From contig NZ_LT629799.1 of assembly GCF_900105785.1 (NCBI RefSeq), forward strand, positions 806,001 to 870,000: a stretch of DNA of 64,000 bases, read 5' to 3'. Shown piece by piece: positions 1 through 64,000 of the stretch (the first letter of the stretch is position 1; each line of letters starts with the position of its first letter). The notes under the pieces were generated by a model that was not told the DNA's origin, did no database searches, and saw nothing but the letters and a program-made list of their open reading frames with translations. Both the position numbers and the translations under genes were made by a program. Source of the stretch: Microlunatus sagamiharensis (GTDB lineage Bacteria > Actinomycetota > Actinomycetes > Propionibacteriales > Propionibacteriaceae).

Positions 1-2
1 AG

Positions 3-806
3 GCGGACCCCAGCGTCGTGGCCACGGCGTCGCTGTTCCGCAGCGCCGACCTGGTCGCGCGGACGGCGGAGCTGCTCGGTCACGACGACCAGGCCCACTT
101 CCGCGCGCTCGCCGAGCGCACCCGGGCCGCCTTCGTCGAGCACTACGTGGACGCCGAGGGGCGGATCGCCAGCGACGCGGTGACCGTCTACGCGCTGGCC
201 ATCGCCTTCGGCCTCCTGGACGCCGGGCAGCAGGAGCGGGCGGGGGAGCGCCTCGTCGAGCTCGTGCGCGCGGGCGGCCACCACATCCAGACCGGCTTCG
301 CGGGGACGCCCTTCGTCACCGACGCCCTCACCGCGACCGGCCACCTGGACGACGCGTACGCGCTGCTGCTCCAGCGCGAGTGCCCGTCGTGGCTCTACCC
401 CGTGACCATAGGGGCGACGACGGTCTGGGAGCGGTGGGACTCGATGCTGCCCGACGGCACCATCAACCCGGGCGAGATGACGAGCTTCAACCACTACGCG
501 CTCGGGGCGGTCGTGGACTGGCTGCACCGCACCGTGGCCGGCCTCGCCCCGCTCGAGCCCGGCTACGCGCGCGTCCTCGTCGCCCCGCAGCCCGGCGGCG
601 GGCTGACGTGGGCCCGCACCGCGCTGGAGAGCCGGCACGGCCGCACCGCCGTGGCCTGGAGCCTGGAGGAGGGCGGTGAGCTGCAGGTCGACGTGACGCT
701 GCCCGAGGGGGTGACCGGGGTCGTGCGCCTGCCCGGCCAGCCCGACCGCGAGGTCGGCAGCGGCGAGCACCACGTCCGGAGCAGCCCGGCCGCCGCCGTG
801 CTCTGA
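3..806 (+). CDS. alpha-L-rhamnosidase (GH78), C-terminal part
   Basis: The reading frame is open from the window edge, so the N-terminus lies outside; the first full codon is at position 3. The visible 267 residues match the end of the (alpha/alpha)6 barrel and the C-terminal beta domain of GH78 rhamnosidases. The diagnostic stretches are GATTVWERWDSM, then PGEMTSFNHYALGAV, then the beta-domain segment around APQPGGGLTWA. Family knowledge says the enzyme releases L-rhamnose from glycosides. No secretion signal can be judged because the start is missing. The importer and catabolic genes that follow fit a role in feeding rhamnose into the pathway. Partial at the 5' end only; the C-terminus looks intact. 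Confidence 0.9.
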   Translation, partial: ADPSVVATASLFRSADLVARTAELLGHDDQAHFRALAERTRAAFVEHYVDAEGRIASDAVTVYALAIAFGLLDAGQQERAGERLVELVRAGGHHIQTGFAGTPFVTDALTATGHLDDAYALLLQRECPSWLYPVTIGATTVWERWDSMLPDGTINPGEMTSFNHYALGAVVDWLHRTVAGLAPLEPGYARVLVAPQPGGGLTWARTALESRHGRTAVAWSLEEGGELQVDVTLPEGVTGVVRLPGQPDREVGSGEHHVRSSPAAAVL

Positions 807-827
807 ACCGTTATCAAGCCGAGGTGA

Positions 828-866
828 CGAGGCCCCTCCGACCTGTTGACGTCGGACGGGGCCTCG
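828..866 (+). terminator. terminator hairpin after the rhamnosidase gene
   Basis: CGAGGCCCC plus TCCGAC (828-842) pair with GTCGGA plus GGGGCCTCG (851-866), giving a 15-bp stem with one bulged C and an 8-base loop. There is no U tract, as is common in high-GC actinobacteria. The loop holds the TTGAC of the next promoter's -35 box, so the terminator and the next promoter share the same bases. Confidence 0.6.
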
Positions 867-874
867 GCTACCGT
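846..874 (+). promoter_or_regulatory. sigma70-type promoter of the ABC importer operon
   Basis: TTGACG at 846-851 and TACCGT at 869-874 are separated by 17 bases, which is optimal -35/-10 spacing. Transcription would begin near 881, directly at the operator described next. The rhaI promoter at 5418 has the same layout. Confidence 0.65.
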
Positions 875-881
875 TCCCTTA

Positions 882-895
882 TTGAAACGATCCAG
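882..895 (+). promoter_or_regulatory. LacI-family operator at the importer promoter
   Basis: TTGAAACGATCCAG matches the LacI/GalR-type consensus TTGAAACGTTTCAA at 11 of 14 positions and has the central CG. It sits at about +1 to +14 of the predicted transcript, where a bound repressor would block initiation. The likely ligand protein is the LacI regulator encoded at 4238-5287. Confidence 0.6.
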
Positions 896-953
896 GCACC
901 GCGGCCCGGACGGCTCTGGCCTCTGCGCGGATGTCGTTAACTCCGGAGGTCCC

Positions 954-2309
954 ATGTTCCGTCCGACGCTCCGACGAGGGCTCGCGCTGGTCGCGCTCGC
1001 CTCGTCCGTCGCCCTGGCGTCGTCCGGCTGCAGCGCCGGCAGCCTCGGCAGCAGCAGCGACGCCGGGGGCAGCGGCAGCGCCGCCGCCACCGAGATCACG
1101 TACCTGATCCCGAGCGACGACGCCACGGTCGCGCAGACCAAGGCGCTCATCTCGGCCTTCCAGGCCGCCAACCCGGGCATCACCGTCAAGACCGACACCC
1201 GCCCGGGCGGCAGCGACGGCGACAACATCATCAAGACCCGCCTCGCCACCAGCGACATGGCCGACGTCTTCGTCTACAACAACGGCTCGCTGCTGCAGGC
1301 GATCAAGCCCGAGCAGAACCTGACGCCGCTGGACGACCAGCCCTTCGCCGGTCAGCTGGACGACAACTTCGCGGCCTCGTCCAAGGGCACCGACGGCAAG
1401 CTGTACGGCGGCCCGATCGGCACGGCCTTCGGCGGCGGCGTGCTCTACAACATCCCGGTCTACAAGAAGCTCGGCCTCGAGATCCCGAAGACCTGGGACG
1501 AGTTCATCGCCAACAGCAAGAAGATCAAGGACGCGGGCGACGGGGTCGCGCCGATCGAGCAGACCTACGGCGAGACGTGGACCTCGCAGCTCTTCGTGCT
1601 CGGCGACTACGCCAACGTCGAGGCGGCGGTGCCCGACTTCGCCAGCCGGTACACGGCCAACCAGGCGAGCTACGCGAACACCCCGGCCGCCCTGGCGGGC
1701 TTCCAGCACATCCAGGAGGTCCGCGACGAGGGCCTGCTGAACAAGGACTACGCCTCCGCGACGCTGAACGACGGCATGAAGGCCGTGGCCGAGGGCACCG
1801 CCGCGCAGTACCCGCAGCTCGGCGGCTCGGCGGCCAACATCGAGAACCTCGCCCCGGGCAAGACCAACGACGTCGGCATCTTCGCCCTCCCCGGCGACGA
1901 CGCCAGCAAGAACAACCTGACGGTGTGGCCGGGCACCTCGGCGCTCTACATCCCGAAGTCGACCGAGGGCGACAAGGCGGACGCGGCCAAGAAGTTCGTC
2001 GCCTTCGCCGCCACGCAGCAGGGCTGCGACGCCACCCTCGAGGCCTCGCCGCCGCAGGGCCCGTTCCTGTCGAAGGCCTGCTCGCTGCCGGCCGACGTCT
2101 CCCAGGTCGCCAAGGACACCCAGGCCTACTTCGACGCCGGCCGGGCGACGCCCGCGCTGGAGTTCAAGTCCCCGGTGAAGGGCCCGAACCTCGAGCAGAT
2201 CTGCATCCAGGTCGGCACCGGCCAGGAGAGCGCCGACAAGGCCGCGTCGCTCTACGACGCCGACGTCAAGAAGCAGGCCCAGCAGCTGAACCTCCCCGGC
2301 TGGGACTGA
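954..2309 (+). CDS. sugar ABC transporter, substrate-binding lipoprotein
   Basis: This 451-residue protein is a family 1 extracellular solute-binding protein for a CUT1 sugar importer. The N-terminus has basic residues, a hydrophobic stretch and a lipobox-like ending with Cys26, followed by a Ser/Gly-rich linker, so it should be a membrane-anchored lipoprotein. The mature part begins TEITYLIPSDDATVAQTKAL and ends with a typical helical C-lobe. The ATG at 954 is chosen because GGAGGT (945-950) precedes it, although the spacing is short. It is first in an operon with two permeases. Rhamnose or a rhamnose-containing oligosaccharide is the inferred substrate, from context alone. No ATP-binding subunit is encoded nearby, so a shared MsiK-like ATPase is probably used. 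Confidence 0.93.
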   Translation: MFRPTLRRGLALVALASSVALASSGCSAGSLGSSSDAGGSGSAAATEITYLIPSDDATVAQTKALISAFQAANPGITVKTDTRPGGSDGDNIIKTRLATSDMADVFVYNNGSLLQAIKPEQNLTPLDDQPFAGQLDDNFAASSKGTDGKLYGGPIGTAFGGGVLYNIPVYKKLGLEIPKTWDEFIANSKKIKDAGDGVAPIEQTYGETWTSQLFVLGDYANVEAAVPDFASRYTANQASYANTPAALAGFQHIQEVRDEGLLNKDYASATLNDGMKAVAEGTAAQYPQLGGSAANIENLAPGKTNDVGIFALPGDDASKNNLTVWPGTSALYIPKSTEGDKADAAKKFVAFAATQQGCDATLEASPPQGPFLSKACSLPADVSQVAKDTQAYFDAGRATPALEFKSPVKGPNLEQICIQVGTGQESADKAASLYDADVKKQAQQLNLPGWD

Positions 2310-2317
2310 CCCGCCGC

Positions 2318-2382
2318 CCCTCCGGCCGGCTACCGGGCACGGTCCGCCCTGCGGTCTGCGCGACCCGGAGCCGGCCGGAGGG
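2318..2382 (+). promoter_or_regulatory. intercistronic stem-loop between binding protein and permease genes
   Basis: The 14-base arms CCCTCCGGCCGGCT (2318-2331) and AGCCGGCCGGAGGG (2369-2382) are exact reverse complements with 37 bases between them. A hairpin here is known in other sugar operons as an mRNA stabiliser or partial terminator that lets the binding protein be made in excess over the permeases. That role is inferred. Confidence 0.55.
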
Positions 2383-2422
2383 CTCGCTCCCACCCAGCAC
2401 GACGCACCTCAAGGAGACTCCG

Positions 2423-3364
2423 ATGGCGAGCACGGTGGACACGCCGCAGGGCCTGCCGCACGCAGCCCCGGCGGTGGCCGGGACGACGGCGGCCGGGGCT
2501 TCCGGCCGGAGGCGACGGGGGCCGTACCCGTACTGGTTCCTGCTGGTGCCCGGCGTCATCTACCTCATCTTCTTCGTCGTGCCGACGCTCTCGTCGTTCT
2601 ACTTCTCCTTCACCCGCTGGGACCTCTTCACCTCGCGCTGGATAGGGCTGGAGAACTACAAGACGTTCTTCGCCGAGCAGGCCCTGGTCATCGGCCTGCG
2701 GAACACGGTGGTCTACGCGGTCCTCACCTCGGGGATCAAGGTCGTGCTCGGCATGGCGCTGGCCGTCCTGCTGACGTCCAGGATCATCGCCCGCGGCTAC
2801 CTGCGCTCGGTGATCTTCTTCCCGGTGCTGGTCAGCGTCATCGGGGTCGGGCTCACCTTCACGGTGCTGATGAACCCCGAGAAGGGGCTGATCAACACGA
2901 CCCTCGCGCAGGTCGGCGTGGACGGGCCGGGCTGGCTCACCAACCCGAGCCTCGCGCTCGTCTCCGTCGCGCTGGTCGACGTGTGGAAGGGGGTCGGACT
3001 GGCGACCGTCATCTACATCGCGGGGCTCGTCTCGATCGCGGGGGAGTACAACGAGGCGGCCCAGGTGGACGGGGCCACCCGCTGGCAGACCTTCCGCAGC
3101 ATCACGCTGCCCCTGATGCGCCCGGCGACGGCCTCGGTGATCACGCTGTCCCTGATCGGCGGCCTGCGCTCGTTCGACCTGATCTGGGCCATGACCCGCG
3201 GCGGGCCCGGCTTCGCCTCCGACGTCATCGCCTCGGTGATCTACAAGCAGTACCAGGCCGGCTTCTACGGCCTGTCCACGGCCGGCTCGGTCGTGCTGTT
3301 CCTGCTGGTGACGCTGATCGTGGTCCCGCTGACCCGGTGGCTGAACCGTGGCGAGGAGTCGTAG
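2423..3364 (+). CDS. sugar ABC transporter permease, MalF-like
   Basis: This 313-residue inner-membrane protein of the binding-protein-dependent transport family has about six membrane segments. The first follows a basic N-tail at residues 35-60 (YWFLLVPGVIYLIFFVVP). The EAA loop that contacts the ATPase is visible at about residues 208-232 (EAAQVDGATRWQTF...LPLM). The ATG at 2423 is preceded by AAGGAG (2411-2416). The stop codon ends at 3364 and the partner permease starts at the very next base, so the two are translationally linked. The length is normal for CUT1 permeases. Confidence 0.93.
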   Translation: MASTVDTPQGLPHAAPAVAGTTAAGASGRRRRGPYPYWFLLVPGVIYLIFFVVPTLSSFYFSFTRWDLFTSRWIGLENYKTFFAEQALVIGLRNTVVYAVLTSGIKVVLGMALAVLLTSRIIARGYLRSVIFFPVLVSVIGVGLTFTVLMNPEKGLINTTLAQVGVDGPGWLTNPSLALVSVALVDVWKGVGLATVIYIAGLVSIAGEYNEAAQVDGATRWQTFRSITLPLMRPATASVITLSLIGGLRSFDLIWAMTRGGPGFASDVIASVIYKQYQAGFYGLSTAGSVVLFLLVTLIVVPLTRWLNRGEES

Positions 3365-4192
3365 ATGAAGAACACGCGTGGGGTCGTCATCGGCGGCTCG
3401 GCCATCGTCCTGACCTCGGTCTTCTTCCTGGTGCCGTTCCTGTTCGTGCTGTCCATCGCGTCGCAGGACCGGGTCCAGTCCAACGAGCTGCGCCTGGCCT
3501 GGCCGCGGAACTTCCAGCTGTTCCAGAACATCGCCGAGGCCTTCTCGGCGCGGGACTTCCTGATGGTGATCGCCTTCATCAACAGCGTGATCCTCACCGT
3601 GGTCAGCGTCGGCGCGCTGGTCCTGCTCGGCGCGATGGTCGCGTACGTGTGGCAGCGTCGCCCCGGTCGCTTCGGCAGCCTGGTGGGGATGCTCGTGCTG
3701 GCCGGGCTGATCGTGCCGCCGGCGATCGTCCCGACGATCTGGGTGCTGCAGCGCGTCGGGCTCTTCAAGACGATGCCTGGGCTGATCCTCATCGAGATCG
3801 CGTACGGGCTGCCCTTCTGCATCCTGCTCTTCCGGGCCTTCATCGCGCGCGTCCCCCGCGAGCTGGACGAGGCCGCGGTCGTGGACGGTGCGTCACCGCT
3901 GCAGGTCTTCTTCCGGGTGATCTTCCCGGTCCTGCGCTCGGTCATGATCACCGTGATCATCCTGCAGACGGTGTTCGTCTACAACGACTTCCAGAACCCG
4001 CTCTACTTCCTGCCGGGCACCCAGAACGCGACGATCCAGACCACGCTGCTCACCTACCAGAGCCAGTTCACGAGCCAGTACAACCTGCTCTTCGCCACCA
4101 TCCTGCTCGTGACGATCCCGCCGCTGATCATGTTCGTCTTCTTCAACCGCAAGATCGTCGAGGGCATGGCCGCCGGCTCGGTCAAGGGCTGA
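3365..4192 (+). CDS. sugar ABC transporter permease, MalG-like
   Basis: This 275-residue second permease of the importer has six predicted membrane helices. Its EAA loop is at about residues 165-190 (ELDEAAVVDGASPLQVF). Starting directly after the first permease, it completes a binding-protein plus two-permease set with no ATPase. It is the last gene of the operon; the LacI gene converges on it from the other strand with 45 bases between the stops. Confidence 0.93.
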   Translation: MKNTRGVVIGGSAIVLTSVFFLVPFLFVLSIASQDRVQSNELRLAWPRNFQLFQNIAEAFSARDFLMVIAFINSVILTVVSVGALVLLGAMVAYVWQRRPGRFGSLVGMLVLAGLIVPPAIVPTIWVLQRVGLFKTMPGLILIEIAYGLPFCILLFRAFIARVPRELDEAAVVDGASPLQVFFRVIFPVLRSVMITVIILQTVFVYNDFQNPLYFLPGTQNATIQTTLLTYQSQFTSQYNLLFATILLVTIPPLIMFVFFNRKIVEGMAAGSVKG

Positions 4193-4237
4193 GCGGTGGG
4201 GCCGCGGTCGTCCGGACGTCGGCCGGTCGCGGTGGGC

Positions 4238-5287
4238 CTACGACCCGGCGGGGGTCCGCTCGTGCGCGCTGCTGCGCCGGACGACGAGCTCGGGGGTGAA
4301 GCGGACGCCCTGGTGCTCGTGCGGGGTGTCGTGGTCGGCGGCCTCGATCTCGGAGAAGAGCAGCTCGGCGGCGCGCTCGCCGAGGGCCTCGCGGGGCTGG
4401 CGGACCGAGCTCAGCGGCACGGCGGCGGACGCGGCGAAGGAGATGTCGTCGTAGCCCACGAGCGCGACGTCGTCGGGCACCCGGAGGCCGTGCGTCACGA
4501 AGCCCTGCAGCAGGCCGATGGCCAGCAGGTCGTTCATGGCGAAGACCGCCGTCGGCCGCTCGACGTCGGGCAGGGCGACGATCTGGTCGGCCGCGGCGAC
4601 CCCGGACGCCGACTCCATGGTCGGCGTGGTGATGAAGAGCAGCGAGGCGTCGCCGCCGTGCTGGCCGCGGGCGATCTCCGCGCCCATCCGCCGGTCGCGC
4701 ACCTGGTGCAGCGTCCCCGGCCCGCCGACCACGGCGACGTCGGTGTGGCCCTGGCGGAACAGGTGGTCGACGGCCAGCCGCCCGCCCTCGACGTCGTCGA
4801 CCGACACCGAGCAGTAGCCCCCGCCGATGCCCGCGCGGTCGAGGATGACGACGGGGATGCCGCGCCGGCGGAGCGCGTCGGCGCGCTCGCTCGGGCCGCT
4901 CACCGGCGCCCACAGCACACCGCCGACCCGCTGCTGCTCGAGCACCCGCAGCTGCTCGCTCTCGCGCTCGGCCTGCGAGGCGCTGTTGCTGGCCTGCACG
5001 TGGTAGCCGTGGCCGAGCACCCAGTCCTCGGCCCCGCGCAGGACGTCGGTGAAGAACGGGTTGCCGATGTCCATCACGACCATGCTGATCACGCGGCTGC
5101 GGCCGGCGCGGAGCTGGCGGGCGGACTCGTTCGGCACCCACCCGAGCTTGGTGATCGCGGTCTCGACACGCTCGCGCGTGGCCGGGCTGACCAGGTCGGG
5201 GGAGTTCACGACGTTCGACACCGTGCCGAGCGACACCCCGGCGAGGGTGGCGACGTCCTTCATGCTGGTCGAGGACCTGCGGGGCAC
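4238..5287 (-). CDS. LacI-family transcriptional repressor, probable rhamnose regulator
   Basis: This 349-residue LacI/GalR-family protein has an N-terminal helix-turn-helix at about residues 9-35 (MKDVATLAGVSLGTVSNVVN) and a hinge with PNESARQLRAGRS. A periplasmic-binding-protein-like effector domain follows, ending in the usual VPDDVALVGYDDI and RQPREALGERAAELL. The start is a GTG at 5287 behind a GGAGGAG ribosome site. The gene lies between the importer operon and the rhaI operon, both of which carry matching TTGAAACG-type operators, so local control of both by this protein is inferred. The effector is probably rhamnose or a pathway intermediate. Confidence 0.93.
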   Translation of the reverse strand: MPRRSSTSMKDVATLAGVSLGTVSNVVNSPDLVSPATRERVETAITKLGWVPNESARQLRAGRSRVISMVVMDIGNPFFTDVLRGAEDWVLGHGYHVQASNSASQAERESEQLRVLEQQRVGGVLWAPVSGPSERADALRRRGIPVVILDRAGIGGGYCSVSVDDVEGGRLAVDHLFRQGHTDVAVVGGPGTLHQVRDRRMGAEIARGQHGGDASLLFITTPTMESASGVAAADQIVALPDVERPTAVFAMNDLLAIGLLQGFVTHGLRVPDDVALVGYDDISFAASAAVPLSSVRQPREALGERAAELLFSEIEAADHDTPHEHQGVRFTPELVVRRSSAHERTPAGS

Positions 5288-5332
5288 GAGCTCTCCTCCG
5301 GTGCGCGACGACCACGCCGGGAGGTACCGGCG

Positions 5333-5345
5333 TTGAAGGTTTCAG
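5333..5345. promoter_or_regulatory. imperfect LacI-type half-palindrome upstream of the repressor gene
   Basis: TTGAAGGTTTCAG resembles the operator family but has one base fewer between the TGAA and TTCA halves. It lies 46 bases upstream of the repressor start and may be an autoregulatory site. The spacing defect keeps confidence low. Confidence 0.3.
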
Positions 5346-5417
5346 CACCCTACCGCGGGGAACGCTCCCGCTCCGTGACCCGGCCCCGCCTCGCGCTGCG
5401 ACGCCCCGTCCCCACGC

Positions 5418-5446
5418 TTGACAGCCCCCAGCCCCGGGCCTACTGT
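5418..5446 (+). promoter_or_regulatory. sigma70-type promoter of the rhaI operon
   Basis: TTGACA (5418-5423, perfect -35) and TACTGT (5441-5446) are 17 bases apart. Transcription should start near 5453, leaving a leader of roughly 120 bases before rhaI. Confidence 0.75.
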
Positions 5447-5458
5447 CGACCGCAGTTC

Positions 5459-5472
5459 GTGGAACGTTTCAA
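5459..5472 (+). promoter_or_regulatory. LacI-family operator of the rhaI operon
   Basis: GTGGAACGTTTCAA matches TTGAAACGTTTCAA at 12 of 14 positions, with an intact right half and central CG. It lies just downstream of the predicted start site, like the importer operator at 882-895. Confidence 0.7.
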
Positions 5473-5571
5473 CGACGAGGCCCGCGGGTACCGGAGGCGT
5501 GCCGGCCCCGGTGCCGGTCGCCGCGCCCGGCGAACGTCACCCACCTGCCCCGCCTCCAGAACGGACCCCCG

Positions 5572-6774
5572 ATGACCACCTCGTCGACCGGCGCCCCGAC
5601 CAGCGTGTCGACCGGCTTCGCCGCCATCGCCGACGTCCTCGCCGAGCAGGCCATCGAGCTGCCGTCGTGGGCCTTCGGCAACTCGGGCACCCGCTTCAAG
5701 GTCTTCGCGACCCCGGGCACGCCGCGCAGCGTCCAGGAGAAGATCGCCGACGCCGCGCGGGTGCACGAGCTGACCGGGCTGGCCCCCAAGGTCGCGCTGC
5801 ACATCCCGTGGGACACCGTCGACGACTACGGCGCCCTGCGTGCGTACGCCGAGGGCCTGGGGGTGCGGATCGGCACGATCAACTCGAACACGTTCCAGGA
5901 CGACGCGTACAAGTTCGGCAGCCTGACCCACGTCGACGAGACCGTGCGGCGCAAGGCGGTCGAGCACCACTTCGCCTGCATCGACGTCATGGACGCCACC
6001 GGGTCGCGCGACCTCAAGATCTGGCTGGCCGACGGGACCAACTACGCCGGCCAGGGCGACCTCCGCGGCCGCCAGGACCGCCTGGCCGAGAGCCTCGCGA
6101 CGATCTACGACCGGCTCAGCGGCGACCAGCGCATGGTGCTGGAGTACAAGTTCTTCGAGCCGGCGTTCTACCACACCGACGTCCCCGACTGGGGCACCTC
6201 GTACGCGCAGGTGAGCGCGCTGGGCGAGCGGGCGATGGTCTGCCTGGACACCGGCCACCACGCGCCGGGGACGAACATCGAGTTCATCGTCATGCAGCTG
6301 CTGCGGCTCGGCAAGCTCGGCTCGTTCGACTTCAACTCGCGCAACTACGCCGACGACGACCTCATCGTCGGGGCGGCCGACCCCTTCCAGCTCTTCCGGA
6401 TCCTCTTCGAGGTGATCCGCGGGGGCGGGCTGGGTCGCGACTCCGAGGTCGCCTTCATGCTCGACCAGTGCCACAACGTCGAGGACAAGGTCCCCGGCCA
6501 GATCCGCTCGGTGCTCAACGTGCAGGAGATGACGGCCCGAGCGCTGCTCGTCGACCGTGACGCGCTGGCCAAGGCGCAGGCCGACGGCGACGTCCTCGGC
6601 GCCAACGGCGTCCTCATGGACGCCTTCTACACCGACGTCCGGACCGACCTCGCCGCGTGGCGCGAGTCGCGCGGCCTGCCCGCCGACCCGATGCACGCGT
6701 ACGCGGTCTCGGGCTACCAGCGCCGCATCGAGACCGAGCGCGTCGGCGGCACCCAGACCGGCTGGGGGGCGTGA
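5572..6774 (+). CDS. rhaI: L-rhamnose isomerase (actinobacterial/RhaI type)
   Basis: This 400-residue TIM-barrel sugar isomerase converts L-rhamnose to L-rhamnulose, the first catabolic step. Metal and substrate ligands of the family are visible: Glu191 in EYKFFEP, Asp226 and His229 in CLDTGHH, and Asp253 in FDFNSRNY. It is of the RhaI type found in actinobacteria and Pseudomonas stutzeri and differs from E. coli RhaA. The ATG at 5572 lacks a clear ribosome site, but the downstream sequence conservation begins soon after it. It is first in an operon, one base before the next gene, and sits behind a strong promoter and operator. Confidence 0.95.
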   Translation: MTTSSTGAPTSVSTGFAAIADVLAEQAIELPSWAFGNSGTRFKVFATPGTPRSVQEKIADAARVHELTGLAPKVALHIPWDTVDDYGALRAYAEGLGVRIGTINSNTFQDDAYKFGSLTHVDETVRRKAVEHHFACIDVMDATGSRDLKIWLADGTNYAGQGDLRGRQDRLAESLATIYDRLSGDQRMVLEYKFFEPAFYHTDVPDWGTSYAQVSALGERAMVCLDTGHHAPGTNIEFIVMQLLRLGKLGSFDFNSRNYADDDLIVGAADPFQLFRILFEVIRGGGLGRDSEVAFMLDQCHNVEDKVPGQIRSVLNVQEMTARALLVDRDALAKAQADGDVLGANGVLMDAFYTDVRTDLAAWRESRGLPADPMHAYAVSGYQRRIETERVGGTQTGWGA

Positions 6775-6775
6775 G

Positions 6776-8812
6776 ATGACCAACCCGACGGTCACCGAGC
6801 TGCTGGAGCGCAGCCACCGCCTGGGCGCGGAGAAGAAGAACACCAACTACGCCGGCGGCAACACCTCGGCCAAGGGCCGCGAGACCGACCCGGTCACCGG
6901 GCAGGCCGTCGAGCTGCTCTGGGTCAAGGGCTCCGGCGGGGACCTCGGCACCCTGACCGAGCCGGGGCTGGCCGTGCTCCGGCTCGACCGGCTGCGGGCG
7001 CTGGCCGACGTCTACCCGGGTGTCGAGCGCGAGGACGAGATGGTGGCGGCGTTCGACTTCTGCCTGCACGGCAAGGGTGGTGCGGCGCCGTCGATCGACA
7101 CGGCGATGCACGGGCTCGTCGACGCCGCGCACGTCGACCACCTGCACCCCGACTCCGGCATCGCGATCGCCACGGCCGCCGACGGCGAGCAGCTGACGAA
7201 GGACGTCTTCGGCGGCCGGGTGGTGTGGGTGCCGTGGCGCCGCCCCGGCTTCCAGCTCGGCCTCGACATCGCGGCGGTCAAGGACGCGAACCCCGACGCG
7301 GTCGGCTGCGTCCTCGGCGGGCACGGCATCACCGCCTGGGGCGCCACGTCGGCCGAGGCGGAGGAGCACTCGTGCTGGATCATCGACACCGCTGCGGCCT
7401 ACCTGAGCGAGCACTCCCGGCCCGAGCCCTTCGGACCGGCGCTGCCCGGCTACGGGGCGCTGCCCGAGGCGGAGCGCCGGGCCAGGGCGGTCGCGCTGGC
7501 CCCGACCGTGCGCGCGATCGCCTCCCACGACAGGCCGATGGTCGGCCACTTCACCGACGACCCCGCCGTCCTCGACTTCCTGGCCGCCGCCGAGCACCCA
7601 CGCCTGGCCGCGCTGGGCACGAGCTGCCCCGACCACTTCCTGCGTACGAAGGTCAAGCCGCTCGTGCTCGACCTGCCGGCCGACGCCGACGTCGAGGCGG
7701 TGAAGGCGCGCCTGCGCGAGCTGCACGAGGCGTACCGCGCGGACTACCAGGCGTACTACGACCGGCACGCCGACGCGGGCAGCCCGGCGATCCGCGGGGC
7801 CGACCCCCTGGTCGTCCTCGTCCCGGGCGTGGGGATGTTCTCCTACGGCGCGACCAAGCAGACCGCGCGCGTCGCCGGCGAGTTCTACCTCAACGCGATC
7901 AACGTCATGCGCGGCGCCGAGGGCGTGTCGACGTACGCCCCGATCGACGAGGCGGAGAAGTTCCGCATCGAGTACTGGGCGCTGGAGGAGGCCAAGCTCC
8001 GGCGGATGCCGAAGCCCAAGCCGCTGGCCACGCGCGTCGCCCTGGTGACCGGCGCCGCGTCCGGCATCGGCAAGGCCATCGCCCACCGCCTCGCCGCGGA
8101 AGGGGCGTGCGTGGTGATCGCCGACCTCGACGTCGACAAGGCGCAGGCCGCGGCCGCGGAGATCGGCGGCACCGACGTCGCCGTCGGCGTCCGGGCCGAC
8201 GTCACCGACGAGGACGCGGTCCAGGAGGCCGTCGACACGGCGGTCCTCGCCTTCGGCGGGCTCGACCTCGTGGTCAACAACGCCGGGCTGTCGCTGTCGA
8301 AGTCGCTGCTGGAGACCACCGCGAAGGACTGGGACCTGCAGCACGACGTCATGGCCCGCGGCTCGTTCCTGGTGTCGAGGGCGGCCGCGAGGGTGCTCAT
8401 CGACCAGGGCCTGGGCGGCGACATCGTCTACATCTCGAGCAAGAACTCCGTCTTCGCCGGCCCCAACAACATCGCCTACTCCGCGACGAAGGCCGACCAG
8501 GCCCACCAGGTGCGCCTCCTCGCCGCCGAGCTGGGGGAGCACGGGGTCAAGGTCAACGGCATCAACCCCGACGGGGTGGTGCGGGGCTCGGGGATCTTCG
8601 CCGGCGGCTGGGGCGCCAAGCGTGCCGCGGTCTACGGCGTCGAGGAGTCCGAGCTCGGCGCCTACTACGCCCAGCGCACCCTGCTGAAGCGCGAGGTGCT
8701 GCCCGAGCACGTCGCGAACGCGGTCTTCGTGCTGTGCTCGGCCGACCTCAGCCACACCACCGGCCTGCACGTGCCGGTCGACGCCGGCGTGGCGGCGGCG
8801 TTCCTCCGGTGA
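6776..8812 (+). CDS. rhaD: bifunctional rhamnulose-1-phosphate aldolase / lactaldehyde dehydrogenase
   Basis: This 678-residue fusion protein has two parts. Residues 1-410 form a class II aldolase domain with the zinc-binding HLHPD motif (near residue 121) and a further His in LGGHGITAWG. Residues 420-678 form a short-chain dehydrogenase with the NAD-binding TGAASGIG and catalytic YSATK (near residue 567). The fusion is the known RhaD aldolase-ADH arrangement (also called RhaEW): it cleaves L-rhamnulose 1-phosphate to DHAP and L-lactaldehyde and oxidises the latter to L-lactate. It is one continuous frame, so no frameshift is involved. The ATG at 6776 is one base after the rhaI stop; its own stop overlaps rhaB by GTGA. 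Confidence 0.95.
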   Translation: MTNPTVTELLERSHRLGAEKKNTNYAGGNTSAKGRETDPVTGQAVELLWVKGSGGDLGTLTEPGLAVLRLDRLRALADVYPGVEREDEMVAAFDFCLHGKGGAAPSIDTAMHGLVDAAHVDHLHPDSGIAIATAADGEQLTKDVFGGRVVWVPWRRPGFQLGLDIAAVKDANPDAVGCVLGGHGITAWGATSAEAEEHSCWIIDTAAAYLSEHSRPEPFGPALPGYGALPEAERRARAVALAPTVRAIASHDRPMVGHFTDDPAVLDFLAAAEHPRLAALGTSCPDHFLRTKVKPLVLDLPADADVEAVKARLRELHEAYRADYQAYYDRHADAGSPAIRGADPLVVLVPGVGMFSYGATKQTARVAGEFYLNAINVMRGAEGVSTYAPIDEAEKFRIEYWALEEAKLRRMPKPKPLATRVALVTGAASGIGKAIAHRLAAEGACVVIADLDVDKAQAAAAEIGGTDVAVGVRADVTDEDAVQEAVDTAVLAFGGLDLVVNNAGLSLSKSLLETTAKDWDLQHDVMARGSFLVSRAAARVLIDQGLGGDIVYISSKNSVFAGPNNIAYSATKADQAHQVRLLAAELGEHGVKVNGINPDGVVRGSGIFAGGWGAKRAAVYGVEESELGAYYAQRTLLKREVLPEHVANAVFVLCSADLSHTTGLHVPVDAGVAAAFLR

Positions 8813-10269
8813 GCGCCCCGGACCCGGTGTTCGTGGCCGTCGACATCGGCGCGTCGAGCGGGCGGGTGATGGCCGCGCGAGTGGTCGACGGACGCGTCGT
8901 GCTCGAGGCGGTGCACCGCTTCGACAACGGGGCGGTCCGCCGCGACGGTCACCTGCGCTGGGACCTGAGCGGGCTGTTCGAGCAGGTGCTCGTGGGCCTC
9001 GCCGCGGTCGTGGAGCGCCACGGCGGCGCAGCGAGCATCGGGATCGACACCTGGGCCGTCGACTACGGGCTGCTCGACGCCGACGGCCGGCTGCTCGCCG
9101 AACCCGTCGCCTACCGCGACGACCGCACCCACGGCGTCGCCGGCCGCATTCACGCGCGGATCCCGGCCGAGCGGCTCTACGCCATCAACGGGCTCCAGGA
9201 GCTGCCCTTCACGACGCTCTACCAGCTCCTCGCCGAGCAGTCCGAGCCCGGCTGGGCGCAGGCCCGCCACGCCCTCCTGCTGCCCGACCTGCTCGCGTGC
9301 TGGCTCACCGGCGAGCGCCGGACCGAGGTGACGAACGCGTCCACGACCGGGCTGCTCGACGCCCGTACGCGCACCTTCGACGCCGGCCTGCTCGGCGCCC
9401 TCGGGCTGCCCGCCGACCTCTTCGCGCCGTTGATCCGGCCCGGCGAGACGCTCGGCACCGTCACCGCGGAGGTGGCCGCGAGGACCGGGCTCGACCCGGC
9501 CACGCGGGTCGTCGCGGTGGGCTCGCACGACACGGCGTCGGCGGTCGTCGGGGTGCCCGCGCAGGACCGGGCGTTCGCGTACGTCTCGTCCGGCACGTGG
9601 TCGCTGGTCGGCGTCGAGCTCGACGAACCGGTGCTGACCGAGGAGAGCCGCGCGGCGAACTTCACCAACGAGGGCGGCGTGGACGGCCGCGTGCGCTACC
9701 TGCGCAACGTCGGCGGGCTCTGGCTGCTGCAGGAGTCGCTGCGCACGTGGCGCGAGCAGGGCCACGAGGTCGACGCCGACGTCCTGCTCGCCGAGGCGGC
9801 CGTGCTGCCCGCCGGCGGACCGGTGGTCGACGTCGACGACGAGCGGTTCATCGCGCCGGGCGACATGCCCGCGCGGATCCGCCAGGCGTGCGGGCGGGCC
9901 GGCCGGGAGGCGCCCGGCACCCCGGCGGAGGTCGTGCGCTGCATCCTCGACTCCCTCGCCGTCGCATACGCCCGCACGGTCGCGCAGGCGGTCGAGCTCT
10001 CGGGCGCCGAGGTCGACGTGGTGCACGTCGTCGGGGGTGGTTCGCAGAACGCGCTGCTCTGCCAGCTCACCGCCGACCTGTCCGGGCTCGAGGTGCGCTC
10101 GGGGCCGGTCGAGGCCACGGCGCTGGGCAACGTCGCCGTGCAGGCCCGGGCGGCGGGGGTGCTCACCGGCGACCTCGAGGACCTGCGCGCGGCGCTGCGC
10201 GTCGGCCTCGACCTGCGGACCTTCACCCCGCATCGCTCGACGGTCGGGGTGGGGAATGGTCAAACGTGA
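8809..10269 (+). CDS. rhaB: rhamnulokinase
   Basis: This 486-residue FGGY-family carbohydrate kinase phosphorylates L-rhamnulose to L-rhamnulose 1-phosphate. The ATP-binding fold opens with VDIGASSGRVM (about residues 8-18). The catalytic region has GSHDTASAVVGVPA (near residue 238), and the second domain has RYLRNVGGLWLLQESLRTW and the adenosine motif VVGGGSQNALLCQ, all typical of RhaB. The GTG start at 8809 overlaps the aldolase stop in GTGA, indicating translational coupling. Its length is normal for the family. Confidence 0.95.
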   Translation: MSAPDPVFVAVDIGASSGRVMAARVVDGRVVLEAVHRFDNGAVRRDGHLRWDLSGLFEQVLVGLAAVVERHGGAASIGIDTWAVDYGLLDADGRLLAEPVAYRDDRTHGVAGRIHARIPAERLYAINGLQELPFTTLYQLLAEQSEPGWAQARHALLLPDLLACWLTGERRTEVTNASTTGLLDARTRTFDAGLLGALGLPADLFAPLIRPGETLGTVTAEVAARTGLDPATRVVAVGSHDTASAVVGVPAQDRAFAYVSSGTWSLVGVELDEPVLTEESRAANFTNEGGVDGRVRYLRNVGGLWLLQESLRTWREQGHEVDADVLLAEAAVLPAGGPVVDVDDERFIAPGDMPARIRQACGRAGREAPGTPAEVVRCILDSLAVAYARTVAQAVELSGAEVDVVHVVGGGSQNALLCQLTADLSGLEVRSGPVEATALGNVAVQARAAGVLTGDLEDLRAALRVGLDLRTFTPHRSTVGVGNGQT

Positions 10270-10294
10270 GACCAGGCCCTGAGAGGATCGCCGC

Positions 10295-11035
10295 GTGAGG
10301 ATCGCGCTGTTCGTGACGTGCCTGGCCGACGGGCTCTACCCCGACGTCGGGCGGGCGACGGTCCGGGTGCTGGAGCGCCTGGGCCACACCGTCGAGTTCC
10401 CCGAGGCGCAGAGCTGCTGCGGCCAGATGCACGTCAACACCGGCTACCAGAAGCAGGCGGTGCCGCTGGTCGAGCGGTTCGCCGACGTGTTCGCGGGCTA
10501 CGACGCCGTGGTCGCGCCGTCCGGGTCCTGCGTCGGCTCGGTGCGGCACCAGCACGCGATGCTCGCGCGCCGCTTCGGCTCGCGCGACCTCCAGCAGCAG
10601 GTCGACGTCGTCGCCGCCAAGACCTACGAGCTGTCGGAGCTGCTCGTCGACGTGCTCGGGGTGACCGACGTCGGCGCGTACTTCCCGCACACCGTGACCT
10701 ACCACCCGACCTGCCACTCGCTCCGCCTGCTGCGCGTCGGCGACAAGCCGACCCGGCTGCTGCGGGCCGTCGAGGGCCTCGAGCTCGTCGAGCTGCCCGA
10801 CGCGGACCAGTGCTGCGGCTTCGGCGGGACCTTCGCGCTCAAGAACGCCGACACCTCGACCGCGATGCTGGCCGACAAGATGCGTCACGTCCTGGACACG
10901 GGCGCGGAGGTCTGCAGCGCCGGTGACAGCTCCTGCCTGATGCACATCGGCGGCGGCCTCTCCCGCATCCGCGCCGGGGCCCGCACCCTGCACCTGGCCC
11001 AGATCCTGGCCTCGACCCGTGAGGACGCCGCATGA
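10295..11035 (+). CDS. lutA: lactate utilisation iron-sulfur oxidoreductase subunit LutA
   Basis: This 246-residue member of the LutA/YkgE family has two cysteine-rich CCG domains. The first includes AQSCCGQMHVNTGY, and the second includes DQCCGFGGTFALKN with a preceding YHPTCHS. Family knowledge: LutABC together oxidise L-lactate to pyruvate through a chain of iron-sulfur clusters. The GTG at 10295 is preceded by GAGAGG. It lies 25 bases after rhaB and overlaps lutB by ATGA. Its presence inside a rhamnose operon fits the L-lactate made by the aldolase/dehydrogenase fusion. Confidence 0.93.
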   Translation: MRIALFVTCLADGLYPDVGRATVRVLERLGHTVEFPEAQSCCGQMHVNTGYQKQAVPLVERFADVFAGYDAVVAPSGSCVGSVRHQHAMLARRFGSRDLQQQVDVVAAKTYELSELLVDVLGVTDVGAYFPHTVTYHPTCHSLRLLRVGDKPTRLLRAVEGLELVELPDADQCCGFGGTFALKNADTSTAMLADKMRHVLDTGAEVCSAGDSSCLMHIGGGLSRIRAGARTLHLAQILASTREDAA

Positions 11036-12543
11036 GCGCCGTGATGCTCGGCATGCCCGGAGCGCCCCCGACCTCACCGCGGGGCACCGGCCACCTCCGT
11101 GGCGAAGAGTCGTTCCCCGCGGCGGCGCGCCACTCGCTCGCCGACACCCAGCTGCGCTCGAACCTCGGCCACGCCACCCGGACGATCCGCGGCAAGCGCG
11201 CGGCCGTCGTCGCCGAGCTGCCGGACTGGGAGGAGCTGCGCGAGGCGGGCCGCCAGCTCAAGGTCCACACGATGGCGCACCTGCCCGACTACCTCGTGCA
11301 GCTCGAGGAGGCCGTGACCGCGCGCGGCGGGGTCGTCCACTGGGCCCGCGACGCCGCCGAGGCCAACCGCATCGTCGTCGACCTGGTGCGGGCCACCGGG
11401 TCGGACGAGGTCGTCAAGGTCAAGTCGATGGCGACGCAGGAGATCGCGCTCAACGAGGCGCTCGAGGAGGCGGGGATCGCCGCCTTCGAGACCGACCTCG
11501 CCGAGCTGATCGTGCAGCTCGGCAACGACCGCCCGAGCCACATCCTCGTGCCGGCGATCCACCGCAACCGCGCGGAGATCCGCGAGATCTTCCTGCGCGA
11601 GATGGGCGACGTCGACCCGGCCCTCAGCGACGACCCGGCCGCCCTGGCCAACGCCGCCCGGCTGCACCTGCGACGCAAGTTCCTGTCGGCGCGGGTCGCG
11701 GTGAGCGGGGCCAACTTCGCCGTCGCCGAGACCGGCACGCTGGCCGTCGTCGAGTCGGAGGGCAACGGACGGATGTGCCTGACCCTGCCGGAGACGCTGA
11801 TCACGGTCATGGGCGTCGAGAAGCTCGTGCCCCGCTACGCCGACCTCGAGGTCTTCCTGCAGCTGCTGCCCCGCTCGAGCACGGGAGAGCGGATGAACCC
11901 CTACACCTCGATGTGGACCGGGGTCACCCCCGGCGACGGGCCGCAGGAGTTCCACCTCGTGCTCCTCGACAACGGCCGCAGCGCGGTGCTGTCCGACGCC
12001 GAGGGCCGCGACGCGCTCAACTGCATCCGCTGCAGCGCCTGCCTCAACGTCTGCCCCGTCTACGAGCGGGCCGGCGGGCACGCGTACGGGTCGGTCTACC
12101 CCGGCCCGATCGGGGCGATCCTGTCGCCGCAGCTGACCGGGGTGGAGGACAACGCCTCGCTGCCGTACGCGTCCTCGCTCTGCGGCGCCTGCTACGACGT
12201 CTGCCCGGTGAAGATCAACATCCCGGACATCCTCGTGCACCTGCGTGCCGAGCACACCGAGGCGCAGGCGGCCGCGAGCCGGGTCCCGACCGCCGAGGCC
12301 GCCGCGATGCAGGCGGCGTCGCTGGTCATGCGCAGCCCCCGCCGCTGGCGGCTCGCCCTGCGCGGTGGGCGCCTCGGACGGCTCCTCGGGCGGCGGCGCG
12401 GGGTCATCGGTGAGGTCCCGCTGCCGGTGCTCAAGCAGTGGACCGACGCGCGCGACCTGAGCCGGCCGCCGACGAGCACGTTCCGGGACTGGTGGGCGCG
12501 CGAGCACGGCGACTCCGGTCCTACCGACGGAGGCGGGCGATGA
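11032..12543 (+). CDS. lutB: lactate utilisation iron-sulfur protein LutB
   Basis: This 503-residue LutB/YkgF-type protein has an N-terminal LUD-like domain (about residues 60-300, with KVKSMATQEIALNEAL) and two 4Fe-4S motifs, CIRCSACLNVCPV (near residue 330) and CGACYDVCPV (near residue 383). It would be the electron-transferring core subunit of the L-lactate dehydrogenase complex. The start overlaps the lutA stop and the end overlaps lutC, both in ATGA, so the three subunits should be made in balance. Confidence 0.94.
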   Translation: MSAVMLGMPGAPPTSPRGTGHLRGEESFPAAARHSLADTQLRSNLGHATRTIRGKRAAVVAELPDWEELREAGRQLKVHTMAHLPDYLVQLEEAVTARGGVVHWARDAAEANRIVVDLVRATGSDEVVKVKSMATQEIALNEALEEAGIAAFETDLAELIVQLGNDRPSHILVPAIHRNRAEIREIFLREMGDVDPALSDDPAALANAARLHLRRKFLSARVAVSGANFAVAETGTLAVVESEGNGRMCLTLPETLITVMGVEKLVPRYADLEVFLQLLPRSSTGERMNPYTSMWTGVTPGDGPQEFHLVLLDNGRSAVLSDAEGRDALNCIRCSACLNVCPVYERAGGHAYGSVYPGPIGAILSPQLTGVEDNASLPYASSLCGACYDVCPVKINIPDILVHLRAEHTEAQAAASRVPTAEAAAMQAASLVMRSPRRWRLALRGGRLGRLLGRRRGVIGEVPLPVLKQWTDARDLSRPPTSTFRDWWAREHGDSGPTDGGGR

Positions 12544-13223
12544 GCGCGCGCGACGAGGTCCTGGCCCGGATCGCCGACGCGCACCGGCTCGCGCCGCCGC
12601 CCGACCTGCCGTACGCCGCGCTGACCCGCGACTACCGCCGGGCGGACGCCGGGCCGCAGGACGGCTCCGCGGAGCTGGTCGAGGTGCTCGTCGACCGGTT
12701 GCTCGACTACAAGGCCCTGGTCCGGCGCACGACCGCCGACGGGCTGGCGGCGACGGTCGCCGAGGCCCTGCGTGAGCGCGGGGTGCGGTCGCTGGCCGTG
12801 CCCGAGGGCGTCGAGGCGGGCTGGCTGGACGCGGCGGCCGACGCCGGGCTGGAGGCGGTGGCCGACCCGGGCCCGGACGGACCGCTCAGCGTGGACGCCC
12901 TCGACCGCGTCGACGGCGTGCTGACCGGCTGCGCCCTCGCGGTGGCGGCCACGGGGACGCTGGTGCTCGACGGCACCGCGGGCCAGGGCCGTCGGGTCGT
13001 GACGCTCGTGCCCGACTACCACCTCTGCGTGGTGCGGGCCGACCAGGTCGTCGCGGACGTGCCGCAGGCGGTCGACCGGCTCGAGCCCACCCGCCCGACG
13101 ACCATGATCAGCGGGCCGAGCGCGACCAGCGACATCGAGCTCAACCGTGTCGAGGGCGTCCACGGGCCCCGGACGCTCGAGGTGGTCGTCGTGGAGGGGC
13201 CGGCGCTCCCTCCCGATGCCTGA
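12540..13223 (+). CDS. lutC: lactate utilisation protein LutC
   Basis: This 227-residue LUD-domain protein of the LutC/YkgG family is the third subunit of the L-lactate oxidation complex. The C-terminal half carries the family signature LTGCALAVAATGTLVLD and the ending TMISGPSATSDIELNRVEGVHGP. The ATG at 12540 overlaps the lutB stop. Its own last eight bases overlap the start of rhaM, so lutC and rhaM are read in different frames there. Confidence 0.93.
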   Translation: MSARDEVLARIADAHRLAPPPDLPYAALTRDYRRADAGPQDGSAELVEVLVDRLLDYKALVRRTTADGLAATVAEALRERGVRSLAVPEGVEAGWLDAAADAGLEAVADPGPDGPLSVDALDRVDGVLTGCALAVAATGTLVLDGTAGQGRRVVTLVPDYHLCVVRADQVVADVPQAVDRLEPTRPTTMISGPSATSDIELNRVEGVHGPRTLEVVVVEGPALPPDA

Positions 13224-13557
13224 GTACTGCCTCGTCGGTCGAGTCGACCCGAGCCGGCTCGACGAGTACCGCGAGGTCCACGCCCGCGTGTGGCCCGAGC
13301 TCCTCGTCGCGCTGCGCGACGCGGGGTGGCGGCGCTACTCGCTCTTCCTCCGCGACGACGGCACCGTGATCGGCTACGCGGAGGCCGACGACCTGGACGA
13401 GGCGCAGGCCCGCGTGGCGCAGACCGCGGTGAACCGCCGGTGGCAGGCGGCCATGGCCGGGCTGTTCGTGACCGAGGGCGCGCCGGACGAGGCGTGGGAG
13501 CGGGTGCCGCAGGTGTTCCAGCTCGAGCGGCAGCTCGCCGAGGCGGGGCAGGCGTAG
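13216..13557 (+). CDS. rhaM: L-rhamnose mutarotase
   Basis: This 113-residue ferredoxin-like-fold protein interconverts the alpha and beta anomers of L-rhamnose so that the isomerase gets its preferred form. Tyr18 and His22 in EYREVHARVWPEL correspond to active-site residues of E. coli RhaM, and Trp76 lies in NRRWQAAM. The ATG at 13216 gives a family-typical N-terminus (PEYCLVGRVDP) and overlaps the lutC stop by eight bases. It is the last gene of the rhamnose operon. Confidence 0.92.
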   Translation: MPEYCLVGRVDPSRLDEYREVHARVWPELLVALRDAGWRRYSLFLRDDGTVIGYAEADDLDEAQARVAQTAVNRRWQAAMAGLFVTEGAPDEAWERVPQVFQLERQLAEAGQA

Positions 13558-13651
13558 CACCGCTCCACCGCTCGGGCCGGGCGTCGGACCGGGGCGCGGA
13601 GCCGCCGCGGACACGCCGGCCGGCCGGGGCCGGACGTGCCACGCTGCGGGC

Positions 13652-13966
13652 ATGCCCAGCGACCCGACCCAGGACCTCGCCACCTCCGACCTCCAGGCCG
13701 TGCGCCGGCTGCTCGCCGACCTGCGGCAGCAGCTGACCGCGACGCTCGACGACCTCGACGCCCGGGTGGACGCGGCCCTCGCCGCCGACACGGCTCCGAC
13801 GCGGGCGTACTCGCGCCCGGCGCCCGTGCCCCCGCGCCGCATGGAGCAGATGACGCGCACCCCGGAGCCGACGGCCGACCTCGACGACCTCGTCGACGTG
13901 CTCGCCCCGCGCCTGCTGGAGCGGCTGGTCCCCGGGCTCCGGGACGCCCTGCGCGAGGACGGTTAG
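13652..13966 (+). CDS. small hypothetical protein
   Basis: This 104-residue protein is not recognised. It is acidic and helix-rich, with a predicted coiled-coil-like segment at about residues 12-46 (LQAVRRLLADLRQQLTATLD), a Pro/Arg linker, and a second helical segment at about 75-102. No signal peptide or membrane helix is seen. Codon bias matches the surrounding genes, which favours a real gene, but no ribosome site stands out before the ATG. It stands alone between rhaM and a convergent VOC gene. Confidence 0.55.
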   Translation: MPSDPTQDLATSDLQAVRRLLADLRQQLTATLDDLDARVDAALAADTAPTRAYSRPAPVPPRRMEQMTRTPEPTADLDDLVDVLAPRLLERLVPGLRDALREDG

Positions 13967-14000
13967 GCCGGAGGCTCCACGCCGACCTGCGACCGCGGGC

Positions 14001-14420
14001 TCAGCCGGCGGCCGGCGCCACGTCCAGCGCCCAGATCACCCCGAACCGGTCCCGAAGCTGGCCGGCGAGCGGCGCCCAGGCGGACGCGCCGAGCGGCTGC
14101 CGGATCTCCGCGCCCTCGAGCAGCCCCTCCCAGATGCGCGTGACCTCCTCGGCGTCGGTGCCGTGGACGTAGACGTAGAAGGCGTTGGCGCCCTGGTCGT
14201 ACGGCTGGCCCGGCCACACGTCGAAGGCCATCACCCGCAGGCCCGCCGGGCTCGTGACCTGACCCCACACGACGCGGTCCGCCCAGGCGGGCTCGTCCGA
14301 GGCGCCCATCTGCCCGTAGGTCATGGCCGTCACCTCGCCGCCGAAGGCGGACGCGTAGAGGTCCAGCGCGGCGCGGGCGTCGCCGTCGAAGTTCAGGTGG
14401 GTCGTCGTCTCGATGGTCAT
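14001..14420 (-). CDS. VOC-superfamily protein (PhnB-like)
   Basis: This 139-residue protein of the vicinal-oxygen-chelate fold is of the PhnB/YjdN type. It starts IETTTHLNFDGDARAALDLYASAFGGEV and has FGGEVTAMTYGQM and a C-terminal RFGVIWALDV, all typical of that group. Members are often called glyoxalase-like, but the substrate is unknown. The ATG at 14420 follows GAGGAG. It is divergent from the WYL regulator at 14525, a pairing often seen in actinobacteria, so it may be that regulator's target. Confidence 0.85.
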   Translation of the reverse strand: MTIETTTHLNFDGDARAALDLYASAFGGEVTAMTYGQMGASDEPAWADRVVWGQVTSPAGLRVMAFDVWPGQPYDQGANAFYVYVHGTDAEEVTRIWEGLLEGAEIRQPLGASAWAPLAGQLRDRFGVIWALDVAPAAG

Positions 14421-14524
14421 GGCGTCTCCTCGTGCTCCCCGGCGGCCCCTGCGGCCGCCGTCGAGGACGAGTCTTCCGGCAGATGCGGTCAGATCGTGTC
14501 CTGAACTTCGACCAGACTGACGGC

Positions 14525-15487
14525 ATGGCCGGCCCCTCCTCGCGCATGCTCGCCCTGCTGTCGCTGCTGCAGGTGCGTCGCGACTGGGCGGGCGACGAGC
14601 TCGCCGGCCGGCTGGAGGTGAGCCCGCGGACGGTGCGGCGCGACGTCGACCGGCTCCGCGAGCTCGGCTACCGCGTCGAGTCCCTGCGCGGGCCGGCGGG
14701 CGGCTACCGGCTCGCGGCCGGGTCGGACCTGCCCCCGCTGCTCTTCGACGACGACCAGGCCGTGGCGCTCGCCCTCGCTCTCGCGGTGGCGCCGGCGTCC
14801 GGGGCCGACATCGCCGAGCCGGCGGCGCGCGCGCTCGCCACCGTGCGCCAGGTGATGCCGCCGCGGCTGCGGCACCGGGTCGACGCGGTGCGCGCGGTGA
14901 CCGCCGCCGGCACCGTGCAGGCCGACCCCGAGGTGCTCGCCGCGGTGAGCGGGGCGGTCCAGCGCGCCGAGGTGCTGCGGTTCGAGCACCGCTCCGACGG
15001 CGACGGGGAGGCGCCCGCGGTACGCCGCGTCGAGCCGTACGCGGTCGTCGCCCGGCACGCCCGCTGGTACCTGCTCGCCTGGGACCTCGACCGCGACGAC
15101 TGGCGCACCTACCGCGTCGACCGGATGGTGCCGCGAGCCCGGACTCGGGTGCGGTTCACGCCGCGAGACGTCCCGGGCGGCGACGCGGCCGTGTTCGTGG
15201 CCGCACGCTTCAAGGGCTCCGCGCGCGAGGACGCGTGGCCCTGCCGTGGGACCGTGACCGTCGCCCCCGCGGCGCTTCGCACGGTCGCGCCGTACCTGCC
15301 CGAGGACGCCTTGGTCGAGGACGTCGACGCCGAGCGCCGTCGCCTCACCCTCGGGTCGTGGTCCTGGGTCGGCCTCGCCGGCGTCGTCGCCGGCCTCCCG
15401 GTCGAGGTCACGGTCGAAGGACCGCCCCCGCTCCGTGACGCCGTGCTCGCGCTCGCGGACCGGCTGCGAACGGCCGGCGGCGGCTGA
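14525..15487 (+). CDS. WYL-domain transcriptional regulator
   Basis: This 320-residue regulator of the YafY/DeoR-like type has an N-terminal winged helix (about residues 8-60, with LEVSPRTVRRDVDRLRELGY). The central WYL domain carries ARWYLLAWDLDRDDWRTYRVDRM (near residue 180), and a WCX-like C-terminal part follows. WYL domains sense small ligands or nucleic acids. The ATG at 14525 is chosen because the protein's conserved start (SSRMLALLSLLQ) follows directly. A second ATG seven codons later is possible. Its divergent neighbour is the VOC gene. Confidence 0.9.
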   Translation: MAGPSSRMLALLSLLQVRRDWAGDELAGRLEVSPRTVRRDVDRLRELGYRVESLRGPAGGYRLAAGSDLPPLLFDDDQAVALALALAVAPASGADIAEPAARALATVRQVMPPRLRHRVDAVRAVTAAGTVQADPEVLAAVSGAVQRAEVLRFEHRSDGDGEAPAVRRVEPYAVVARHARWYLLAWDLDRDDWRTYRVDRMVPRARTRVRFTPRDVPGGDAAVFVAARFKGSAREDAWPCRGTVTVAPAALRTVAPYLPEDALVEDVDAERRRLTLGSWSWVGLAGVVAGLPVEVTVEGPPPLRDAVLALADRLRTAGGG

Positions 15488-15513
15488 TCGTCGACCGGTG
15501 CCGACGACCGGGC

Positions 15514-15849
15514 TCAGAGGTCGAGGATGAAGCGCAGGGCTTGGTCGACGGCCCGCATCGCCGCGAGGCCGACCGTTCCCCGATGCCGCACGACGCGTTC
15601 GGTGGAGACGACGCGCAGCTGGTCGCACCGTGCGTACGACACGTGGTCCAGCCCCGCGGGCCCCGGCTCGAGCTCCACGTGGCTGCGCAGCCCGTACGCG
15701 GCCGAGGTCACCGGGACGACGACGACCAGTCCGCCCGGTCCGTTGTTCAGGACGTCGACCGACACGATCACGGCAGGCCGTCGGAAGCCCGGCTCGTGCC
15801 CGAGGGGTTGTCCGAGGTCGACGTCCCAGACCTCCCCCCGCCAGATCAC
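15514..15849 (-). CDS. MazF/PemK-type endoribonuclease toxin
   Basis: This 111-residue MazF/PemK-family protein starts IWRGEVWDVDLGQP. It keeps the conserved RPAVIVS strand, the VVVVPVTS strand and a C-terminal helix with LAAMRAVDQALRFILDL. Family members cleave mRNA and are neutralised by the partner antitoxin. The GTG start at 15849 overlaps the antitoxin stop in GTGA. It converges on the WYL gene with 26 bases between stops. The assignment as toxin rests on fold and gene order. Confidence 0.87.
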   Translation of the reverse strand: MIWRGEVWDVDLGQPLGHEPGFRRPAVIVSVDVLNNGPGGLVVVVPVTSAAYGLRSHVELEPGPAGLDHVSYARCDQLRVVSTERVVRHRGTVGLAAMRAVDQALRFILDL

Positions 15850-16082
15850 CTCAGGACGTCCCAGTCCCGCTGCTCGGCGACGTGCTGGTCCCAGCGCGAA
15901 GGATCCGCGCGGAGCGCCTGGTAGTCCTCGTTGAGCCCGCGCAGGAACTCCTGCCGCTCCAAGGCCTCGATGGCGGCGTGCAGGACGTCGATGACCGGCG
16001 TGTTGCGCTGCCGCGCCAGCGACTGCAGCCGCTCGGAGTCGGGTCGCCGCACGCGGACCGTGGTGGTGTCTGCGCTGGCCAT
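15846..16082 (-). CDS. antitoxin, ribbon-helix-helix type
   Basis: This 78-residue protein has an N-terminal DNA-binding ribbon-helix-helix-like part (TTTVRVRRPDSERLQSLARQ) and an acidic, Trp-containing tail that would bind the toxin. The ATG at 16082 is preceded by TACACT at 16095-16090 with seven bases between, so the transcript may begin at the start codon itself. Two TGTAGAC repeats upstream are the likely autoregulatory site. It is cotranscribed with the MazF-like gene. Confidence 0.82.
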   Translation of the reverse strand: MASADTTTVRVRRPDSERLQSLARQRNTPVIDVLHAAIEALERQEFLRGLNEDYQALRADPSRWDQHVAEQRDWDVLR

Positions 16083-16089
16083 GGACCGA

Positions 16090-16109
16090 AGTGTAGACGA
16101 TTTGTAGAC
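16090..16109 (-). promoter_or_regulatory. direct-repeat operator and -10 of the toxin-antitoxin operon
   Basis: TGTAGAC occurs at 16092-16098 and again at 16103-16109, exactly 11 bases (one helical turn) apart. This fits side-by-side binding of antitoxin dimers. On the minus strand the -10 box TACACT (16095-16090) overlaps the proximal repeat, so binding would cover the promoter. Confidence 0.55.
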
Positions 16110-16144
16110 CAGGCAGCGGGATCCGGACCTGCGAGGATCGGCGG

Positions 16145-16528
16145 GTGCCCCGACCCGTCCAGGCCCCCGGATCCCCGACCGCCGCCGCACCGCGCGGCCG
16201 GATCTCCCTGCTGCTCGGGGCGGTCGTCGGGCTCCTCGTCGGCACGCTGCTCACCAACCTCAGCACCGCCCTGCTCGAGCTGGACGAGAGCGGGACCCTA
16301 GGCGCGGCGTGCGAGCACGCCGAGGCGACGATCGCCGGGGCTCCCGGTGGGCTGCTGGTCGGGTTGGACGCCGCGGCCTGCTTCGTCCTGCTCCGCCGGC
16401 GCCGTCGGTCCCTCGGGCTGGCCCTGGTCGGCGGCGCCGCGGGGGCAGTCCTCGCCCTCGTCGTCGTGAGCACGTTGCTCTGGCCCCTCGCGACGAACGT
16501 GCTGCCCGTCTTCGTCTGCGCGTACTGA
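16145..16528 (+). CDS. small hypothetical membrane protein
   Basis: This 127-residue protein is not recognised. It has three predicted membrane helices: about residues 19-42 (ISLLLGAVVGLLVGTLLT), 67-84 and 92-115. There are basic loops (LRRRRRS) and two Cys residues between helices, plus one near the end. The GTG start at 16145 is 62 bases from the divergent antitoxin start. No function can be assigned. Confidence 0.6.
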   Translation: MPRPVQAPGSPTAAAPRGRISLLLGAVVGLLVGTLLTNLSTALLELDESGTLGAACEHAEATIAGAPGGLLVGLDAAACFVLLRRRRRSLGLALVGGAAGAVLALVVVSTLLWPLATNVLPVFVCAY

Positions 16529-16540
16529 GCCGGGCACGCC

Positions 16541-17536
16541 TCAGCCGGTCTTGGTGAACCCCACCGGCATCGCGTCGAGCCAGCGGCTCGGGTGAACCGC
16601 CGTGGTGGCGGCACCGGGGGTGCGGCGCACGGCCGCGAGCGCATCGGCCAGGGCCGGCGCGACGGCCGCGGGGGAGTAGCGCTCGAGGGCCCAGGCCCGG
16701 TTCGCCGCGCCGAGGTCGTCGGGGTCGCCGCGTGCGAGCACCTCGGCGACCTGGTCGACGACGAGCAACGGGCGCTGCTCGGGGACCCGCCACGCGCCGG
16801 GCGCCTCGAACAGCTCGACGCCGCCGCCGCCGTCGTAGCCGACGACCAGGCAGCCCGACAGCATCGCCTCGACGACGGGCAGGCCGAAGCTGTCGGTGTG
16901 GGACAGCGACACGAACACCCGGGACTCGGCGAGGGTGCGGACGACCTCGGCGCGGGTCAGGTCGGCGATCACCCGGACGGGCTCCCCGCTGGTGCGCGGG
17001 TCGACCTCGAGCAGGCGCTCGAGCAGGCGCCCCTCGTGCGGCCGCTTCTTCGGCAGCAGGGCGACCCCGCGCTGGACCTCGGCGGGGCCGAACAGGTCGG
17101 GGTCGACCGGCGGCGGCACCCGGTGCACCGCGAGGTCGGGGTGCAGGGCCGAGATCACCGCCACGGACTCCCGGGAGACCGTCCAGACCGACGGCGCCGG
17201 GTCCCAGCCCGGGTAGGCCGACGCGGGCGCGTCCCAGGTGGCGTAGGTGTAGAAGTGGTTCTGGTTGAACACGGCCTTGCGGGCCCCGGGGGCCGGGTCG
17301 ACGCCGGGCACCACCGGCGCCTCGGGGTAGAGCACCACGTCGTCGGCGCCGACCTCGAGGGTGGGGCCGCTCACCACGGGCACCTCGCCCATCCAGGCGG
17401 GCACCTCGGGCGCCGGCAGCCACAGGGACGCCTCGACCCCGGCGGCCCGCAGGAGCGCGATGTGGCGCAGGTGGACGTCGACCCCGCCGCTCAGGTGCGG
17501 GGTGGCGAAGCTGGCGTAGAGGACCCGGCCGGACAC
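16541..17536 (-). CDS. glycosyltransferase family 4-like protein
   Basis: This 331-residue GT-B fold protein starts SGRVLYASFATPHLSGGVDV, which carries the donor-side glycine-rich loop. Its C-terminal domain has VSLSHTDSFGLPVVEAMLSG, the EX7E-type nucleotide-sugar motif. The sugar and acceptor are unknown. The GTG start at 17536 lies six bases beyond the glnD stop, so it appears to be the distal gene of the amtB-glnK-glnD operon. That is an odd partner for nitrogen control genes. No signal peptide is present, so it is cytoplasmic. Confidence 0.82.
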   Translation of the reverse strand: MSGRVLYASFATPHLSGGVDVHLRHIALLRAAGVEASLWLPAPEVPAWMGEVPVVSGPTLEVGADDVVLYPEAPVVPGVDPAPGARKAVFNQNHFYTYATWDAPASAYPGWDPAPSVWTVSRESVAVISALHPDLAVHRVPPPVDPDLFGPAEVQRGVALLPKKRPHEGRLLERLLEVDPRTSGEPVRVIADLTRAEVVRTLAESRVFVSLSHTDSFGLPVVEAMLSGCLVVGYDGGGGVELFEAPGAWRVPEQRPLLVVDQVAEVLARGDPDDLGAANRAWALERYSPAAVAPALADALAAVRRTPGAATTAVHPSRWLDAMPVGFTKTG

Positions 17537-17541
17537 GCGCC

Positions 17542-19962
17542 TCAGTCTGGCGCGGAGGTCGCGGCGTCGGCGACCGGCTCCGCCCGGGCGGCCCGCACGA
17601 GCGCGTCGAGGGCCTCGCGGTCGCGCCCCGGTCCCGGACGGGCGCCGCCGGGCTCGGTGACGTAGAAGGTGTCGATCGCCTGCCCGGCCAGGGTGGACAC
17701 GTGCGCGGAACGGATCGAGAGGCCGGCCGCGCTGAGCGAGGCGCCCAGCGACCACAGCAGCCCAGGGCGGTCGCCCGTGCGGACCTCGAGCACCGACGCC
17801 GACTCGCTCGCGTCGCCGACCGCCTCGACGTGCACCTGCGCGGGCTCGGGCCGGGCCCGGGACTCGCGCCGGCGGACGGTCTCCAGCGCGCGCCGGTCAC
17901 CGGTGGCGAGGCGCTCGAGCTGCTGGACGAGGAAGGCGGCGTCGGGCACGTCGGCGACGCGCTCCGCGTCGAGGCGCCAGGTGTTCACCGCGACGGCGCC
18001 CCCGGGCAGGTCGACGGTGTGCAGGACGGCGGCGCGGACCTGCACACCGGCCGCAGCGAGCAGGCCGGCCGTGTCGCTGAACAGCCCCAGGCGGTCCGGC
18101 GCGGCCACCAGCAGCTCGACGCCGCCCGGGCGCGGGGCGACCCGGACCCGCGGGCGCTCGTCGAGGGCGACCGAGCGGGCCAGCCCGACGTCGACCAGGG
18201 CGGCGAGGTCGGGCCGCGCGGCCGGCCCGTCGACGAGCATCCCCTCGACGTGGTCGGCGAGTCCGTTGATGAGGGAGGCGCGCCACGGCGACCACGCGGC
18301 CGGGCCCGCCGCGCGGGCGTCGGCGGCGGTCAGGGCCCGCAGCAGCCCGAGCACGTCGCTGCGCCCGCCCACGGCGGTGACCAGGGCGTCCTGCGTACGC
18401 GGGTCCGCGTGGTCGCGCCGGGTCGCCAGCTCGGCGAGCGTCAGGTGCTCGCGGACGAGCAGCTCGACGAGGTCCACGTCGGCCGGGGCGAGACCGATCC
18501 GGTCGGCCGCCGCCCGGGCGATCGGCGCGCCGACGGCCGGGTGGGCGGGACCCGCCCCGGGCAGCTTGCCGATGTCGTGCAGCAGCGCGGCGAGCAGCAG
18601 CAGGTCCGGCCGCTCGACCTCGGTGAGGTGGCGGTGGGCCTCGACGACGGTCTGCACCGAGTGCCGGTCGACCGTGTGCCGGTGAAGCGGGTTGTGCTGC
18701 GGGCGCGACCGGATCGGCGCCCACTCGGGCAGCCAGCAGGTGATGGCGCCGGCCAGGTCGAGCGCCTCCCACACGGGTAGGAGGGCGGGGCCGGCCGCGA
18801 GCATTTCGACGAGCGCCTCGCGCGCGGGCTCGGGCCACGGGTCGGGCAGCGGGCTCACCCGCGCACCGATGTTCGCGGCGGTCACGGGGGCGAGGGTGAG
18901 CCCCTCACGGGCGGCGAGGGCGCCGGCGCGCAGGCCGACCAGCGGGTCGTCGGCGGCCTCGGCCCGCAGCAGCCCGACCTCCTGCACGCCCGCCCCGCCG
19001 GAGACGATCAGCCCGTGGCCCACGGTGCGGTACTCGGGTCCGCGCTCGCGCCGGCCGAAGCCGAGCACCCGGCGCACGGGGGCGGCCTGGCGGGCGGCGC
19101 GGACGGTCAGGTCGACGGCGTGCGCCACCCGGCGGGCGTTGAGGCTGACCTCGCGGCGCAGGTCGTCGGGGTCGTCGTGGCCGAGGGTGCGGGCGACGGC
19201 GTCGACCTCGCCGGCCAGCAGCCGGTCGAGCGGGCGGCCGGCGGCGAGGTGCAGGGCGTCGCGCACGTCGAGCAGGCGGCCGTACGGCGCCTCGACCCCG
19301 GCGTGCGGCCGGTCGGTGAGCCAGGTGGCCGCGAGCGCGCGGAGCATCGTCATGTCCCGGAACCCGCCCCGGGCCTCCTTGAGGTCCGGCTCCAGCAGGA
19401 AGGCGGCGTCGCCGGCGCTCGCCCAGCGGTCCTCGAGGGCGTCGAGCAGCTCGGGGAGCCGGCGGCGGGCGTTGGTGCGCCAGGCCCCGAGCAGCGCCGT
19501 TCGGGCCCCGCTCACCAGGTCGGCGTCGCCCGCGACGAGCCGGAGGTCGAGGAGACCCACGCCCGCGCTCAGCTCGCGCCCGGCGACGGCACCGCACTCG
19601 GCGGGCGTGCGGACGGAGTGGTCCATCTTGACCCGGGCGTCCCACAGCGGGTACCACAGGCGCTCGGAGAGGGCGTCGATGCCGCCCGCCGCGCGGGCGA
19701 GCCGACCGTCGTGCAGCAGTACCAGGTCGAGGTCGGAGCGCGGGCCGAGCTCGCGGCGGGCGAGGCTGCCGACGCAGGCCAGCGCGACGCCGGAGGCCGG
19801 GGCCGCGACCGAGGCGAAGAGCGCCGCGAGCCCCTGCTCGACGACACCGGTCATCGAACGCCGGCGGCCCGGCCCCGCCTGGGCTTCCCAGGGGGACCGG
19901 ACCGCGACGTCGAGCCGTCGTTCGGTGAGGACGGACCTCAGGTCGAGCTCGTCCTCAGGCAC
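17542..19962 (-). CDS. glnD: [Protein-PII] nucleotidyl/uridylyltransferase GlnD
   Basis: This 806-residue signal-transduction enzyme modifies and demodifies PII. Its domains are a nucleotidyltransferase with GS at residues 65-66 and DLD at 77-79, an HD hydrolase domain with LLHDIGKL near residue 461, and two C-terminal ACT domains (about residues 600-660 and 720-790) that sense glutamine. In actinobacteria the enzyme is known to adenylylate rather than uridylylate GlnK. The GTG at 19962 is five bases after the glnK stop. A later ATG (residue 37) is possible but would shorten the N-terminus. The order amtB-glnK-glnD is the classical one. Confidence 0.93.
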   Translation of the reverse strand: MPEDELDLRSVLTERRLDVAVRSPWEAQAGPGRRRSMTGVVEQGLAALFASVAAPASGVALACVGSLARRELGPRSDLDLVLLHDGRLARAAGGIDALSERLWYPLWDARVKMDHSVRTPAECGAVAGRELSAGVGLLDLRLVAGDADLVSGARTALLGAWRTNARRRLPELLDALEDRWASAGDAAFLLEPDLKEARGGFRDMTMLRALAATWLTDRPHAGVEAPYGRLLDVRDALHLAAGRPLDRLLAGEVDAVARTLGHDDPDDLRREVSLNARRVAHAVDLTVRAARQAAPVRRVLGFGRRERGPEYRTVGHGLIVSGGAGVQEVGLLRAEAADDPLVGLRAGALAAREGLTLAPVTAANIGARVSPLPDPWPEPAREALVEMLAAGPALLPVWEALDLAGAITCWLPEWAPIRSRPQHNPLHRHTVDRHSVQTVVEAHRHLTEVERPDLLLLAALLHDIGKLPGAGPAHPAVGAPIARAAADRIGLAPADVDLVELLVREHLTLAELATRRDHADPRTQDALVTAVGGRSDVLGLLRALTAADARAAGPAAWSPWRASLINGLADHVEGMLVDGPAARPDLAALVDVGLARSVALDERPRVRVAPRPGGVELLVAAPDRLGLFSDTAGLLAAAGVQVRAAVLHTVDLPGGAVAVNTWRLDAERVADVPDAAFLVQQLERLATGDRRALETVRRRESRARPEPAQVHVEAVGDASESASVLEVRTGDRPGLLWSLGASLSAAGLSIRSAHVSTLAGQAIDTFYVTEPGGARPGPGRDREALDALVRAARAEPVADAATSAPD

Positions 19963-19967
19963 GGGCG

Positions 19968-21682
<1,715 letters not shown>

Positions 21683-21843
21683 GCTTGCTTCTTCCTGCAG
21701 TGAGGACCTGGACGGAGACGGACGGACTGCTGCCGGGGGACCTGCCCGAACCGCCGTCGTGGCGGCAGGGGAGGATTGCGACTCGAACTCTGCTGGTCGC
21801 GTGTTGCACCGGCGGTGCCGTCGGTTACGGCGGCATGACAGTT

Positions 21844-21870
21844 CTCACGCGTTCGTGACGGACGCGTTTC
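21844..21870 (-). promoter_or_regulatory. GlnR-like binding box upstream of amtB
   Basis: On the minus strand GAAAC (21870-21866), six bases, GTCAC (21859-21855), six bases, GTGAG (21848-21844) reproduce the 11-base rhythm of actinobacterial GlnR sites (GTNAC and GAAAC half-sites separated by n6). Two half-sites are good and the third is degenerate. GlnR is known to activate amtB-glnK-glnD in nitrogen limitation. The exact promoter was not resolved. The rest of the gap between amtB and galE shows no other clear element. Confidence 0.6.
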
Positions 21871-21924
21871 ACGTGTGAGGTCGCGCCGGACTCCGGTCCG
21901 CGACCGCTCGAGAGAGGCGGCGGC

Positions 21925-22905
21925 ATGGCCTGGCTGGTCACCGGAGGAGCGGGCTACATCGGCTCGCACGTGGTGCGCGCGTTCCGCGAGGCGGGCGAGG
22001 AGGTCGTCGTGATCGACTCCCTCAGCAGCGGCCACGCCGGCTTCGTGCCCGACGACGTGCCCTTCGTGCGCGGCACGATCCTCGACGGCGACCTCGTGCG
22101 GCACACGCTGCGCGACCACGCCGTCTCCGGCGTCGTCCACCTCGCCGGCTTCAAGTACGCCGGCGTCTCGGTGAGCAGGCCGCTGCTGACCTACCAGCAG
22201 AACGTGACCGGAACCGCCACGCTGCTCGAGCAGATGGACGCCGAGGGAGTCGGCCGGATCGTCTTCTCCAGCTCGGCGGCCACGTACGGCACCCCCGACG
22301 TCGACCTCGTCACCGAGGAGACGCCGACGCACCCGGAGTCGCCGTACGGGCAGAGCAAGCTGGTCGGGGAGTGGTTGATCGCCGACCAGGCGCGGGCCGC
22401 CGAGCTCGCCGGGGGGACCCTCGCCCACACGTCGCTGCGCTACTTCAACGTGGTCGGCTCGGCGACGCCGGACCTCTACGACACCAGCCCGCACAACCTC
22501 TTCCCGCTGGTGCTGCAGATGCTGCAGCGCGGCGGCACCCCGCGCATCAACGGCGACGACTACGATACCCCCGACGGGACCTGCGTGCGCGACTACGTCC
22601 ACGTCGCCGACCTCGCGCACTCCCATGTGGTGGCGGCGCAGGCGCTGGAGTCGGGACGCCCGCTGGAGCCCGTCTACAACCTGGGCAGCGGCGACGGCGT
22701 CTCGGTCCGCCAGATCATGGACGTCGCCGCCGAGGTCACGGGCATCGACTTCACCCCGGAGGTCGCCCCGCGCCGGCCCGGCGACCCGGCTCGCATCGTC
22801 GCCTCCGGCGAGCTCGCCGCCCGCGACCTGGGCTGGGAGATGCGGCACTCGCTGCACGACATGGTGGCCAGCGCGTGGGCGGCGCAGCAGCGCCACTCCG
22901 GCTGA
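21925..22905 (+). CDS. galE: UDP-glucose 4-epimerase
   Basis: This 326-residue extended short-chain dehydrogenase interconverts UDP-glucose and UDP-galactose. The NAD-binding TGGAGYIG is at about residues 6-13. The catalytic Ser lies in FSSSAATYG and the Tyr/Lys pair in SPYGQSK. RYFNVVGS and CVRDYVHVADLA are further GalE signatures. A GAGAGAGG ribosome site precedes the ATG. It is divergent from amtB and stands alone; it may supply UDP-galactose to the cell-surface polysaccharides made elsewhere in the window. Confidence 0.93.
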   Translation: MAWLVTGGAGYIGSHVVRAFREAGEEVVVIDSLSSGHAGFVPDDVPFVRGTILDGDLVRHTLRDHAVSGVVHLAGFKYAGVSVSRPLLTYQQNVTGTATLLEQMDAEGVGRIVFSSSAATYGTPDVDLVTEETPTHPESPYGQSKLVGEWLIADQARAAELAGGTLAHTSLRYFNVVGSATPDLYDTSPHNLFPLVLQMLQRGGTPRINGDDYDTPDGTCVRDYVHVADLAHSHVVAAQALESGRPLEPVYNLGSGDGVSVRQIMDVAAEVTGIDFTPEVAPRRPGDPARIVASGELAARDLGWEMRHSLHDMVASAWAAQQRHSG

Positions 22906-22973
22906 GCCAGGGGCCCGCGCACTAGGCTCGCCCCGGGTCGCGCCACGACGGCGCGCCAGCGAGGAGGCACAGC

Positions 22974-23333
22974 GTGAGCAACGTGGTCGAGGTCGGCGAC
23001 ATCCGGGACTGGCAGGGCCTGTCGGTGGTGGACGCGACCGGCTCCAAGATCGGGTCGCTCGAGGGCGTCTACTTCGACACCTCCACCGACCAGCCGGCCT
23101 TCGCCAGCGTCAAGCGCGGCGTACCCGCCAAGCTCGTCTTCGTGCCCCTCGCCGGGGCGACGGTCAGCCCCAAGCAGGTCCGGGTCACCACCGACAAGAA
23201 GACGGCCAAGGACGCCCCCGCCATCGACACCGACGGCGAGCTCACCTCCGAGCTCGAGCCGACGGTCTACAGCCACTACGGGCTCACCTACGAGCGCGGC
23301 GCCACCGGCGAGCGCCGCCTGGGCCGTCGCTGA
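22974..23333 (+). CDS. PRC-barrel domain protein
   Basis: This 119-residue protein has an N-terminal PRC-barrel (about residues 10-80, with WQGLSVVDATGSKIGSLEGVYFDT and VFVPLAGATVSPKQVRV). The polar tail has a SHYGLTYERG motif, typical of actinobacterial stress-related PRC proteins. No catalytic residues are expected; such domains bind proteins or RNA. AGGAGGC precedes the GTG start at good spacing. It lies between galE and a membrane protein, with no clear functional link. Confidence 0.82.
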   Translation: MSNVVEVGDIRDWQGLSVVDATGSKIGSLEGVYFDTSTDQPAFASVKRGVPAKLVFVPLAGATVSPKQVRVTTDKKTAKDAPAIDTDGELTSELEPTVYSHYGLTYERGATGERRLGRR

Positions 23334-23370
23334 CGCCGCTCCTCGGGCCGACCGTCGAGGGCGGTCGGCG

Positions 23371-23967
23371 GTGACCGGGCGCAGGGTCCTGCTCGGCCTC
23401 GACCTGCTCGCCAAGGCCGCGCTGGTCGTGCTGCTGCTGGTCGCGCTGGCCCACCCCGACCTCGCGAACCTCAAGGCCAAGGGTGCCGGGCTGCGGCTGG
23501 TCATCTACCCGCTGGGCGCCTTGGCGGTGCCGATGTGGTGGTGGCTGCAAGGACGCCGGGCTTGGGCCGGACGGCGCTTCCCCTGGGGCGCCGACCTGCT
23601 CGTGACGCTGCCGTGGCTGTCGGACCTGCTGGGCAACCGGTTGGACTTCTTCGACACGGTGACCTGGTGGGACGACGTCAGCCACTTCGGGCACTGGCTG
23701 CTGCTGACCGCCGGGGTGCTCGCGGCCTGGGCGCCCGGCCGGCGGATCGGTGCGGGCGCGCTGATCATGGTCGGGCTCGGCTTCGGGGCGACGGCGGCGG
23801 TGCTCTGGGAGCTGGGGGAGTACGCCGCCTTCATGCGCTTCCTCCCCACGTACGCCTACGCCTACCCCGACACCCTCGGCGACCTGACGCTCGGGACGAG
23901 CGGTTCGCTGGTGGCCGGCCTCCTCGTCGCCGTCCACCGCCGCGTACGCCCGCCCGTCCGCGACTGA
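23371..23967 (+). CDS. multi-helix membrane protein (YjdF/DUF2238-like)
   Basis: This 198-residue integral membrane protein has about five or six helices (for example residues 7-27 and 41-58, then around LLLTAGVLAAWAP and ALIMVGLGFGATAAVLWELGEY). The helix with WWDDVSHFGHWLL and the ELGEYAAF segment resemble the DUF2238/YjdF group, where conserved Asp, His and Glu lie in the membrane. The function is unknown. It starts with GTG at 23371, 37 bases after the PRC-barrel gene, so the two may be cotranscribed. Confidence 0.75.
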   Translation: MTGRRVLLGLDLLAKAALVVLLLVALAHPDLANLKAKGAGLRLVIYPLGALAVPMWWWLQGRRAWAGRRFPWGADLLVTLPWLSDLLGNRLDFFDTVTWWDDVSHFGHWLLLTAGVLAAWAPGRRIGAGALIMVGLGFGATAAVLWELGEYAAFMRFLPTYAYAYPDTLGDLTLGTSGSLVAGLLVAVHRRVRPPVRD

Positions 23968-23975
23968 GTGCGAGA

Positions 23976-24076
23976 ACGCTCCCTGCGCCTGTCGAAGGGC
24001 CTCGAAGAGGTTGGCGTTCTTGCAGCACGGAGGAAGGCCGACCCGTCTAGGGCCCTTCGACAGGCTCGGGGAGCGT
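23976..24076. repeat. REP-like interspersed palindrome, copy 1
   Basis: Two 26-base arms (23976-24001 and 24051-24076) are reverse complements at 24 of 26 positions, around a 49-base centre. The outer part reads ACGCTCCC and the inner part CCTGTCGAAGGGCC. The same core recurs at 40698-40735. It looks like an extragenic palindromic repeat family. The remaining bases between the membrane protein gene and the leuS leader hold nothing else recognisable. Confidence 0.75.
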
Positions 24077-24142
24077 CCCCCGTGCACCTCGGCGAGGTCG
24101 GAAGCATTCCTGAACCTCGACGGCCCGCGCCGCGGGGCGGTC

Positions 24143-24148
24143 TAGACT
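24143..24148 (+). promoter_or_regulatory. -10 box of the leuS leader, leaderless start
   Basis: TAGACT at 24143-24148 is followed after six bases by the ATG of the leader peptide. This places the predicted transcription start at or next to the start codon. No good -35 box was found at the expected distance. Confidence 0.55.
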
Positions 24149-24154
24149 GCGGGC

Positions 24155-24181
24155 ATGTCCGGGACGCTCCTGCTTACCTAG
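24155..24181 (+). CDS. leuS leader peptide, eight residues with three Leu codons
   Basis: ATG TCC GGG ACG CTC CTG CTT ACC TAG encodes MSGTLLLT. The three consecutive leucine codons (24167-24175), the stop just before a pair of hairpins and the location ahead of the leucyl-tRNA synthetase gene are the marks of a transcription-attenuation leader. It has no ribosome-binding site, which fits translation from a leaderless transcript. When charged tRNA-Leu is scarce, the ribosome should pause here and favour read-through into leuS. Confidence 0.72.
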   Translation: MSGTLLLT

Positions 24182-24237
24182 CCGCGCGGCGCACGCTGCG
24201 CGGCTGCCCCTCGTGCCGTCTGGCAGAGGGGTTTTTT
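24180..24237 (+). terminator. leuS attenuator: upstream hairpin plus intrinsic terminator
   Basis: Hairpin A pairs AGCCGCGC (24180-24187) with GCGCGGCT (24198-24205). The terminator pairs CCCCTC and TGCC (24207-24217) with GGCA and GAGGGG (24222-24231), followed by TTTTTT (24232-24237). A true U tract is rare in this GC-rich window. An alternative pairing of GCACG (24191-24195, loop of A) with CGTGC (24212-24216, terminator stem) could act as antiterminator. That pairing is short and is inferred. Confidence 0.75.
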
Positions 24238-24271
24238 CATGCCCGGACCGCAGAGGACGAGGAGATCGACC

Positions 24272-26815
<2,544 letters not shown>

Positions 26816-26826
26816 CCCCGATCAAG

Positions 26827-26867
26827 ACCGGCTCGGTCCCTCCCACCTCGGGGAGGACCGGGCCGGT
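26827..26867 (+). terminator. probable terminator hairpin after leuS
   Basis: ACCGGC and CGGTCC on the left pair with GGACCG and GCCGGT on the right, interrupted by a T/G pair position, with a short C-rich/G-rich inner stem. No U tract follows. It begins about 11 bases after the leuS stop. Confidence 0.5.
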
Positions 26868-26913
26868 CGACGTGTGCGTCGGGGTCAGGACGAACCTCAG
26901 GATCCGCCCAATG

Positions 26914-26982
26914 TTGAAGGCTCAACCATCCCTGCGCTGGTGTAGAGCCGTTGACAACGGTGTCCAATGGTTGAAGCGTCAA
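26914..26982. promoter_or_regulatory. three TTG/CAA dyads upstream of the metzincin gene
   Basis: TTGAAGGCTCAA (26914-26925) and TTGAAGCGTCAA (26971-26982) are both perfect TTGA-N4-TCAA palindromes. Between them, TTGACAACGGTGTCCAA (26951-26967) is an imperfect dyad whose first six bases also form a -35 box. The cluster is less GC-rich than its surroundings and looks like a set of operators. The spacing differs from the LacI sites of the rhamnose operon. No -10 box could be fixed with confidence. Confidence 0.5.
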
Positions 26983-27029
26983 TCTTCTGAGGAAGCCCCG
27001 CCCGGGGCCGTGACCCCCAGGAGACCCCG

Positions 27030-27632
27030 ATGTCCGCCGCCCGCCCCGTCCCCGTCCTCGCCCTGCGCGTGGTCCTCGTCCTCGTGGCCCTGGTGCTCAC
27101 CGCCACGGTCTCCGGCCGCGGCACCGCGGCGGAGGCTGCACCGACGGCCGGCACGACGGCGAGCTCGACGCAGAACGTGGGCCCGGCCCTCGGGTGGGCC
27201 CAGGACGTCGTCTACGTGCAGGACGACGCGTCCTCCCGGTGGCCCGTGGCGGCGGCCACGAAGGCCCTGAGCAAGGGCTCGTCCCTGCGCCTGGTCCTGG
27301 TCGCGCGCTGCCCTGCGCCGGGCGCGGACGGCGCCCCCGTGCAGTGCATCCGGGTGTCGTCCAAGGACCTCGGCGGCGGGACGCTCGCCGGCACCACCGA
27401 CTGGACCTTCGTCAAGAGCACCAACAAGCTGAGCACGGCCACCGTCCAGCTCAACGACCGCTGGGCCAAGCACGCCTCGTACGCCGACCGGCTGAACATC
27501 GCCGAGCACGAGCTCGGCCACGGTGTCGGGCTGCCCCACGTCAAGCGCACCTCGAGCATCATGAACGCCGTCGCCCACGGCCGGACGAAGCCGGACGCCG
27601 GGGACCTGCGCGCGCTGAAGGCGCGCTACTGA
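27030..27632 (+). CDS. secreted metzincin-type (matrixin-like) zinc protease
   Basis: This 200-residue protein has a signal peptide (hydrophobic core at about residues 10-27, VPVLALRVVLVLVALVLTAT, then AEAAP). The catalytic zinc site is the complete metzincin motif HELGHGVGLPH near residues 160-170, followed by the Met-turn SIMN. These establish the fold family; the substrate is unknown. The start at 27030 follows CAGGAG. It is a small, single-domain secreted enzyme with no recognisable prodomain. It stands alone behind a cluster of palindromic sites that suggests regulated expression. Confidence 0.85.
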   Translation: MSAARPVPVLALRVVLVLVALVLTATVSGRGTAAEAAPTAGTTASSTQNVGPALGWAQDVVYVQDDASSRWPVAAATKALSKGSSLRLVLVARCPAPGADGAPVQCIRVSSKDLGGGTLAGTTDWTFVKSTNKLSTATVQLNDRWAKHASYADRLNIAEHELGHGVGLPHVKRTSSIMNAVAHGRTKPDAGDLRALKARY

Positions 27633-27672
27633 GCGGTGCGCCTCGGGCTCTGCGCGGGCGCGCCCGTGGGCC

Positions 27673-28686
27673 TCAGGAGGTCCCGGCCAGGGTCGCCAGC
27701 AGGCCGAGGTGGTCGCTGCCGGGCATCCGCACCGTCTCCAGCGACGTCGCGGTGAGCCGGTCGTCGACGAGGACGTGGTCGATCGGCAGCAGCGGCGGGA
27801 AGGCCCGGTCCGCCGGCCAGGTCGGCACCCACCCGGCCCCCACGAGGTCCGCGGCGCTGCGCATGCCGTCGGCGCGCAGCCGCTGCAGCGGGGCGTGGTC
27901 GTCGATCGCGTTCAGGTCCCCGGCGACCACGAGCGGCATCGAGAGGTTGTCGCGCACCGCGGTCTCCAGCGCGGCGTGGTCGCCGGCGAAGGCACCGCCC
28001 GCGCAGTACGGGTTGCACGGGTGGACGCCGAGCAGGCGGAGCGGGGAGCGCCCGGGCACGTCGACCGTCATCACCCACTGCGTCGCGAGCGAGCCGGGGA
28101 GCGGTTCGGCGTCGGTCAGCGGGTAGCGGGAGAAGATCGTCGTGTCGCTGGGCGGGCCGCCGAGGGCGCCGACCGCGTACGGGAAGCGTGCGTCCCACCC
28201 CGGCGTCTGGAGCCGCTCGAGGAAGCCGCGGTCGGTCTCGCTGAGGACCACCACGTCGGCGCCGGAGGCGACCTCGCCGAGGCGTTCGGTGTCGGCCCGG
28301 CCGAGGTAGACGTTCTGGGCGAGCACCGTGAACGACGGGCCGACGACCGGCCGGTCGTCCGGCACGAAGAACGGGGCCACCCAGCTGACGTGCAGCGCCG
28401 TCAGCGCTGCGACGAGGACCGTCAGGAGGGCGACGGGTGCGCGCCGCCGGCTCAGGACCAGCGCGACGACCAGCAGCAGCAGGGCGAGCAGGTAGAGCGG
28501 CAGGCCGTACGGGACGAAGGACGCCAGCAGCGCGCCCAGGTCGTCGGTCGGCGCGCCGACGCGGAGCAGCGTCGTGCCCACGGCGGGCACGAGCAGCAGC
28601 AGCGCCGCCACGAGCGTCGCGCGTCGCCGGCGAGGGCGGGTGGGCGTGCTGTCCCAGGCCGGGCGTTCGGCGGTCCCGGCCCTCAC
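27673..28686 (-). CDS. membrane-anchored endonuclease/exonuclease/phosphatase-family protein
   Basis: This 337-residue protein has three N-terminal membrane helices (about residues 25-45, 54-78 and 84-107) followed by an EEP domain facing outward. Family residues seen are Asn in LAQNVYLG, Glu in VLSETDRG, the GDLNAIDDHAP motif, IDHVLVDD and a final SDHLGLL. EEP enzymes cleave phosphodiester or phosphoester bonds; the substrate (nucleic acid, lipid or inositol phosphate) cannot be told. Its GTG start overlaps the PH-GNAT gene stop in GTGA, so the two form one transcription unit. Confidence 0.83.
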   Translation of the reverse strand: MRAGTAERPAWDSTPTRPRRRRATLVAALLLLVPAVGTTLLRVGAPTDDLGALLASFVPYGLPLYLLALLLLVVALVLSRRRAPVALLTVLVAALTALHVSWVAPFFVPDDRPVVGPSFTVLAQNVYLGRADTERLGEVASGADVVVLSETDRGFLERLQTPGWDARFPYAVGALGGPPSDTTIFSRYPLTDAEPLPGSLATQWVMTVDVPGRSPLRLLGVHPCNPYCAGGAFAGDHAALETAVRDNLSMPLVVAGDLNAIDDHAPLQRLRADGMRSAADLVGAGWVPTWPADRAFPPLLPIDHVLVDDRLTATSLETVRMPGSDHLGLLATLAGTS

Positions 28687-29642
28687 GCGGCCCGGCGTGC
28701 CCGGCGGCGCAGCTGCTTAGTCATGCGGATCTCCTGCGGGTTCGGCTGGTAGCGGCACGGCCGGCGCTCGTCGGTCTCGGCCCAGCCGTGGCTGCGGAAG
28801 AAGGCCCGCGCCCCCGCGTTCCCCTCCAGCACCCACAGCGTGGCCTCGGGCTCGCCGCCGTCGTACATCTCACGAACGGCGAACTCGAGGAGTGCCGAGC
28901 CGTAGCCCCGGCGCGTCCGGTGGGGCGCGATCCCGAGGTGCAGCACCTCGCCGGAGGAGGAGAAGGCGACGTAGCCGAGCGCGTCCTCCTCGCGCTCGAG
29001 GACGAAGACCCGCGCCGACGGGTCGTGCAGGAGACGCCGCCAGCGGCTCGTGACCTCACCGACCGGGTAGGGGTGCTCCTCCGGCGGGAAGAGGTGCTCC
29101 AGGTGCTCCTCGCCCGCCGCCCGCTCGATCCGGGTCAGCAGCCGGGACTCGTCGGGGCGGGCTCGGCGGATCCGCAGCCCGGTCTCGGCGTCCTCCAGGG
29201 GCGGGTGGCGCAGCTCCAGCTCGTCGATCAGCTCGTGGGCGACCGCGTCGGCCCGGGTGAAGCGGCCCCGGCGCAGCGAGAAGTTCGACTTCTGCACGCA
29301 CCACGCCTCGGCCACGCCGTCCTCGGAGCCGACCACGAGGCCGTTCTCCCCGGGCGCCACGAGCGTGATGTCGTGCCAGTCGAAGGAGCGCGACGAGAAC
29401 GGGTTGCGCACGTGCACCCCGTCGTCGTCGGCGACCAGCCGCGGGTGCAGCCCGAAGCGCCAGGCGTAGAGGAGGGCGAGCAGCGCGAGGAGCCCCAGCG
29501 CGCCGGGGATCCACGGGGACCCTTCGCGCCGGTAGATCAGGTACGCGAGTCCCGCGACCGCGGCGGCGGCGAGCACGGCCAGCGCGACGACGGCGGTCAG
29601 CGTCGCGGGTGCAGCACGCCAGACGCGCCTCGGACCCACCAC
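28683..29642 (-). CDS. fusion of a bacterial PH domain with a GNAT acetyltransferase
   Basis: In this 319-residue protein the first part has two membrane helices (about residues 10-32 and 41-60). A bacterial PH-like domain follows, with RLVADDDGVHVRNPFSSRSF and DWHDITLV. From about residue 165 a GNAT domain follows with RIRRARPDESRLL, VLHLGIAPHRTRRGYGSALLEFA (the acetyl-CoA loop) and WVLEGNAGARAFFRSHGW. Both parts are in one open frame. The start is a GTG at 29642 behind GGAAGG; a second GTG follows directly. Such PH proteins normally stand alone in actinobacteria, so the fusion is unusual. The target of acetylation is unknown. Confidence 0.78.
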   Translation of the reverse strand: MVGPRRVWRAAPATLTAVVALAVLAAAAVAGLAYLIYRREGSPWIPGALGLLALLALLYAWRFGLHPRLVADDDGVHVRNPFSSRSFDWHDITLVAPGENGLVVGSEDGVAEAWCVQKSNFSLRRGRFTRADAVAHELIDELELRHPPLEDAETGLRIRRARPDESRLLTRIERAAGEEHLEHLFPPEEHPYPVGEVTSRWRRLLHDPSARVFVLEREEDALGYVAFSSSGEVLHLGIAPHRTRRGYGSALLEFAVREMYDGGEPEATLWVLEGNAGARAFFRSHGWAETDERRPCRYQPNPQEIRMTKQLRRRARRAA

Positions 29643-29898
29643 TGATGCGACACCTTCCCGACACCGACCGTTCAGCCGGACTGTAACGGTCGACGCCCCC
29701 GCTGCGTGGCTTCTGACGCCCTGCGGACGAAGCGTCCGGACCTGCACGGGCGCAGCACAGGGATCAGGTCGGCGACGAGGTTCAGGTGCGGACGGGCCGC
29801 GGGCCGGTCGTCCACAGGGCTGGTCGGGGAGGCGGTGCGCCGTCCACAGCCGCCCGTGCGGGCGGCACGGCGGGTGCGCACGTCCGTACAAGACCGGT

Positions 29899-30864
29899 GT
29901 GGCCCGACGACACCCTCCGCCCGACCCCGAGACCGCCGCCCTCGCCCGGGCGCGGCTGGCGCGTCTCCTCGGAGGTGGGGACGTCGGGCCGCGACGGGCG
30001 GCCGGGGTGCTCGACGACGACGCGACCGACCGTGTTCCTCGGGCCGCGGGGGTGCCGGGGGTGCAGGACGACGGTGCCGGGTCGTCGGAGCCCGGCCGCC
30101 CGGTCGGACCCGAGGACCTGGAGCCGGCCCGGCGGTTCACGCCGTGGCACCTGGCGGTCGTCGCCGCGGTCCTCGTGGTCGGGGTCGTGTGGGGCGGCTG
30201 GTCCTGGCTCCAGGCCCGGCCGGAGGCGGTCGCGGCGCCGAGCGTGGTGCAGAGCGCCGGTCCGACCAGCGCACCCTCCGTCCTGCCACCGTCTCCGGCA
30301 CCCGGTGCGGGCTCGGCGGGTCCGGGGCCCGCCGGCCAGGGGGAGGCGAGCGCCGCCGGTCCCGTGGTGCACGTCCTGGGCGCCGTGCGGAGCCCCGGCC
30401 TCGTGCGCCTCGAGCCGGGCGCCCGGGTGGAGGACGCCATCGAGGCCGCCGGGGGCCTGCGTCGCGACGCCGACCCCGACGAGCTCAACCTCGCCCAGCC
30501 GCTGGAGGACGGCGTGCAGGTCGTCGTCGGCACGACGAAGCACCCGGCGGGGGAGGTGCGGGTCGCCGGTGCCGGTCCGGGTGGGTCGGGCTCGGGGGGT
30601 TCGGGCTCAGGGAGCTCCGGCGGCTCGTCGGGCTCGTCCGGCTCGTCCGGGTCCTCGGGGGCCGGCACCGGCTCGGTGGTGGACCTCAACCGGGCGAGCG
30701 TCACCGAGCTCGACGCGCTGCCCGGCGTCGGACCCGTGACCGCGCAGAAGATCCTCGACTGGCGCGAGCAGCACGGCCGCTTCTCCCGCGTGGAGGAGCT
30801 GCAGGAGGTCGACGGGATCGGTCCGAAGACGTACGCGCGGCTCGCCCCGCACCTGCGGGTGTGA
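29899..30864 (+). CDS. comEA: competence protein ComEA, DNA-binding
   Basis: This 321-residue membrane-anchored DNA receptor has a cytoplasmic basic N-tail, one membrane helix (about residues 83-105), a Pro/Ala linker, and an SLBB domain (about 155-212, VVHVLGAVRSPGLVRLEPG). A Gly/Ser-rich linker of about 35 residues is followed by two helix-hairpin-helix motifs at the C-terminus (LNRASVTELDALPGVGPVTA). It binds incoming DNA and hands it to ComEC. The GTG start at 29899 has no strong ribosome site. The stop overlaps comEC in GTGA. The gap upstream, shared with the divergent PH-GNAT gene, shows no clear promoter. Confidence 0.92.
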   Translation: MARRHPPPDPETAALARARLARLLGGGDVGPRRAAGVLDDDATDRVPRAAGVPGVQDDGAGSSEPGRPVGPEDLEPARRFTPWHLAVVAAVLVVGVVWGGWSWLQARPEAVAAPSVVQSAGPTSAPSVLPPSPAPGAGSAGPGPAGQGEASAAGPVVHVLGAVRSPGLVRLEPGARVEDAIEAAGGLRRDADPDELNLAQPLEDGVQVVVGTTKHPAGEVRVAGAGPGGSGSGGSGSGSSGGSSGSSGSSGSSGAGTGSVVDLNRASVTELDALPGVGPVTAQKILDWREQHGRFSRVEELQEVDGIGPKTYARLAPHLRV

Positions 30865-33212
30865 CCGCGGTCGTGGACGCGACCCCGGACGCGGGCGTCG
30901 CGCGCAGCGTGCACGACCTGCGCATGGTCGCGGTGGCCGCCGGAGCGTGGGCCGGGGCCGGGCTCGGGACGTCGGGCTCGGCGCTCGTGTGGGGCGCGGT
31001 GCTCGCCGTCGCGGCGCTGGTGGCCCTGGTGGCGTGGCGTCGTGGCTCGGTGCTGCTGGTCGCGGTGGCCGCCGCGCTCGCCGTGACGGGCGGGACGGGG
31101 GCCGTCCGGGCGGAGGTCCTCGCCTCCGGCCCGCTCGCCGGGCTGGCCGACGAGCGGGCCGTGGCCACGGTCGTCGTCGAGGTCCGCGGCGACGCCCGGG
31201 TGCACCCGGCGCAGGGCGTGCGCCCGGCCTACGCGAGCCTCCCCGGCCTCGCGGTCGCGGTGGACGGCCGAGGACGGGCCTGGCGGGTCCGCACGCCCGT
31301 GCTCCTGGTGGTCAGCGGCGCGGCCGTGGACGGCTGGAGCCGCTGGCCCGTCGGCACCCGGCTGCGGGCGGAGGCGCGGCTGGAGCGCGCCGACCCCGGC
31401 GACCCGTACGGCGCGGTCCTGCGCGTGCGAGGAGACGCGACGGTCGTCCGCGCGCCGCCCGCCTCGCTGCGGCTGGTCGAACGGGTGCGCCAGGGTCTGC
31501 GCACCTCGGTCGCCCACCGGGCGCCCGAGCCGCGCGCGCTCGTCCCGGCGCTCGTCCTGGGCGACACGTCGGCGCTCACCCCCGAGGTGGTGGACGACTT
31601 CCGCACCACCGGGCTCTCGCACCTCACCGCGGTGTCCGGGGCCAACCTGACGCTCCTGCTCGCCTTCTGCCTGGTGCTGGCGCGCTGGGTCGGGGTGCGC
31701 GGGCGGGTGCTGCGCGTCCTGGGCCTGGCCACGGTCGTCGTCTTCGTCGGGCTGTGCCGCACCGAGCCGAGCGTCCTGCGGGCGGCGGCGATGGGCCTGG
31801 TCGCGCTCGCGGCGCTGGGCGCCGGCGGGCGCGCGGCCGGGATGCGCCACCTCGCCGTCGCCGCGACCGGCCTGCTGCTGCTCGACCCCTACCTCGCCCG
31901 GTCGGTCGGCTTCGCGCTGTCGGTGCTGGCCAGCGGGGGCATCGTCTGGTGGGCGCGACCGTGGAGCTCGCTGCTCGGGCGGTGGCTGCCGCGCCTCGTC
32001 GCCGAGTCGGTGGCCGTGCCGCTCGCCGCGCACCTGGCCACGCTGCCCGTGGTCGCGGCGATCAGCGGCCGCGTCAGCGTGTCCGGGCTGCTGGCAAACG
32101 CGGTGGCCGGCCCGTTCGTCGGCCCGGCGACGGTGCTGGGGTTCGCGGCGGCCGCCGCCTCGCTGCTCAGCGCTCACCTGGCCGCGGTGCTGGGGTTCGG
32201 GGCCGCGTGGTCGGCGCAGCCGGTCCTCTGGGTGGCGCACGCGGGCGCCGCGCTGCCCGGGTCGGCCCGTGACTGGCCGGCCTCGCCCTTCGCGCTCGGC
32301 TGGCTGGGTGCCGCTGCGCTGGCGGCCGGGCTGGTCATGCCGTTCGTGCTCGTGCGGCGCCGCTTGGTGGTCGCGCTCGCGCTGCTGATGGTCGTGGCCC
32401 TCGTCCTCCCGCCGCGCCGGCCGGGCTGGCCGCCGCCGGGCTGGGCGCTCGTGGCCTGCGACGTGGGTCAGGGCGACGGCCTCGTCCTGCGGGCGGGCCC
32501 GCACGACGCGGTCGTCGTCGACACCGGCCCCGACCCGGCCGTCCTGCAGCGCTGCCTGGCTGAGCTGGGCGTGCGGCGGGTGCCGCTGCTGGTGCTGACG
32601 CACTTCCACGACGACCACACCGGCGGGCTCGACGGCGTCCTCGGGACCCGTCCCGTCGGGCAGGTCTGGGTCTCGCCGCTCGCGTCGCCGAGCGGGGAGG
32701 CGACCCGGGTGCGAGCGGAGGCCGCCCGCCTCGGGGTGCCGGTGGTCACCCCGGCCGTGGGCGCCGGCGGCAGCGTCGGCGAGGTGGCGTGGCAGGTCCT
32801 CGGGCCGCTGGCCGGACCGGCCGCGGACGTGGCCGCCGAGGACGAGTCGGGCCGGGAGAACGACGCCAGCCTGGTGGTCATGGCGACCGTGGGCGGCGTG
32901 CGCGTCCTGCTCACCGGGGACGTGGAACCGGCGGGCCAGGAGGCCATCGTCGCCGCGGGGGCCGACCTGCACGCGGACGTGCTCAAGGTGCCCCACCACG
33001 GGTCGTCACGGCAGGACCAGGCGTTCCTCGCCGCGACCCACGCCCGGGTCGCGGTCGCCAGCGCCGGGGTCGACAACGACTACGGCCACCCGGCGCCGAG
33101 CACGGTCGCACGCCTGCGTGGGCTCGGGATGCAGGTCCTCGCCACCAACGAGCACGGCAGCGTCGCGCTCGAGGCGAAGGACGGGCGCCTGCTCGTGGCG
33201 ACCGAACGGTGA
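30861..33212 (+). CDS. comEC: DNA uptake channel protein ComEC
   Basis: This 783-residue polytopic protein has an N-terminal domain of several helices with a DUF4131-like OB region and a central competence domain (LSHLTAVSGANLTLL, then the CRTEPSVLRAAAMG stretch). The C-terminal metallo-beta-lactamase domain contains LTHFHDDHTGGLDG near residue 585 and a late LKVPHHGSSRQD. It forms the channel for single-stranded DNA; the C-terminal domain may degrade the other strand. The GTG at 30861 overlaps the comEA stop, which argues for this start over a Met about 20 codons later. The pair followed by holA is the usual actinobacterial order, here interrupted. Confidence 0.92.
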   Translation: MTAVVDATPDAGVARSVHDLRMVAVAAGAWAGAGLGTSGSALVWGAVLAVAALVALVAWRRGSVLLVAVAAALAVTGGTGAVRAEVLASGPLAGLADERAVATVVVEVRGDARVHPAQGVRPAYASLPGLAVAVDGRGRAWRVRTPVLLVVSGAAVDGWSRWPVGTRLRAEARLERADPGDPYGAVLRVRGDATVVRAPPASLRLVERVRQGLRTSVAHRAPEPRALVPALVLGDTSALTPEVVDDFRTTGLSHLTAVSGANLTLLLAFCLVLARWVGVRGRVLRVLGLATVVVFVGLCRTEPSVLRAAAMGLVALAALGAGGRAAGMRHLAVAATGLLLLDPYLARSVGFALSVLASGGIVWWARPWSSLLGRWLPRLVAESVAVPLAAHLATLPVVAAISGRVSVSGLLANAVAGPFVGPATVLGFAAAAASLLSAHLAAVLGFGAAWSAQPVLWVAHAGAALPGSARDWPASPFALGWLGAAALAAGLVMPFVLVRRRLVVALALLMVVALVLPPRRPGWPPPGWALVACDVGQGDGLVLRAGPHDAVVVDTGPDPAVLQRCLAELGVRRVPLLVLTHFHDDHTGGLDGVLGTRPVGQVWVSPLASPSGEATRVRAEAARLGVPVVTPAVGAGGSVGEVAWQVLGPLAGPAADVAAEDESGRENDASLVVMATVGGVRVLLTGDVEPAGQEAIVAAGADLHADVLKVPHHGSSRQDQAFLAATHARVAVASAGVDNDYGHPAPSTVARLRGLGMQVLATNEHGSVALEAKDGRLLVATER

Positions 33213-33247
33213 GCGGTCCAGCGGAGGTCGGGTCGGTGGTGCGGTCC

Positions 33248-34693
33248 TCAGCGCGCGGCCGTGAGCCCGGTGACGGGGTCGAGCCGGAGCCGCCGGCTGC
33301 CGCACGTCAGCACGACGACGTCGCCGGGTTCACCGGGGGTCGTGGCAGCCGAGGCCGGGTCGGGCTGCCCGCCGGCGAAACGCGCGCGCACCTCCCGCTT
33401 GTCCCCGCAGACGAAGCGCCACAGGGCGGGGCCGCCGCGCAGCGGCACCGCGACGACCTGGTCGGCCGTGCGGTCGAAGCGGTTGGTGCCGGCGAGCACG
33501 ACGACGTCGCCGTAGCGGGCGCCCACGAGCGGGCGGGGCTCGCCGGCCGGGCCGAGGGAGCCGGACAAGCCCGTCGGGAGGCGGGGGAGCGTGGACCCGA
33601 CCGTGCCCTCGTCGTCGTCGGAGGACCCGGTTGGCCCGGGGCGGCGGAGCGCGACCGGCGACACGGAGACGCCGGTCTCGCTGGTCCCGACCTGGTGGTA
33701 GCCCGAGAAGGTCGCCACGGTGTCGCAGCCGGAGCCGCTGACCGCGACCGTCTGCGTCGGGGTGGCGGACGGCGCGTCGGCGGCGGGCGGGTAGACCCAG
33801 GTGGCGCAGGTGAAGTGAAGCTCCTCGACCGGGCTGCCGTAGCGCAGCTCGGTGACCCGCTGAGCCGCCACCGTCTGGGCCGTCCACCAGAGCTCGAGCA
33901 CCGCGACGACGCAGAGCGCGAGGGCGGCGTACCAGCGCCACCGGCGGCGGGCGCCCCGTGGCCAGCACTGGACGACGAGCCAGACGAGCACGCCGAGGAG
34001 GGCGCCGAAGAGCCAGAGCCGCACCGAGGCGGAGGTGAGCAGGGCAGCGAACCTCAACCCCTCGGTGTTGGCGGCGAGCGCCTGCGCCTCGCGGCGCAGG
34101 TCTGGCGCGAGGAGCCAGCGCCCGACGGCGAGCGGCCCGGGCAGCAGCAGCACCCAGGCGACCACGAGGACGGACCCCGTGCGGCTGGTGACGGGCCGGC
34201 GCGGCGCCAGTCCGGCGACCAGCGCGTGCGAGACTGCCCACGCGGTCGAGGTGAGCCACACCAGCAGCCCGATGACGGCGAGGGCGGTCGCGCCGGGGCC
34301 GGCCACCAGCTGGAGCAGCAGCGAGCCCAGGGCGACGAGCGAGCCGACCAGGGCGGGCAGCAGGAGCCAGACGCGGCCGAGGTGCTGGCCGCGCCGGACC
34401 AGGAGCGTCAGGGCGGCGCTGCAGACGAGCAGGAGCCCCGCGCCGAGCGGCCGGTCGAGCAGCGACAGGGGTCCGAGCTGCTGCAGCCACCAGTCGTGGG
34501 CGGGGAGCGCCCCGGTCTCGGGCACGCCGCGACCGACGACGACGAGCCACTGGACGCCGAGCAGCAGCGCCAGCGGGACCGTGGCGGCGAGCCGGACCGT
34601 GCGTCGGACCTGCGCGAGCTCATGTCCTGGCCACGGGGACCCGAGGACGGGCTCGACCTCGCGCTTGCTCGCGTACGCGTGGGTGAGGGTCAC
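33248..34693 (-). CDS. membrane protein with extracellular C-terminal domain, function unknown
   Basis: This 481-residue protein has about seven hydrophobic helices in its first 240 residues. They are followed by a long extracytoplasmic part with a Thr/Pro-rich stretch, Cys pairs (FTCATWVYPP and SGSGCDTVATF; RFVCGDKRE and VVVLTCGSRR) and a segment resembling the first blade of a PQQ-type propeller (RRLRLDPVTGLTAAR). The protein ends right there, so relatives may be longer. Its GTG start overlaps the stop of the upstream gene (34690) in GTGA, forming a two-gene unit on the strand opposite comEC and holA. Confidence 0.7.
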   Translation of the reverse strand: MTLTHAYASKREVEPVLGSPWPGHELAQVRRTVRLAATVPLALLLGVQWLVVVGRGVPETGALPAHDWWLQQLGPLSLLDRPLGAGLLLVCSAALTLLVRRGQHLGRVWLLLPALVGSLVALGSLLLQLVAGPGATALAVIGLLVWLTSTAWAVSHALVAGLAPRRPVTSRTGSVLVVAWVLLLPGPLAVGRWLLAPDLRREAQALAANTEGLRFAALLTSASVRLWLFGALLGVLVWLVVQCWPRGARRRWRWYAALALCVVAVLELWWTAQTVAAQRVTELRYGSPVEELHFTCATWVYPPAADAPSATPTQTVAVSGSGCDTVATFSGYHQVGTSETGVSVSPVALRRPGPTGSSDDDEGTVGSTLPRLPTGLSGSLGPAGEPRPLVGARYGDVVVLAGTNRFDRTADQVVAVPLRGGPALWRFVCGDKREVRARFAGGQPDPASAATTPGEPGDVVVLTCGSRRLRLDPVTGLTAAR

Positions 34694-35445
34694 GGCGTCG
34701 CGGCCGGCCGGACCGGCAGGGTCAGGGCGCCGCCCGGCAGGGCTGCGGGCACGGCCGGTCGGCCGTGGCCCTCGGTCGGCCAGTCGACGTCGACGACCTC
34801 GAGCGCCGTGCGTCCGAGGGCGCCGCCGAGCAGGACGTGCGGCAGCGACTCGTCGAGGACGACGCCGAGGCTCAGGTCGGTGAGGTCGGCCAGGGTGCGC
34901 CGCCGCACGGCGTCGGTCGTGCGGGCCGACAGCTCCCGGGCGAGCCGGTCCAGCAGCCGCTCGCCGAGACCGTCGAGCGTGTCGGGTCCCCCGGGTGCTC
35001 CCGGGCGTGGCGGTCCTCCGTCGCCGGCCGCGTCGCGCAGGCGCGCGTCGGTGTCCACGAGGTCGTGCAGCGCCGAGGGTGCGTCCACGAGGGCGACCCC
35101 GAGGAGCAGCTCGACCTGGTGCACCGTCCGGGCGTCGAGGGTGTCGAAGGGGCCCAGGCGCAGGCGGACGTCGACCGGCTCGTGGGTGAGGACCGCGTAC
35201 GAGGCGCGGGTACGGGGGAGCAGCGGCGGCAGCACCAGGCTGCCGGCAGACAGCACCTCGACGGGTGCGCCCTCGCGCTGCAGCAGCACCGAGGTGCGCT
35301 CCGCGACGTAGCCCACCGTGTCGACGCGGTGGGCCGCGCTGACGAGCCGGGTGGGGAGGGCCGGGACGGCTCCGGAGGCGGCCTCCGCGTCCGCGCGTCG
35401 GCGCAGGACCCGCAGGAGCAGGACCTCCAGCAGCGGCGCGACCAC
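34690..35445 (-). CDS. hypothetical protein, possibly SPFH/Band-7-like
   Basis: This 251-residue protein is not firmly recognised. It starts with a short hydrophobic helix (VAPLLEVLLLRVLRRR). A beta-rich stretch follows that looks Band-7-like (RTSVLLQREGAPVEVLSAG, then SYAVLTHEPVDVRLRL and VHQVELLLGVALVDAPS), and then a helical part. If correct, it would be a membrane-tethered scaffold for the membrane protein encoded next. The GTG at 35445 is chosen because GAGGGGG precedes it. The stop overlaps the next gene. The resemblance is by eye only. Confidence 0.6.
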   Translation of the reverse strand: MVAPLLEVLLLRVLRRRADAEAASGAVPALPTRLVSAAHRVDTVGYVAERTSVLLQREGAPVEVLSAGSLVLPPLLPRTRASYAVLTHEPVDVRLRLGPFDTLDARTVHQVELLLGVALVDAPSALHDLVDTDARLRDAAGDGGPPRPGAPGGPDTLDGLGERLLDRLARELSARTTDAVRRRTLADLTDLSLGVVLDESLPHVLLGGALGRTALEVVDVDWPTEGHGRPAVPAALPGGALTLPVRPAATP

Positions 35446-35486
35446 GACGACCCCCTCGTCGGACGGACCCGACCTCCGGCGAGCCA

Positions 35487-35494
35487 GGTATACA
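35487..35494. promoter_or_regulatory. overlapping divergent -10 boxes
   Basis: GGTATACA reads as TATACA (35489-35494) toward holA and as TATACC (35492-35487) toward the minus-strand hypothetical gene. It is one of the few TA-rich spots here and would force the two transcription units to compete. No clear -35 boxes were found. Confidence 0.4.
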
Positions 35495-35559
35495 CCGGCC
35501 CGACGGCACGCGCCCGGTCCTGGCGTCCGAGGGCGGTGGGCGTGTCGGTGGGTCCTGGC

Positions 35560-36585
35560 ATGCTGTCGCCCGTGGCCGCGTCGAGAGCTGGGTCGAGATC
35601 TGCTCCCCGGGCCGGGGCGCGGTCCACGGGGTCGCCGTTCGGCCGCACGACCCTCGTCGCAGGGCCCGAGGGGCTGCTGGCCGACCGCGCCGTCGCCGAC
35701 CTCCTGGCCCGCGCCCGCAAGGAGTCGCCCGAGGTCGAGGTCAGCAGCACCGAGGCCGCCTCGCTCGACGGGTCCCGGCTGACCGAGCTCAGCGGGTCGT
35801 CGCTGTTCGCCACCCGCAAGGCCGTGGTGGTCACCGACCTCGCGAACCTCTCGCCCGACGTCGCGCCCGACCTGCTCGACGTCGTCAGCGCCGCGCTGCC
35901 CGACGTCGCCCTGGTGCTCGTCCACGGCGGCGGGCAGAAGGGCAAGGGCGTCCTCGACAAGCTCAAGGCCCTCGACGTGGTCGTCGTCGACTGCCCGCCG
36001 GTCAAGACCTGGGAGCTGCCGCAGTTCGTGGCCGCCGAGATCCGGCACGCGGGCGGGACGGCCGACGCCGGGGCCGCGCAGGCGCTCGTCGACGCGGTCG
36101 GCGCCGACCTCCGGGCGCTCGCCGCCGGGGCCTCGCAGCTCGTCTCCGACACCGAGGGGCACGTGCGCGCGGAGGACGTGCGGCGCTACTTCGGCGGCCG
36201 GGCCGACGTCACGAGCTTCGCGGTCACCGACTCCGTGCTGGCCGGCAACACGGGTGCGGCGATGGAGCAGCTGCGCTGGGCGCTGACGACCGGGGTGCCG
36301 CCGGTCCTGGTGACGAGCGCGCTCGCCTCCGGGATCCGTGGGCTCGGCAAGCTCCTGGGGGCCCCGCCCGGGCAGCGCGACGTGGACCTGGCCCGCGAGG
36401 TCGGCGTCCCGCCGTGGAAGCTCAAGACCCTCCGGGCGCAGGCCCGCGGCTGGGACTCCCGGGGGCTCGCGGTCGCCCTGCGCGCCGTGGCGACCGCCGA
36501 CGCCGACGTCAAGGGTGCGGCCGAGGACGCGGCGTTCTCCCTGGAGCGCGCCCTGCTCGCGGTGGCGGCGGCCCGCCGGAGCTGA
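35560..36585 (+). CDS. holA: DNA polymerase III subunit delta
   Basis: This 341-residue clamp-loader subunit opens the beta sliding clamp. After a basic, low-complexity N-tail, the AAA+-like domain has RTTLVAGPEGLLADRAVADL and LFATRKAVVVTDLANL. The C-terminal helical collar domain has GTAMEQLRWALTTG-like sequence (residues about 228-245) and the family ending SLERALLAVAAARRS. The ATG at 35560 includes the basic tail; a GTG four codons later is possible. It faces rpsT across a strong hairpin. Confidence 0.92.
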   Translation: MLSPVAASRAGSRSAPRAGARSTGSPFGRTTLVAGPEGLLADRAVADLLARARKESPEVEVSSTEAASLDGSRLTELSGSSLFATRKAVVVTDLANLSPDVAPDLLDVVSAALPDVALVLVHGGGQKGKGVLDKLKALDVVVVDCPPVKTWELPQFVAAEIRHAGGTADAGAAQALVDAVGADLRALAAGASQLVSDTEGHVRAEDVRRYFGGRADVTSFAVTDSVLAGNTGAAMEQLRWALTTGVPPVLVTSALASGIRGLGKLLGAPPGQRDVDLAREVGVPPWKLKTLRAQARGWDSRGLAVALRAVATADADVKGAAEDAAFSLERALLAVAAARRS

Positions 36586-36640
36586 ACGCCCGGACGCGTG
36601 CCGAGGCCGAAGCGCTCGGCGCGAGGTCCGGACGCACGAC

Positions 36641-36669
36641 GTCCCGGCCACCCATGGGGTGACCGGGAC
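36641..36669. terminator. bidirectional terminator between holA and rpsT
   Basis: GTCCCGG and CACCC (36641-36653) pair with GGGTG and CCGGGAC (36657-36669) with one C/A mismatch and a three-base loop. It sits between two convergent genes and can serve both strands. There is no U tract. Confidence 0.65.
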
Positions 36670-36699
36670 GACGGTGGAGCGTAAGGAGCGCGGGCGCGC

Positions 36700-36963
36700 T
36701 CAGACCAGGCTGGCCGCCTGGCTCGCGATGGCCGACTTGCGGTTCGCGGCCTGGTTGGCGTGGATGACGCCCTTCGAGGCGGCCTTGTCGAGCGCGCGGT
36801 TGGCGGCGCGAGCGGCCAGGGTCGCCTTCTCGACGTCGCCGGCCTCGGCGGCCTCGCGAAAGCGGCGGACGTGGGTGCGCAGGGCCGACTTGACGGCCTT
36901 GTTCTTCTGGCGCGCCTTCTCGTTCGTCTTGATGCGCTTGATCTGGGACTTGATGTTGGCCAC
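36700..36963 (-). CDS. rpsT: 30S ribosomal protein S20
   Basis: This 87-residue basic protein binds 16S rRNA in the small subunit. The N-terminus [20 protein letters not shown] and the later [11 protein letters not shown] and [13 protein letters not shown] are canonical. The start is a GTG (GTGGCCAAC), with no alternative in the right place. It is divergent from lepA, the conserved actinobacterial arrangement. Confidence 0.97.
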
Positions 36964-37042
36964 GGGGCGTCTGATCCTTGCGGGTGTGCGGAGCGGTCTG
37001 CTGGCAGAAGTCTGAGCGCCTGGCTCGCAGGCACGATCTGAC

Positions 37043-37072
37043 AGACTACCAGCGTGTCCCCGTGGGGCCCAA
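37043..37072 (-). promoter_or_regulatory. probable rpsT promoter
   Basis: On the minus strand TTGGGC (37072-37067) and TAGTCT (37048-37043) are 18 bases apart. This gives a 5' leader of about 75 bases before the rpsT GTG, long enough for the autogenous translational control known for S20. Confidence 0.5.
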
Positions 37073-37116
37073 CCTCGCGAGCGGCGGGGGTGCTGGGCCA
37101 GGCGTGGAATGATTCC

Positions 37117-38973
37117 GTGGTGATCCCTGCCCCGACTCCCGGCCGCACCGATCCCTCGCTGATCCGCAACTTCTGCATCATCGCGCACATCGACCACGGC
37201 AAGTCGACGCTGGCCGACCGGATGCTCGGGATCACGGGGGTCGTCGACGCACGCTCCGCCCGCGCCCAATACCTCGACCGCATGGACATCGAGCGCGAGC
37301 GCGGCATCACCATCAAGTCCCAGGCCGTGCGGCTGCCCTGGCGGCCCTCGACCGCCTCGGACGCGGACGCCCCGCACATCCTCAACATGATCGACACCCC
37401 GGGCCACGTGGACTTCACCTACGAGGTCTCGCGCTCGCTCGCCGCGTGCGAGGGGGCCGTGCTGCTCGTCGACGCGGCGCAGGGCATCGAGGCGCAGACC
37501 CTCGCGAACCTCTACCTCGCCCTCGAGGCGGACCTGCACATCATCCCGGTGCTGAACAAGATCGACCTGCCGAGCGCGCAGCCCGACAAGTACGCCGCCG
37601 AGCTCGCCGGGATCATCGGCTGCGACCCCGGCGACGTGCTGCGGGTCTCGGCCAAGACCGGGACGGGCGTCGACGCCCTGCTCGACGCCATCGTCGCCCA
37701 GGTCCCGGCCCCGGTCGGCGACCCGGACGCGCCGGCCCGCGCGCTGATCTTCGACTCCGTCTACGACACCTACCGCGGCGTCGTGACCTACGTCCGCGTG
37801 GTCGACGGCGAGCTGAACCAGCGTGAGCAGGTCCAGATGATGTCGACCCGGTCGACCCACGAGGCCCTCGAGGTCGGGGTCATCTCCCCGGAGCCGGTCA
37901 AGTCGCCCTCGCTCGGCGTCGGCGAGGTGGGCTACCTGATCACCGGGGTCAAGGACGTCCGGCAGTCGCGCGTCGGCGACACGGTCACGCAGACCTCGCG
38001 CCCCGCGACCCAGGACCTCGGCGGCTACAAGAACCCCAACCCGATGGTCTACGCCGGGCTCTACCCGATCGACGCCTCCGACTACCCCGAGCTGCGCGAG
38101 GCGCTGGACAAGCTCCAGCTCAACGACGCGGCGCTGACGTACGAGCCGGAGACCTCCGGCGCGCTCGGCTTCGGCTTCCGGATCGGCTTCCTCGGCCTGC
38201 TCCACATGGAGATCGTGCGCGAGCGGCTCGAGCGCGAGTTCAACCTCGACCTGATCTCCACGGCACCGAGCGTCGTCTACCGCGTCGTGCTCGAGAACGG
38301 CACCGAGCTGACGGTGACCAACCCGTCGGAGTACCCGACGGGCGGCAAGATCGCCGAGGTCTACGAGCCCGTGGTCAAGGCGACGATCCTCACCCCGGTC
38401 GACTTCATCGGCACGATCCTCGAGCTGTGCCAGACGCGCCGCGGGGTGCAGCACGGCATGGAGTACCTCTCGGCCGACCGCGTGGAGATCCGCTACACGC
38501 TGCCCATGGCGGAGATCATCTTCGACTTCTTCGACGCGCTGAAGTCGCGGACCAAGGGCTACGCGAGCCTCGACTACGAGCTGGACGGCGAGCAGGAGTC
38601 CGATCTGGTCAAGGTCGACGTGCTGCTGCAGGGCGAGCCGGTCGACGCCTTCTCCGCGATCGTGCACAAGGACAAGGCGTACGCGTACGGGCTGATGATG
38701 GCGGGCAAGCTCAAGCAGCTCATCCCGCGCCAGCAGTTCGAGGTGCCGATCCAGGCGGCCATCGGCGCCCGGGTCATCGCGCGCGAGACGATCAGCGCGA
38801 TCCGGAAGGACGTCCTCGCCAAGTGCTACGGCGGTGACATCACCCGCAAGCGCAAGCTGCTGGAGAAGCAGAAGGAGGGCAAGAAGCGGATGAAGATGGT
38901 CGGCCGCGTCGAGGTCCCCCAGGAGGCGTTCGTCGCCGCGCTCGCGACGACGGAGGCCGCGCCCAAGAAGTGA
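37117..38973 (+). CDS. lepA: elongation factor 4 (back-translocating GTPase)
   Basis: This 618-residue translational GTPase has all G motifs: AHIDHGKST (G1), RGITIK (G2), DTPGH (G3), NKID (G4) and SAKTG (G5). EF-G-like domains II, III and V follow, then the LepA-specific C-terminal domain ending [20 protein letters not shown]. Adjacent GTG codons at 37117 and 37120 are the likely starts because homologues begin just before the conserved [14 protein letters not shown]; a GTG at 37054 would add an unconserved extension. Confidence 0.96.
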
Positions 38974-38980
38974 GCCGCCG

Positions 38981-39739
38981 GTGAGCGCCGCGACGGACGG
39001 CGGCGTCGAGGAGGCCGAGGCCCGGCGGCGCCACATCCAGGCGCTGCTCGCCCGGCCCTCGAGCTCGGGCAGCCGCCGGCTGCTCGTCTGCGCCGGCGTC
39101 GGCCTGGTCGTCGCGGTCGGGCTCGTCCTGGCCGGGCTGCTCCGCTACGCCGTCCTCGCCGGCCTGATGTCGGTGGCCGGGACGTACGTGGTGTGGACCT
39201 ACCTCGCGCTGCGCCGCTTCAAGGGGCAGGGCACCCGGGCCCACGCCCAGCGGGAGGACCCGCGCTCGGGGTTGCGGCAGGTCGCGGCGACGCTGGTGAT
39301 CCTGGGCAACCTGGCCGCCGTCGTGACGCTGCTGGTGCTGGACAAGAGCAGGGACGCCGACGTCGACGCCGTCCTCGCGGTCGTGGCCGTGGTGCTGTCC
39401 TGGTTCCTGCTGCACACGCTCTACGTGCCGCACTACGCACGCCTCTTCTACGGCCCGCCGGAGCACGGCCTCCCGGCCCTGGTGCTCACCGAGCCGGGGA
39501 CTGAGGAGGAGGTGCGCGTCGCCGGCGGCATCGACTTCAACGCACTGGGCTACTGGCCCGCGTACGCCGATTTCGTCTACTTCGCCTTCAACCTGGGGAT
39601 GACCTTCCAGGTCTCCGACACCTCGGTCTCGCACCCCGCCGTCCGGCGCCTGGTGCTCGGCCACTGCCTGCTGTCGTACTTCTTCGCCACCGCCATCACG
39701 GCGACGGTGCTCAACCTCGTCATCGGCCTGGTGTCCTGA
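38981..39739 (+). CDS. DUF1345 family membrane protein
   Basis: This 252-residue protein has about five membrane helices (roughly residues 34-52, 56-76, 103-121, 129-148 and 225-247). The family-typical stretch [25 protein letters not shown] is present here as [19 protein letters not shown]1345 proteins have no established function. The GTG start is seven bases after the lepA stop, so it is probably read through from lepA. Confidence 0.85.
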
Positions 39740-39829
39740 CCCTTCTGAGCCCGGCCCTCGCCCGCGACGACGAAGGCGTCGGACCAGAGCGCGGGCCGCG
39801 TCGGAGCGGAGCGACGACAGAAGACTCGC

Positions 39830-40678
39830 TCAGTCGATCCCGGAACGTTCAACGCCCTGCACCAGCTGGCGCTGCAGCACGACGAAGACGACCAGCACCG
39901 GCAGGATCGCGACCGCCGAGCCCGTGAAGACCTGGGCGGTGTCGACGCGCTGCGAGGACGTGTACGCGCTCAGCGCGACCTGGACGGTGCGGTAGGCCGG
40001 GTCCTGACCGATGAGCAGCGGCCAGAGGAACGAGTTCCAGGCGTTGAGGAACGTGATGGTGCCGACGGCGGCGCAGATGCCCCACGCGTTCGGCAGCACG
40101 ACGCGGGTGAACGTGCGCCAGCGCCCGGCGCCGTCGATCGCCGCGGCCTCCTCGAGCTCGACCGGGAAGCCGGAGAAGAACTGACGGAACAGGAAGGTGG
40201 CGAAGGCCGAGAACAGCACCGGCACCACGAGCCCGCGCAGGCTCGAGATCCAGCCGAGGCTCGACACCATGACGAACGTCGGCACGAAGGTCACCGTCGT
40301 CGGCACCATCAGCGTGAGCACGGTCAGTCCGAGGACGAGGCGGCTGGCCCGCGAGGGAACTCGCGCCAGGCCGTAGCCGGCCATGGCCGAGATCGCCACG
40401 GTCAGCACCGTCTGGAGCACCGAGACCACCGCGGAGTTGAGCAGGCTGCGGGCGAAGCGGACGTTCTGGTCGGCGAAGAGGCGACGCAGGTTGTCCAGCG
40501 AGGGGTCTGCGGGCCACCACACCCACGAGGCCGACGCGAGCTCGGCCGGCGTGGCGAGCGCGTTGCGCAGGATCACGTAGAAGGGCAGCAGGAAGACCAG
40601 CGCGAGGGCGGAGAGCAGCACGTACCGGGCGGCGTCGCGCCCGCGGCGGCGGGGACCGCGCGTCACCAGGGTGCTCAC
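39830..40678 (-). CDS. sugar ABC transporter permease, MalG-like (second importer)
   Basis: This 282-residue permease has six helices and an EAA loop, ELEEAAAIDGAGRWRTF. It is the third gene of a binding protein-permease-permease unit on the minus strand. Its GTG start overlaps the upstream permease stop in GTGA, directly behind a REP-like repeat that forms the end of that gene. The C-terminus ends QRQLVQGVERSGID, typical of the family. No ATPase is encoded nearby. The substrate is unknown. Confidence 0.92.
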   Translation of the reverse strand: MSTLVTRGPRRRGRDAARYVLLSALALVFLLPFYVILRNALATPAELASASWVWWPADPSLDNLRRLFADQNVRFARSLLNSAVVSVLQTVLTVAISAMAGYGLARVPSRASRLVLGLTVLTLMVPTTVTFVPTFVMVSSLGWISSLRGLVVPVLFSAFATFLFRQFFSGFPVELEEAAAIDGAGRWRTFTRVVLPNAWGICAAVGTITFLNAWNSFLWPLLIGQDPAYRTVQVALSAYTSSQRVDTAQVFTGSAVAILPVLVVFVVLQRQLVQGVERSGID

Positions 40679-41688
40679 GAGCGCCGACCTCTCCGAGGCC
40701 CTTCGACAGAGCCTGTGCTGAGCCTGTCGAAGGGCTCAGGGGGCGTCTTCCGCCGACGCGTTCTCGCACCGTCGCCCCGCTCGCGCAGCGCCCGCAGCTG
40801 ACCGATGCCGAGCACCGCGACGACGACGGTCAGGATCACCGTGCCGGCGCTGCCGAGGCCGAGGTCCTGGGTGCCCTGGCCGAGCGAGACCAGGTAGAGG
40901 TAGACCAGCGGCGGACGGGCGTAAGGCGGGTAGGTCCCGACCTGGGTGAGGGTGTTGTAGAACTCGTCGAAGGCCTGGAACGCGCCGACGGTGAGCAGCA
41001 GCAGCACGGCGACGGAGGTCGCCCGCAGTTGCGGCAGCGTGATCCAGCGGACGACGCGCCAGCCGGTGGCGCCGTCGAGCGCGGCGGCCTCGTAGGTGTC
41101 GGTCGGGATGCGCTGGAGCCCGGCGAGGAACAGCACCATGTAGAAGCCGGCCTGCAACCACAGCCGCAGCGTCACGAGCACGACCCAGTAGAGGTAGTGC
41201 TCCCCGCTGAGCCAGCCGACGGGCTCGAGCCCGAGCGCGCGCAGAGCCGAGTTGACCAGCCCGAACCGCGCCCCGTTGAAGATCGACAGCCGCCAGACCA
41301 GGGCCGCGACGACGTACGAGCAGGCGGTCGGCAGGAAGAAGGCCGAGCGGAAGAACGCCTGCGCGACCCGGGCCGGGGCGACGAGCAGCGCCAGGCCCAG
41401 CGAGAGCGCGAACGTCGTCGGCACGATGAGCACGGCGAAGCCGACGAAGGTCGCCATGCTGAGCAGGAACTCGCGGCTGGTGAGCAGGTAGGCGTAGTTG
41501 CCGAGCCCGACGAACGAGGTCGGCGTCACCGTGTTGCGCGCGTCGAAGAACGACAGGTAGACGCTCCACAGCACCGGGACGTAGACGAACACCAGCAGCC
41601 CGACCACGAACGGTCCGGTGAAGACCCAGAACCACAGCCGGTCGGAGCGTCGGCGTGCGCCGGGGCGGAGCGTCGCCGCCGTGCTCAC
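40675..41688 (-). CDS. sugar ABC transporter permease, MalF-like, with repeat-encoded C-terminus
   Basis: This 337-residue permease has six helices, beginning WFWVFTGPFVVGLLVFVYVP. Its EAA loop is EAAALDGATGWRVVRWITLP. The GTG at 41688 has a GAGG ribosome site and lies seven bases after the binding protein stop. The last 25 or so residues (around TPPEPFDRLSTGSVEG) are encoded by a REP-like palindrome, so the normal C-terminus was probably altered by insertion of the repeat. The tail is basic and cytoplasmic and may be harmless. Confidence 0.9.
   Translation of the reverse strand: MSTAATLRPGARRRSDRLWFWVFTGPFVVGLLVFVYVPVLWSVYLSFFDARNTVTPTSFVGLGNYAYLLTSREFLLSMATFVGFAVLIVPTTFALSLGLALLVAPARVAQAFFRSAFFLPTACSYVVAALVWRLSIFNGARFGLVNSALRALGLEPVGWLSGEHYLYWVVLVTLRLWLQAGFYMVLFLAGLQRIPTDTYEAAALDGATGWRVVRWITLPQLRATSVAVLLLLTVGAFQAFDEFYNTLTQVGTYPPYARPPLVYLYLVSLGQGTQDLGLGSAGTVILTVVVAVLGIGQLRALRERGDGARTRRRKTPPEPFDRLSTGSVEGPRRGRRS
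40698..40735. repeat. REP-like interspersed palindrome, copy 2, inside a permease gene
   Basis: GCCCTTCGACAG (40698-40709) and CTGTCGAAGGGC (40724-40735) are exact reverse complements with 14 bases between. Flanking GAG/CTC and a GGGGGCGTC-like end extend the likeness to copy 1 at 23976-24076. This copy is translated as part of the permease C-terminus and ends about 20 bases before the next gene's start. Confidence 0.75.
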
Positions 41689-41695
41689 GGGAGCC

Positions 41696-43024
41696 TCAGC
41701 CCTTGGCGCGGGCGATCTCGGTCCTGGCCGTGGCCGCGACCTTGCCGATCTCGTCCTCGGGGTCCGCACCCTTGGTGATCACGCGGGTGAGCGCCGAGGT
41801 CAGGGCGTTCGAGAGCGCGGGCGTGAACAGCTTGCTCGGGGCGTGGCCGAGCTGGTCGACGAACCGCGCCGCCTCGGCGCCCGCCCCGGTCGCGATCTTG
41901 GTCGCCTGGGGCACCAGCCCCGGCTTGGCCGGGATGTGGGTGCCGTAGGAGTTCGAGAAGTCGACCTGGTCGGCCTCCGAGTCGACCCACAGCCACTTCA
42001 CGAAGGCCCTGGCCGCCTCGGGGTCCTTGCCCTTGGCCGTCACGATCGAGCCGTACGAGCCGAAGGGGACCGCCGGTCGACCGTTGGCCCCGATCGCCGG
42101 GAAGGGCAGCACGCCGAAGTCGTCGCCGAGCGCGTCCTGCACGTCGGGCAGCGTCCACAGCCCGGTCCACTGCATCGCCGTCTCGCCGTTGGTCAGCGGG
42201 CTCGCGTCGAACCAGTCGGCGGAGGCGCTCTTGACCAGTGCGCCCGACGCTGCGAGGTCCCGGTACGCCGCGAAGGCCGCGTACCCGTCGGCGTCGTCGA
42301 AGCCGATCCCGCTGGAGTCGGCGTTCAGCTGCTCGTGGCCGGACGCCCAGACGAGCATCGAGGCGAGCACGGCGACGCCGGAGTCGTTGCCGGCGAAGAA
42401 GCCGCCCATGTCCTTGGTCGTGACGGCCTTGGCCGCCGCGACGAGGTCGGCGAAGGTCTGCGGCGGGGCGACCCCGGCCTTCTCCAGCACCGACTTGCGG
42501 TAGAAGACCATCTGCATGTCGACGGTCTGCGGGATCGCGTAGACCTTGCCCTCCCAGGTCATCGCGTCGAGGACCGGCTTGGAGAACTGGCTCGCGGCGT
42601 CGCCGAGGGTGTCGGTGAGGTCGACGACCTGGCCGGCCTTGATCATGTCGAGCGTCGGCCCGTTGCCGTACTCGAACACGTCGGGCACGTCGGCGGTCAG
42701 CAGCGCGGCGGAGGCGAGCTTGTCGTAGTCGCCCGGGTTCCACCGGACGTCGACCTGCGCCTGCGGGTACGCGGCCGCGTAGCGCTTGACCGCCGCCTCG
42801 ACGCCGTCCTCGCCGTACTCGTGGTACCACTGCGACAGCGTCGGCCGGGCACCGCCGGAGGTGCCGCCGGACGCGCTCGAGGAGCTGTCGGCGCCGGGAC
42901 GGCCGGTGTTGCTGCCGCAGCCGGCGAGCCCGGCGGAGCCGAGGCCGGCGACGAGCGCGGAGGCACCGAGGCCGGACAGGAACCGGCGGCGGGGGAGCCC
43001 CGACGCGGTGGACGGAATACCCAT
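41696..43024 (-). CDS. sugar ABC transporter substrate-binding lipoprotein (second importer)
   Basis: This 442-residue family 1 binding protein has a twin-arginine-like signal, LPRRRFLSGLGASALVAGLG, ending in the lipobox LAGC. A Ser/Gly linker follows, then a mature part starting ARPTLSQWYHEYGEDGVE. It could thus be exported folded by Tat and anchored as a lipoprotein. The ATG at 43024 is chosen because TAGAGT lies seven bases upstream, which predicts a leaderless transcript. It is first of a three-gene importer unit. The sugar is unknown. Confidence 0.93.
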   Translation of the reverse strand: MGIPSTASGLPRRRFLSGLGASALVAGLGSAGLAGCGSNTGRPGADSSSSASGGTSGGARPTLSQWYHEYGEDGVEAAVKRYAAAYPQAQVDVRWNPGDYDKLASAALLTADVPDVFEYGNGPTLDMIKAGQVVDLTDTLGDAASQFSKPVLDAMTWEGKVYAIPQTVDMQMVFYRKSVLEKAGVAPPQTFADLVAAAKAVTTKDMGGFFAGNDSGVAVLASMLVWASGHEQLNADSSGIGFDDADGYAAFAAYRDLAASGALVKSASADWFDASPLTNGETAMQWTGLWTLPDVQDALGDDFGVLPFPAIGANGRPAVPFGSYGSIVTAKGKDPEAARAFVKWLWVDSEADQVDFSNSYGTHIPAKPGLVPQATKIATGAGAEAARFVDQLGHAPSKLFTPALSNALTSALTRVITKGADPEDEIGKVAATARTEIARAKG

Positions 43025-43031
43025 GCGGCGG

Positions 43032-43037
43032 ACTCTA
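43032..43037 (-). promoter_or_regulatory. -10 box of the second importer operon, leaderless start
   Basis: TAGAGT on the minus strand (43037-43032), then seven bases and the ATG at 43024. The box sits within the short divergent gap to the oxidoreductase gene. No convincing -35 was found. Confidence 0.5.
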
Positions 43038-43089
43038 GTTGGGCTCACTGACGATCCCGGGCGCCGGACCCGGGGCGGAGGGTGGAGTC

Positions 43090-44001
43090 ATGCGCGCGCT
43101 GGTCTACGAGTCCTACGGCAGCCCCGCGGAGGTGCTGCACGTCGGCGAGGCGCCCGAGCCGCACGCCGGGCCGGGCCAGGTGCGCGTCCGGGTCCGGGCC
43201 GCCGGCGTCAACCCGGTCGACTGGAAGCTGATGGGTGGCGCCATGGCCGGCGGTGCGCCGCTCGAGGACCCGGTCGTGCCCGGCTTCGACGCGGCCGGCA
43301 CGGTCGACGAGGTGGGCGAGGGCGTGACCGGCGTCGCCGTCGGCGACGAGGTCCTCGGGCTGGGCAGCGGGGCGCAGGCCGAGCTGTCGGTGCTGTGGGC
43401 GTGGGCGCCCAAGCCGGCCGAGATCGACTGGAGCGTCGCCGCGGCCGCCCCGACCGCGGTCGAGACCACCGAGCGGGCCCTGCGGCTCGTCGGGGTCGAG
43501 CCGGGCCAGATCGTCTTCGTCGACGGCGGGGCCGGCGGCGTCGGGGCGGTCGCGGTGCAGATGGCGGTGGCCCAGGGCCTGACCGTGGTCGCCTCGGCGA
43601 GCGAGGCCAACCAGGGCTACCTGCGCGAGCTCGGCGCCACGCCGGTCGTCTACGGCGACGGCCTCGTCGAGCGGGTGCGGGCGGCCGCGCCGGGCGGCGT
43701 GGACGTCGTCTACGACGTGGCCGGCAAGACTCCCGTCGAGGACCTCCTCGCCCTGGCCCCGCAGCCCGGCAAGGTCGTCTCCATCGCCAACTTCACGCTG
43801 CCCCAGCACGGCGGCATCAGCACCGGCGGCGGGCAGCCCGGCGAGCGTCGCGGTCCGGAGTCGATGGCGCTGGCCGCCGACCTGCTGCGTCGCAACGCCG
43901 TCGTGATCAAGGTCCAGACGTTCCCCTACGAGCGCGCCGCCGAGGCGTACGCGACGAGCACCTCCGGCCACGTGCGCGGCAAGCTCGTGCTGCTGCCGTG
44001 A
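43090..44001 (+). CDS. NADP-dependent quinone oxidoreductase / zinc-free alcohol dehydrogenase family
   Basis: This 303-residue MDR-superfamily protein has a GroES-like domain at the N-terminus (MRALVYESYGSPAEVLHVGE, then VNPVDWKLMGG). Its nucleotide-binding domain contains VFVDGGAGGVGAVAVQMA. The structural-zinc Cys cluster is absent, as in quinone reductases. The substrate is unknown. The ATG at 43090 is preceded by GTGGAG. It is divergent from the second sugar importer. Confidence 0.87.
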   Translation: MRALVYESYGSPAEVLHVGEAPEPHAGPGQVRVRVRAAGVNPVDWKLMGGAMAGGAPLEDPVVPGFDAAGTVDEVGEGVTGVAVGDEVLGLGSGAQAELSVLWAWAPKPAEIDWSVAAAAPTAVETTERALRLVGVEPGQIVFVDGGAGGVGAVAVQMAVAQGLTVVASASEANQGYLRELGATPVVYGDGLVERVRAAAPGGVDVVYDVAGKTPVEDLLALAPQPGKVVSIANFTLPQHGGISTGGGQPGERRGPESMALAADLLRRNAVVIKVQTFPYERAAEAYATSTSGHVRGKLVLLP

Positions 44002-44020
44002 CCCGGCCCGTCCGGGGGGC

Positions 44021-45256
44021 GTGAGCGTGCCGTCCGCGCTGCCGCTCGGCGACCCCGCCCCCGCCGACGGGCACCTGCCCGCCGAGGTCCGCGGGGCCGT
44101 CGGCCAGACGCCCCTCGCCGTCTACCTGCACGTGCCCTTCTGCACGACGCGGTGCGGCTACTGCGACTTCAACACCTACACCGCACCCGAGCTCGGGCCC
44201 GACCCGGGCGCGAGCCGCGCCGGCTACGTCGAGCGTGCGATCGGCGAGCTCGACCTCGCCCGTGAGGTGCTGGGCCCCGACGCGCCGCCGGTGTCGACCG
44301 TGTTCGTCGGCGGGGGCACGCCGACGCTGCTGCCGCCGGCCGACCTCGGACGGTTCCTCGCCGCGGTCGAGGAGCGCTTCGGCCTGGCCGACGACGCCGA
44401 GGTGACCACCGAGTCCAACCCGGACTCCGTCGACGCCGCGGGGCTGGCGCAGCTGCGGGAGGCCGGCTTCACGCGCGTGTCCTTCGGCATGCAGTCGGCG
44501 GTGCCGCACGTGCTGGCCACGCTCGACCGCGTCCACACGCCCGGCCGGGCCGCGCGTGCGGTCGCCGACGCCTGGGCCGCGGGCTTCGACCACGTCAGCC
44601 TCGACCTGATCTACGGCACCCCGGGGGAGTCGGCGCAGGACTGGTCGACGAGCCTGGACGCCGCGCTCGCGGCGGGCCCGGACCACGTCAGCGCCTACTC
44701 GCTGATCGTCGAGGAGGGCACCCGGCTGGCCACCCGCGTACGCCGCGGCGAGCTGCCGATGCCCGACGACGACGCGCTGGCCGACGCCTACCTCGCCGCC
44801 GACGACCGGCTGTCCGCGGCGGGCCTGACCGCGTACGAGGTGAGCAACTGGGCCCGCGACGACGCGGCGCGCTGCCGTCACAACCTCGCCTACTGGCGCG
44901 GCCACGACTGGTGGGGCGTCGGGCCCGGCGCCCACAGCCACGTCGCCGGGCTGCGCTGGTGGAACGTCAAGCACCCCGCCGCCTACGCTGCCCGCCTGGC
45001 CGCCGGCGAGTCGCCCGCCGCCGGCCGCGAGCTGCTCGACGCCGACCAGCGCCGGGTCGAACGGGTGCTCCTCGAGCTCCGGCTCGCCGAGGGGCTCGAG
45101 GAGGACGTCCTGACGGCGAACGAGCGCCGGCGCCTGCCCGACCTGGTCCGCCGCGGCCTGCTCGAGCCCGCGGATACGTCGCCGTCCGGCCGCGCGGTCC
45201 TCACCCGGTCCGGCCGGCTCCTCGCCGACGGCGTGGTCCGCGACCTGCTCGACTGA
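44021..45256 (+). CDS. hemW: radical SAM heme chaperone HemW
   Basis: This 411-residue protein has the radical SAM motif C41xxxC45xxC48 (CTTRCGYCDF). SAM-binding and family motifs follow: FVGGGTPTLL, ESNPDS, RVSFGMQS and DLIYGTPGE. The C-terminal HemN-like domain contains YEVSNWARDDAARCRHNLAYW. It is thought to deliver heme to respiratory enzymes; it lacks the extra Cys of HemN, which argues against coproporphyrinogen dehydrogenase activity. GTG start. The gene normally follows lepA closely in actinobacteria; here a sugar importer and two other genes separate them. Confidence 0.94.
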   Translation: MSVPSALPLGDPAPADGHLPAEVRGAVGQTPLAVYLHVPFCTTRCGYCDFNTYTAPELGPDPGASRAGYVERAIGELDLAREVLGPDAPPVSTVFVGGGTPTLLPPADLGRFLAAVEERFGLADDAEVTTESNPDSVDAAGLAQLREAGFTRVSFGMQSAVPHVLATLDRVHTPGRAARAVADAWAAGFDHVSLDLIYGTPGESAQDWSTSLDAALAAGPDHVSAYSLIVEEGTRLATRVRRGELPMPDDDALADAYLAADDRLSAAGLTAYEVSNWARDDAARCRHNLAYWRGHDWWGVGPGAHSHVAGLRWWNVKHPAAYAARLAAGESPAAGRELLDADQRRVERVLLELRLAEGLEEDVLTANERRRLPDLVRRGLLEPADTSPSGRAVLTRSGRLLADGVVRDLLD

Positions 45257-45284
45257 GCCCGCCGGGGAGACGCTCCCGCGCCGC

Positions 45285-45290
45285 TACCCT
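45285..45290 (+). promoter_or_regulatory. -10 box of the cation efflux gene, leaderless start
   Basis: TACCCT (45285-45290) lies eight bases before the GTG at 45299. No ribosome site is present in between, so a leaderless transcript is likely. Confidence 0.45.
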
Positions 45291-45298
45291 GGACGACC

Positions 45299-46309
45299 GT
45301 GCCCCCTGCCGAGCCCGCGACCGACCCGGGCGACCTCACCTCGCTCACGCCTGCCTCCTCCCGCGAGACCAAGGACGGCAAGAGCAAGGGCGGCAGCCTC
45401 TTCACCGTCATCCTGGCGTTCGCGGCCAACCTGGTCATCGCCGTGGCGAAGACGATCGCCGCCGTGCTCACCGGCTCGGCCTCGATGCTCGCCGAGGCCG
45501 CGCACTCGTGGGCCGACACCGGCAACGAGATCTTCCTGCTCATCGCCGAGCGGCGCTCGGGCCGGACCCGCGACGAGCAGCACCCGCTCGGCTACGGCCG
45601 GGAGGCGTACGTCTGGTCGATGTTCGCGGCCTTCGGGCTCTTCAGCGCCGGGGCGATCGTGTCGATCAGCCACGGCATCAGCGAGCTGCGCGACCCCGAG
45701 CCGGGCGGGGACTACGTGGTCGCCTACGTCGTGCTGGGGATCTCGTTCCTGCTCGAGGGCACGAGCTTCCTGCAGGCGCTTCGCCAGTCACGCAAGGACG
45801 CGAAGGCCTTCGGCCGCACCACGCTCGGCTTCGTCCTCAACACCTCCAACCCGACGCTGCGGGCGGTCTTCGCCGAGGACTCCGCGGCACTCGTCGGCAT
45901 CCTCATCGCCGGGGCCGGGATCGTCCTGCACGAGGTCACCGGCAACGCGGTCTACGACGCCGCCGGCTCGATCGGGGTGGGCCTGCTGCTCGGGGCCGTG
46001 GCGGTCGTGCTCATCGACCGCAACCGCCGCTTCCTGATCGGCGAGGCGGTGCCCGCCGATGCCCGGGCGCGCGTCCTGGCCTTCATCCTGGCCCAGCCCG
46101 AGGTCGCCCGCGTCACCTACCTGCACCTGGAGTTCGTCGGGCCGTCGCGGCTCTACCTCGTCGCGGCGATCGACATCACCGGCGAGGCGAGCGAGACCAC
46201 GGTCGCCTACCGGCTGCGCGAGGTGGAGCGCGAGCTCGAGGTCGAGGACGTCGTGGAGGAGGCGGTGCTCACGCTGAGCACGCCCGAGGAGCGCTCGCTC
46301 ACGGCCTGA
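45299..46309 (+). CDS. cation diffusion facilitator family transporter
   Basis: This 336-residue CDF protein has six expected membrane helices. The first, after a polar N-tail, contains VILAFAANLVIAVAKTIAAV. Metal-site residues are in LAEAAHSWADTGNE (helix 2, HxxxD) and FAEDSAALVGI (helix 5, in which ED replaces the usual H/D pair). A C-terminal cytoplasmic dimer domain begins near residue 240. It exports divalent metal ions; the metal cannot be told. It lies 42 bases downstream of hemW. Confidence 0.92.
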   Translation: MPPAEPATDPGDLTSLTPASSRETKDGKSKGGSLFTVILAFAANLVIAVAKTIAAVLTGSASMLAEAAHSWADTGNEIFLLIAERRSGRTRDEQHPLGYGREAYVWSMFAAFGLFSAGAIVSISHGISELRDPEPGGDYVVAYVVLGISFLLEGTSFLQALRQSRKDAKAFGRTTLGFVLNTSNPTLRAVFAEDSAALVGILIAGAGIVLHEVTGNAVYDAAGSIGVGLLLGAVAVVLIDRNRRFLIGEAVPADARARVLAFILAQPEVARVTYLHLEFVGPSRLYLVAAIDITGEASETTVAYRLREVERELEVEDVVEEAVLTLSTPEERSLTA

Positions 46310-46311
46310 CC

Positions 46312-47463
46312 TCAGGAGCGGGCGGTCACGAGCGCCAGCGCCTCGTCGACGCCGTCGACCACGTGCACCGCGTCGGCCATCGGCGAGTCGCGGGCCAGGG
46401 CCTCCAGCAGCGGCCAGGCGGGCAGCGTGCGCGTCCAGTGCTCCACGCCGAGCAGCACGAGCGGCGCGGAGCCGAGCCCGCGCGTGGCGTAGTAGCGGTC
46501 GTTCGCGGACTGGAAGACCTCCTGCACCGTCCCCGAGGCCCCGGGCGCGAACACGATCCCGCCGCCGCAGCGGTGCAGCAGCGTGTCCTCGCGCAGCGCG
46601 TTGGCGAAGTACTTGGCGATCTGCGTGCCGAAGACGTTCGTCGGCTCGTGGCCGTAGAACCAGGTCGGCACGCTCAGGCTGGTCCCGGCCCCCTCCGGCG
46701 ACCAGCGCCGACGGACCGCGAAGGCCGCCCCGGCCCAGGCGTCGACGTCGACGGCGTAATCCGGCGACCCGGCGAGCTCGCCCAGCGCGCCGGCCAGGGC
46801 GTCGGCCCGCTCCCCGTCCGCGGCGTCGAGGTACGGGGCGAGGTAGGCGCCGAGGTTCGCCGCCTCCATGGCCCCCGGCCCGCCGCCGGTCAGGACGACC
46901 TTCCCGGCGCGTCCGAGCCCGGCACCGAGCCGCGCGGCGGCCGCGTAGGCCGGGTCGCCGCGTCGCAGCGCGTGCCCGCCCATCACTCCGACTACCCGGG
47001 CGGGGTCGAGCGGCCCGGTCGTGTCGTCCAGCGCGCCGTCGATGCTGTGGTCGTGCAGCGTCGCGGCCAGGTCCGCGGTCAGCGTCCGCCCGCGCCGCGA
47101 CCGGCTCCACGCCCAGGTGGTCGCGTCGGGGCTCTGCGCGTAAGGCGGCTGCGTGCCCGAGGCGTCCACGCCGTAGAGCTCCTCGGGGGAGTAGAGCGTC
47201 GGCCGGTAGGGGTCGAAGGGCACGTCGGGCAGCGCGGGGAAGAGCAGCGCCCCGCGGGCGCGCAGGTCGGCGGCGACGTCGACGGGCTCGGTCGCGAAGC
47301 GGCAGCCGAGGAACACCGAGCCGCGCACGTCGCGGTGCAGCAGCTCGGCCGTCCGTCCGGTGAGGTCGAGCGAGGAGACGAACCAGTCCCGCAGCGCACC
47401 GGCTCGCGCCGAGCGCGCGTCGAAGGTGGCCAGGTCGTCGACCTCGACGCTGCGGGTGCTCAC
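46312..47463 (-). CDS. LOG-type Rossmann nucleotide-binding protein, long form
   Basis: This 383-residue protein has an N-terminal region of about 170 residues without clear relatives. A lysine-decarboxylase-like/LOG domain follows, with GVMGGHALRRGDPAY, the loop LTGGGPGAMEAANLGAY and the second loop APGASGTVQEVFQ (Gly to Ala change in the usual PGGxGT). LOG proteins release free cytokinin-like bases from nucleotides; long forms are less studied, so the role is open. The GTG start is divergent from the aldo/keto reductase. Confidence 0.8.
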   Translation of the reverse strand: MSTRSVEVDDLATFDARSARAGALRDWFVSSLDLTGRTAELLHRDVRGSVFLGCRFATEPVDVAADLRARGALLFPALPDVPFDPYRPTLYSPEELYGVDASGTQPPYAQSPDATTWAWSRSRRGRTLTADLAATLHDHSIDGALDDTTGPLDPARVVGVMGGHALRRGDPAYAAAARLGAGLGRAGKVVLTGGGPGAMEAANLGAYLAPYLDAADGERADALAGALGELAGSPDYAVDVDAWAGAAFAVRRRWSPEGAGTSLSVPTWFYGHEPTNVFGTQIAKYFANALREDTLLHRCGGGIVFAPGASGTVQEVFQSANDRYYATRGLGSAPLVLLGVEHWTRTLPAWPLLEALARDSPMADAVHVVDGVDEALALVTARS

Positions 47464-47555
47464 CCGTCCATCCTGGCGGCTGCCCGCCGGGAGCCGCAGC
47501 GGCGCACCGGAACGGCTGCGGCACGGCCTCGTCGGGAGCGCGGCTGCGGCGCCGG

Positions 47556-47561
47556 TAGCGT
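47556..47561 (+). promoter_or_regulatory. -10 box of the aldo/keto reductase gene, leaderless start
   Basis: TAGCGT (47556-47561), seven bases, then the ATG at 47569. There is no ribosome site between them. Confidence 0.5.
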
Positions 47562-47568
47562 CGAGGGC

Positions 47569-48561
47569 ATGGAAGAGCGCATCCTCGGTCGAACCGAACG
47601 TCCCGTGTCCGTCGTCGGCCTGGGCACCTGGCAGCTCGGCGCCGACTGGGGCGACGTCGAGGAGTCCGACGCCCTCGCGGTGCTCGACGCGGCCGTCGAG
47701 GCCGGGGTCACCGTCTTCGACACCGCCGACGTCTACGGCGACGGCCGCAGCGAGAGCCTGATCGGGCGCTACGTCGCCGATCACGACGACATCGACCTGA
47801 CGGTGGCGACCAAGATGGGACGCCGCCTCGACCAGGTGCCCGAGAACTACGTCCTCGACAACTTCCGCGGCTGGGTCGACCGCTCGCGGCGCAACCTCGG
47901 CGTCGACCAGCTCGACCTCGTCCAGCTGCACTGCCCGCCCACCGCGGTCTTCTCCTCCGACGAGGTCTACGACGCGCTCGACACCCTCGTCGAGGAGGGC
48001 GCGATCGCCGCGTACGGCGTCAGCGTCGAGACCTGCGACGAGGCGCTCACGGCGATCAGCCGCCGGGGGACCGCGACGGTGCAGATCATCCTCAACGTGT
48101 TCCGCCGCAAGCCGCTCGACTTCGTGCTGCCCGCCGCGGCCGAGGCCGGGGTCGGGATCATCGCCCGCGTGCCCCTGGCCAGCGGCCTGCTGAGCGGCCG
48201 CTACGACGAGTCGACGAGGTTCGCCGCGGACGACCACCGCACGTACAACCGCCACGGCGAGGCCTTCGACGCCGGCGAGACGTTCTCCGGGGTGGACTAC
48301 GCCACCGGCGTCCGCGCCGCGCAGGAGTTCTCCCGCCTGGTGGCCGACCTGCCGTTCGAGGCGACGCCCGCGCAGGCCGCGCTGGCCTGGGTCGTCCAGC
48401 AGGCCGGCGTCACCACCGTCATCCCGGGCGCCCGTTCGCCCGAGCAGGCCCGGGCGAACGCCGCCGCGGGAGAGCTGCCGCCCCTGGGGGACGACTTCCT
48501 CGCGGCCGTCGCCGACCTGTACGACCGCGACCTTCGGGAGGCCGTGCACCCGCGCTGGTGA
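47569..48561 (+). CDS. aldo/keto reductase
   Basis: This 330-residue NADPH-dependent TIM-barrel enzyme has the catalytic tetrad regions visible: Asp in TVFDTADVYGDG with the catalytic Tyr, Lys in ATKMGRR, and His in VQLHCPP. The cofactor end has TTVIPGARSPEQARANAAA. The substrate is unknown. The ATG at 47569 agrees with a leaderless -10 box. It converges on a serine hydrolase gene with 27 bases between the stops. Confidence 0.93.
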   Translation: MEERILGRTERPVSVVGLGTWQLGADWGDVEESDALAVLDAAVEAGVTVFDTADVYGDGRSESLIGRYVADHDDIDLTVATKMGRRLDQVPENYVLDNFRGWVDRSRRNLGVDQLDLVQLHCPPTAVFSSDEVYDALDTLVEEGAIAAYGVSVETCDEALTAISRRGTATVQIILNVFRRKPLDFVLPAAAEAGVGIIARVPLASGLLSGRYDESTRFAADDHRTYNRHGEAFDAGETFSGVDYATGVRAAQEFSRLVADLPFEATPAQAALAWVVQQAGVTTVIPGARSPEQARANAAAGELPPLGDDFLAAVADLYDRDLREAVHPRW

Positions 48562-48588
48562 GGCGCGGGCGCACGGTCCTCGCCCCGC

Positions 48589-49983
48589 CTAGCGGGGAGT
48601 GGCCAGCTGGGCGATCGACGGGAAGCCCAGGGGAGCCGTGTGCCAGGTGAGCGTCGAGGTGCCGGACGTGATCCGCACCCGCAGCCGGTGGGGCGTCTCG
48701 ACGAGGACGACGTCGACGGCGAGGCCGTCGGCGTCGACCTCTGCCCGGCTGGCGACCAGCGCGCCCCGGCCGTCGCGCACGGTCAGGTCGGAGCGCAGCC
48801 AGCCGTCGCGGGCGACCGGCACGACCAGCTCGTCGCCGTTCTCGACGAGGCGCAGGACCCAGCCGTCGGTGGTCTCGTCGACCCCGGCCACGGCCAGGCC
48901 GCGCCCGTCGGCGCCGACCGGCGGCACGGCCACGTCGCCCAGCGGGTCGGGCCGGTCGGTGCGGATCGTCTGGTCGATGAGCCGGTCAGCCAGGGCCGCG
49001 TCGGCCTCGGCCGAGCCGGCGGCGTCGAAGGCGGGCAGCAGGTGCGCCCACGCGGCGTCCAGGACGCCCTGCATGTTCGCGGTCGCACCGGTCGTGACCA
49101 GCACGGCGTCCTGCTCGGGCAGCAGCACGACGAACTGCCCGTACGCCCCGTCGCCGCGGACGGTGCCGTGCCGGCCGCGCCAGAACTGGAAGCCGTAGCC
49201 CTGCCGCCAGTCGGGGTTCGGCTCGGCGGGGTTGGGGGTGTGCAGGCTCGTCGCGAGCGCGGCCCAGCCCTCCGGCAGGACCTGGCGGCCCGCGTACGTG
49301 CCGCCGGAGAGGTAGAGCTGGCCGAAGCGCGCGAGGGCCTCCGTGGTCAGGTGCAGCCCGCTGAACCCGATCTCGCGCCCCGCCGGGTGCTGGTCCCACG
49401 TGCCGGGCTCGACGCCGAGCGGCTCGAACAGCCGCGGGCGGAGGTAGTCGGTGAGCGTCTCGCCGCTGACCTCCTGCACGACGGCAGCCAGGGCGTGCGT
49501 GGCGCCGTTGTTGTAGCAGAAGACGCTGCCCGGGTCGGACTCCGGCTCGAGGGTGAGGAAGCCCTGGACGGTGTCGTGGGGGTCGGCTGCGTACGCGCGC
49601 TCGAGGGTGTCCTCGTGGTGCCCGGTGGCCATGGCCGCGAGGTCGCGCAGGGTGAGGGCCGCGGTGCGCGGGCCGACCTCCCCGCGCGGGGCGATGCGGT
49701 CGACCAGGCGGTCGGTGAGCTCCAGGCGGCCCTCGGCCACGGCGAAGCCCAGCGCGGTCGAGGTGAAGCTCTTGCTCAGCGAGTAGAGCAGGGTCTTGTC
49801 GTCCGGGGTGTACGGCGCCCACCAGCCCTGGGCGTACACGCGCCCGTGCCGCAGGAGGGCCAGGCTGTGCAGCTCCTGGTCCGGCGCGGCCGCGAGGGTG
49901 TCGAGGAAGGCCGTGACGCCGGCCGCGTCCACCCCCACCTCGCTCGGCTTGGCGGTGGGCAGGGCGAGGTCGTCGTCTCTCAC
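48589..49983 (-). CDS. beta-lactamase-family serine hydrolase
   Basis: This 464-residue class C/PBP-like hydrolase has the nucleophile motif SLSKS (SxxK, near residue 70), the Tyr-x-Asn motif YNN in VFCYNNGATHAL, and a DGAYGQ segment in place of the KTG triad. The C-terminal 130 residues form a beta domain. No signal peptide is seen, so it is probably cytoplasmic, acting as an esterase, amidase or peptidase. The GTG at 49983 lies six bases after TAACCT, predicting a leaderless transcript. Confidence 0.88.
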   Translation of the reverse strand: MRDDDLALPTAKPSEVGVDAAGVTAFLDTLAAAPDQELHSLALLRHGRVYAQGWWAPYTPDDKTLLYSLSKSFTSTALGFAVAEGRLELTDRLVDRIAPRGEVGPRTAALTLRDLAAMATGHHEDTLERAYAADPHDTVQGFLTLEPESDPGSVFCYNNGATHALAAVVQEVSGETLTDYLRPRLFEPLGVEPGTWDQHPAGREIGFSGLHLTTEALARFGQLYLSGGTYAGRQVLPEGWAALATSLHTPNPAEPNPDWRQGYGFQFWRGRHGTVRGDGAYGQFVVLLPEQDAVLVTTGATANMQGVLDAAWAHLLPAFDAAGSAEADAALADRLIDQTIRTDRPDPLGDVAVPPVGADGRGLAVAGVDETTDGWVLRLVENGDELVVPVARDGWLRSDLTVRDGRGALVASRAEVDADGLAVDVVLVETPHRLRVRITSGTSTLTWHTAPLGFPSIAQLATPR

Positions 49984-49989
49984 CCGGCG

Positions 49990-49995
49990 AGGTTA
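49990..49995 (-). promoter_or_regulatory. -10 box of the serine hydrolase gene, leaderless start
   Basis: TAACCT on the minus strand (49995-49990), six bases, then GTG at 49983. There is no ribosome site between them. Confidence 0.5.
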
Positions 49996-50051
49996 GGCGT
50001 GGCCCTGCCGACGGGCGGGAGAGGGGCCGGGTGAGGCTTCAGATGAGGTGC

Positions 50052-50082
50052 GACCCGGGTGCGGCACGGCCGCACCCGGGTC
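50052..50082 (-). terminator. strong hairpin terminator after the azoreductase gene
   Basis: GACCCGGGTGCGGC (50052-50065) and GCCGCACCCGGGTC (50069-50082) form a perfect 14-bp stem with a three-base ACG loop, 23 bases beyond the azoreductase stop on the minus strand. There is no U tract. It insulates the serine hydrolase promoter. Confidence 0.75.
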
Positions 50083-50105
50083 CTCGTGGCGGTGACGCCG
50101 ACGGC

Positions 50106-50762
50106 TCAGGCGGCGACGTCGCGGCGGGCGCGCCCGAGGTTGGAGCCGTGCTCGCGCGCGACCGTCTCGGTCTCGGCGCGCAGCTCGGCGGCCATCTCCT
50201 TGAACTGGTCGAGGGCGGGGTTGACCCCGACGAGCGTGAAGTCCGCCTCCGTCACGGTGAGGTCCAGGCCCCAGACGTCGGCGAGGATGCGGCGCATCCA
50301 CGGGGTCGCGTGGTCCCAGCCCTCGCGCGGGGTGCCCGCGCGGTAGTTGCCGCCGCGCACGACCACGAGCTCGGCCGGCTTGCCGGCGAGGGTCGTCGTG
50401 CCGGGACCCATGCGCGGGTCGGTGATGACCAGGTCCACCCAGGCCTTGAAGTGCTGGGAGACGCCGAAGTTGAACAGCGGGACGGCGAACAGCAGCGCGT
50501 CGGCCTCGACCAGCTCGTCGACGAGGGTCGCGGCCAGGGCCACGGCCTCCGCCTGAGCCGGGGTGCGCTGGTCCTCGCCGACGAACCCGGCGGTGACGGC
50601 GTCGCCCCAGGCCGTCGCCGGGATCACGTCGGTGCCCACGTGACGACGCAGGACGCGCTCGCCCGGGTTGGCCTCGGTCCACGCGGCCTCGACGACGTCG
50701 GCCACCGCGCGGCTGTGCGAGCCCTCCACCCGGAAGCTCGAGTCCAGTCGGAAGAGAGTCAT
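50106..50762 (-). CDS. FMN-dependent NADH-azoreductase / quinone reductase
   Basis: This 218-residue flavodoxin-like-fold protein of the AzoR type starts TLFRLDSSFRVEGSHSRAVAD (FMN phosphate loop). It has LLFAVPLFNFGVSQHFKAWVD (isoalloxazine and dimer contact) and VVVRGGNYRAG. Such enzymes reduce quinones and azo compounds with two electrons. The ATG at 50762 follows GGAG. It is divergent from an HxlR regulator across a perfect palindrome, which implies control by that regulator. Confidence 0.88.
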   Translation of the reverse strand: MTLFRLDSSFRVEGSHSRAVADVVEAAWTEANPGERVLRRHVGTDVIPATAWGDAVTAGFVGEDQRTPAQAEAVALAATLVDELVEADALLFAVPLFNFGVSQHFKAWVDLVITDPRMGPGTTTLAGKPAELVVVRGGNYRAGTPREGWDHATPWMRRILADVWGLDLTVTEADFTLVGVNPALDQFKEMAAELRAETETVAREHGSNLGRARRDVAA

Positions 50763-50789
50763 GGTGTTCTCCACTACTAGGTTCTGAGT

Positions 50790-50808
50790 CGCTAGGATTT
50801 TCCTAGCG
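50790..50808. promoter_or_regulatory. perfect palindromic operator between azoreductase and HxlR genes
   Basis: CGCTAGGATTTTCCTAGCG has 8-base arms around TTT. Five CTAG words lie within about 60 bases here (50777-50833), although CTAG is rare in such GC-rich DNA. TAGACT (50831-50836) ahead of hxlR is a likely -10. The palindrome is the best candidate binding site of the HxlR protein for both promoters. Confidence 0.75.
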
Positions 50809-50855
50809 GATAGCCCGATGCTAGCACGGCTAGACTGGGCCGCAAGGAGGCAGCG

Positions 50856-51257
50856 ATGACGCAGACGGTGGACCCCGCGAGCGGCTCGACGACGGGCGAG
50901 GCGGGTGCGTGCGCGGCCGTGGCGTCGGCCTGCGCGGAGGCGGCCCCGACGATCGTCCGCTGCGACGCGGCCCTGACCCACGTCTTCGAGATCCTCGGCA
51001 AGCGCTGGAACGGCGTGATCGTGGGGGCGCTGTCGACCGGGCCCGCGTCCTTCTCCCAGCTCGCCCGCGGGGTGATTGGCATCAGCGACTCCGTGCTCTC
51101 CGACCGGCTGTCCGGCCTGGCCGGCGCCGGGATCGTCACCCGGGTCGTCGAGAGCGGTCCACCGGTGTCGGTGTCCTACGAGCTCACCGACGCGGGACGC
51201 GCCCTGCTGCCCGCGATGGACGAGCTCCGGCGCTGGGCCGAGCACCACCTCGTCTGA
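50856..51257 (+). CDS. HxlR-family (DUF24) transcriptional regulator, probably redox/quinone-sensing
   Basis: This 133-residue winged-helix regulator has the HxlR core HVFEILGKRWNGVIVGAL, then FSQLARGVIGISDSVLSDRL and YELTDAGRALLPAMDELRRWA. Cys36 (IVRCDAAL) lies at the position of the redox-sensing Cys of YodB and QorR type members; two further Cys in the tail are less conserved. Known relatives repress azoreductase and quinone reductase genes until electrophiles modify this Cys. AAGGAGG precedes the ATG. Confidence 0.9.
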   Translation: MTQTVDPASGSTTGEAGACAAVASACAEAAPTIVRCDAALTHVFEILGKRWNGVIVGALSTGPASFSQLARGVIGISDSVLSDRLSGLAGAGIVTRVVESGPPVSVSYELTDAGRALLPAMDELRRWAEHHLV

Positions 51258-51300
51258 GCGGTCGGCCCGGGCCCTGAACGAGCTGTAGGCCCGTGCTCCA

Positions 51301-51350
51301 GGTCAAACTTTTACCTTCTCAGCGCTTCTGAGTTCATTTCTCAGTTTCCT
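51301..51350 (+). promoter_or_regulatory. AT-rich regulatory patch ahead of the polysaccharide island
   Basis: This 50-base stretch is far richer in A and T than the rest of the window. TTCTCAG occurs at 51316-51322 and again at 51338-51344, 22 bases apart (two helical turns). CTGAG (51328-51332) lies between and forms dyads with both. It probably contains the promoter and a regulator site for the genes from 51459 on. No clear -10 was fixed. Confidence 0.4.
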
Positions 51351-51458
51351 CCCACGGCCGCACCCGCCCGGGTGAGGATGGCAGCGGCTCGGGGGGGCTG
51401 GCCGAGGCGACGACGCCTCTCTCCCGTGCACGCGCTCGTCGCACTCGGGGGGAACGTC

Positions 51459-52052
51459 ATGCGCGCACCAGGGCTCGACCCTGCCGTCTTCGTGCACCCG
51501 CAAGGGGTGTGCGAGTCGGCGGACGTCGGCGTCGGCACGAGGGTCTGGGCCTTCGCCCACGTCCTCGACGGCGCGCGCGTCGGCGCCGGCTGCAACGTCT
51601 GCGACGGCGCGTTCGTCGAGGGCGGTGCCGTCCTCGGGGACCGCGTCACGGTCAAGAACCAGGTGATGGTCTTCGCCGGGGTGACGGTGGCCGACGACGT
51701 CTTCCTCGGCCCGGGCGTCACCTTCACCAACGACCTCAACCCGCGCGCGCACGTGCGCCACTCGGTCGACGAGCTCGTGCCGACCTGGGTCGACGAGGGC
51801 GCCACCCTGGGCGCCCGCGTCACGGTCGTCTGCGGGGTCACCATCGGCGCGAACGCCTTCGTCGGTGCGGGTGCCGTGGTCACGCGCGACGTGCCCGCGT
51901 ACGCCTTCGTCGTCGGCAACCCGGCCCGCCAGATCGGCTGGGCCTGCCGCTGCGGGCGCCGTCTGGACCCCGACCTGCGCTGCTCCTGCGGCCGGGCGTG
52001 GGCGCTCGACGGCGACGGCCTCGTCGAGAGCGGAGCGCTGTCGTGTACGTGA
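51459..52052 (+). CDS. left-handed beta-helix N-acetyltransferase (WlbB/WbpD-like)
   Basis: This 197-residue hexapeptide-repeat acyltransferase has repeats from about residue 15 to 140 (VGVGTRVWAFAHVLDGARVGAGC and similar) and the family signature FLGPGVTFTNDLNPRA. These enzymes acetylate UDP-amino sugars for surface polysaccharide. The C-terminus adds a Cys4 cluster CRCGRRLDPDLRCSCG that probably binds zinc. The ATG at 51459 follows a purine-rich GGGGGGAA; an earlier ATG would add an unconserved tail. First gene of the polysaccharide island. Confidence 0.88.
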   Translation: MRAPGLDPAVFVHPQGVCESADVGVGTRVWAFAHVLDGARVGAGCNVCDGAFVEGGAVLGDRVTVKNQVMVFAGVTVADDVFLGPGVTFTNDLNPRAHVRHSVDELVPTWVDEGATLGARVTVVCGVTIGANAFVGAGAVVTRDVPAYAFVVGNPARQIGWACRCGRRLDPDLRCSCGRAWALDGDGLVESGALSCT

Positions 52053-53404
52053 CGCTGCGCGGCGCCGCGCCCACGAGCACCACGCCCGCGGAGAGCCCCG
52101 CCTCGGCCGCGGGCGTGGCCCCGGCGCCGGGTCCGGAGGCAGCTGCGCGGGCCGGGCGCGCCGGTCGCCGGGTCCCCGGGGTCGTGCTCGCCCTCGGCTT
52201 CACCAGCCTCTTCACCGACATCTCCTCGGAGGCGGTCACGGCGATCCTGCCGCTGTACGTGACCGCCGTGCTCGGCCTCGGGCCCGCGGCGTACGGCTTC
52301 GTCGACGGCGTCTACCAGGGGGCCGCCTCGCTGGTCCGAGTCCTCGGCGGCTGGTGGGCCGACCGCAGCGGGCGGCCCAAGCTGGTCGCCGTCCTCGGCT
52401 ACGGCATCTCCGCGGCGTCGCGGGTGCTCCTGCTGCCGGTCACCGGGGTAGCCGCGCTGACCGGTGTCGTCGCCCTCGACCGGGTCGGGAAAGGCCTGCG
52501 CACCGGTCCGCGCGACGCGATGATCGCGGCGGCGAGCACGCCGGAGCGGCTCGGGCGCAACTTCGGCGTGCACCGCGCGCTCGACACCGCCGGTGCCGTC
52601 GCCGGTCCGCTGCTCGCCTTCGGGGTCCTGTCGGCCGTCCCCGCCGGGCTCGCCGGCTACCGGGCCGTCTTCGTGCTCAGCGTCGCGGCCGCGGTCGCGG
52701 GGCTGGCGGTGCTGCTGCTCGCCGTCCCGCGCCGGGTGGGGGACCCGGCGACGGGCGGCGTCGCGGTGGGTGAGGTCGGCGGGCCGGGCGCCGGGGACGT
52801 CCCGGCCCGCTGGCGCTGGCGCGACCTCGCCGACCGCCGGCTGCGGTCCCTGCTGGTCGCCTCCGCGCTGCTCGGCCTGCTCACGGTCGGCGACGGCTTC
52901 CTCTACCTGGTGCTGGCCGACGCCGGCGGCATCGGGCTCACCTGGTTCCCGCTGCTGATGGTCGGCACCAACGCGGCCTACTTCGTCCTCGCCGTGCCCG
53001 TGGGGCGGCTCGCCGACCGCGTCGGCCGCGCCCGGGTGCTCGTCGGCGGCCACGTCGTCCTCGTCGTGGCGTACGTCGTCGCCGCGACCACCGGCTCCCA
53101 CCTCGTCGGCGTCGTCGGCGTCCTGCTGCTGCTCGGCTGCTTCTACGCCGCGACCGACGGCGTCGTCAGCGCCCTGGCCAGCCAGGCGGTGCCGGCCGCG
53201 AGCCGTGCGACGGGGATCGCCTCGGTCCAGACCGCGGTGGGGCTCAGCCGCTTCGCCTCCTCGGTCTGCTTCGGCCTGCTCTGGCAGCTCACGAGCCGTT
53301 CCGTCGCGCTGCTCGCCGTCGGCCTCGCGCTCGCGGTCGCCGTCCCCGTCGCCGCCCGGCTGCTGCGCGGCGTCGCCCGGCCGGTGGTGGAGGTCGCGCC
53401 GTGA
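52049..53404 (+). CDS. major facilitator superfamily transporter
   Basis: This 451-residue protein has about twelve membrane helices and MFS loop motifs, GGWWADRSGRPKL between helices 2 and 3 and GRLADRVGRARVL in the second half. After helix 4 it has DRVGKGLRTGPRDAMIAA, typical of an actinobacterial drug or solute exporter group. The substrate is unknown; context suggests export linked to polysaccharide assembly. The GTG at 52049 overlaps the previous stop in GTGA; GTG at 52043 is an alternative. Its stop overlaps the next gene in GTGA. Confidence 0.88.
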   Translation: MTLRGAAPTSTTPAESPASAAGVAPAPGPEAAARAGRAGRRVPGVVLALGFTSLFTDISSEAVTAILPLYVTAVLGLGPAAYGFVDGVYQGAASLVRVLGGWWADRSGRPKLVAVLGYGISAASRVLLLPVTGVAALTGVVALDRVGKGLRTGPRDAMIAAASTPERLGRNFGVHRALDTAGAVAGPLLAFGVLSAVPAGLAGYRAVFVLSVAAAVAGLAVLLLAVPRRVGDPATGGVAVGEVGGPGAGDVPARWRWRDLADRRLRSLLVASALLGLLTVGDGFLYLVLADAGGIGLTWFPLLMVGTNAAYFVLAVPVGRLADRVGRARVLVGGHVVLVVAYVVAATTGSHLVGVVGVLLLLGCFYAATDGVVSALASQAVPAASRATGIASVQTAVGLSRFASSVCFGLLWQLTSRSVALLAVGLALAVAVPVAARLLRGVARPVVEVAP

Positions 53405-54474
53405 CCCGGGGCCGGCTGCTCGTGCTCGGAGGTGTCGTCGCGGCCTGCGTGGCGCTCGTCGTCGTCTACGTCCTCCAGGTCCGCCACGCCGGGCAGGTCA
53501 GCGCGGCGACAGCGCCGCCGGTCGCCACGGTGCCGATGGGCGGGGTGCTGGCCGTGCCGCACGTCGTGTTCCGCAGCACGACCCTGGGGGCCGACTACGG
53601 CCGGCTCGCCGCCGTCCCGCTGTCCGACCCGTCGGGTCCTCGGGCGCTCGGCGGCGTCAGCTGCGAGCGGGTCTACGCGACCGCCTCGAGCGGGGTGTGC
53701 GTGACGGCCTCCGGCGGCATGGCCCCCACGTACGCGGTCTCGACCCTCGACGCCGGCCTGGCCCCGACCGCCTCCGCCGCCCTGGCGGGGCTGCCGAGCC
53801 GGGCGCGGATGTCGAGCGACGGGCGGCTCGTCGCGACGACCACCTTCATCAGCGGCCACTCCTACGCCTCCGCCTCCTTCTCCACCGCGACCGTCATCCG
53901 TGACGGCGGTCGGGCGCTGCCCAACCTCGAGACCTGGACGACCTTCCTGCCCGACGGCCAGCGCCTGGTGGCCGCCGACCGCAACTACTGGGGCGTCACC
54001 TTCGCCGCCGACGACGACACCTTCTACGCGACGGCGGCCTCGGGCGGCACGACCTGGCTGGTGCGCGGCAGCATCCGGGCGCGGACGATGCGCGCCCTGC
54101 GCACCGACGCCGAGTGCCCCTCGCTCTCGCCCGACGGGCGCCACGTCGCGTACAAGAAGCGGCTCGGCAACCCGACGCCAGGCGTCTGGCGCCTCGCCAC
54201 CCTCGACCTCGCCAGCGGCGCGGAGACGCTGCTCGCCGAGACCCGTGACGTCGACGACCAGATGGAGTGGTTCGACGACGCCTCTGTCCTCTACGCCCTG
54301 CCCCGCACCGGCACGGAGGCCACGACCTCCGACGTCTGGCGCGTCCCCTCCGACGGGACCGGCCAGCCGGCCGTGCTCGTCCCGAACGCCTCCTCACCCG
54401 CGGTCGTGGCCGCACCCGCCGCCGGCCCCACGCCCGCGGCGGTTCAGACCCCCGAACCCCGCACCACCTCCTAA
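53401..54474 (+). CDS. membrane-anchored TolB-like beta-propeller protein
   Basis: This 357-residue protein has a single N-terminal membrane anchor (about residues 5-27, LLVLGGVVAACVALVVVYVL) and an extracytoplasmic propeller. WD40-like/TolB repeats recur, for example SSDGRLVATTTF, LPDGQRLVAADRN and LSPDGRHVAYKK. The C-terminal tail is rich in Pro, Ala and Thr. The function is unknown; it may bind the polymer or an assembly partner. The GTG start overlaps the MFS stop. Its own stop codon overlaps a ribosome site (AAGGAG) for the small frame that follows. Confidence 0.82.
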   Translation: MTRGRLLVLGGVVAACVALVVVYVLQVRHAGQVSAATAPPVATVPMGGVLAVPHVVFRSTTLGADYGRLAAVPLSDPSGPRALGGVSCERVYATASSGVCVTASGGMAPTYAVSTLDAGLAPTASAALAGLPSRARMSSDGRLVATTTFISGHSYASASFSTATVIRDGGRALPNLETWTTFLPDGQRLVAADRNYWGVTFAADDDTFYATAASGGTTWLVRGSIRARTMRALRTDAECPSLSPDGRHVAYKKRLGNPTPGVWRLATLDLASGAETLLAETRDVDDQMEWFDDASVLYALPRTGTEATTSDVWRVPSDGTGQPAVLVPNASSPAVVAAPAAGPTPAAVQTPEPRTTS

Positions 54475-54486
54475 GGAGTACGACCG

Positions 54487-54534
54487 ATGACGATCTGCTC
54501 GTCCTTGACGACCTCCGCCCGACGGGCGCGCTGA
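54487..54534 (+). CDS. 15-residue small open frame ahead of the glycosyltransferase gene
   Basis: ATG at 54487 is preceded at ideal spacing by AAGGAG (54473-54478) and encodes MTICSSLTTSARRAR. It stops at 54534, one base before the glycosyltransferase GTG at 54536, which has no ribosome site of its own. This looks like a translated leader that delivers ribosomes to the next gene by termination-reinitiation. Whether the peptide itself matters is unknown. Confidence 0.5.
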   Translation: MTICSSLTTSARRAR

Positions 54535-54535
54535 C

Positions 54536-56095
54536 GTGGCGACGCTCTTCAAGCTCAGTCCTCGACGCTCGTCCGCCCGGCTGCCCGGCCGCGGCGTCGT
54601 CAGCGGGCTGCTCCGTCGTCGCGACGACCCGCAGCCGGGCGCCGGGGGTGGAGACGGTTCTCGGCCCCACGTGCTGATGATCGTGCAGAACCTGCCCGTG
54701 CCGCTCGACCGACGGGTGTGGCTGGAGTGCCGGACGCTCGCCGGAGCGGGATACGACGTCACCGTGATCTGCCCCAAGGGCCCCGGTGACCCCTCCTTCG
54801 AGGTGATCGACGGGATCGCCATCCACAAGTACCGCCCGGCACCGCCCACCACCGGCTTCGTCAGCTACGTGTGTGAGTTCGGCTACAGCTGGGCGCGGAC
54901 CGCGGTCCTCTCGGCGAAGGTCTGGCGCGAGCACCACTTCTCGGTCATGCAGGCCTGCAACCCGCCGGACACCTACTGGCTGCTCGCCCGGCTCTGGCGC
55001 AGCCGCGGGGTCAGGTTCGTCTTCGACCAGCACGACCTCAACCCCGAGCTCTTCGAGTCCCGCTTCGGCAAGCCGAAGCGCTTCCGCGACCGCGCGCAGT
55101 ACTACGCGCTGCGGTGGCTGGAGCAGATGACCTACCGCACGGCCGACATGGTCATCTCGACGAACGAGTCGTACCGCGCGATCGCGATGGGCCGTGGCGA
55201 GCGCGCCGCCGAGGACGTCGTCGTGGTCCGCAGCGGCCCGGAGACCCACCGCATGCGTCCCCTGGAGCCCGATCCGGCGGTGGTCCGCGACCCTCGCAAG
55301 ACCCTCGTCTACCTCGGGATCATGGGACCGCAGGACGGGGTCGACCAGGTCCTCGTGGTCATGCACGAGCTGGTCCACAGGCGGGGTCGCACCGACGTCC
55401 GCGCGGTGCTCATGGGGTTCGGCGACTGCTACGACGACCTGCGCGCCATCTGCACCCGGCTCGACCTCGACGACTGCGTCACCTTCACCGGCCGTGCGGA
55501 CCTCGACATGATCGCCGACGAGCTGAGCCTCGCCGACGTCGGCGTCTGCCCGGACCTCAAGTCGCCGCTCAACGACGTCTCGACCATGAACAAGACCATG
55601 GAGTACATGGCCTACGCGCTCCCGTCGGTGGCGTTCGACCTGGTGGAGACGCGCGTGTCGGGCGGCGACACGGTGCTCTACGTGCCCTCGGGCGACGTCA
55701 GCGGCTTCGCCGACCAGGTCGAGCGCCTGCTCGACGACGACGAGCTGAGGCGCTCCATGGGGCGCGACGCGCGCCGCCGGGTGGTCGACGAGCTCGACTG
55801 GCGCGCCCAGACCGGTCCCTACCTCTCCGTGTTCGGGCGGTTGACCGGCGGGCCCTCCGCCGTCGCCGAGCCCACGGGACGCGTGTTCTCCTGGCTCGCG
55901 GCGGTGCCCGAGGAAGCGACCTGCGACCACCGCGGGCGGCCCTACGCGACGCTCCTGGACCGTGCTCCGGTCCTCGCGCCGTCGGTGGTCGAGGAGCCGT
56001 TCGTCGAGCGGGCGACGGCCGACGAGGTCCTGCTCGAGGACATCCTCCTCGACGGGCCGCCGTCGACGTCGACCTTCGAGCGGAGCCTCGTGTGA
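54536..56095 (+). CDS. glycosyltransferase family 4
   Basis: This 519-residue GT-B glycosyltransferase has an N-domain with HVLMIVQNLPVPLDRRVWLE and DQHDLNPELFESRFG, and a C-domain with VYLGIMGPQDGVDQ and DLKSPLNDVSTMNKTMEYMAYALPSVAF-type sequence carrying the nucleotide-binding Glu (each stretch visible in residues 250-360). About 90 extra residues follow the usual end and are of unknown role. It probably adds a sugar to the island's polymer. Start GTG, likely fed by reinitiation from the 15-residue frame; the stop overlaps the next gene in GTGA. Confidence 0.9.
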   Translation: MATLFKLSPRRSSARLPGRGVVSGLLRRRDDPQPGAGGGDGSRPHVLMIVQNLPVPLDRRVWLECRTLAGAGYDVTVICPKGPGDPSFEVIDGIAIHKYRPAPPTTGFVSYVCEFGYSWARTAVLSAKVWREHHFSVMQACNPPDTYWLLARLWRSRGVRFVFDQHDLNPELFESRFGKPKRFRDRAQYYALRWLEQMTYRTADMVISTNESYRAIAMGRGERAAEDVVVVRSGPETHRMRPLEPDPAVVRDPRKTLVYLGIMGPQDGVDQVLVVMHELVHRRGRTDVRAVLMGFGDCYDDLRAICTRLDLDDCVTFTGRADLDMIADELSLADVGVCPDLKSPLNDVSTMNKTMEYMAYALPSVAFDLVETRVSGGDTVLYVPSGDVSGFADQVERLLDDDELRRSMGRDARRRVVDELDWRAQTGPYLSVFGRLTGGPSAVAEPTGRVFSWLAAVPEEATCDHRGRPYATLLDRAPVLAPSVVEEPFVERATADEVLLEDILLDGPPSTSTFERSLV

Positions 56096-57465
56096 TCGAC
56101 CTGCTGGAGACGGTCCAGGACCGGGTGGTCCCGCCGGCACCACACGGTGCTGTGTCGATGTCGGTCGTCGGGTGCGGCTACCTCGGCGCCGTGCACGCCG
56201 CGTCGATGGCGAGCCTCGGGCACGACGTCGTGGGTGTCGACGTCGACGCGGCCAAGGTGGCCGAGCTGGCGTCGGGTCGCTCGCCGTTCTTCGAGCCCGG
56301 GCTCGGTGCGCTGCTCGTCGACGGCACGCGGGCGGGGACGCTGCGCTTCACCACGGACCCGGCGGGAGCGCCCGGCGCGACCGTGCACTTCGTCTGCGTC
56401 GGGACGCCGCAGCGTCGCGGGGAGAACGCCGCGGACCTGCGTCACGTGGACGCGGCGGTCGCGCAACTCCTGCCGCAACTGAAGCCCGGCGACCTCGTCG
56501 TGGGCAAGTCGACCGTCCCGGTCGGCACGGCCGAGCGCATCGCCGAGCAGATGGCGGCCGTGGAGCCGGCGGCGACGCTCGTCTGGAACCCCGAGTTCCT
56601 GCGCGAGGGCCATGCCGTCGAGGACACGCTGTCACCCGACCGGCTGGTCTACGGGGTGCCCGAGGGCGCGGCGGGGGAGCGGGCGGTCGCGGTGCTCGAC
56701 CGTGTGTACGCCAAGGCGCTCGCCGCCGGGACGCCGCAGGTCGTCACCGACTACACGACCGCCCAGCTGGTCAAGGTCGCGGCGAACTCCTTCCTGGCCA
56801 CCAAGATCAGCTTCATCAACGCGATGGCCGAGCTGTGCGAGGCCACCGGGGGCGACGTCATCCAGCTGGCCGACGCGATTGGCCACGACGCCCGCATCGG
56901 GCGGCGGTTCCTCAACGCCGGGCTCGGCTTCGGCGGCGGCTGCCTGCCCAAGGACATCCGGGCCTTCATGGCCCGCGCGGGCGAGCTGGGCGTCGACCAG
57001 GCGCTGACCTTCCTGCGCGAGGTGGACTCGATCAATATGCGGCGCCGCGTCCGCATGGTCGACCTGGCGCGCGAGGTCAGCAGCGGCTCGATCGTCGGGC
57101 GCCGGATCGCCGTGCTCGGAGCCGCCTTCAAGCCGCACAGCGACGACGTGCGCGACTCACCCGCGCTGAGCGTCGCGGCCCAGATGTCCCTGCAGGGCGC
57201 CGACGTCGTGGTCACCGACCCGCAGGCCGTCCCGAACGCGGCCGCGAAGTGGCCAGACCTGGTGTTCGAGACCGATCTGGCGACGGCCGTCCGCGACGCC
57301 GAGCTCGTCCTCGTGCTGACCGAGTGGCCCGAGTACGTCGCGCTCGACCCGGCATGGCTCACCCCGCTCGTCGCCCGGACCCGGATCCTCGACGGCCGCA
57401 ACGCCCTCGACCCGGCTCGCTGGCGCGCGGCGGGCTGGACCTACCGCGCGCTCGGGCGGCGCTGA
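56092..57465 (+). CDS. UDP-glucose/UDP-sugar 6-dehydrogenase
   Basis: This 457-residue nucleotide-sugar dehydrogenase has an NAD-binding start VVGCGYLGAVHAASMASLGHD, FVCVGTPQ, and STVPVGTAE. The catalytic Cys is in GFGGGCLPKDI, and the C-terminal UDP-binding domain contains GAAFKPHSDDVRDSPAL. It makes a UDP-uronic acid, most likely UDP-glucuronate, giving the polymer acidic sugars. The GTG overlaps the glycosyltransferase stop. Confidence 0.92.
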   Translation: MIDLLETVQDRVVPPAPHGAVSMSVVGCGYLGAVHAASMASLGHDVVGVDVDAAKVAELASGRSPFFEPGLGALLVDGTRAGTLRFTTDPAGAPGATVHFVCVGTPQRRGENAADLRHVDAAVAQLLPQLKPGDLVVGKSTVPVGTAERIAEQMAAVEPAATLVWNPEFLREGHAVEDTLSPDRLVYGVPEGAAGERAVAVLDRVYAKALAAGTPQVVTDYTTAQLVKVAANSFLATKISFINAMAELCEATGGDVIQLADAIGHDARIGRRFLNAGLGFGGGCLPKDIRAFMARAGELGVDQALTFLREVDSINMRRRVRMVDLAREVSSGSIVGRRIAVLGAAFKPHSDDVRDSPALSVAAQMSLQGADVVVTDPQAVPNAAAKWPDLVFETDLATAVRDAELVLVLTEWPEYVALDPAWLTPLVARTRILDGRNALDPARWRAAGWTYRALGRR

Positions 57466-57526
57466 CGCCCGCGATACCCGTCACGCCCCCACCCGTACGC
57501 CGCTCACCAGGACGAAGGACCAGACG

Positions 57527-59101
57527 ATGAGGACCAACCTCCACCACCTGCTCCAGGAGGCCGCGGCCGCCCGGCCGCAGGCGCCCGCACTCACGTGGAA
57601 GGACACCACCGTCACGTACGGCGAGCTCTGGCAGACGTGCGACGCCGCCGCGGGCGGGCTCGGCGCGCTCGGGCTGCGCCGCGGCGAGCGGGTCGCGGTC
57701 TTCCTGGACAAGCGCGTCGAGACCGTGGCGACCTTCATGGCCGCCTCGGCCGCCGGCGCGGTGTTCGTGCCGGTCAACCCGGTCCTCAAGGCGGCCCAGG
57801 TCTCCTACATCCTCGGCAACTGCGACGTGCGCGTCCTGGTGACCAGCGCCGACCGCCTCGTCACGGTCGCCGGGGAGCTCGCCGCCTGCCCGGCGCTCGA
57901 GCACGTGGTCGTGGTCGGCGACCCGGACCGGGAGCTCCCGGCCGTCGACGGGCACCTCACGCTCACCCGCTGGGAGAAGCTGCTCGTCCCCGGGGTCGGC
58001 GTCACCGGCACGGCCCCGCTCGACCTCGACGTGGCGGCGATCTTCTACACCTCGGGCAGCACCGGCAGGCCCAAGGGCGTCGTGCTCAGCCACCGCAACC
58101 TCCTCGTCGGCGCGGAGAGCGTCAGCTCCTACCTGCACAACACCGCCGACGACGTCATCCTCTCGGCGCTGCCGCTCAGCTTCGACGCGGGTTTCAGCCA
58201 GATCACGACGGCCTTCGCCGTCGGTGCGCACGTGGTGCTCCACAACCACCTCGTCGCCTCCGACATCCCCAGGCTCGTCGCGAAGCACGGCGTCACCGGC
58301 CTCACCGCCGTACCGCCGCTCTGGCTGCAGATCATCCAGACGGCGTGGCCCGAGGGCAGCACGAGCACGCTGCGCTACTTCGCCAACACCGGCGGGCGGA
58401 TGCCACGTTCCACGCTCGACCGGCTGCGGTCGCTGTTCCCGACCGCGCTGCCCTTCCTCATGTACGGGCTCACCGAGGCCTTCCGGTCCACCTACCTCGA
58501 CCCGGCGGAGGTCGACCGGCGCCCGGACTCGATCGGCAAGGCCATCCCGGACGCGGAGATCCTCGTCGTGCGTCCGGACGGCACGCTCTGCGCACCGGGG
58601 GAGCCCGGCGAGCTCGTCCACCGCGGGGCGCTCGTCGCCCTCGGCTACTGGGAGGACGAGGCGAAGACCGCCGAGCGGTTCAAGCCGGTCCCCGGCGACC
58701 GACCGGCCTGGCGAGCGCTCGAGATGGCCGTCTACTCCGGCGACACCGTCGTGGCCGACGAGGAGGGCTTCCTCTACTTCGTCGGTCGCGCCGACGAGAT
58801 GATCAAGACCTCCGGCTACCGCGTCAGCCCCACCGAGGTGGAGGAGGCCGCGTACGGCACCGGACTGGTCGCCGACGCCGTCGCGCTCGGCGTGCCGGAC
58901 GAGCGGCTCGGCGACGCGATCGCGATCGTCGTGACACCGGCGCCCGGCACCGAGCTCGAGGCCAAGACGCTGGTCGCCGCGCTGCGCAAGCAGCTGCCGC
59001 TCTACATGGTCCCCAGCCAGGTGGTCGTCCGGCCGAGCATGCCGCGCTCGCCGAACGGCAAGTACGACCGCCCGCTCGTCCGCGCGGAGCTGCTCGCATG
59101 A
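57527..59101 (+). CDS. AMP-forming acyl ligase, exosortase-A-associated type
   Basis: This 524-residue ANL-superfamily ligase has the P-loop FYTSGSTGRPKGVVLSHRN, the A5-type YGLTEAFRS, then SGDTVVADEEGFLYFVGRADEM, and the catalytic Lys in PNGKYDRPL. It most resembles the ligase found with a PLP decarboxylase and carrier protein in exosortase-A type surface-polysaccharide loci. No exosortase or PEP-CTERM protein was seen here. It should activate a carboxylic or amino acid and load the carrier encoded at 60356. AAGGA precedes the ATG. The stop overlaps the decarboxylase in ATGA. Confidence 0.87.
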   Translation: MRTNLHHLLQEAAAARPQAPALTWKDTTVTYGELWQTCDAAAGGLGALGLRRGERVAVFLDKRVETVATFMAASAAGAVFVPVNPVLKAAQVSYILGNCDVRVLVTSADRLVTVAGELAACPALEHVVVVGDPDRELPAVDGHLTLTRWEKLLVPGVGVTGTAPLDLDVAAIFYTSGSTGRPKGVVLSHRNLLVGAESVSSYLHNTADDVILSALPLSFDAGFSQITTAFAVGAHVVLHNHLVASDIPRLVAKHGVTGLTAVPPLWLQIIQTAWPEGSTSTLRYFANTGGRMPRSTLDRLRSLFPTALPFLMYGLTEAFRSTYLDPAEVDRRPDSIGKAIPDAEILVVRPDGTLCAPGEPGELVHRGALVALGYWEDEAKTAERFKPVPGDRPAWRALEMAVYSGDTVVADEEGFLYFVGRADEMIKTSGYRVSPTEVEEAAYGTGLVADAVALGVPDERLGDAIAIVVTPAPGTELEAKTLVAALRKQLPLYMVPSQVVVRPSMPRSPNGKYDRPLVRAELLA

Positions 59102-60324
59102 GCACCGCCGACCTGCTGGCGTCGTTCGGGACCGTCAAGGGCGAGCTCGCCGTGGGCGGGGTGCCGGTCAGCCTGCTCGCGGCGCGGGTCGGCTCGACGC
59201 CGTTCTTCGCCTACGACCGCCGGCTGCTCACCGAGCGGGTCTCGCTGCTCCGCTCGGTGCTGCCCGACGGCCTCGACCTCACGTACGCGATGAAGGCCAA
59301 CCCGATGCCCGCCGTGGTGCAGCACCTGGCTGGCCTCGTGGACTCGATCGACGTCGCCTCGGCGGGGGAGATGGCCGTCGCGCTCGACACCGGCATCGAC
59401 CCGGGCCGGGTCAGCTTCGCGGGCCCCGGCAAGACAGCTGCGGAGCTGCGGCGCGCGGTCGCTGCGGGCATCGTCGTCGAGCTCGAGTCGGTGACGGAGA
59501 CCCGCCGGCTGCTCGCCGCGGGGAACGAGCTCGGGGTGCGGCCGCGCGTCGCCTTGCGGGTGAACCCCGACTTCGCCGTCAAGGGCTCGGGGATGCGGAT
59601 GGGCGGCGGGCCCCAGCAGTTCGGGACCGACGTCGAGCAGGTGCCCGACCTCGTCGCCGAGCTCGTCGGCGCCGACGTCGACCTGCTGGGCTTCCACGTC
59701 TTCGCCGGGTCGCAGAACCTGCGGGCCGACACCATCGCCGAGGCCCAGCGCCGCACGGTCGACCTGGTCGTCGGCCTGGCCGACCTGCTCCCCACCCCGG
59801 TGCGCTACCTGAACCTCGGGGGCGGGTTCGGCATCCCGTACTTCCCGGCCGACGCCCCGCTCGACCTCGGCCTGGTCGCGGGCAACCTCGCGGCCCTGCT
59901 GGACGGGCCCATCGCGACGCACCTGCCCGAGGCCCGCACGGTGGTCGAGCTCGGGCGCTACATCGTCGGCGAGTGCGGCGTCTACGTCACCGAGGTGGTC
60001 GACCGGAAGGTCTCGCGCGGCAAGACGTACCTCGTCGTCGACGGCGGCATGCACCACCAGCTCGCCGCCTCCGGCAACCTCGGCCAGGTCATCCGCCGCA
60101 ACTACCCGCTCGTCGTGGGTAGCCGTGCCGAGCAGGAGGCGACGGAGACCGCGACCGTCGTCGGCTGCCTGTGCACGCCGCTCGACCTGCTCGGCTCCGA
60201 CGTCGAGCTGCCCCGTACCGAGGTCGGCGACCTCGTCGTGTTGTTCCAGGCGGGGGCCTACGGCCTCACCGCCAGCCCCACCCAGTTCCTCGGGCACCCG
60301 GCTCCGGCCGAGGTGCTCGTCTGA
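59098..60324 (+). CDS. PLP-dependent decarboxylase, LysA/ornithine decarboxylase-like (exosortase-A-associated type)
   Basis: This 408-residue fold type III enzyme has the PLP Lys66 in TYAMKANPMP, a glycine-rich phosphate loop LNLGGGFGIPYF, the EXGR element ELGRYIVGECGVYV, and the C-terminal catalytic Cys in GCLCTPLDLLGSD. It is related to diaminopimelate decarboxylase but groups, by gene company and Cys region, with the polysaccharide-locus type. Its substrate may be an aminoacyl group on the carrier protein, as in butirosin BtrK. It is translationally coupled to the ligase. Confidence 0.87.
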   Translation: MSTADLLASFGTVKGELAVGGVPVSLLAARVGSTPFFAYDRRLLTERVSLLRSVLPDGLDLTYAMKANPMPAVVQHLAGLVDSIDVASAGEMAVALDTGIDPGRVSFAGPGKTAAELRRAVAAGIVVELESVTETRRLLAAGNELGVRPRVALRVNPDFAVKGSGMRMGGGPQQFGTDVEQVPDLVAELVGADVDLLGFHVFAGSQNLRADTIAEAQRRTVDLVVGLADLLPTPVRYLNLGGGFGIPYFPADAPLDLGLVAGNLAALLDGPIATHLPEARTVVELGRYIVGECGVYVTEVVDRKVSRGKTYLVVDGGMHHQLAASGNLGQVIRRNYPLVVGSRAEQEATETATVVGCLCTPLDLLGSDVELPRTEVGDLVVLFQAGAYGLTASPTQFLGHPAPAEVLV

Positions 60325-60355
60325 CCCGCTCGAACCCGACCCGAAGGACAGCTCC

Positions 60356-60628
60356 ATGACCGCCACCGCAGACCCCACCACCGGCTCGCTCGCCGAGGTC
60401 ACCGACGTCGTCGTCGAGACCCTGGGCATCCAGGACCGCGCCGGCAACCTCGACGCCTCGACGCCGCTCTTCGGGGCCATGCCCGAGCTCGACTCGCTCG
60501 CGGTGCTCGAGCTCGTCTCCGCCCTCGAGGACCGCTTCGACATCGTCGTCGGGGACGAGGAGTTCGGCGGCGAGATCTTCGAGACGCTCGGCTCGTTGGC
60601 CGCGTTCGTCGACGGCAAGCGCGGCTGA
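60356..60628 (+). CDS. acyl carrier protein
   Basis: This 90-residue carrier has the phosphopantetheine Ser47 in PELDSLAVLEL and the four-helix ACP pattern with EDRFDIVVGDEEF. A GAAGGA ribosome site precedes the ATG. It follows the ligase and decarboxylase with a 31-base gap, making a dedicated three-gene set. The bound group is unknown. Confidence 0.9.
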   Translation: MTATADPTTGSLAEVTDVVVETLGIQDRAGNLDASTPLFGAMPELDSLAVLELVSALEDRFDIVVGDEEFGGEIFETLGSLAAFVDGKRG

Positions 60629-60769
60629 GCGGCACCTGGCTCCACGTCCGTGACAGCAGGTCGGGCGAAGCTCTGCGGTCGAGCCGCACCCCGCACGAGA
60701 CGGGTCTCCTCGGGCACCTGACGGACCGAGACCTGCCCGCCCGTGATCGACTTCAACCCCGGAGGTTCC

Positions 60770-62392
60770 ATGCCCAAGCCGAAGCGCTCAGTGCCGACGC
60801 GCGGACGTCGACGGGTCAGCTGGCGCACCGCGTCCCTCGGACTCGCGGTGCTGCTGGCTCTAAGCGGTCTCGCGGCCTCGGGCGTGCTCGGCCCGCAGCA
60901 CGCCGAGGCCTCGTCCCTGCTCTCGTCCACCAGACCGAAGGTCGAGGCCTTCGACGACTCCGTGTCCGTCACGGTCGGCGTCGCGTTCACGGTCCGTCGG
61001 CCCGGCACGATCGTCGCCGTCCGGTTCTACAAGGGCAAGGGGAACACCGGTACGCACCAGGGCGGTGTGTTCGACGCGTCGGGCGAGCTCGTGGCCCGAG
61101 CCACCTTCCGGTCGGAGACGGCGACGGGGTGGCAGTACGCGGCCCTGGACCGGCCGGTGGCTGCGAAGGCGGGCACGAGGTTCACGGCTGCCGTGCTGAT
61201 GCCTCGTGGGCGCTACTCGGTGGACGAGAACTTCAGCTGGCCCACCGACAACCCCGACCTGGGCGCCGGCGGAGGCACCTACCGGTACGCGCGAGCGCTG
61301 GAGCTGCCCGACCAGTCCTACGCGGGCAACAACTACTGGGTGGACGTGAACTTCAGGCCGGCCGTCCCCGCCAGCGCGCCGGCCGGACCCACCGCGAGCA
61401 CGACGGTTCCGTCGGCGCGACCGGAAGCGGCCGTGCCGCCCGGGTCGTGCGTCGGCGAGCCCGGTCGACCCGGCGGGAAGGACCCCTGGGGCGGTTGCTG
61501 GCCGGGACCGCAGAACACGGGCTACCCGCACGGGCTGGCGGGTGACACCCGGCGGCCCGTCACGCTCACCGCCTACACGGGCCCGCAGCAGATCCGCTCC
61601 TGCGGCGTCGTCATCGACAGCAAGATCGTCACCGGCGACCTGCTCATCCAGGCCGGGAACGGGGCGAAGACGAAGGACAAGCCCTGCGTCGTCATCCGCA
61701 ACTCCCTGGTCAGGGGAGTGATCTACAGCGAGGAGGGTGGGTACGGCCCCACCGTCGTCAGCGACACCGAGGTGGCCCCGAAGGGGTTGTCGTGGTGGGA
61801 GAACGTCGGCCGCACCAACATCTTCGTCACCCGGGTGAACTCCCACGGCTCGCAGGGCGTGATCAAGTGCGAGCAGAACTGCGAGGCGGTCGACAGCTGG
61901 GTGCACGGCATGCAGCTAGGCGGCGCCTACCACTACAACGCGTTCGGCTCGAACGGCATGGCGTCCGGACGCTTCGTCATCCGCCACAACTGGGCCTCGT
62001 GCGGCGATTGGTCCTCCGGCGACGGCCGGACCGCCCAGGACGCCGGGTGCTCGGCCGCCATCGGCTTCTACGGGGACTTCGACCCCAACCGGAACATCTC
62101 GATCGAGCGCAACTACCTGGTCAGCTCCTTCAGCAAGGGCAACAAGATCAGCACGGACCGCAACCGGCAGTCGGGCTACTGCCTCAACCCGGGCTACTAC
62201 CCGGGCAAGCCCTTCCCACGCGCGACCGACGTCAAGGTCGTCGACAACGTCTTCGGGCGGGGCGACTCGGGGAGGTGCGGGGTGTTCGGCCCGACCAACA
62301 GCCTGAACAAGAAGGGTGACACCACGACCGGGAACACCTGGTCCGGCAACCGCTACGAGGACGGCACGCCGATCGCACGCCCGGAGGAGTGA
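60770..62392 (+). CDS. secreted DUF4082-like and right-handed beta-helix protein
   Basis: This 540-residue protein has a signal peptide or anchor (about residues 20-45, LGLAVLLALSGLAASGVLG, then EASS). A DUF4082-type beta domain (about residues 55-200, with GTIVAVRFYKGKGNTGTHQG) and a Thr/Pro linker follow. The remainder is a right-handed beta-helix-like part (GVVIDSKIVTGDLLI, CVVIRNSLVRGVIYSEE) with many Cys. Helices of this kind bind or cleave acidic polysaccharides, so it may act on the island's own polymer. The ATG at 60770 follows GGAGGT. A GAGAC/GTCTC dyad lies upstream at 60697-60708. Confidence 0.82.
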   Translation: MPKPKRSVPTRGRRRVSWRTASLGLAVLLALSGLAASGVLGPQHAEASSLLSSTRPKVEAFDDSVSVTVGVAFTVRRPGTIVAVRFYKGKGNTGTHQGGVFDASGELVARATFRSETATGWQYAALDRPVAAKAGTRFTAAVLMPRGRYSVDENFSWPTDNPDLGAGGGTYRYARALELPDQSYAGNNYWVDVNFRPAVPASAPAGPTASTTVPSARPEAAVPPGSCVGEPGRPGGKDPWGGCWPGPQNTGYPHGLAGDTRRPVTLTAYTGPQQIRSCGVVIDSKIVTGDLLIQAGNGAKTKDKPCVVIRNSLVRGVIYSEEGGYGPTVVSDTEVAPKGLSWWENVGRTNIFVTRVNSHGSQGVIKCEQNCEAVDSWVHGMQLGGAYHYNAFGSNGMASGRFVIRHNWASCGDWSSGDGRTAQDAGCSAAIGFYGDFDPNRNISIERNYLVSSFSKGNKISTDRNRQSGYCLNPGYYPGKPFPRATDVKVVDNVFGRGDSGRCGVFGPTNSLNKKGDTTTGNTWSGNRYEDGTPIARPEE

Positions 62393-62398
62393 GACCTC

Positions 62399-63052
62399 TC
62401 ACCGGACCCGCTTCGCGAACCCCTTCAGCTCCAGGAGCGCTCGGCGGCGCGGAGCCGGTCCCGTCAGGATCTGGGCGCGGACGGAGGCGAGGTCGTCCGA
62501 CGCGGTCACGCTGTACCGCGGGACCAGCCAGCTCCCCGGCAGCGCCGGTCGTCGGTCGCTGCTGTGGACCCGGGCGTACCCCAGCCGGCGCAGGCCCGCC
62601 AGGGTGCGCCGGTCGTACCGTCCCAGCGGTAGCGCGGCTTCCACAACCGGGTGGCGGGCGGCCTCCTCGATCACCGTCCGCGCGGTGACCCACTCGCGCT
62701 CCTGCCGCTCTGGACCCAGCCCGCGCCAGGGCACGTGGTCCATCCCGTGGCTGCCGACGGCCATGCCCTCCCGGCGCAGCAGGCGGAGGTCCTCGCGCCC
62801 GAGGCTGCCGGGCTCGTCGAGCCGGCCGGCGAGCGCGAAGAAGGTCGCGCGCAGACCGCGTCGACGGAGGGCCGGCAGGGCGATCTCGACGTCCGAGGCG
62901 TTGCCGTCGTCGAAGCTGATCGACACGTCGCGACGGTCACGGACCTCGTCGAGGACCTCGGCGAACAGGCCCTCCTCGATCCAGTAGCCCGCCTCGTCCG
63001 TCTCGAGCGGCCGGGCGGGAGCACCGACGCCGTGGAAGCAGAGGTTGATCAT
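62399..63052 (-). CDS. polysaccharide deacetylase family protein
   Basis: This 217-residue NodB-homology enzyme has motif 1 SISFDDGNASD, motif 2 GSHGMDHVPW (HxxxH variant) and motif 3 near LPLGRYD. These carry the metal-binding Asp and His residues. There is no signal peptide, so it may act on a cytoplasmic or lipid-linked precursor. The ATG start overlaps the glycosyltransferase stop in ATGA. Only six bases separate its stop from that of the beta-helix gene, with no room for a terminator. Confidence 0.87.
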   Translation of the reverse strand: MINLCFHGVGAPARPLETDEAGYWIEEGLFAEVLDEVRDRRDVSISFDDGNASDVEIALPALRRRGLRATFFALAGRLDEPGSLGREDLRLLRREGMAVGSHGMDHVPWRGLGPERQEREWVTARTVIEEAARHPVVEAALPLGRYDRRTLAGLRRLGYARVHSSDRRPALPGSWLVPRYSVTASDDLASVRAQILTGPAPRRRALLELKGFAKRVR

Positions 63053-63933
63053 GCGGTCGTCCCGCGTGCGCCGACGGCGGTGCGCGAGCTCTCGTCGCGG
63101 CCCCAGGCCTTCGAGGCCGACGCCCGGCGGGCCCGCTCGGCTGCGACGACGGTGAGGACGGCGTACACGAGGCCGGCCGGCAGCAGGCGCGGGTCGCGGA
63201 GGACGACCGAGCGCAACCAGGAGGCGCGAGCGGCGGGTCGCGTGCCCAGGGCGCGCGACCGGAGGTCGGCGTTCGCCCGGCGCACACGGACCAGCCGGTT
63301 GAGCAGGTCGCGCGTGCGGTAGGGGGTCTGCACCACGACCTCGACCGAGCCGATCACGGCGCGTCGGTCCCGCGCGACCACCGAGTCGAGGAACAGGTCG
63401 TCGGCCATCAGCCCGGGGAAGTCCTCGAACAGCGCGCGCCCCGACCTCGAGAGCATGATCGCCCCGCGCCCGAAGAGCGCGTCCTCGTAGACCGGCAGAC
63501 GGGCGTTGATCGCCGCCCAGCACCTCACGACCCAGGGCCGGCCCTCGGTCGCCATGCGGCGGGCGGGGACAGCGGCCTGCAGGTCGTCGTCCGCGGCGAG
63601 GGCGTCGGCCAGCCGCCGGACGCCGTCCGACGGCAGCACGATGTCGGCGTCGAGGTAGAGCCGGGGGAAGCCGACCGCGACCGCGTCGCCGTGGTTGAGG
63701 GCGTTCGCCTTGCCCGCCTCGGCCAGCTCGACCACCCGGACCCCGGGGCGCCGGGCCAGCCCTGCGGTGTCGTCGTGGCAGCCGTTGGCGACGACGACGA
63801 CCGCGGCGGCCTCGTCCTGCGCGGCGAGCGCGTCCAGGCACCGGGTGATCACGGCGCTCTCGTCGTGGGCCGCCACCACCACGCTCGGCGTCCGGCCTAC
63901 CGGACCACCGCTGCGTACGCCTGCAGGCACCAC
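63049..63933 (-). CDS. glycosyltransferase family 2
   Basis: This 294-residue GT-A enzyme has the nucleotide-binding start SVVVAAHDESAVITRCLDAL, the metal motif YLDADIVLPS (DxD region) and a later DDLFLDSVV with the catalytic-type acid. A hydrophobic stretch near residues 255-270 suggests membrane association. It begins with GTG at 63933, 67 bases from the window end. It is coupled to the deacetylase. It probably builds or branches the polymer of the neighbouring island. Nothing else is recognisable in the last 67 bases. Confidence 0.88.
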   Translation of the reverse strand: MVPAGVRSGGPVGRTPSVVVAAHDESAVITRCLDALAAQDEAAAVVVVANGCHDDTAGLARRPGVRVVELAEAGKANALNHGDAVAVGFPRLYLDADIVLPSDGVRRLADALAADDDLQAAVPARRMATEGRPWVVRCWAAINARLPVYEDALFGRGAIMLSRSGRALFEDFPGLMADDLFLDSVVARDRRAVIGSVEVVVQTPYRTRDLLNRLVRVRRANADLRSRALGTRPAARASWLRSVVLRDPRLLPAGLVYAVLTVVAAERARRASASKAWGRDESSRTAVGARGTTA

Positions 63934-64000
63934 GTCGGACCCCCGTCCCGCGTCTGTGGGTCCAGCGTACGGACGGCGCCGACGCTCGGGGAGAGGTTCG

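Follow-up and report, generated by a model that had tools for sequence, protein, structure and literature searches.

The leuS gene of Microlunatus sagamiharensis is preceded by a very short open reading frame, a hairpin and a U-tailed terminator, an arrangement that raises the question of whether transcription of a leucyl-tRNA synthetase gene is attenuated in response to leucine through a leader peptide translated from the very 5′ end of its mRNA. We addressed this question through computational analysis of the locus, of the 64,000-nucleotide stretch of contig NZ_LT629799.1 that contains it (hereafter, the window) and of leuS loci from related and distant genomes. The element is, with a probability of about 0.85, an attenuator through which a ribosome translating a leaderless leader peptide couples leuS transcription to leucine. 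Its component pieces, their conservation, the covariation of its stems, the fixed spacing of its promoter and its rare control codon are established here, and we put forward a more tentative model for the manner in which a stalled ribosome would prevent termination.

Organization of the element upstream of leuS

The leuS gene (24272..26815, plus strand) encodes a leucyl-tRNA synthetase that matches TIGR00396 with 916.9 bits (cut-off 548.4), and its ribosome-binding site, AGGAG, is located at 24260..24264. The remaining parts of the element lie upstream on the same strand. A −10 box, TAGACT (24143..24148), is followed after six bases by an eight-codon frame encoding MSGTLLLT (24155..24181; ATG TCC GGG ACG CTC CTG CTT ACC TAG), the start codon of which coincides with the predicted 5′ end of the transcript. 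The control codons CTC CTG CTT span 24167..24175 and the TAG stop codon occupies 24179-24181. Hairpin 1, of 11 bp (24180..24205), begins at bases 2-3 of this stop codon and is directly abutted by the terminator stem-loop (24206..24232), both stems being delineated by the minimum free energy (MFE) fold and by covariation, and a tract of six T (24232..24237) closes the element. The MFE fold reaches −47.4 kcal/mol (z −4.0), with none of 200 shuffled sequences being as stable. A sequence-only reading of this locus had described an eight-residue frame with CTC CTG CTT, a hairpin and a U-tailed terminator ahead of leuS, all of which we recover from the sequence and its fold; its remark that this is the clearest U-tailed terminator of the window is also borne out, since, apart from the T6 tract, neither strand contains a run of five or more T.

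A composite pattern combining TANNNT-N5..8-[AG]TG, a frame of 5-30 codons containing LL and a terminator at most 110 nt past the stop codon has a single occurrence in the window, both strands considered, which is the leuS site, and none in 20 Markov-1 controls. A generic promoter scan of positions 1-60000 returned no promoter-like site, and the leuS terminator does not appear in the output of a generic terminator scan of 20001-40000, probably owing to its bulge and long loop. Assignment to the T-box or to any other Rfam family was rejected, since no family matched the window at its gathering score; the six matches obtained at 24100-24300 fall far under that score and none of them is a T-box. 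Positions 23984-24073, in the interval that separates the upstream gene from the leuS promoter, contain an imperfect inverted repeat of CCCTTCGACAGGCTC. The 19-base pattern CCCTTCGACAGGCTCNGGG has 64 + 47 occurrences in the genome, and its reversed control has none.

Distribution of the element among leuS loci

The leuS gene was found in all 40 genomes of a sample of close relatives (in G007 as a weak match only), and 30 loci were taken for analysis; 29 of them are preceded by the −10 box, by a short LL-containing leader and by the hairpins, the exception being L021. A class-wide sample of 148 genomes, 69 of which passed the LeuS cut-off, contributed the upstream regions of 59 (four regions were already in the close set and six of family f23 were left out). 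Together with the 10 places remaining from the close sample, these form a further set of 69 regions, 26 of which present the pattern. The element hence precedes leuS at a minimum of 55 of the 99 loci (29 close and 26 further), a lower bound given that the scan demands LL, box and start and misses leaders like L199; the upstream stretches of L067 and L082 are shortened by contig ends. The 44 loci without the element comprise L021, which belongs to a genome of the same family (G022), and 43 of the 69 further loci. Positive loci span 13 families across the close and further sets, to which a phylum-wide search adds five more, and every one of the 55 leaders is followed by a U-tailed terminator. 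The alignment of relatives that had been suggested as a check on the sequence-only reading comes out in its favor, as the Leu codons and the terminator are conserved and the stems covary in the 55-leader set.

The phylum-wide search relied on R1, a covariance model that begins at the leader start codon, ends with the U tract and includes no promoter positions. On the window's own genome, R1 yields one site at 8e-16, with the next match at 0.26. Within the genus, it places matches before leuS in 19 of 20 genomes, most of which are training rows; leuS was not recovered in G007, where the sole match precedes cimA. Applied to 296 genomes of the phylum, R1 produced matches in 47. We inspected the best 30 of the 50 matches listed, and the 20 strongest all lie before leuS and have TANNNT 6-7 nt before the start codon (measured by script in 18 cases and by eye for L190 and L199). 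Two of these 20 come from genomes in the training set (G000 and G041) and the other 18 do not, and L180, L186 and L198 belong to another class. Nine of the 20 encode exactly MRAVRLLLSEPR, from which L193 and L194 differ by one residue, and in the strong match L199 the leader's only Leu codon is CTT. Leaders of the MRAVRLLLSEPR type precede leuS in 11 genomes of family f19 (E 7.6e-15 to 6.7e-13), a family that is not represented among the training rows and that its leader peptide suggests to be Streptomyces.

The leader pattern flagged 10 of 80 leuS loci in named genomes, mostly from distant phyla. R1 was also run on 72 loci, namely all 44 pattern-negative loci of the 99 and 28 of the 80 named ones, and scored strongly only at L102, L104, L106 and L107, each with a box at 6 or 7 nt, thereby confirming four of the ten. 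Two of the other six flagged loci (L120, L128, L140, L159, L165 and L175) were among those searched, L120 giving nothing and L165 a weak 0.0059; the remaining weak scores were 0.15 (L149) and 0.58 (L114). A leader common to L085 and the named locus L104 suggests that the window's order also holds Nocardioides. Since the box lies 6-7 nt ahead of the start codon in every strong R1 match, neither the phylum's 20 strongest matches nor the 72 loci yielded a leuS leader of this family with an extended 5′ region. In addition, L233 (G008:C1:5615715-5615810) precedes a second, divergent leuS and encodes a same-family leader, MRPAILLLRRPR, with TAATCT six bases before its ATG. The 55 leaders, 18 new ones from the phylum search and the four named-genome loci provide 77 natural leuS variants with which to address how 70S ribosome loading at the 5′ end keeps pace with RNA polymerase.

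Promoter spacing, control codons and stem structure

In the 55 leaders, which were chosen for LL and a −10 box with an allowed box-start range of 4-9 nt, the distance from TANNNT to the start codon is 6 nt in 36 cases, 7 nt in 18 and 9 nt in one, and the start codon is ATG in 45 and GTG in 10. The bases just 5′ of the box conform to a conserved TGCGC-like stretch (T 41, G 46, C 37, G 48 and C 34 of 55, from −5 to −1) from which the window's own sequence deviates, and no −35 box stands out upstream of the 55 leaders. For S. lividans, the available portion of PMC8079986 gives a mean of 6.3 bases between −10 box and transcript start, and a 70S route of leaderless initiation is described in the available text of PMC9031893. 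Because the 6-7 nt spacing is fixed (54 of 55 leaders) and the S. lividans leader is reported to be leaderless (PMC8079986), the window leader is probably transcribed leaderless, with a start predicted from the −10 spacing, which lends support to the mRNA start at the leader ATG postulated by the sequence-only reading.

The leucine runs of the 55 leaders total 148 codons (CTT 61, CTC 53, CTG 31 and TTG 3), and CTT is present in 54 of the 55. In leuS coding regions (30 genes, limited to the initial 2,400 bases counted from the match), CTT accounts for 6 of 1,892 Leu codons and CTG for 86%, and the window's leuS contains no CTT among its 68 Leu codons. The enrichment of CTT in the runs (61/148 vs 6/1,892) corresponds to a Fisher p of 3e-68, a value that ignores the kinship of the sequences. 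The hexamer CTCCTT appears in 40 of the 55 runs; CTT persists in 14 of the 15 that lack it, so the codon, rather than a base-pairing hexamer, seems to be kept. Under the usual wobble rules a single tRNA-Leu(GAG) reads both CTT and CTC, and the use of CTT fits stalling at a scarce, wobble-read codon.

Covariation was assessed on 54 leaders (L006 was dropped as a repeat of L005), which provide 53 distinct rows. Both sides have changed in 7 of the 11 pairs of hairpin 1 and in 5 of the 7 pairs of the terminator. Over the whole structure, 93.8% of cells pair, compared to 41-52% after a shift of one side by 1-3 columns, and none of 500 shuffles reaches the observed value; with the exception of one cell, the three outermost pairs of hairpin 1 are always G-C. 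A gap of 0-3 nt separates hairpin 1 from the terminator in 54 of 54 leaders, and one of 0-2 nt in all 11 f19 (Streptomyces-type) leaders, and MFE folds reproduce the 0-3 nt gap in 53 of 55, with a single helix in the other two. UG occurs 8-13 bases past hairpin 1 in 46 of the 54 leaders (mean 15.6 and maximum 26 in 1,000 shuffles), and at 10-11 bases in 40. A hairpin-stabilized pause is expected at 10-11 bases past the hairpin, and UG could mark such a pause; constraints on the terminator loop offer an alternative account of its position.

The effect of the ribosome on folding was analyzed with partition functions from which the bases under the ribosome, assumed to extend 12 bases past the first A-site base, had been removed. 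Across the 55 leaders, the terminator has a mean pairing probability of 0.90 in the absence of a ribosome; placing one at the last two Leu codons gives 0.95 and 0.92, and placing it at the stop codon gives 0.92. In these four states the probability falls below 0.5 in 3, 1, 2 and 2 of the 55 leaders, respectively, and the leaders concerned vary by case except for L014, where the script chose a different stem and the value is 0 throughout. The mean number of pairs upstream of the terminator decreases from 18.2 with no ribosome to 11.6, 8.6 and 4.2 as the ribosome advances, a drop that is partly trivial given the removal of bases under the ribosome.

Alternative explanations and proposed mechanism

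The element might be a mere terminator of the upstream gene (23371-23967) accompanied by a chance frame, and it does comprise the only stem of the window with a run of five or more T; we give this account virtually no credence, since at plus-strand loci the element stays with leuS while sequences farther upstream differ, and since conservation extends to the Leu codons, the promoter spacing and the two stems. It may also be argued that the leader is read from a longer transcript started upstream and that the −10 box is not a promoter. The lack of an outstanding −35 and the poor conservation of upstream bases beyond the TGCGC-like stretch are compatible with such a transcript, which is nevertheless made very unlikely by the 6-7 nt spacing of 54 of the 55 leaders, by the leaderless S. 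lividans orthologue reported in the available portion of PMC8079986 and by the six bases before the ATG, too few for a ribosome-binding site.

Other alternatives accept the leader and differ in what stalling brings about. In textbook attenuation, a structure formed upon stalling shares bases with the 5′ arm of the terminator and thereby excludes it. Precedents for this design come from Streptomyces leuS elements, termed classical and endowed with antiterminator and terminator hairpins in the accessible sections of PMC1262725, and from C. glutamicum ilvBNC, where adjacent hairpins overlap by a GCC trinucleotide according to those of PMC11857589. Equilibrium folding of the 55 leaders, however, revealed no conserved overlapping antiterminator sharing terminator bases: terminator pairing below 0.5 is confined to 1-3 of 55 leaders per ribosome state, and hairpin 1 and the terminator stand side by side, also in the Streptomyces-type leaders. 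Equilibrium folding could miss a transient structure, and we deem this form of attenuation unlikely. Translation attenuation, as proposed for the leuA LEU element, would instead have the CUCCUU run pair with the leuS ribosome-binding site until a stalled ribosome frees the site. The prevalent CTCCTT hexamer is complementary to AGGAG, a stem of this kind is present in the leuA LEU element (accessible sections of PMC1262725), and the run pairs with anything 3′ of the terminator at a mean probability above 0.3 in 44 of the 55 leaders. Pairing with the ribosome-binding site was computed for 47 leaders with an assigned leuS start, at least three of which are wrong (L008, L053 and L056, in the U tract), and exceeds 0.3 in 20 of them, compared to 16 of 47 in a CTG control. 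Its mean over these leaders is 0.32, against 0.25 with all-CTG runs and 0.21 with shuffled downstream sequence, and pairing with anything downstream behaves similarly (0.64 vs 0.50 and 0.52). With controls nearly as high, and a value of 0.00 in the window, pairing between the Leu run and the ribosome-binding site was rejected; translation attenuation, which also leaves the conserved U-tailed terminator without a role, retains but a remote chance of being correct.

Leaderless, ribosome-mediated leucine attenuation, the reading that we favor, could proceed as follows. RNA polymerase would initiate at the ATG of position 24155 or right beside it, and a 70S ribosome would load on the 5′ AUG. When charged tRNA-Leu is ample, the ribosome would reach the UAG in the foot of hairpin 1 and cover its 5′ arm; hairpin 1 would not form, the terminator would close and transcription would end before leuS. 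When charged tRNA-Leu is short, above all the CUC/CUU isoacceptor, the ribosome would stall at CTC-CTG-CTT, 5′ of hairpin 1, which would then form and allow leuS to be transcribed. Because no base overlap was found between hairpin 1 and the terminator, we tentatively propose steric competition between the abutting hairpins, as a hypothesis that may well prove incorrect. Termination requires the foot of the terminator to close against the RNA-DNA hybrid within the exit channel, which presumably lacks room for a second helix abutting that foot, and hairpin 1 might in this manner keep the terminator from closing; it may also serve as a pause hairpin. Against the favored reading as a whole stand the 44 of 99 leuS loci devoid of the element, the single Leu codon of L199 and equilibrium folding, which maintains the terminator at 0.90-0.95 with or without a ribosome, so that folding alone predicts no switch; moreover, the foot of hairpin 1 is already reached by the assumed ribosome footprint when CTT occupies the A site. 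The attenuator put forward by the sequence-only reading is supported as regards leucine attenuation; a base-sharing antiterminator of the textbook kind was not found. With no overlapping antiterminator visible, the locus poses a defined question: can a merely abutting hairpin prevent termination?

Sister elements and comparison with known systems

The next ten phylum matches of R1 (L200-L209), from other classes, precede genes for acetolactate synthase (ilvB, 7), 2-isopropylmalate synthase (leuA, 2) and prephenate dehydratase (1); their layout is similar, often with GTA CTT ATT before the stop region. In the window's genus, 13 further R1 matches were examined: 12 precede the citramalate synthase gene cimA (recognized by reading in G013, where the contig ends) and the remaining one precedes a second, divergent leuS. 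All 18 same-genus cimA loci with upstream sequence (L235-L252) contain ATT within the final five leader codons, then a hairpin and, 0-3 bases further, a terminator; among the Ile codons of leuS genes, ATT accounts for 13 of 761. In 16 of the 18, a box meeting the lax criterion NANNNT lies 6-7 bases before the leader start. From this layout, a putative isoleucine sister of the leuS attenuator precedes cimA, and our literature search retrieved no report of such an element. The cimA locus of the window's own genome (L250; G000, C1:1110959) has the leader VLTVVIIR, ending in ATC ATT CGC TAG, followed by a hairpin and an abutting terminator. Two further leaders were noted in that genome: MQHLLVRKRVV before ilvB (L215), with GACTCT six bases before the ATG and a T6 terminator identified by eye, and a leader beginning VASALGLRALILLRC before leuA (L219), with ATT CTC CTT and a GTG start 7 bases after TATGGT.

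These elements might reflect a general actinobacterial attenuator design devoid of overlapping antiterminator, in which a steric hairpin 1, rare U-ending codons (CTT, ATT) and a UG pause 10-11 nt past the hairpin would operate at leuS, cimA and perhaps ilvB and leuA, leaderless at least for leuS and cimA; we regard this generalization as speculative and open to considerable doubt. If it is true, the terminating ribosome removes hairpin 1, whose foot holds or follows the leader stop codon.

As in attenuators of the E. coli trp/leu type, a ribosome stalled on control codons would decide termination at leuS; the E. coli leaders have a ribosome-binding site and an overlapping 2:3 antiterminator, whereas neither a leader ribosome-binding site nor an overlapping antiterminator was found in the window. 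The C. glutamicum ilvBNC attenuator is leaderless according to the available text of PMC11857589, with control codons that include CUU, adjacent hairpin bases and a terminator, but its hairpins are said to share GCC and those of the window abut, with no shared bases found. Leaderless attenuators of mycobacterial cysteine operons are likewise known (Canestrari 2020, as cited in the accessible part of PMC13236596). With the leuA LEU element the window shares a leader frame with a leucine run, and the leuA leader of the same genome also has ATT CTC CTT. The LEU element differs in its pseudoknot and in its pairing with the leuA ribosome-binding site; the equivalent pairing at leuS is 0.00 in the window and little above controls in the 47 leaders.

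The nearest relatives are the leuS leaders of Streptomyces. The available sections of PMC1262725 report the prediction, in 2005, of classical leuS attenuators in S. avermitilis and S. coelicolor, and those of PMC8079986, in 2021, a leaderless leader with mapped starts before leuS in S. lividans (LeuL2, MRAVRLLLSEPR), followed by a hairpin and a uridine stretch. The coupling of leaderless translation to leuS attenuation, which the sequence-only reading had deemed unusual, was therefore already published for Streptomyces; for the window's own lineage, our literature search found no report of a leuS attenuator. Because R1 finds the LeuL2 peptide before leuS, sequence comparison places the window element in the same family as the Streptomyces leuS leaders. 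It lies directly before leuS, with a leucine-run leader and a homologous hairpin and U-tailed terminator, and its −10 spacing fits a leaderless start that is predicted only. Its classification follows homology to leuS leaders because the base-sharing antiterminator and terminator of classical attenuators were not found in the 55 leaders by equilibrium folding. LeuL2 and the window leader resemble each other in having a leucine leader before leuS, a start at the transcript 5′ end (predicted in the window), a hairpin and a U-tail, and the same R1 model matches both; they differ in that the Streptomyces leader has 12 codons, ends in LLLSEPR and has its stop inside hairpin 1, whereas the window leader has eight codons and its TAG at the foot of hairpin 1. 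To the known leuS attenuator our analysis adds a control codon that is nearly always CTT and a first hairpin that lies 0-3 nt from the terminator, with no base-sharing antiterminator found; it also indicates that leaderless leucine attenuation of leuS is not a peculiarity of Streptomyces.
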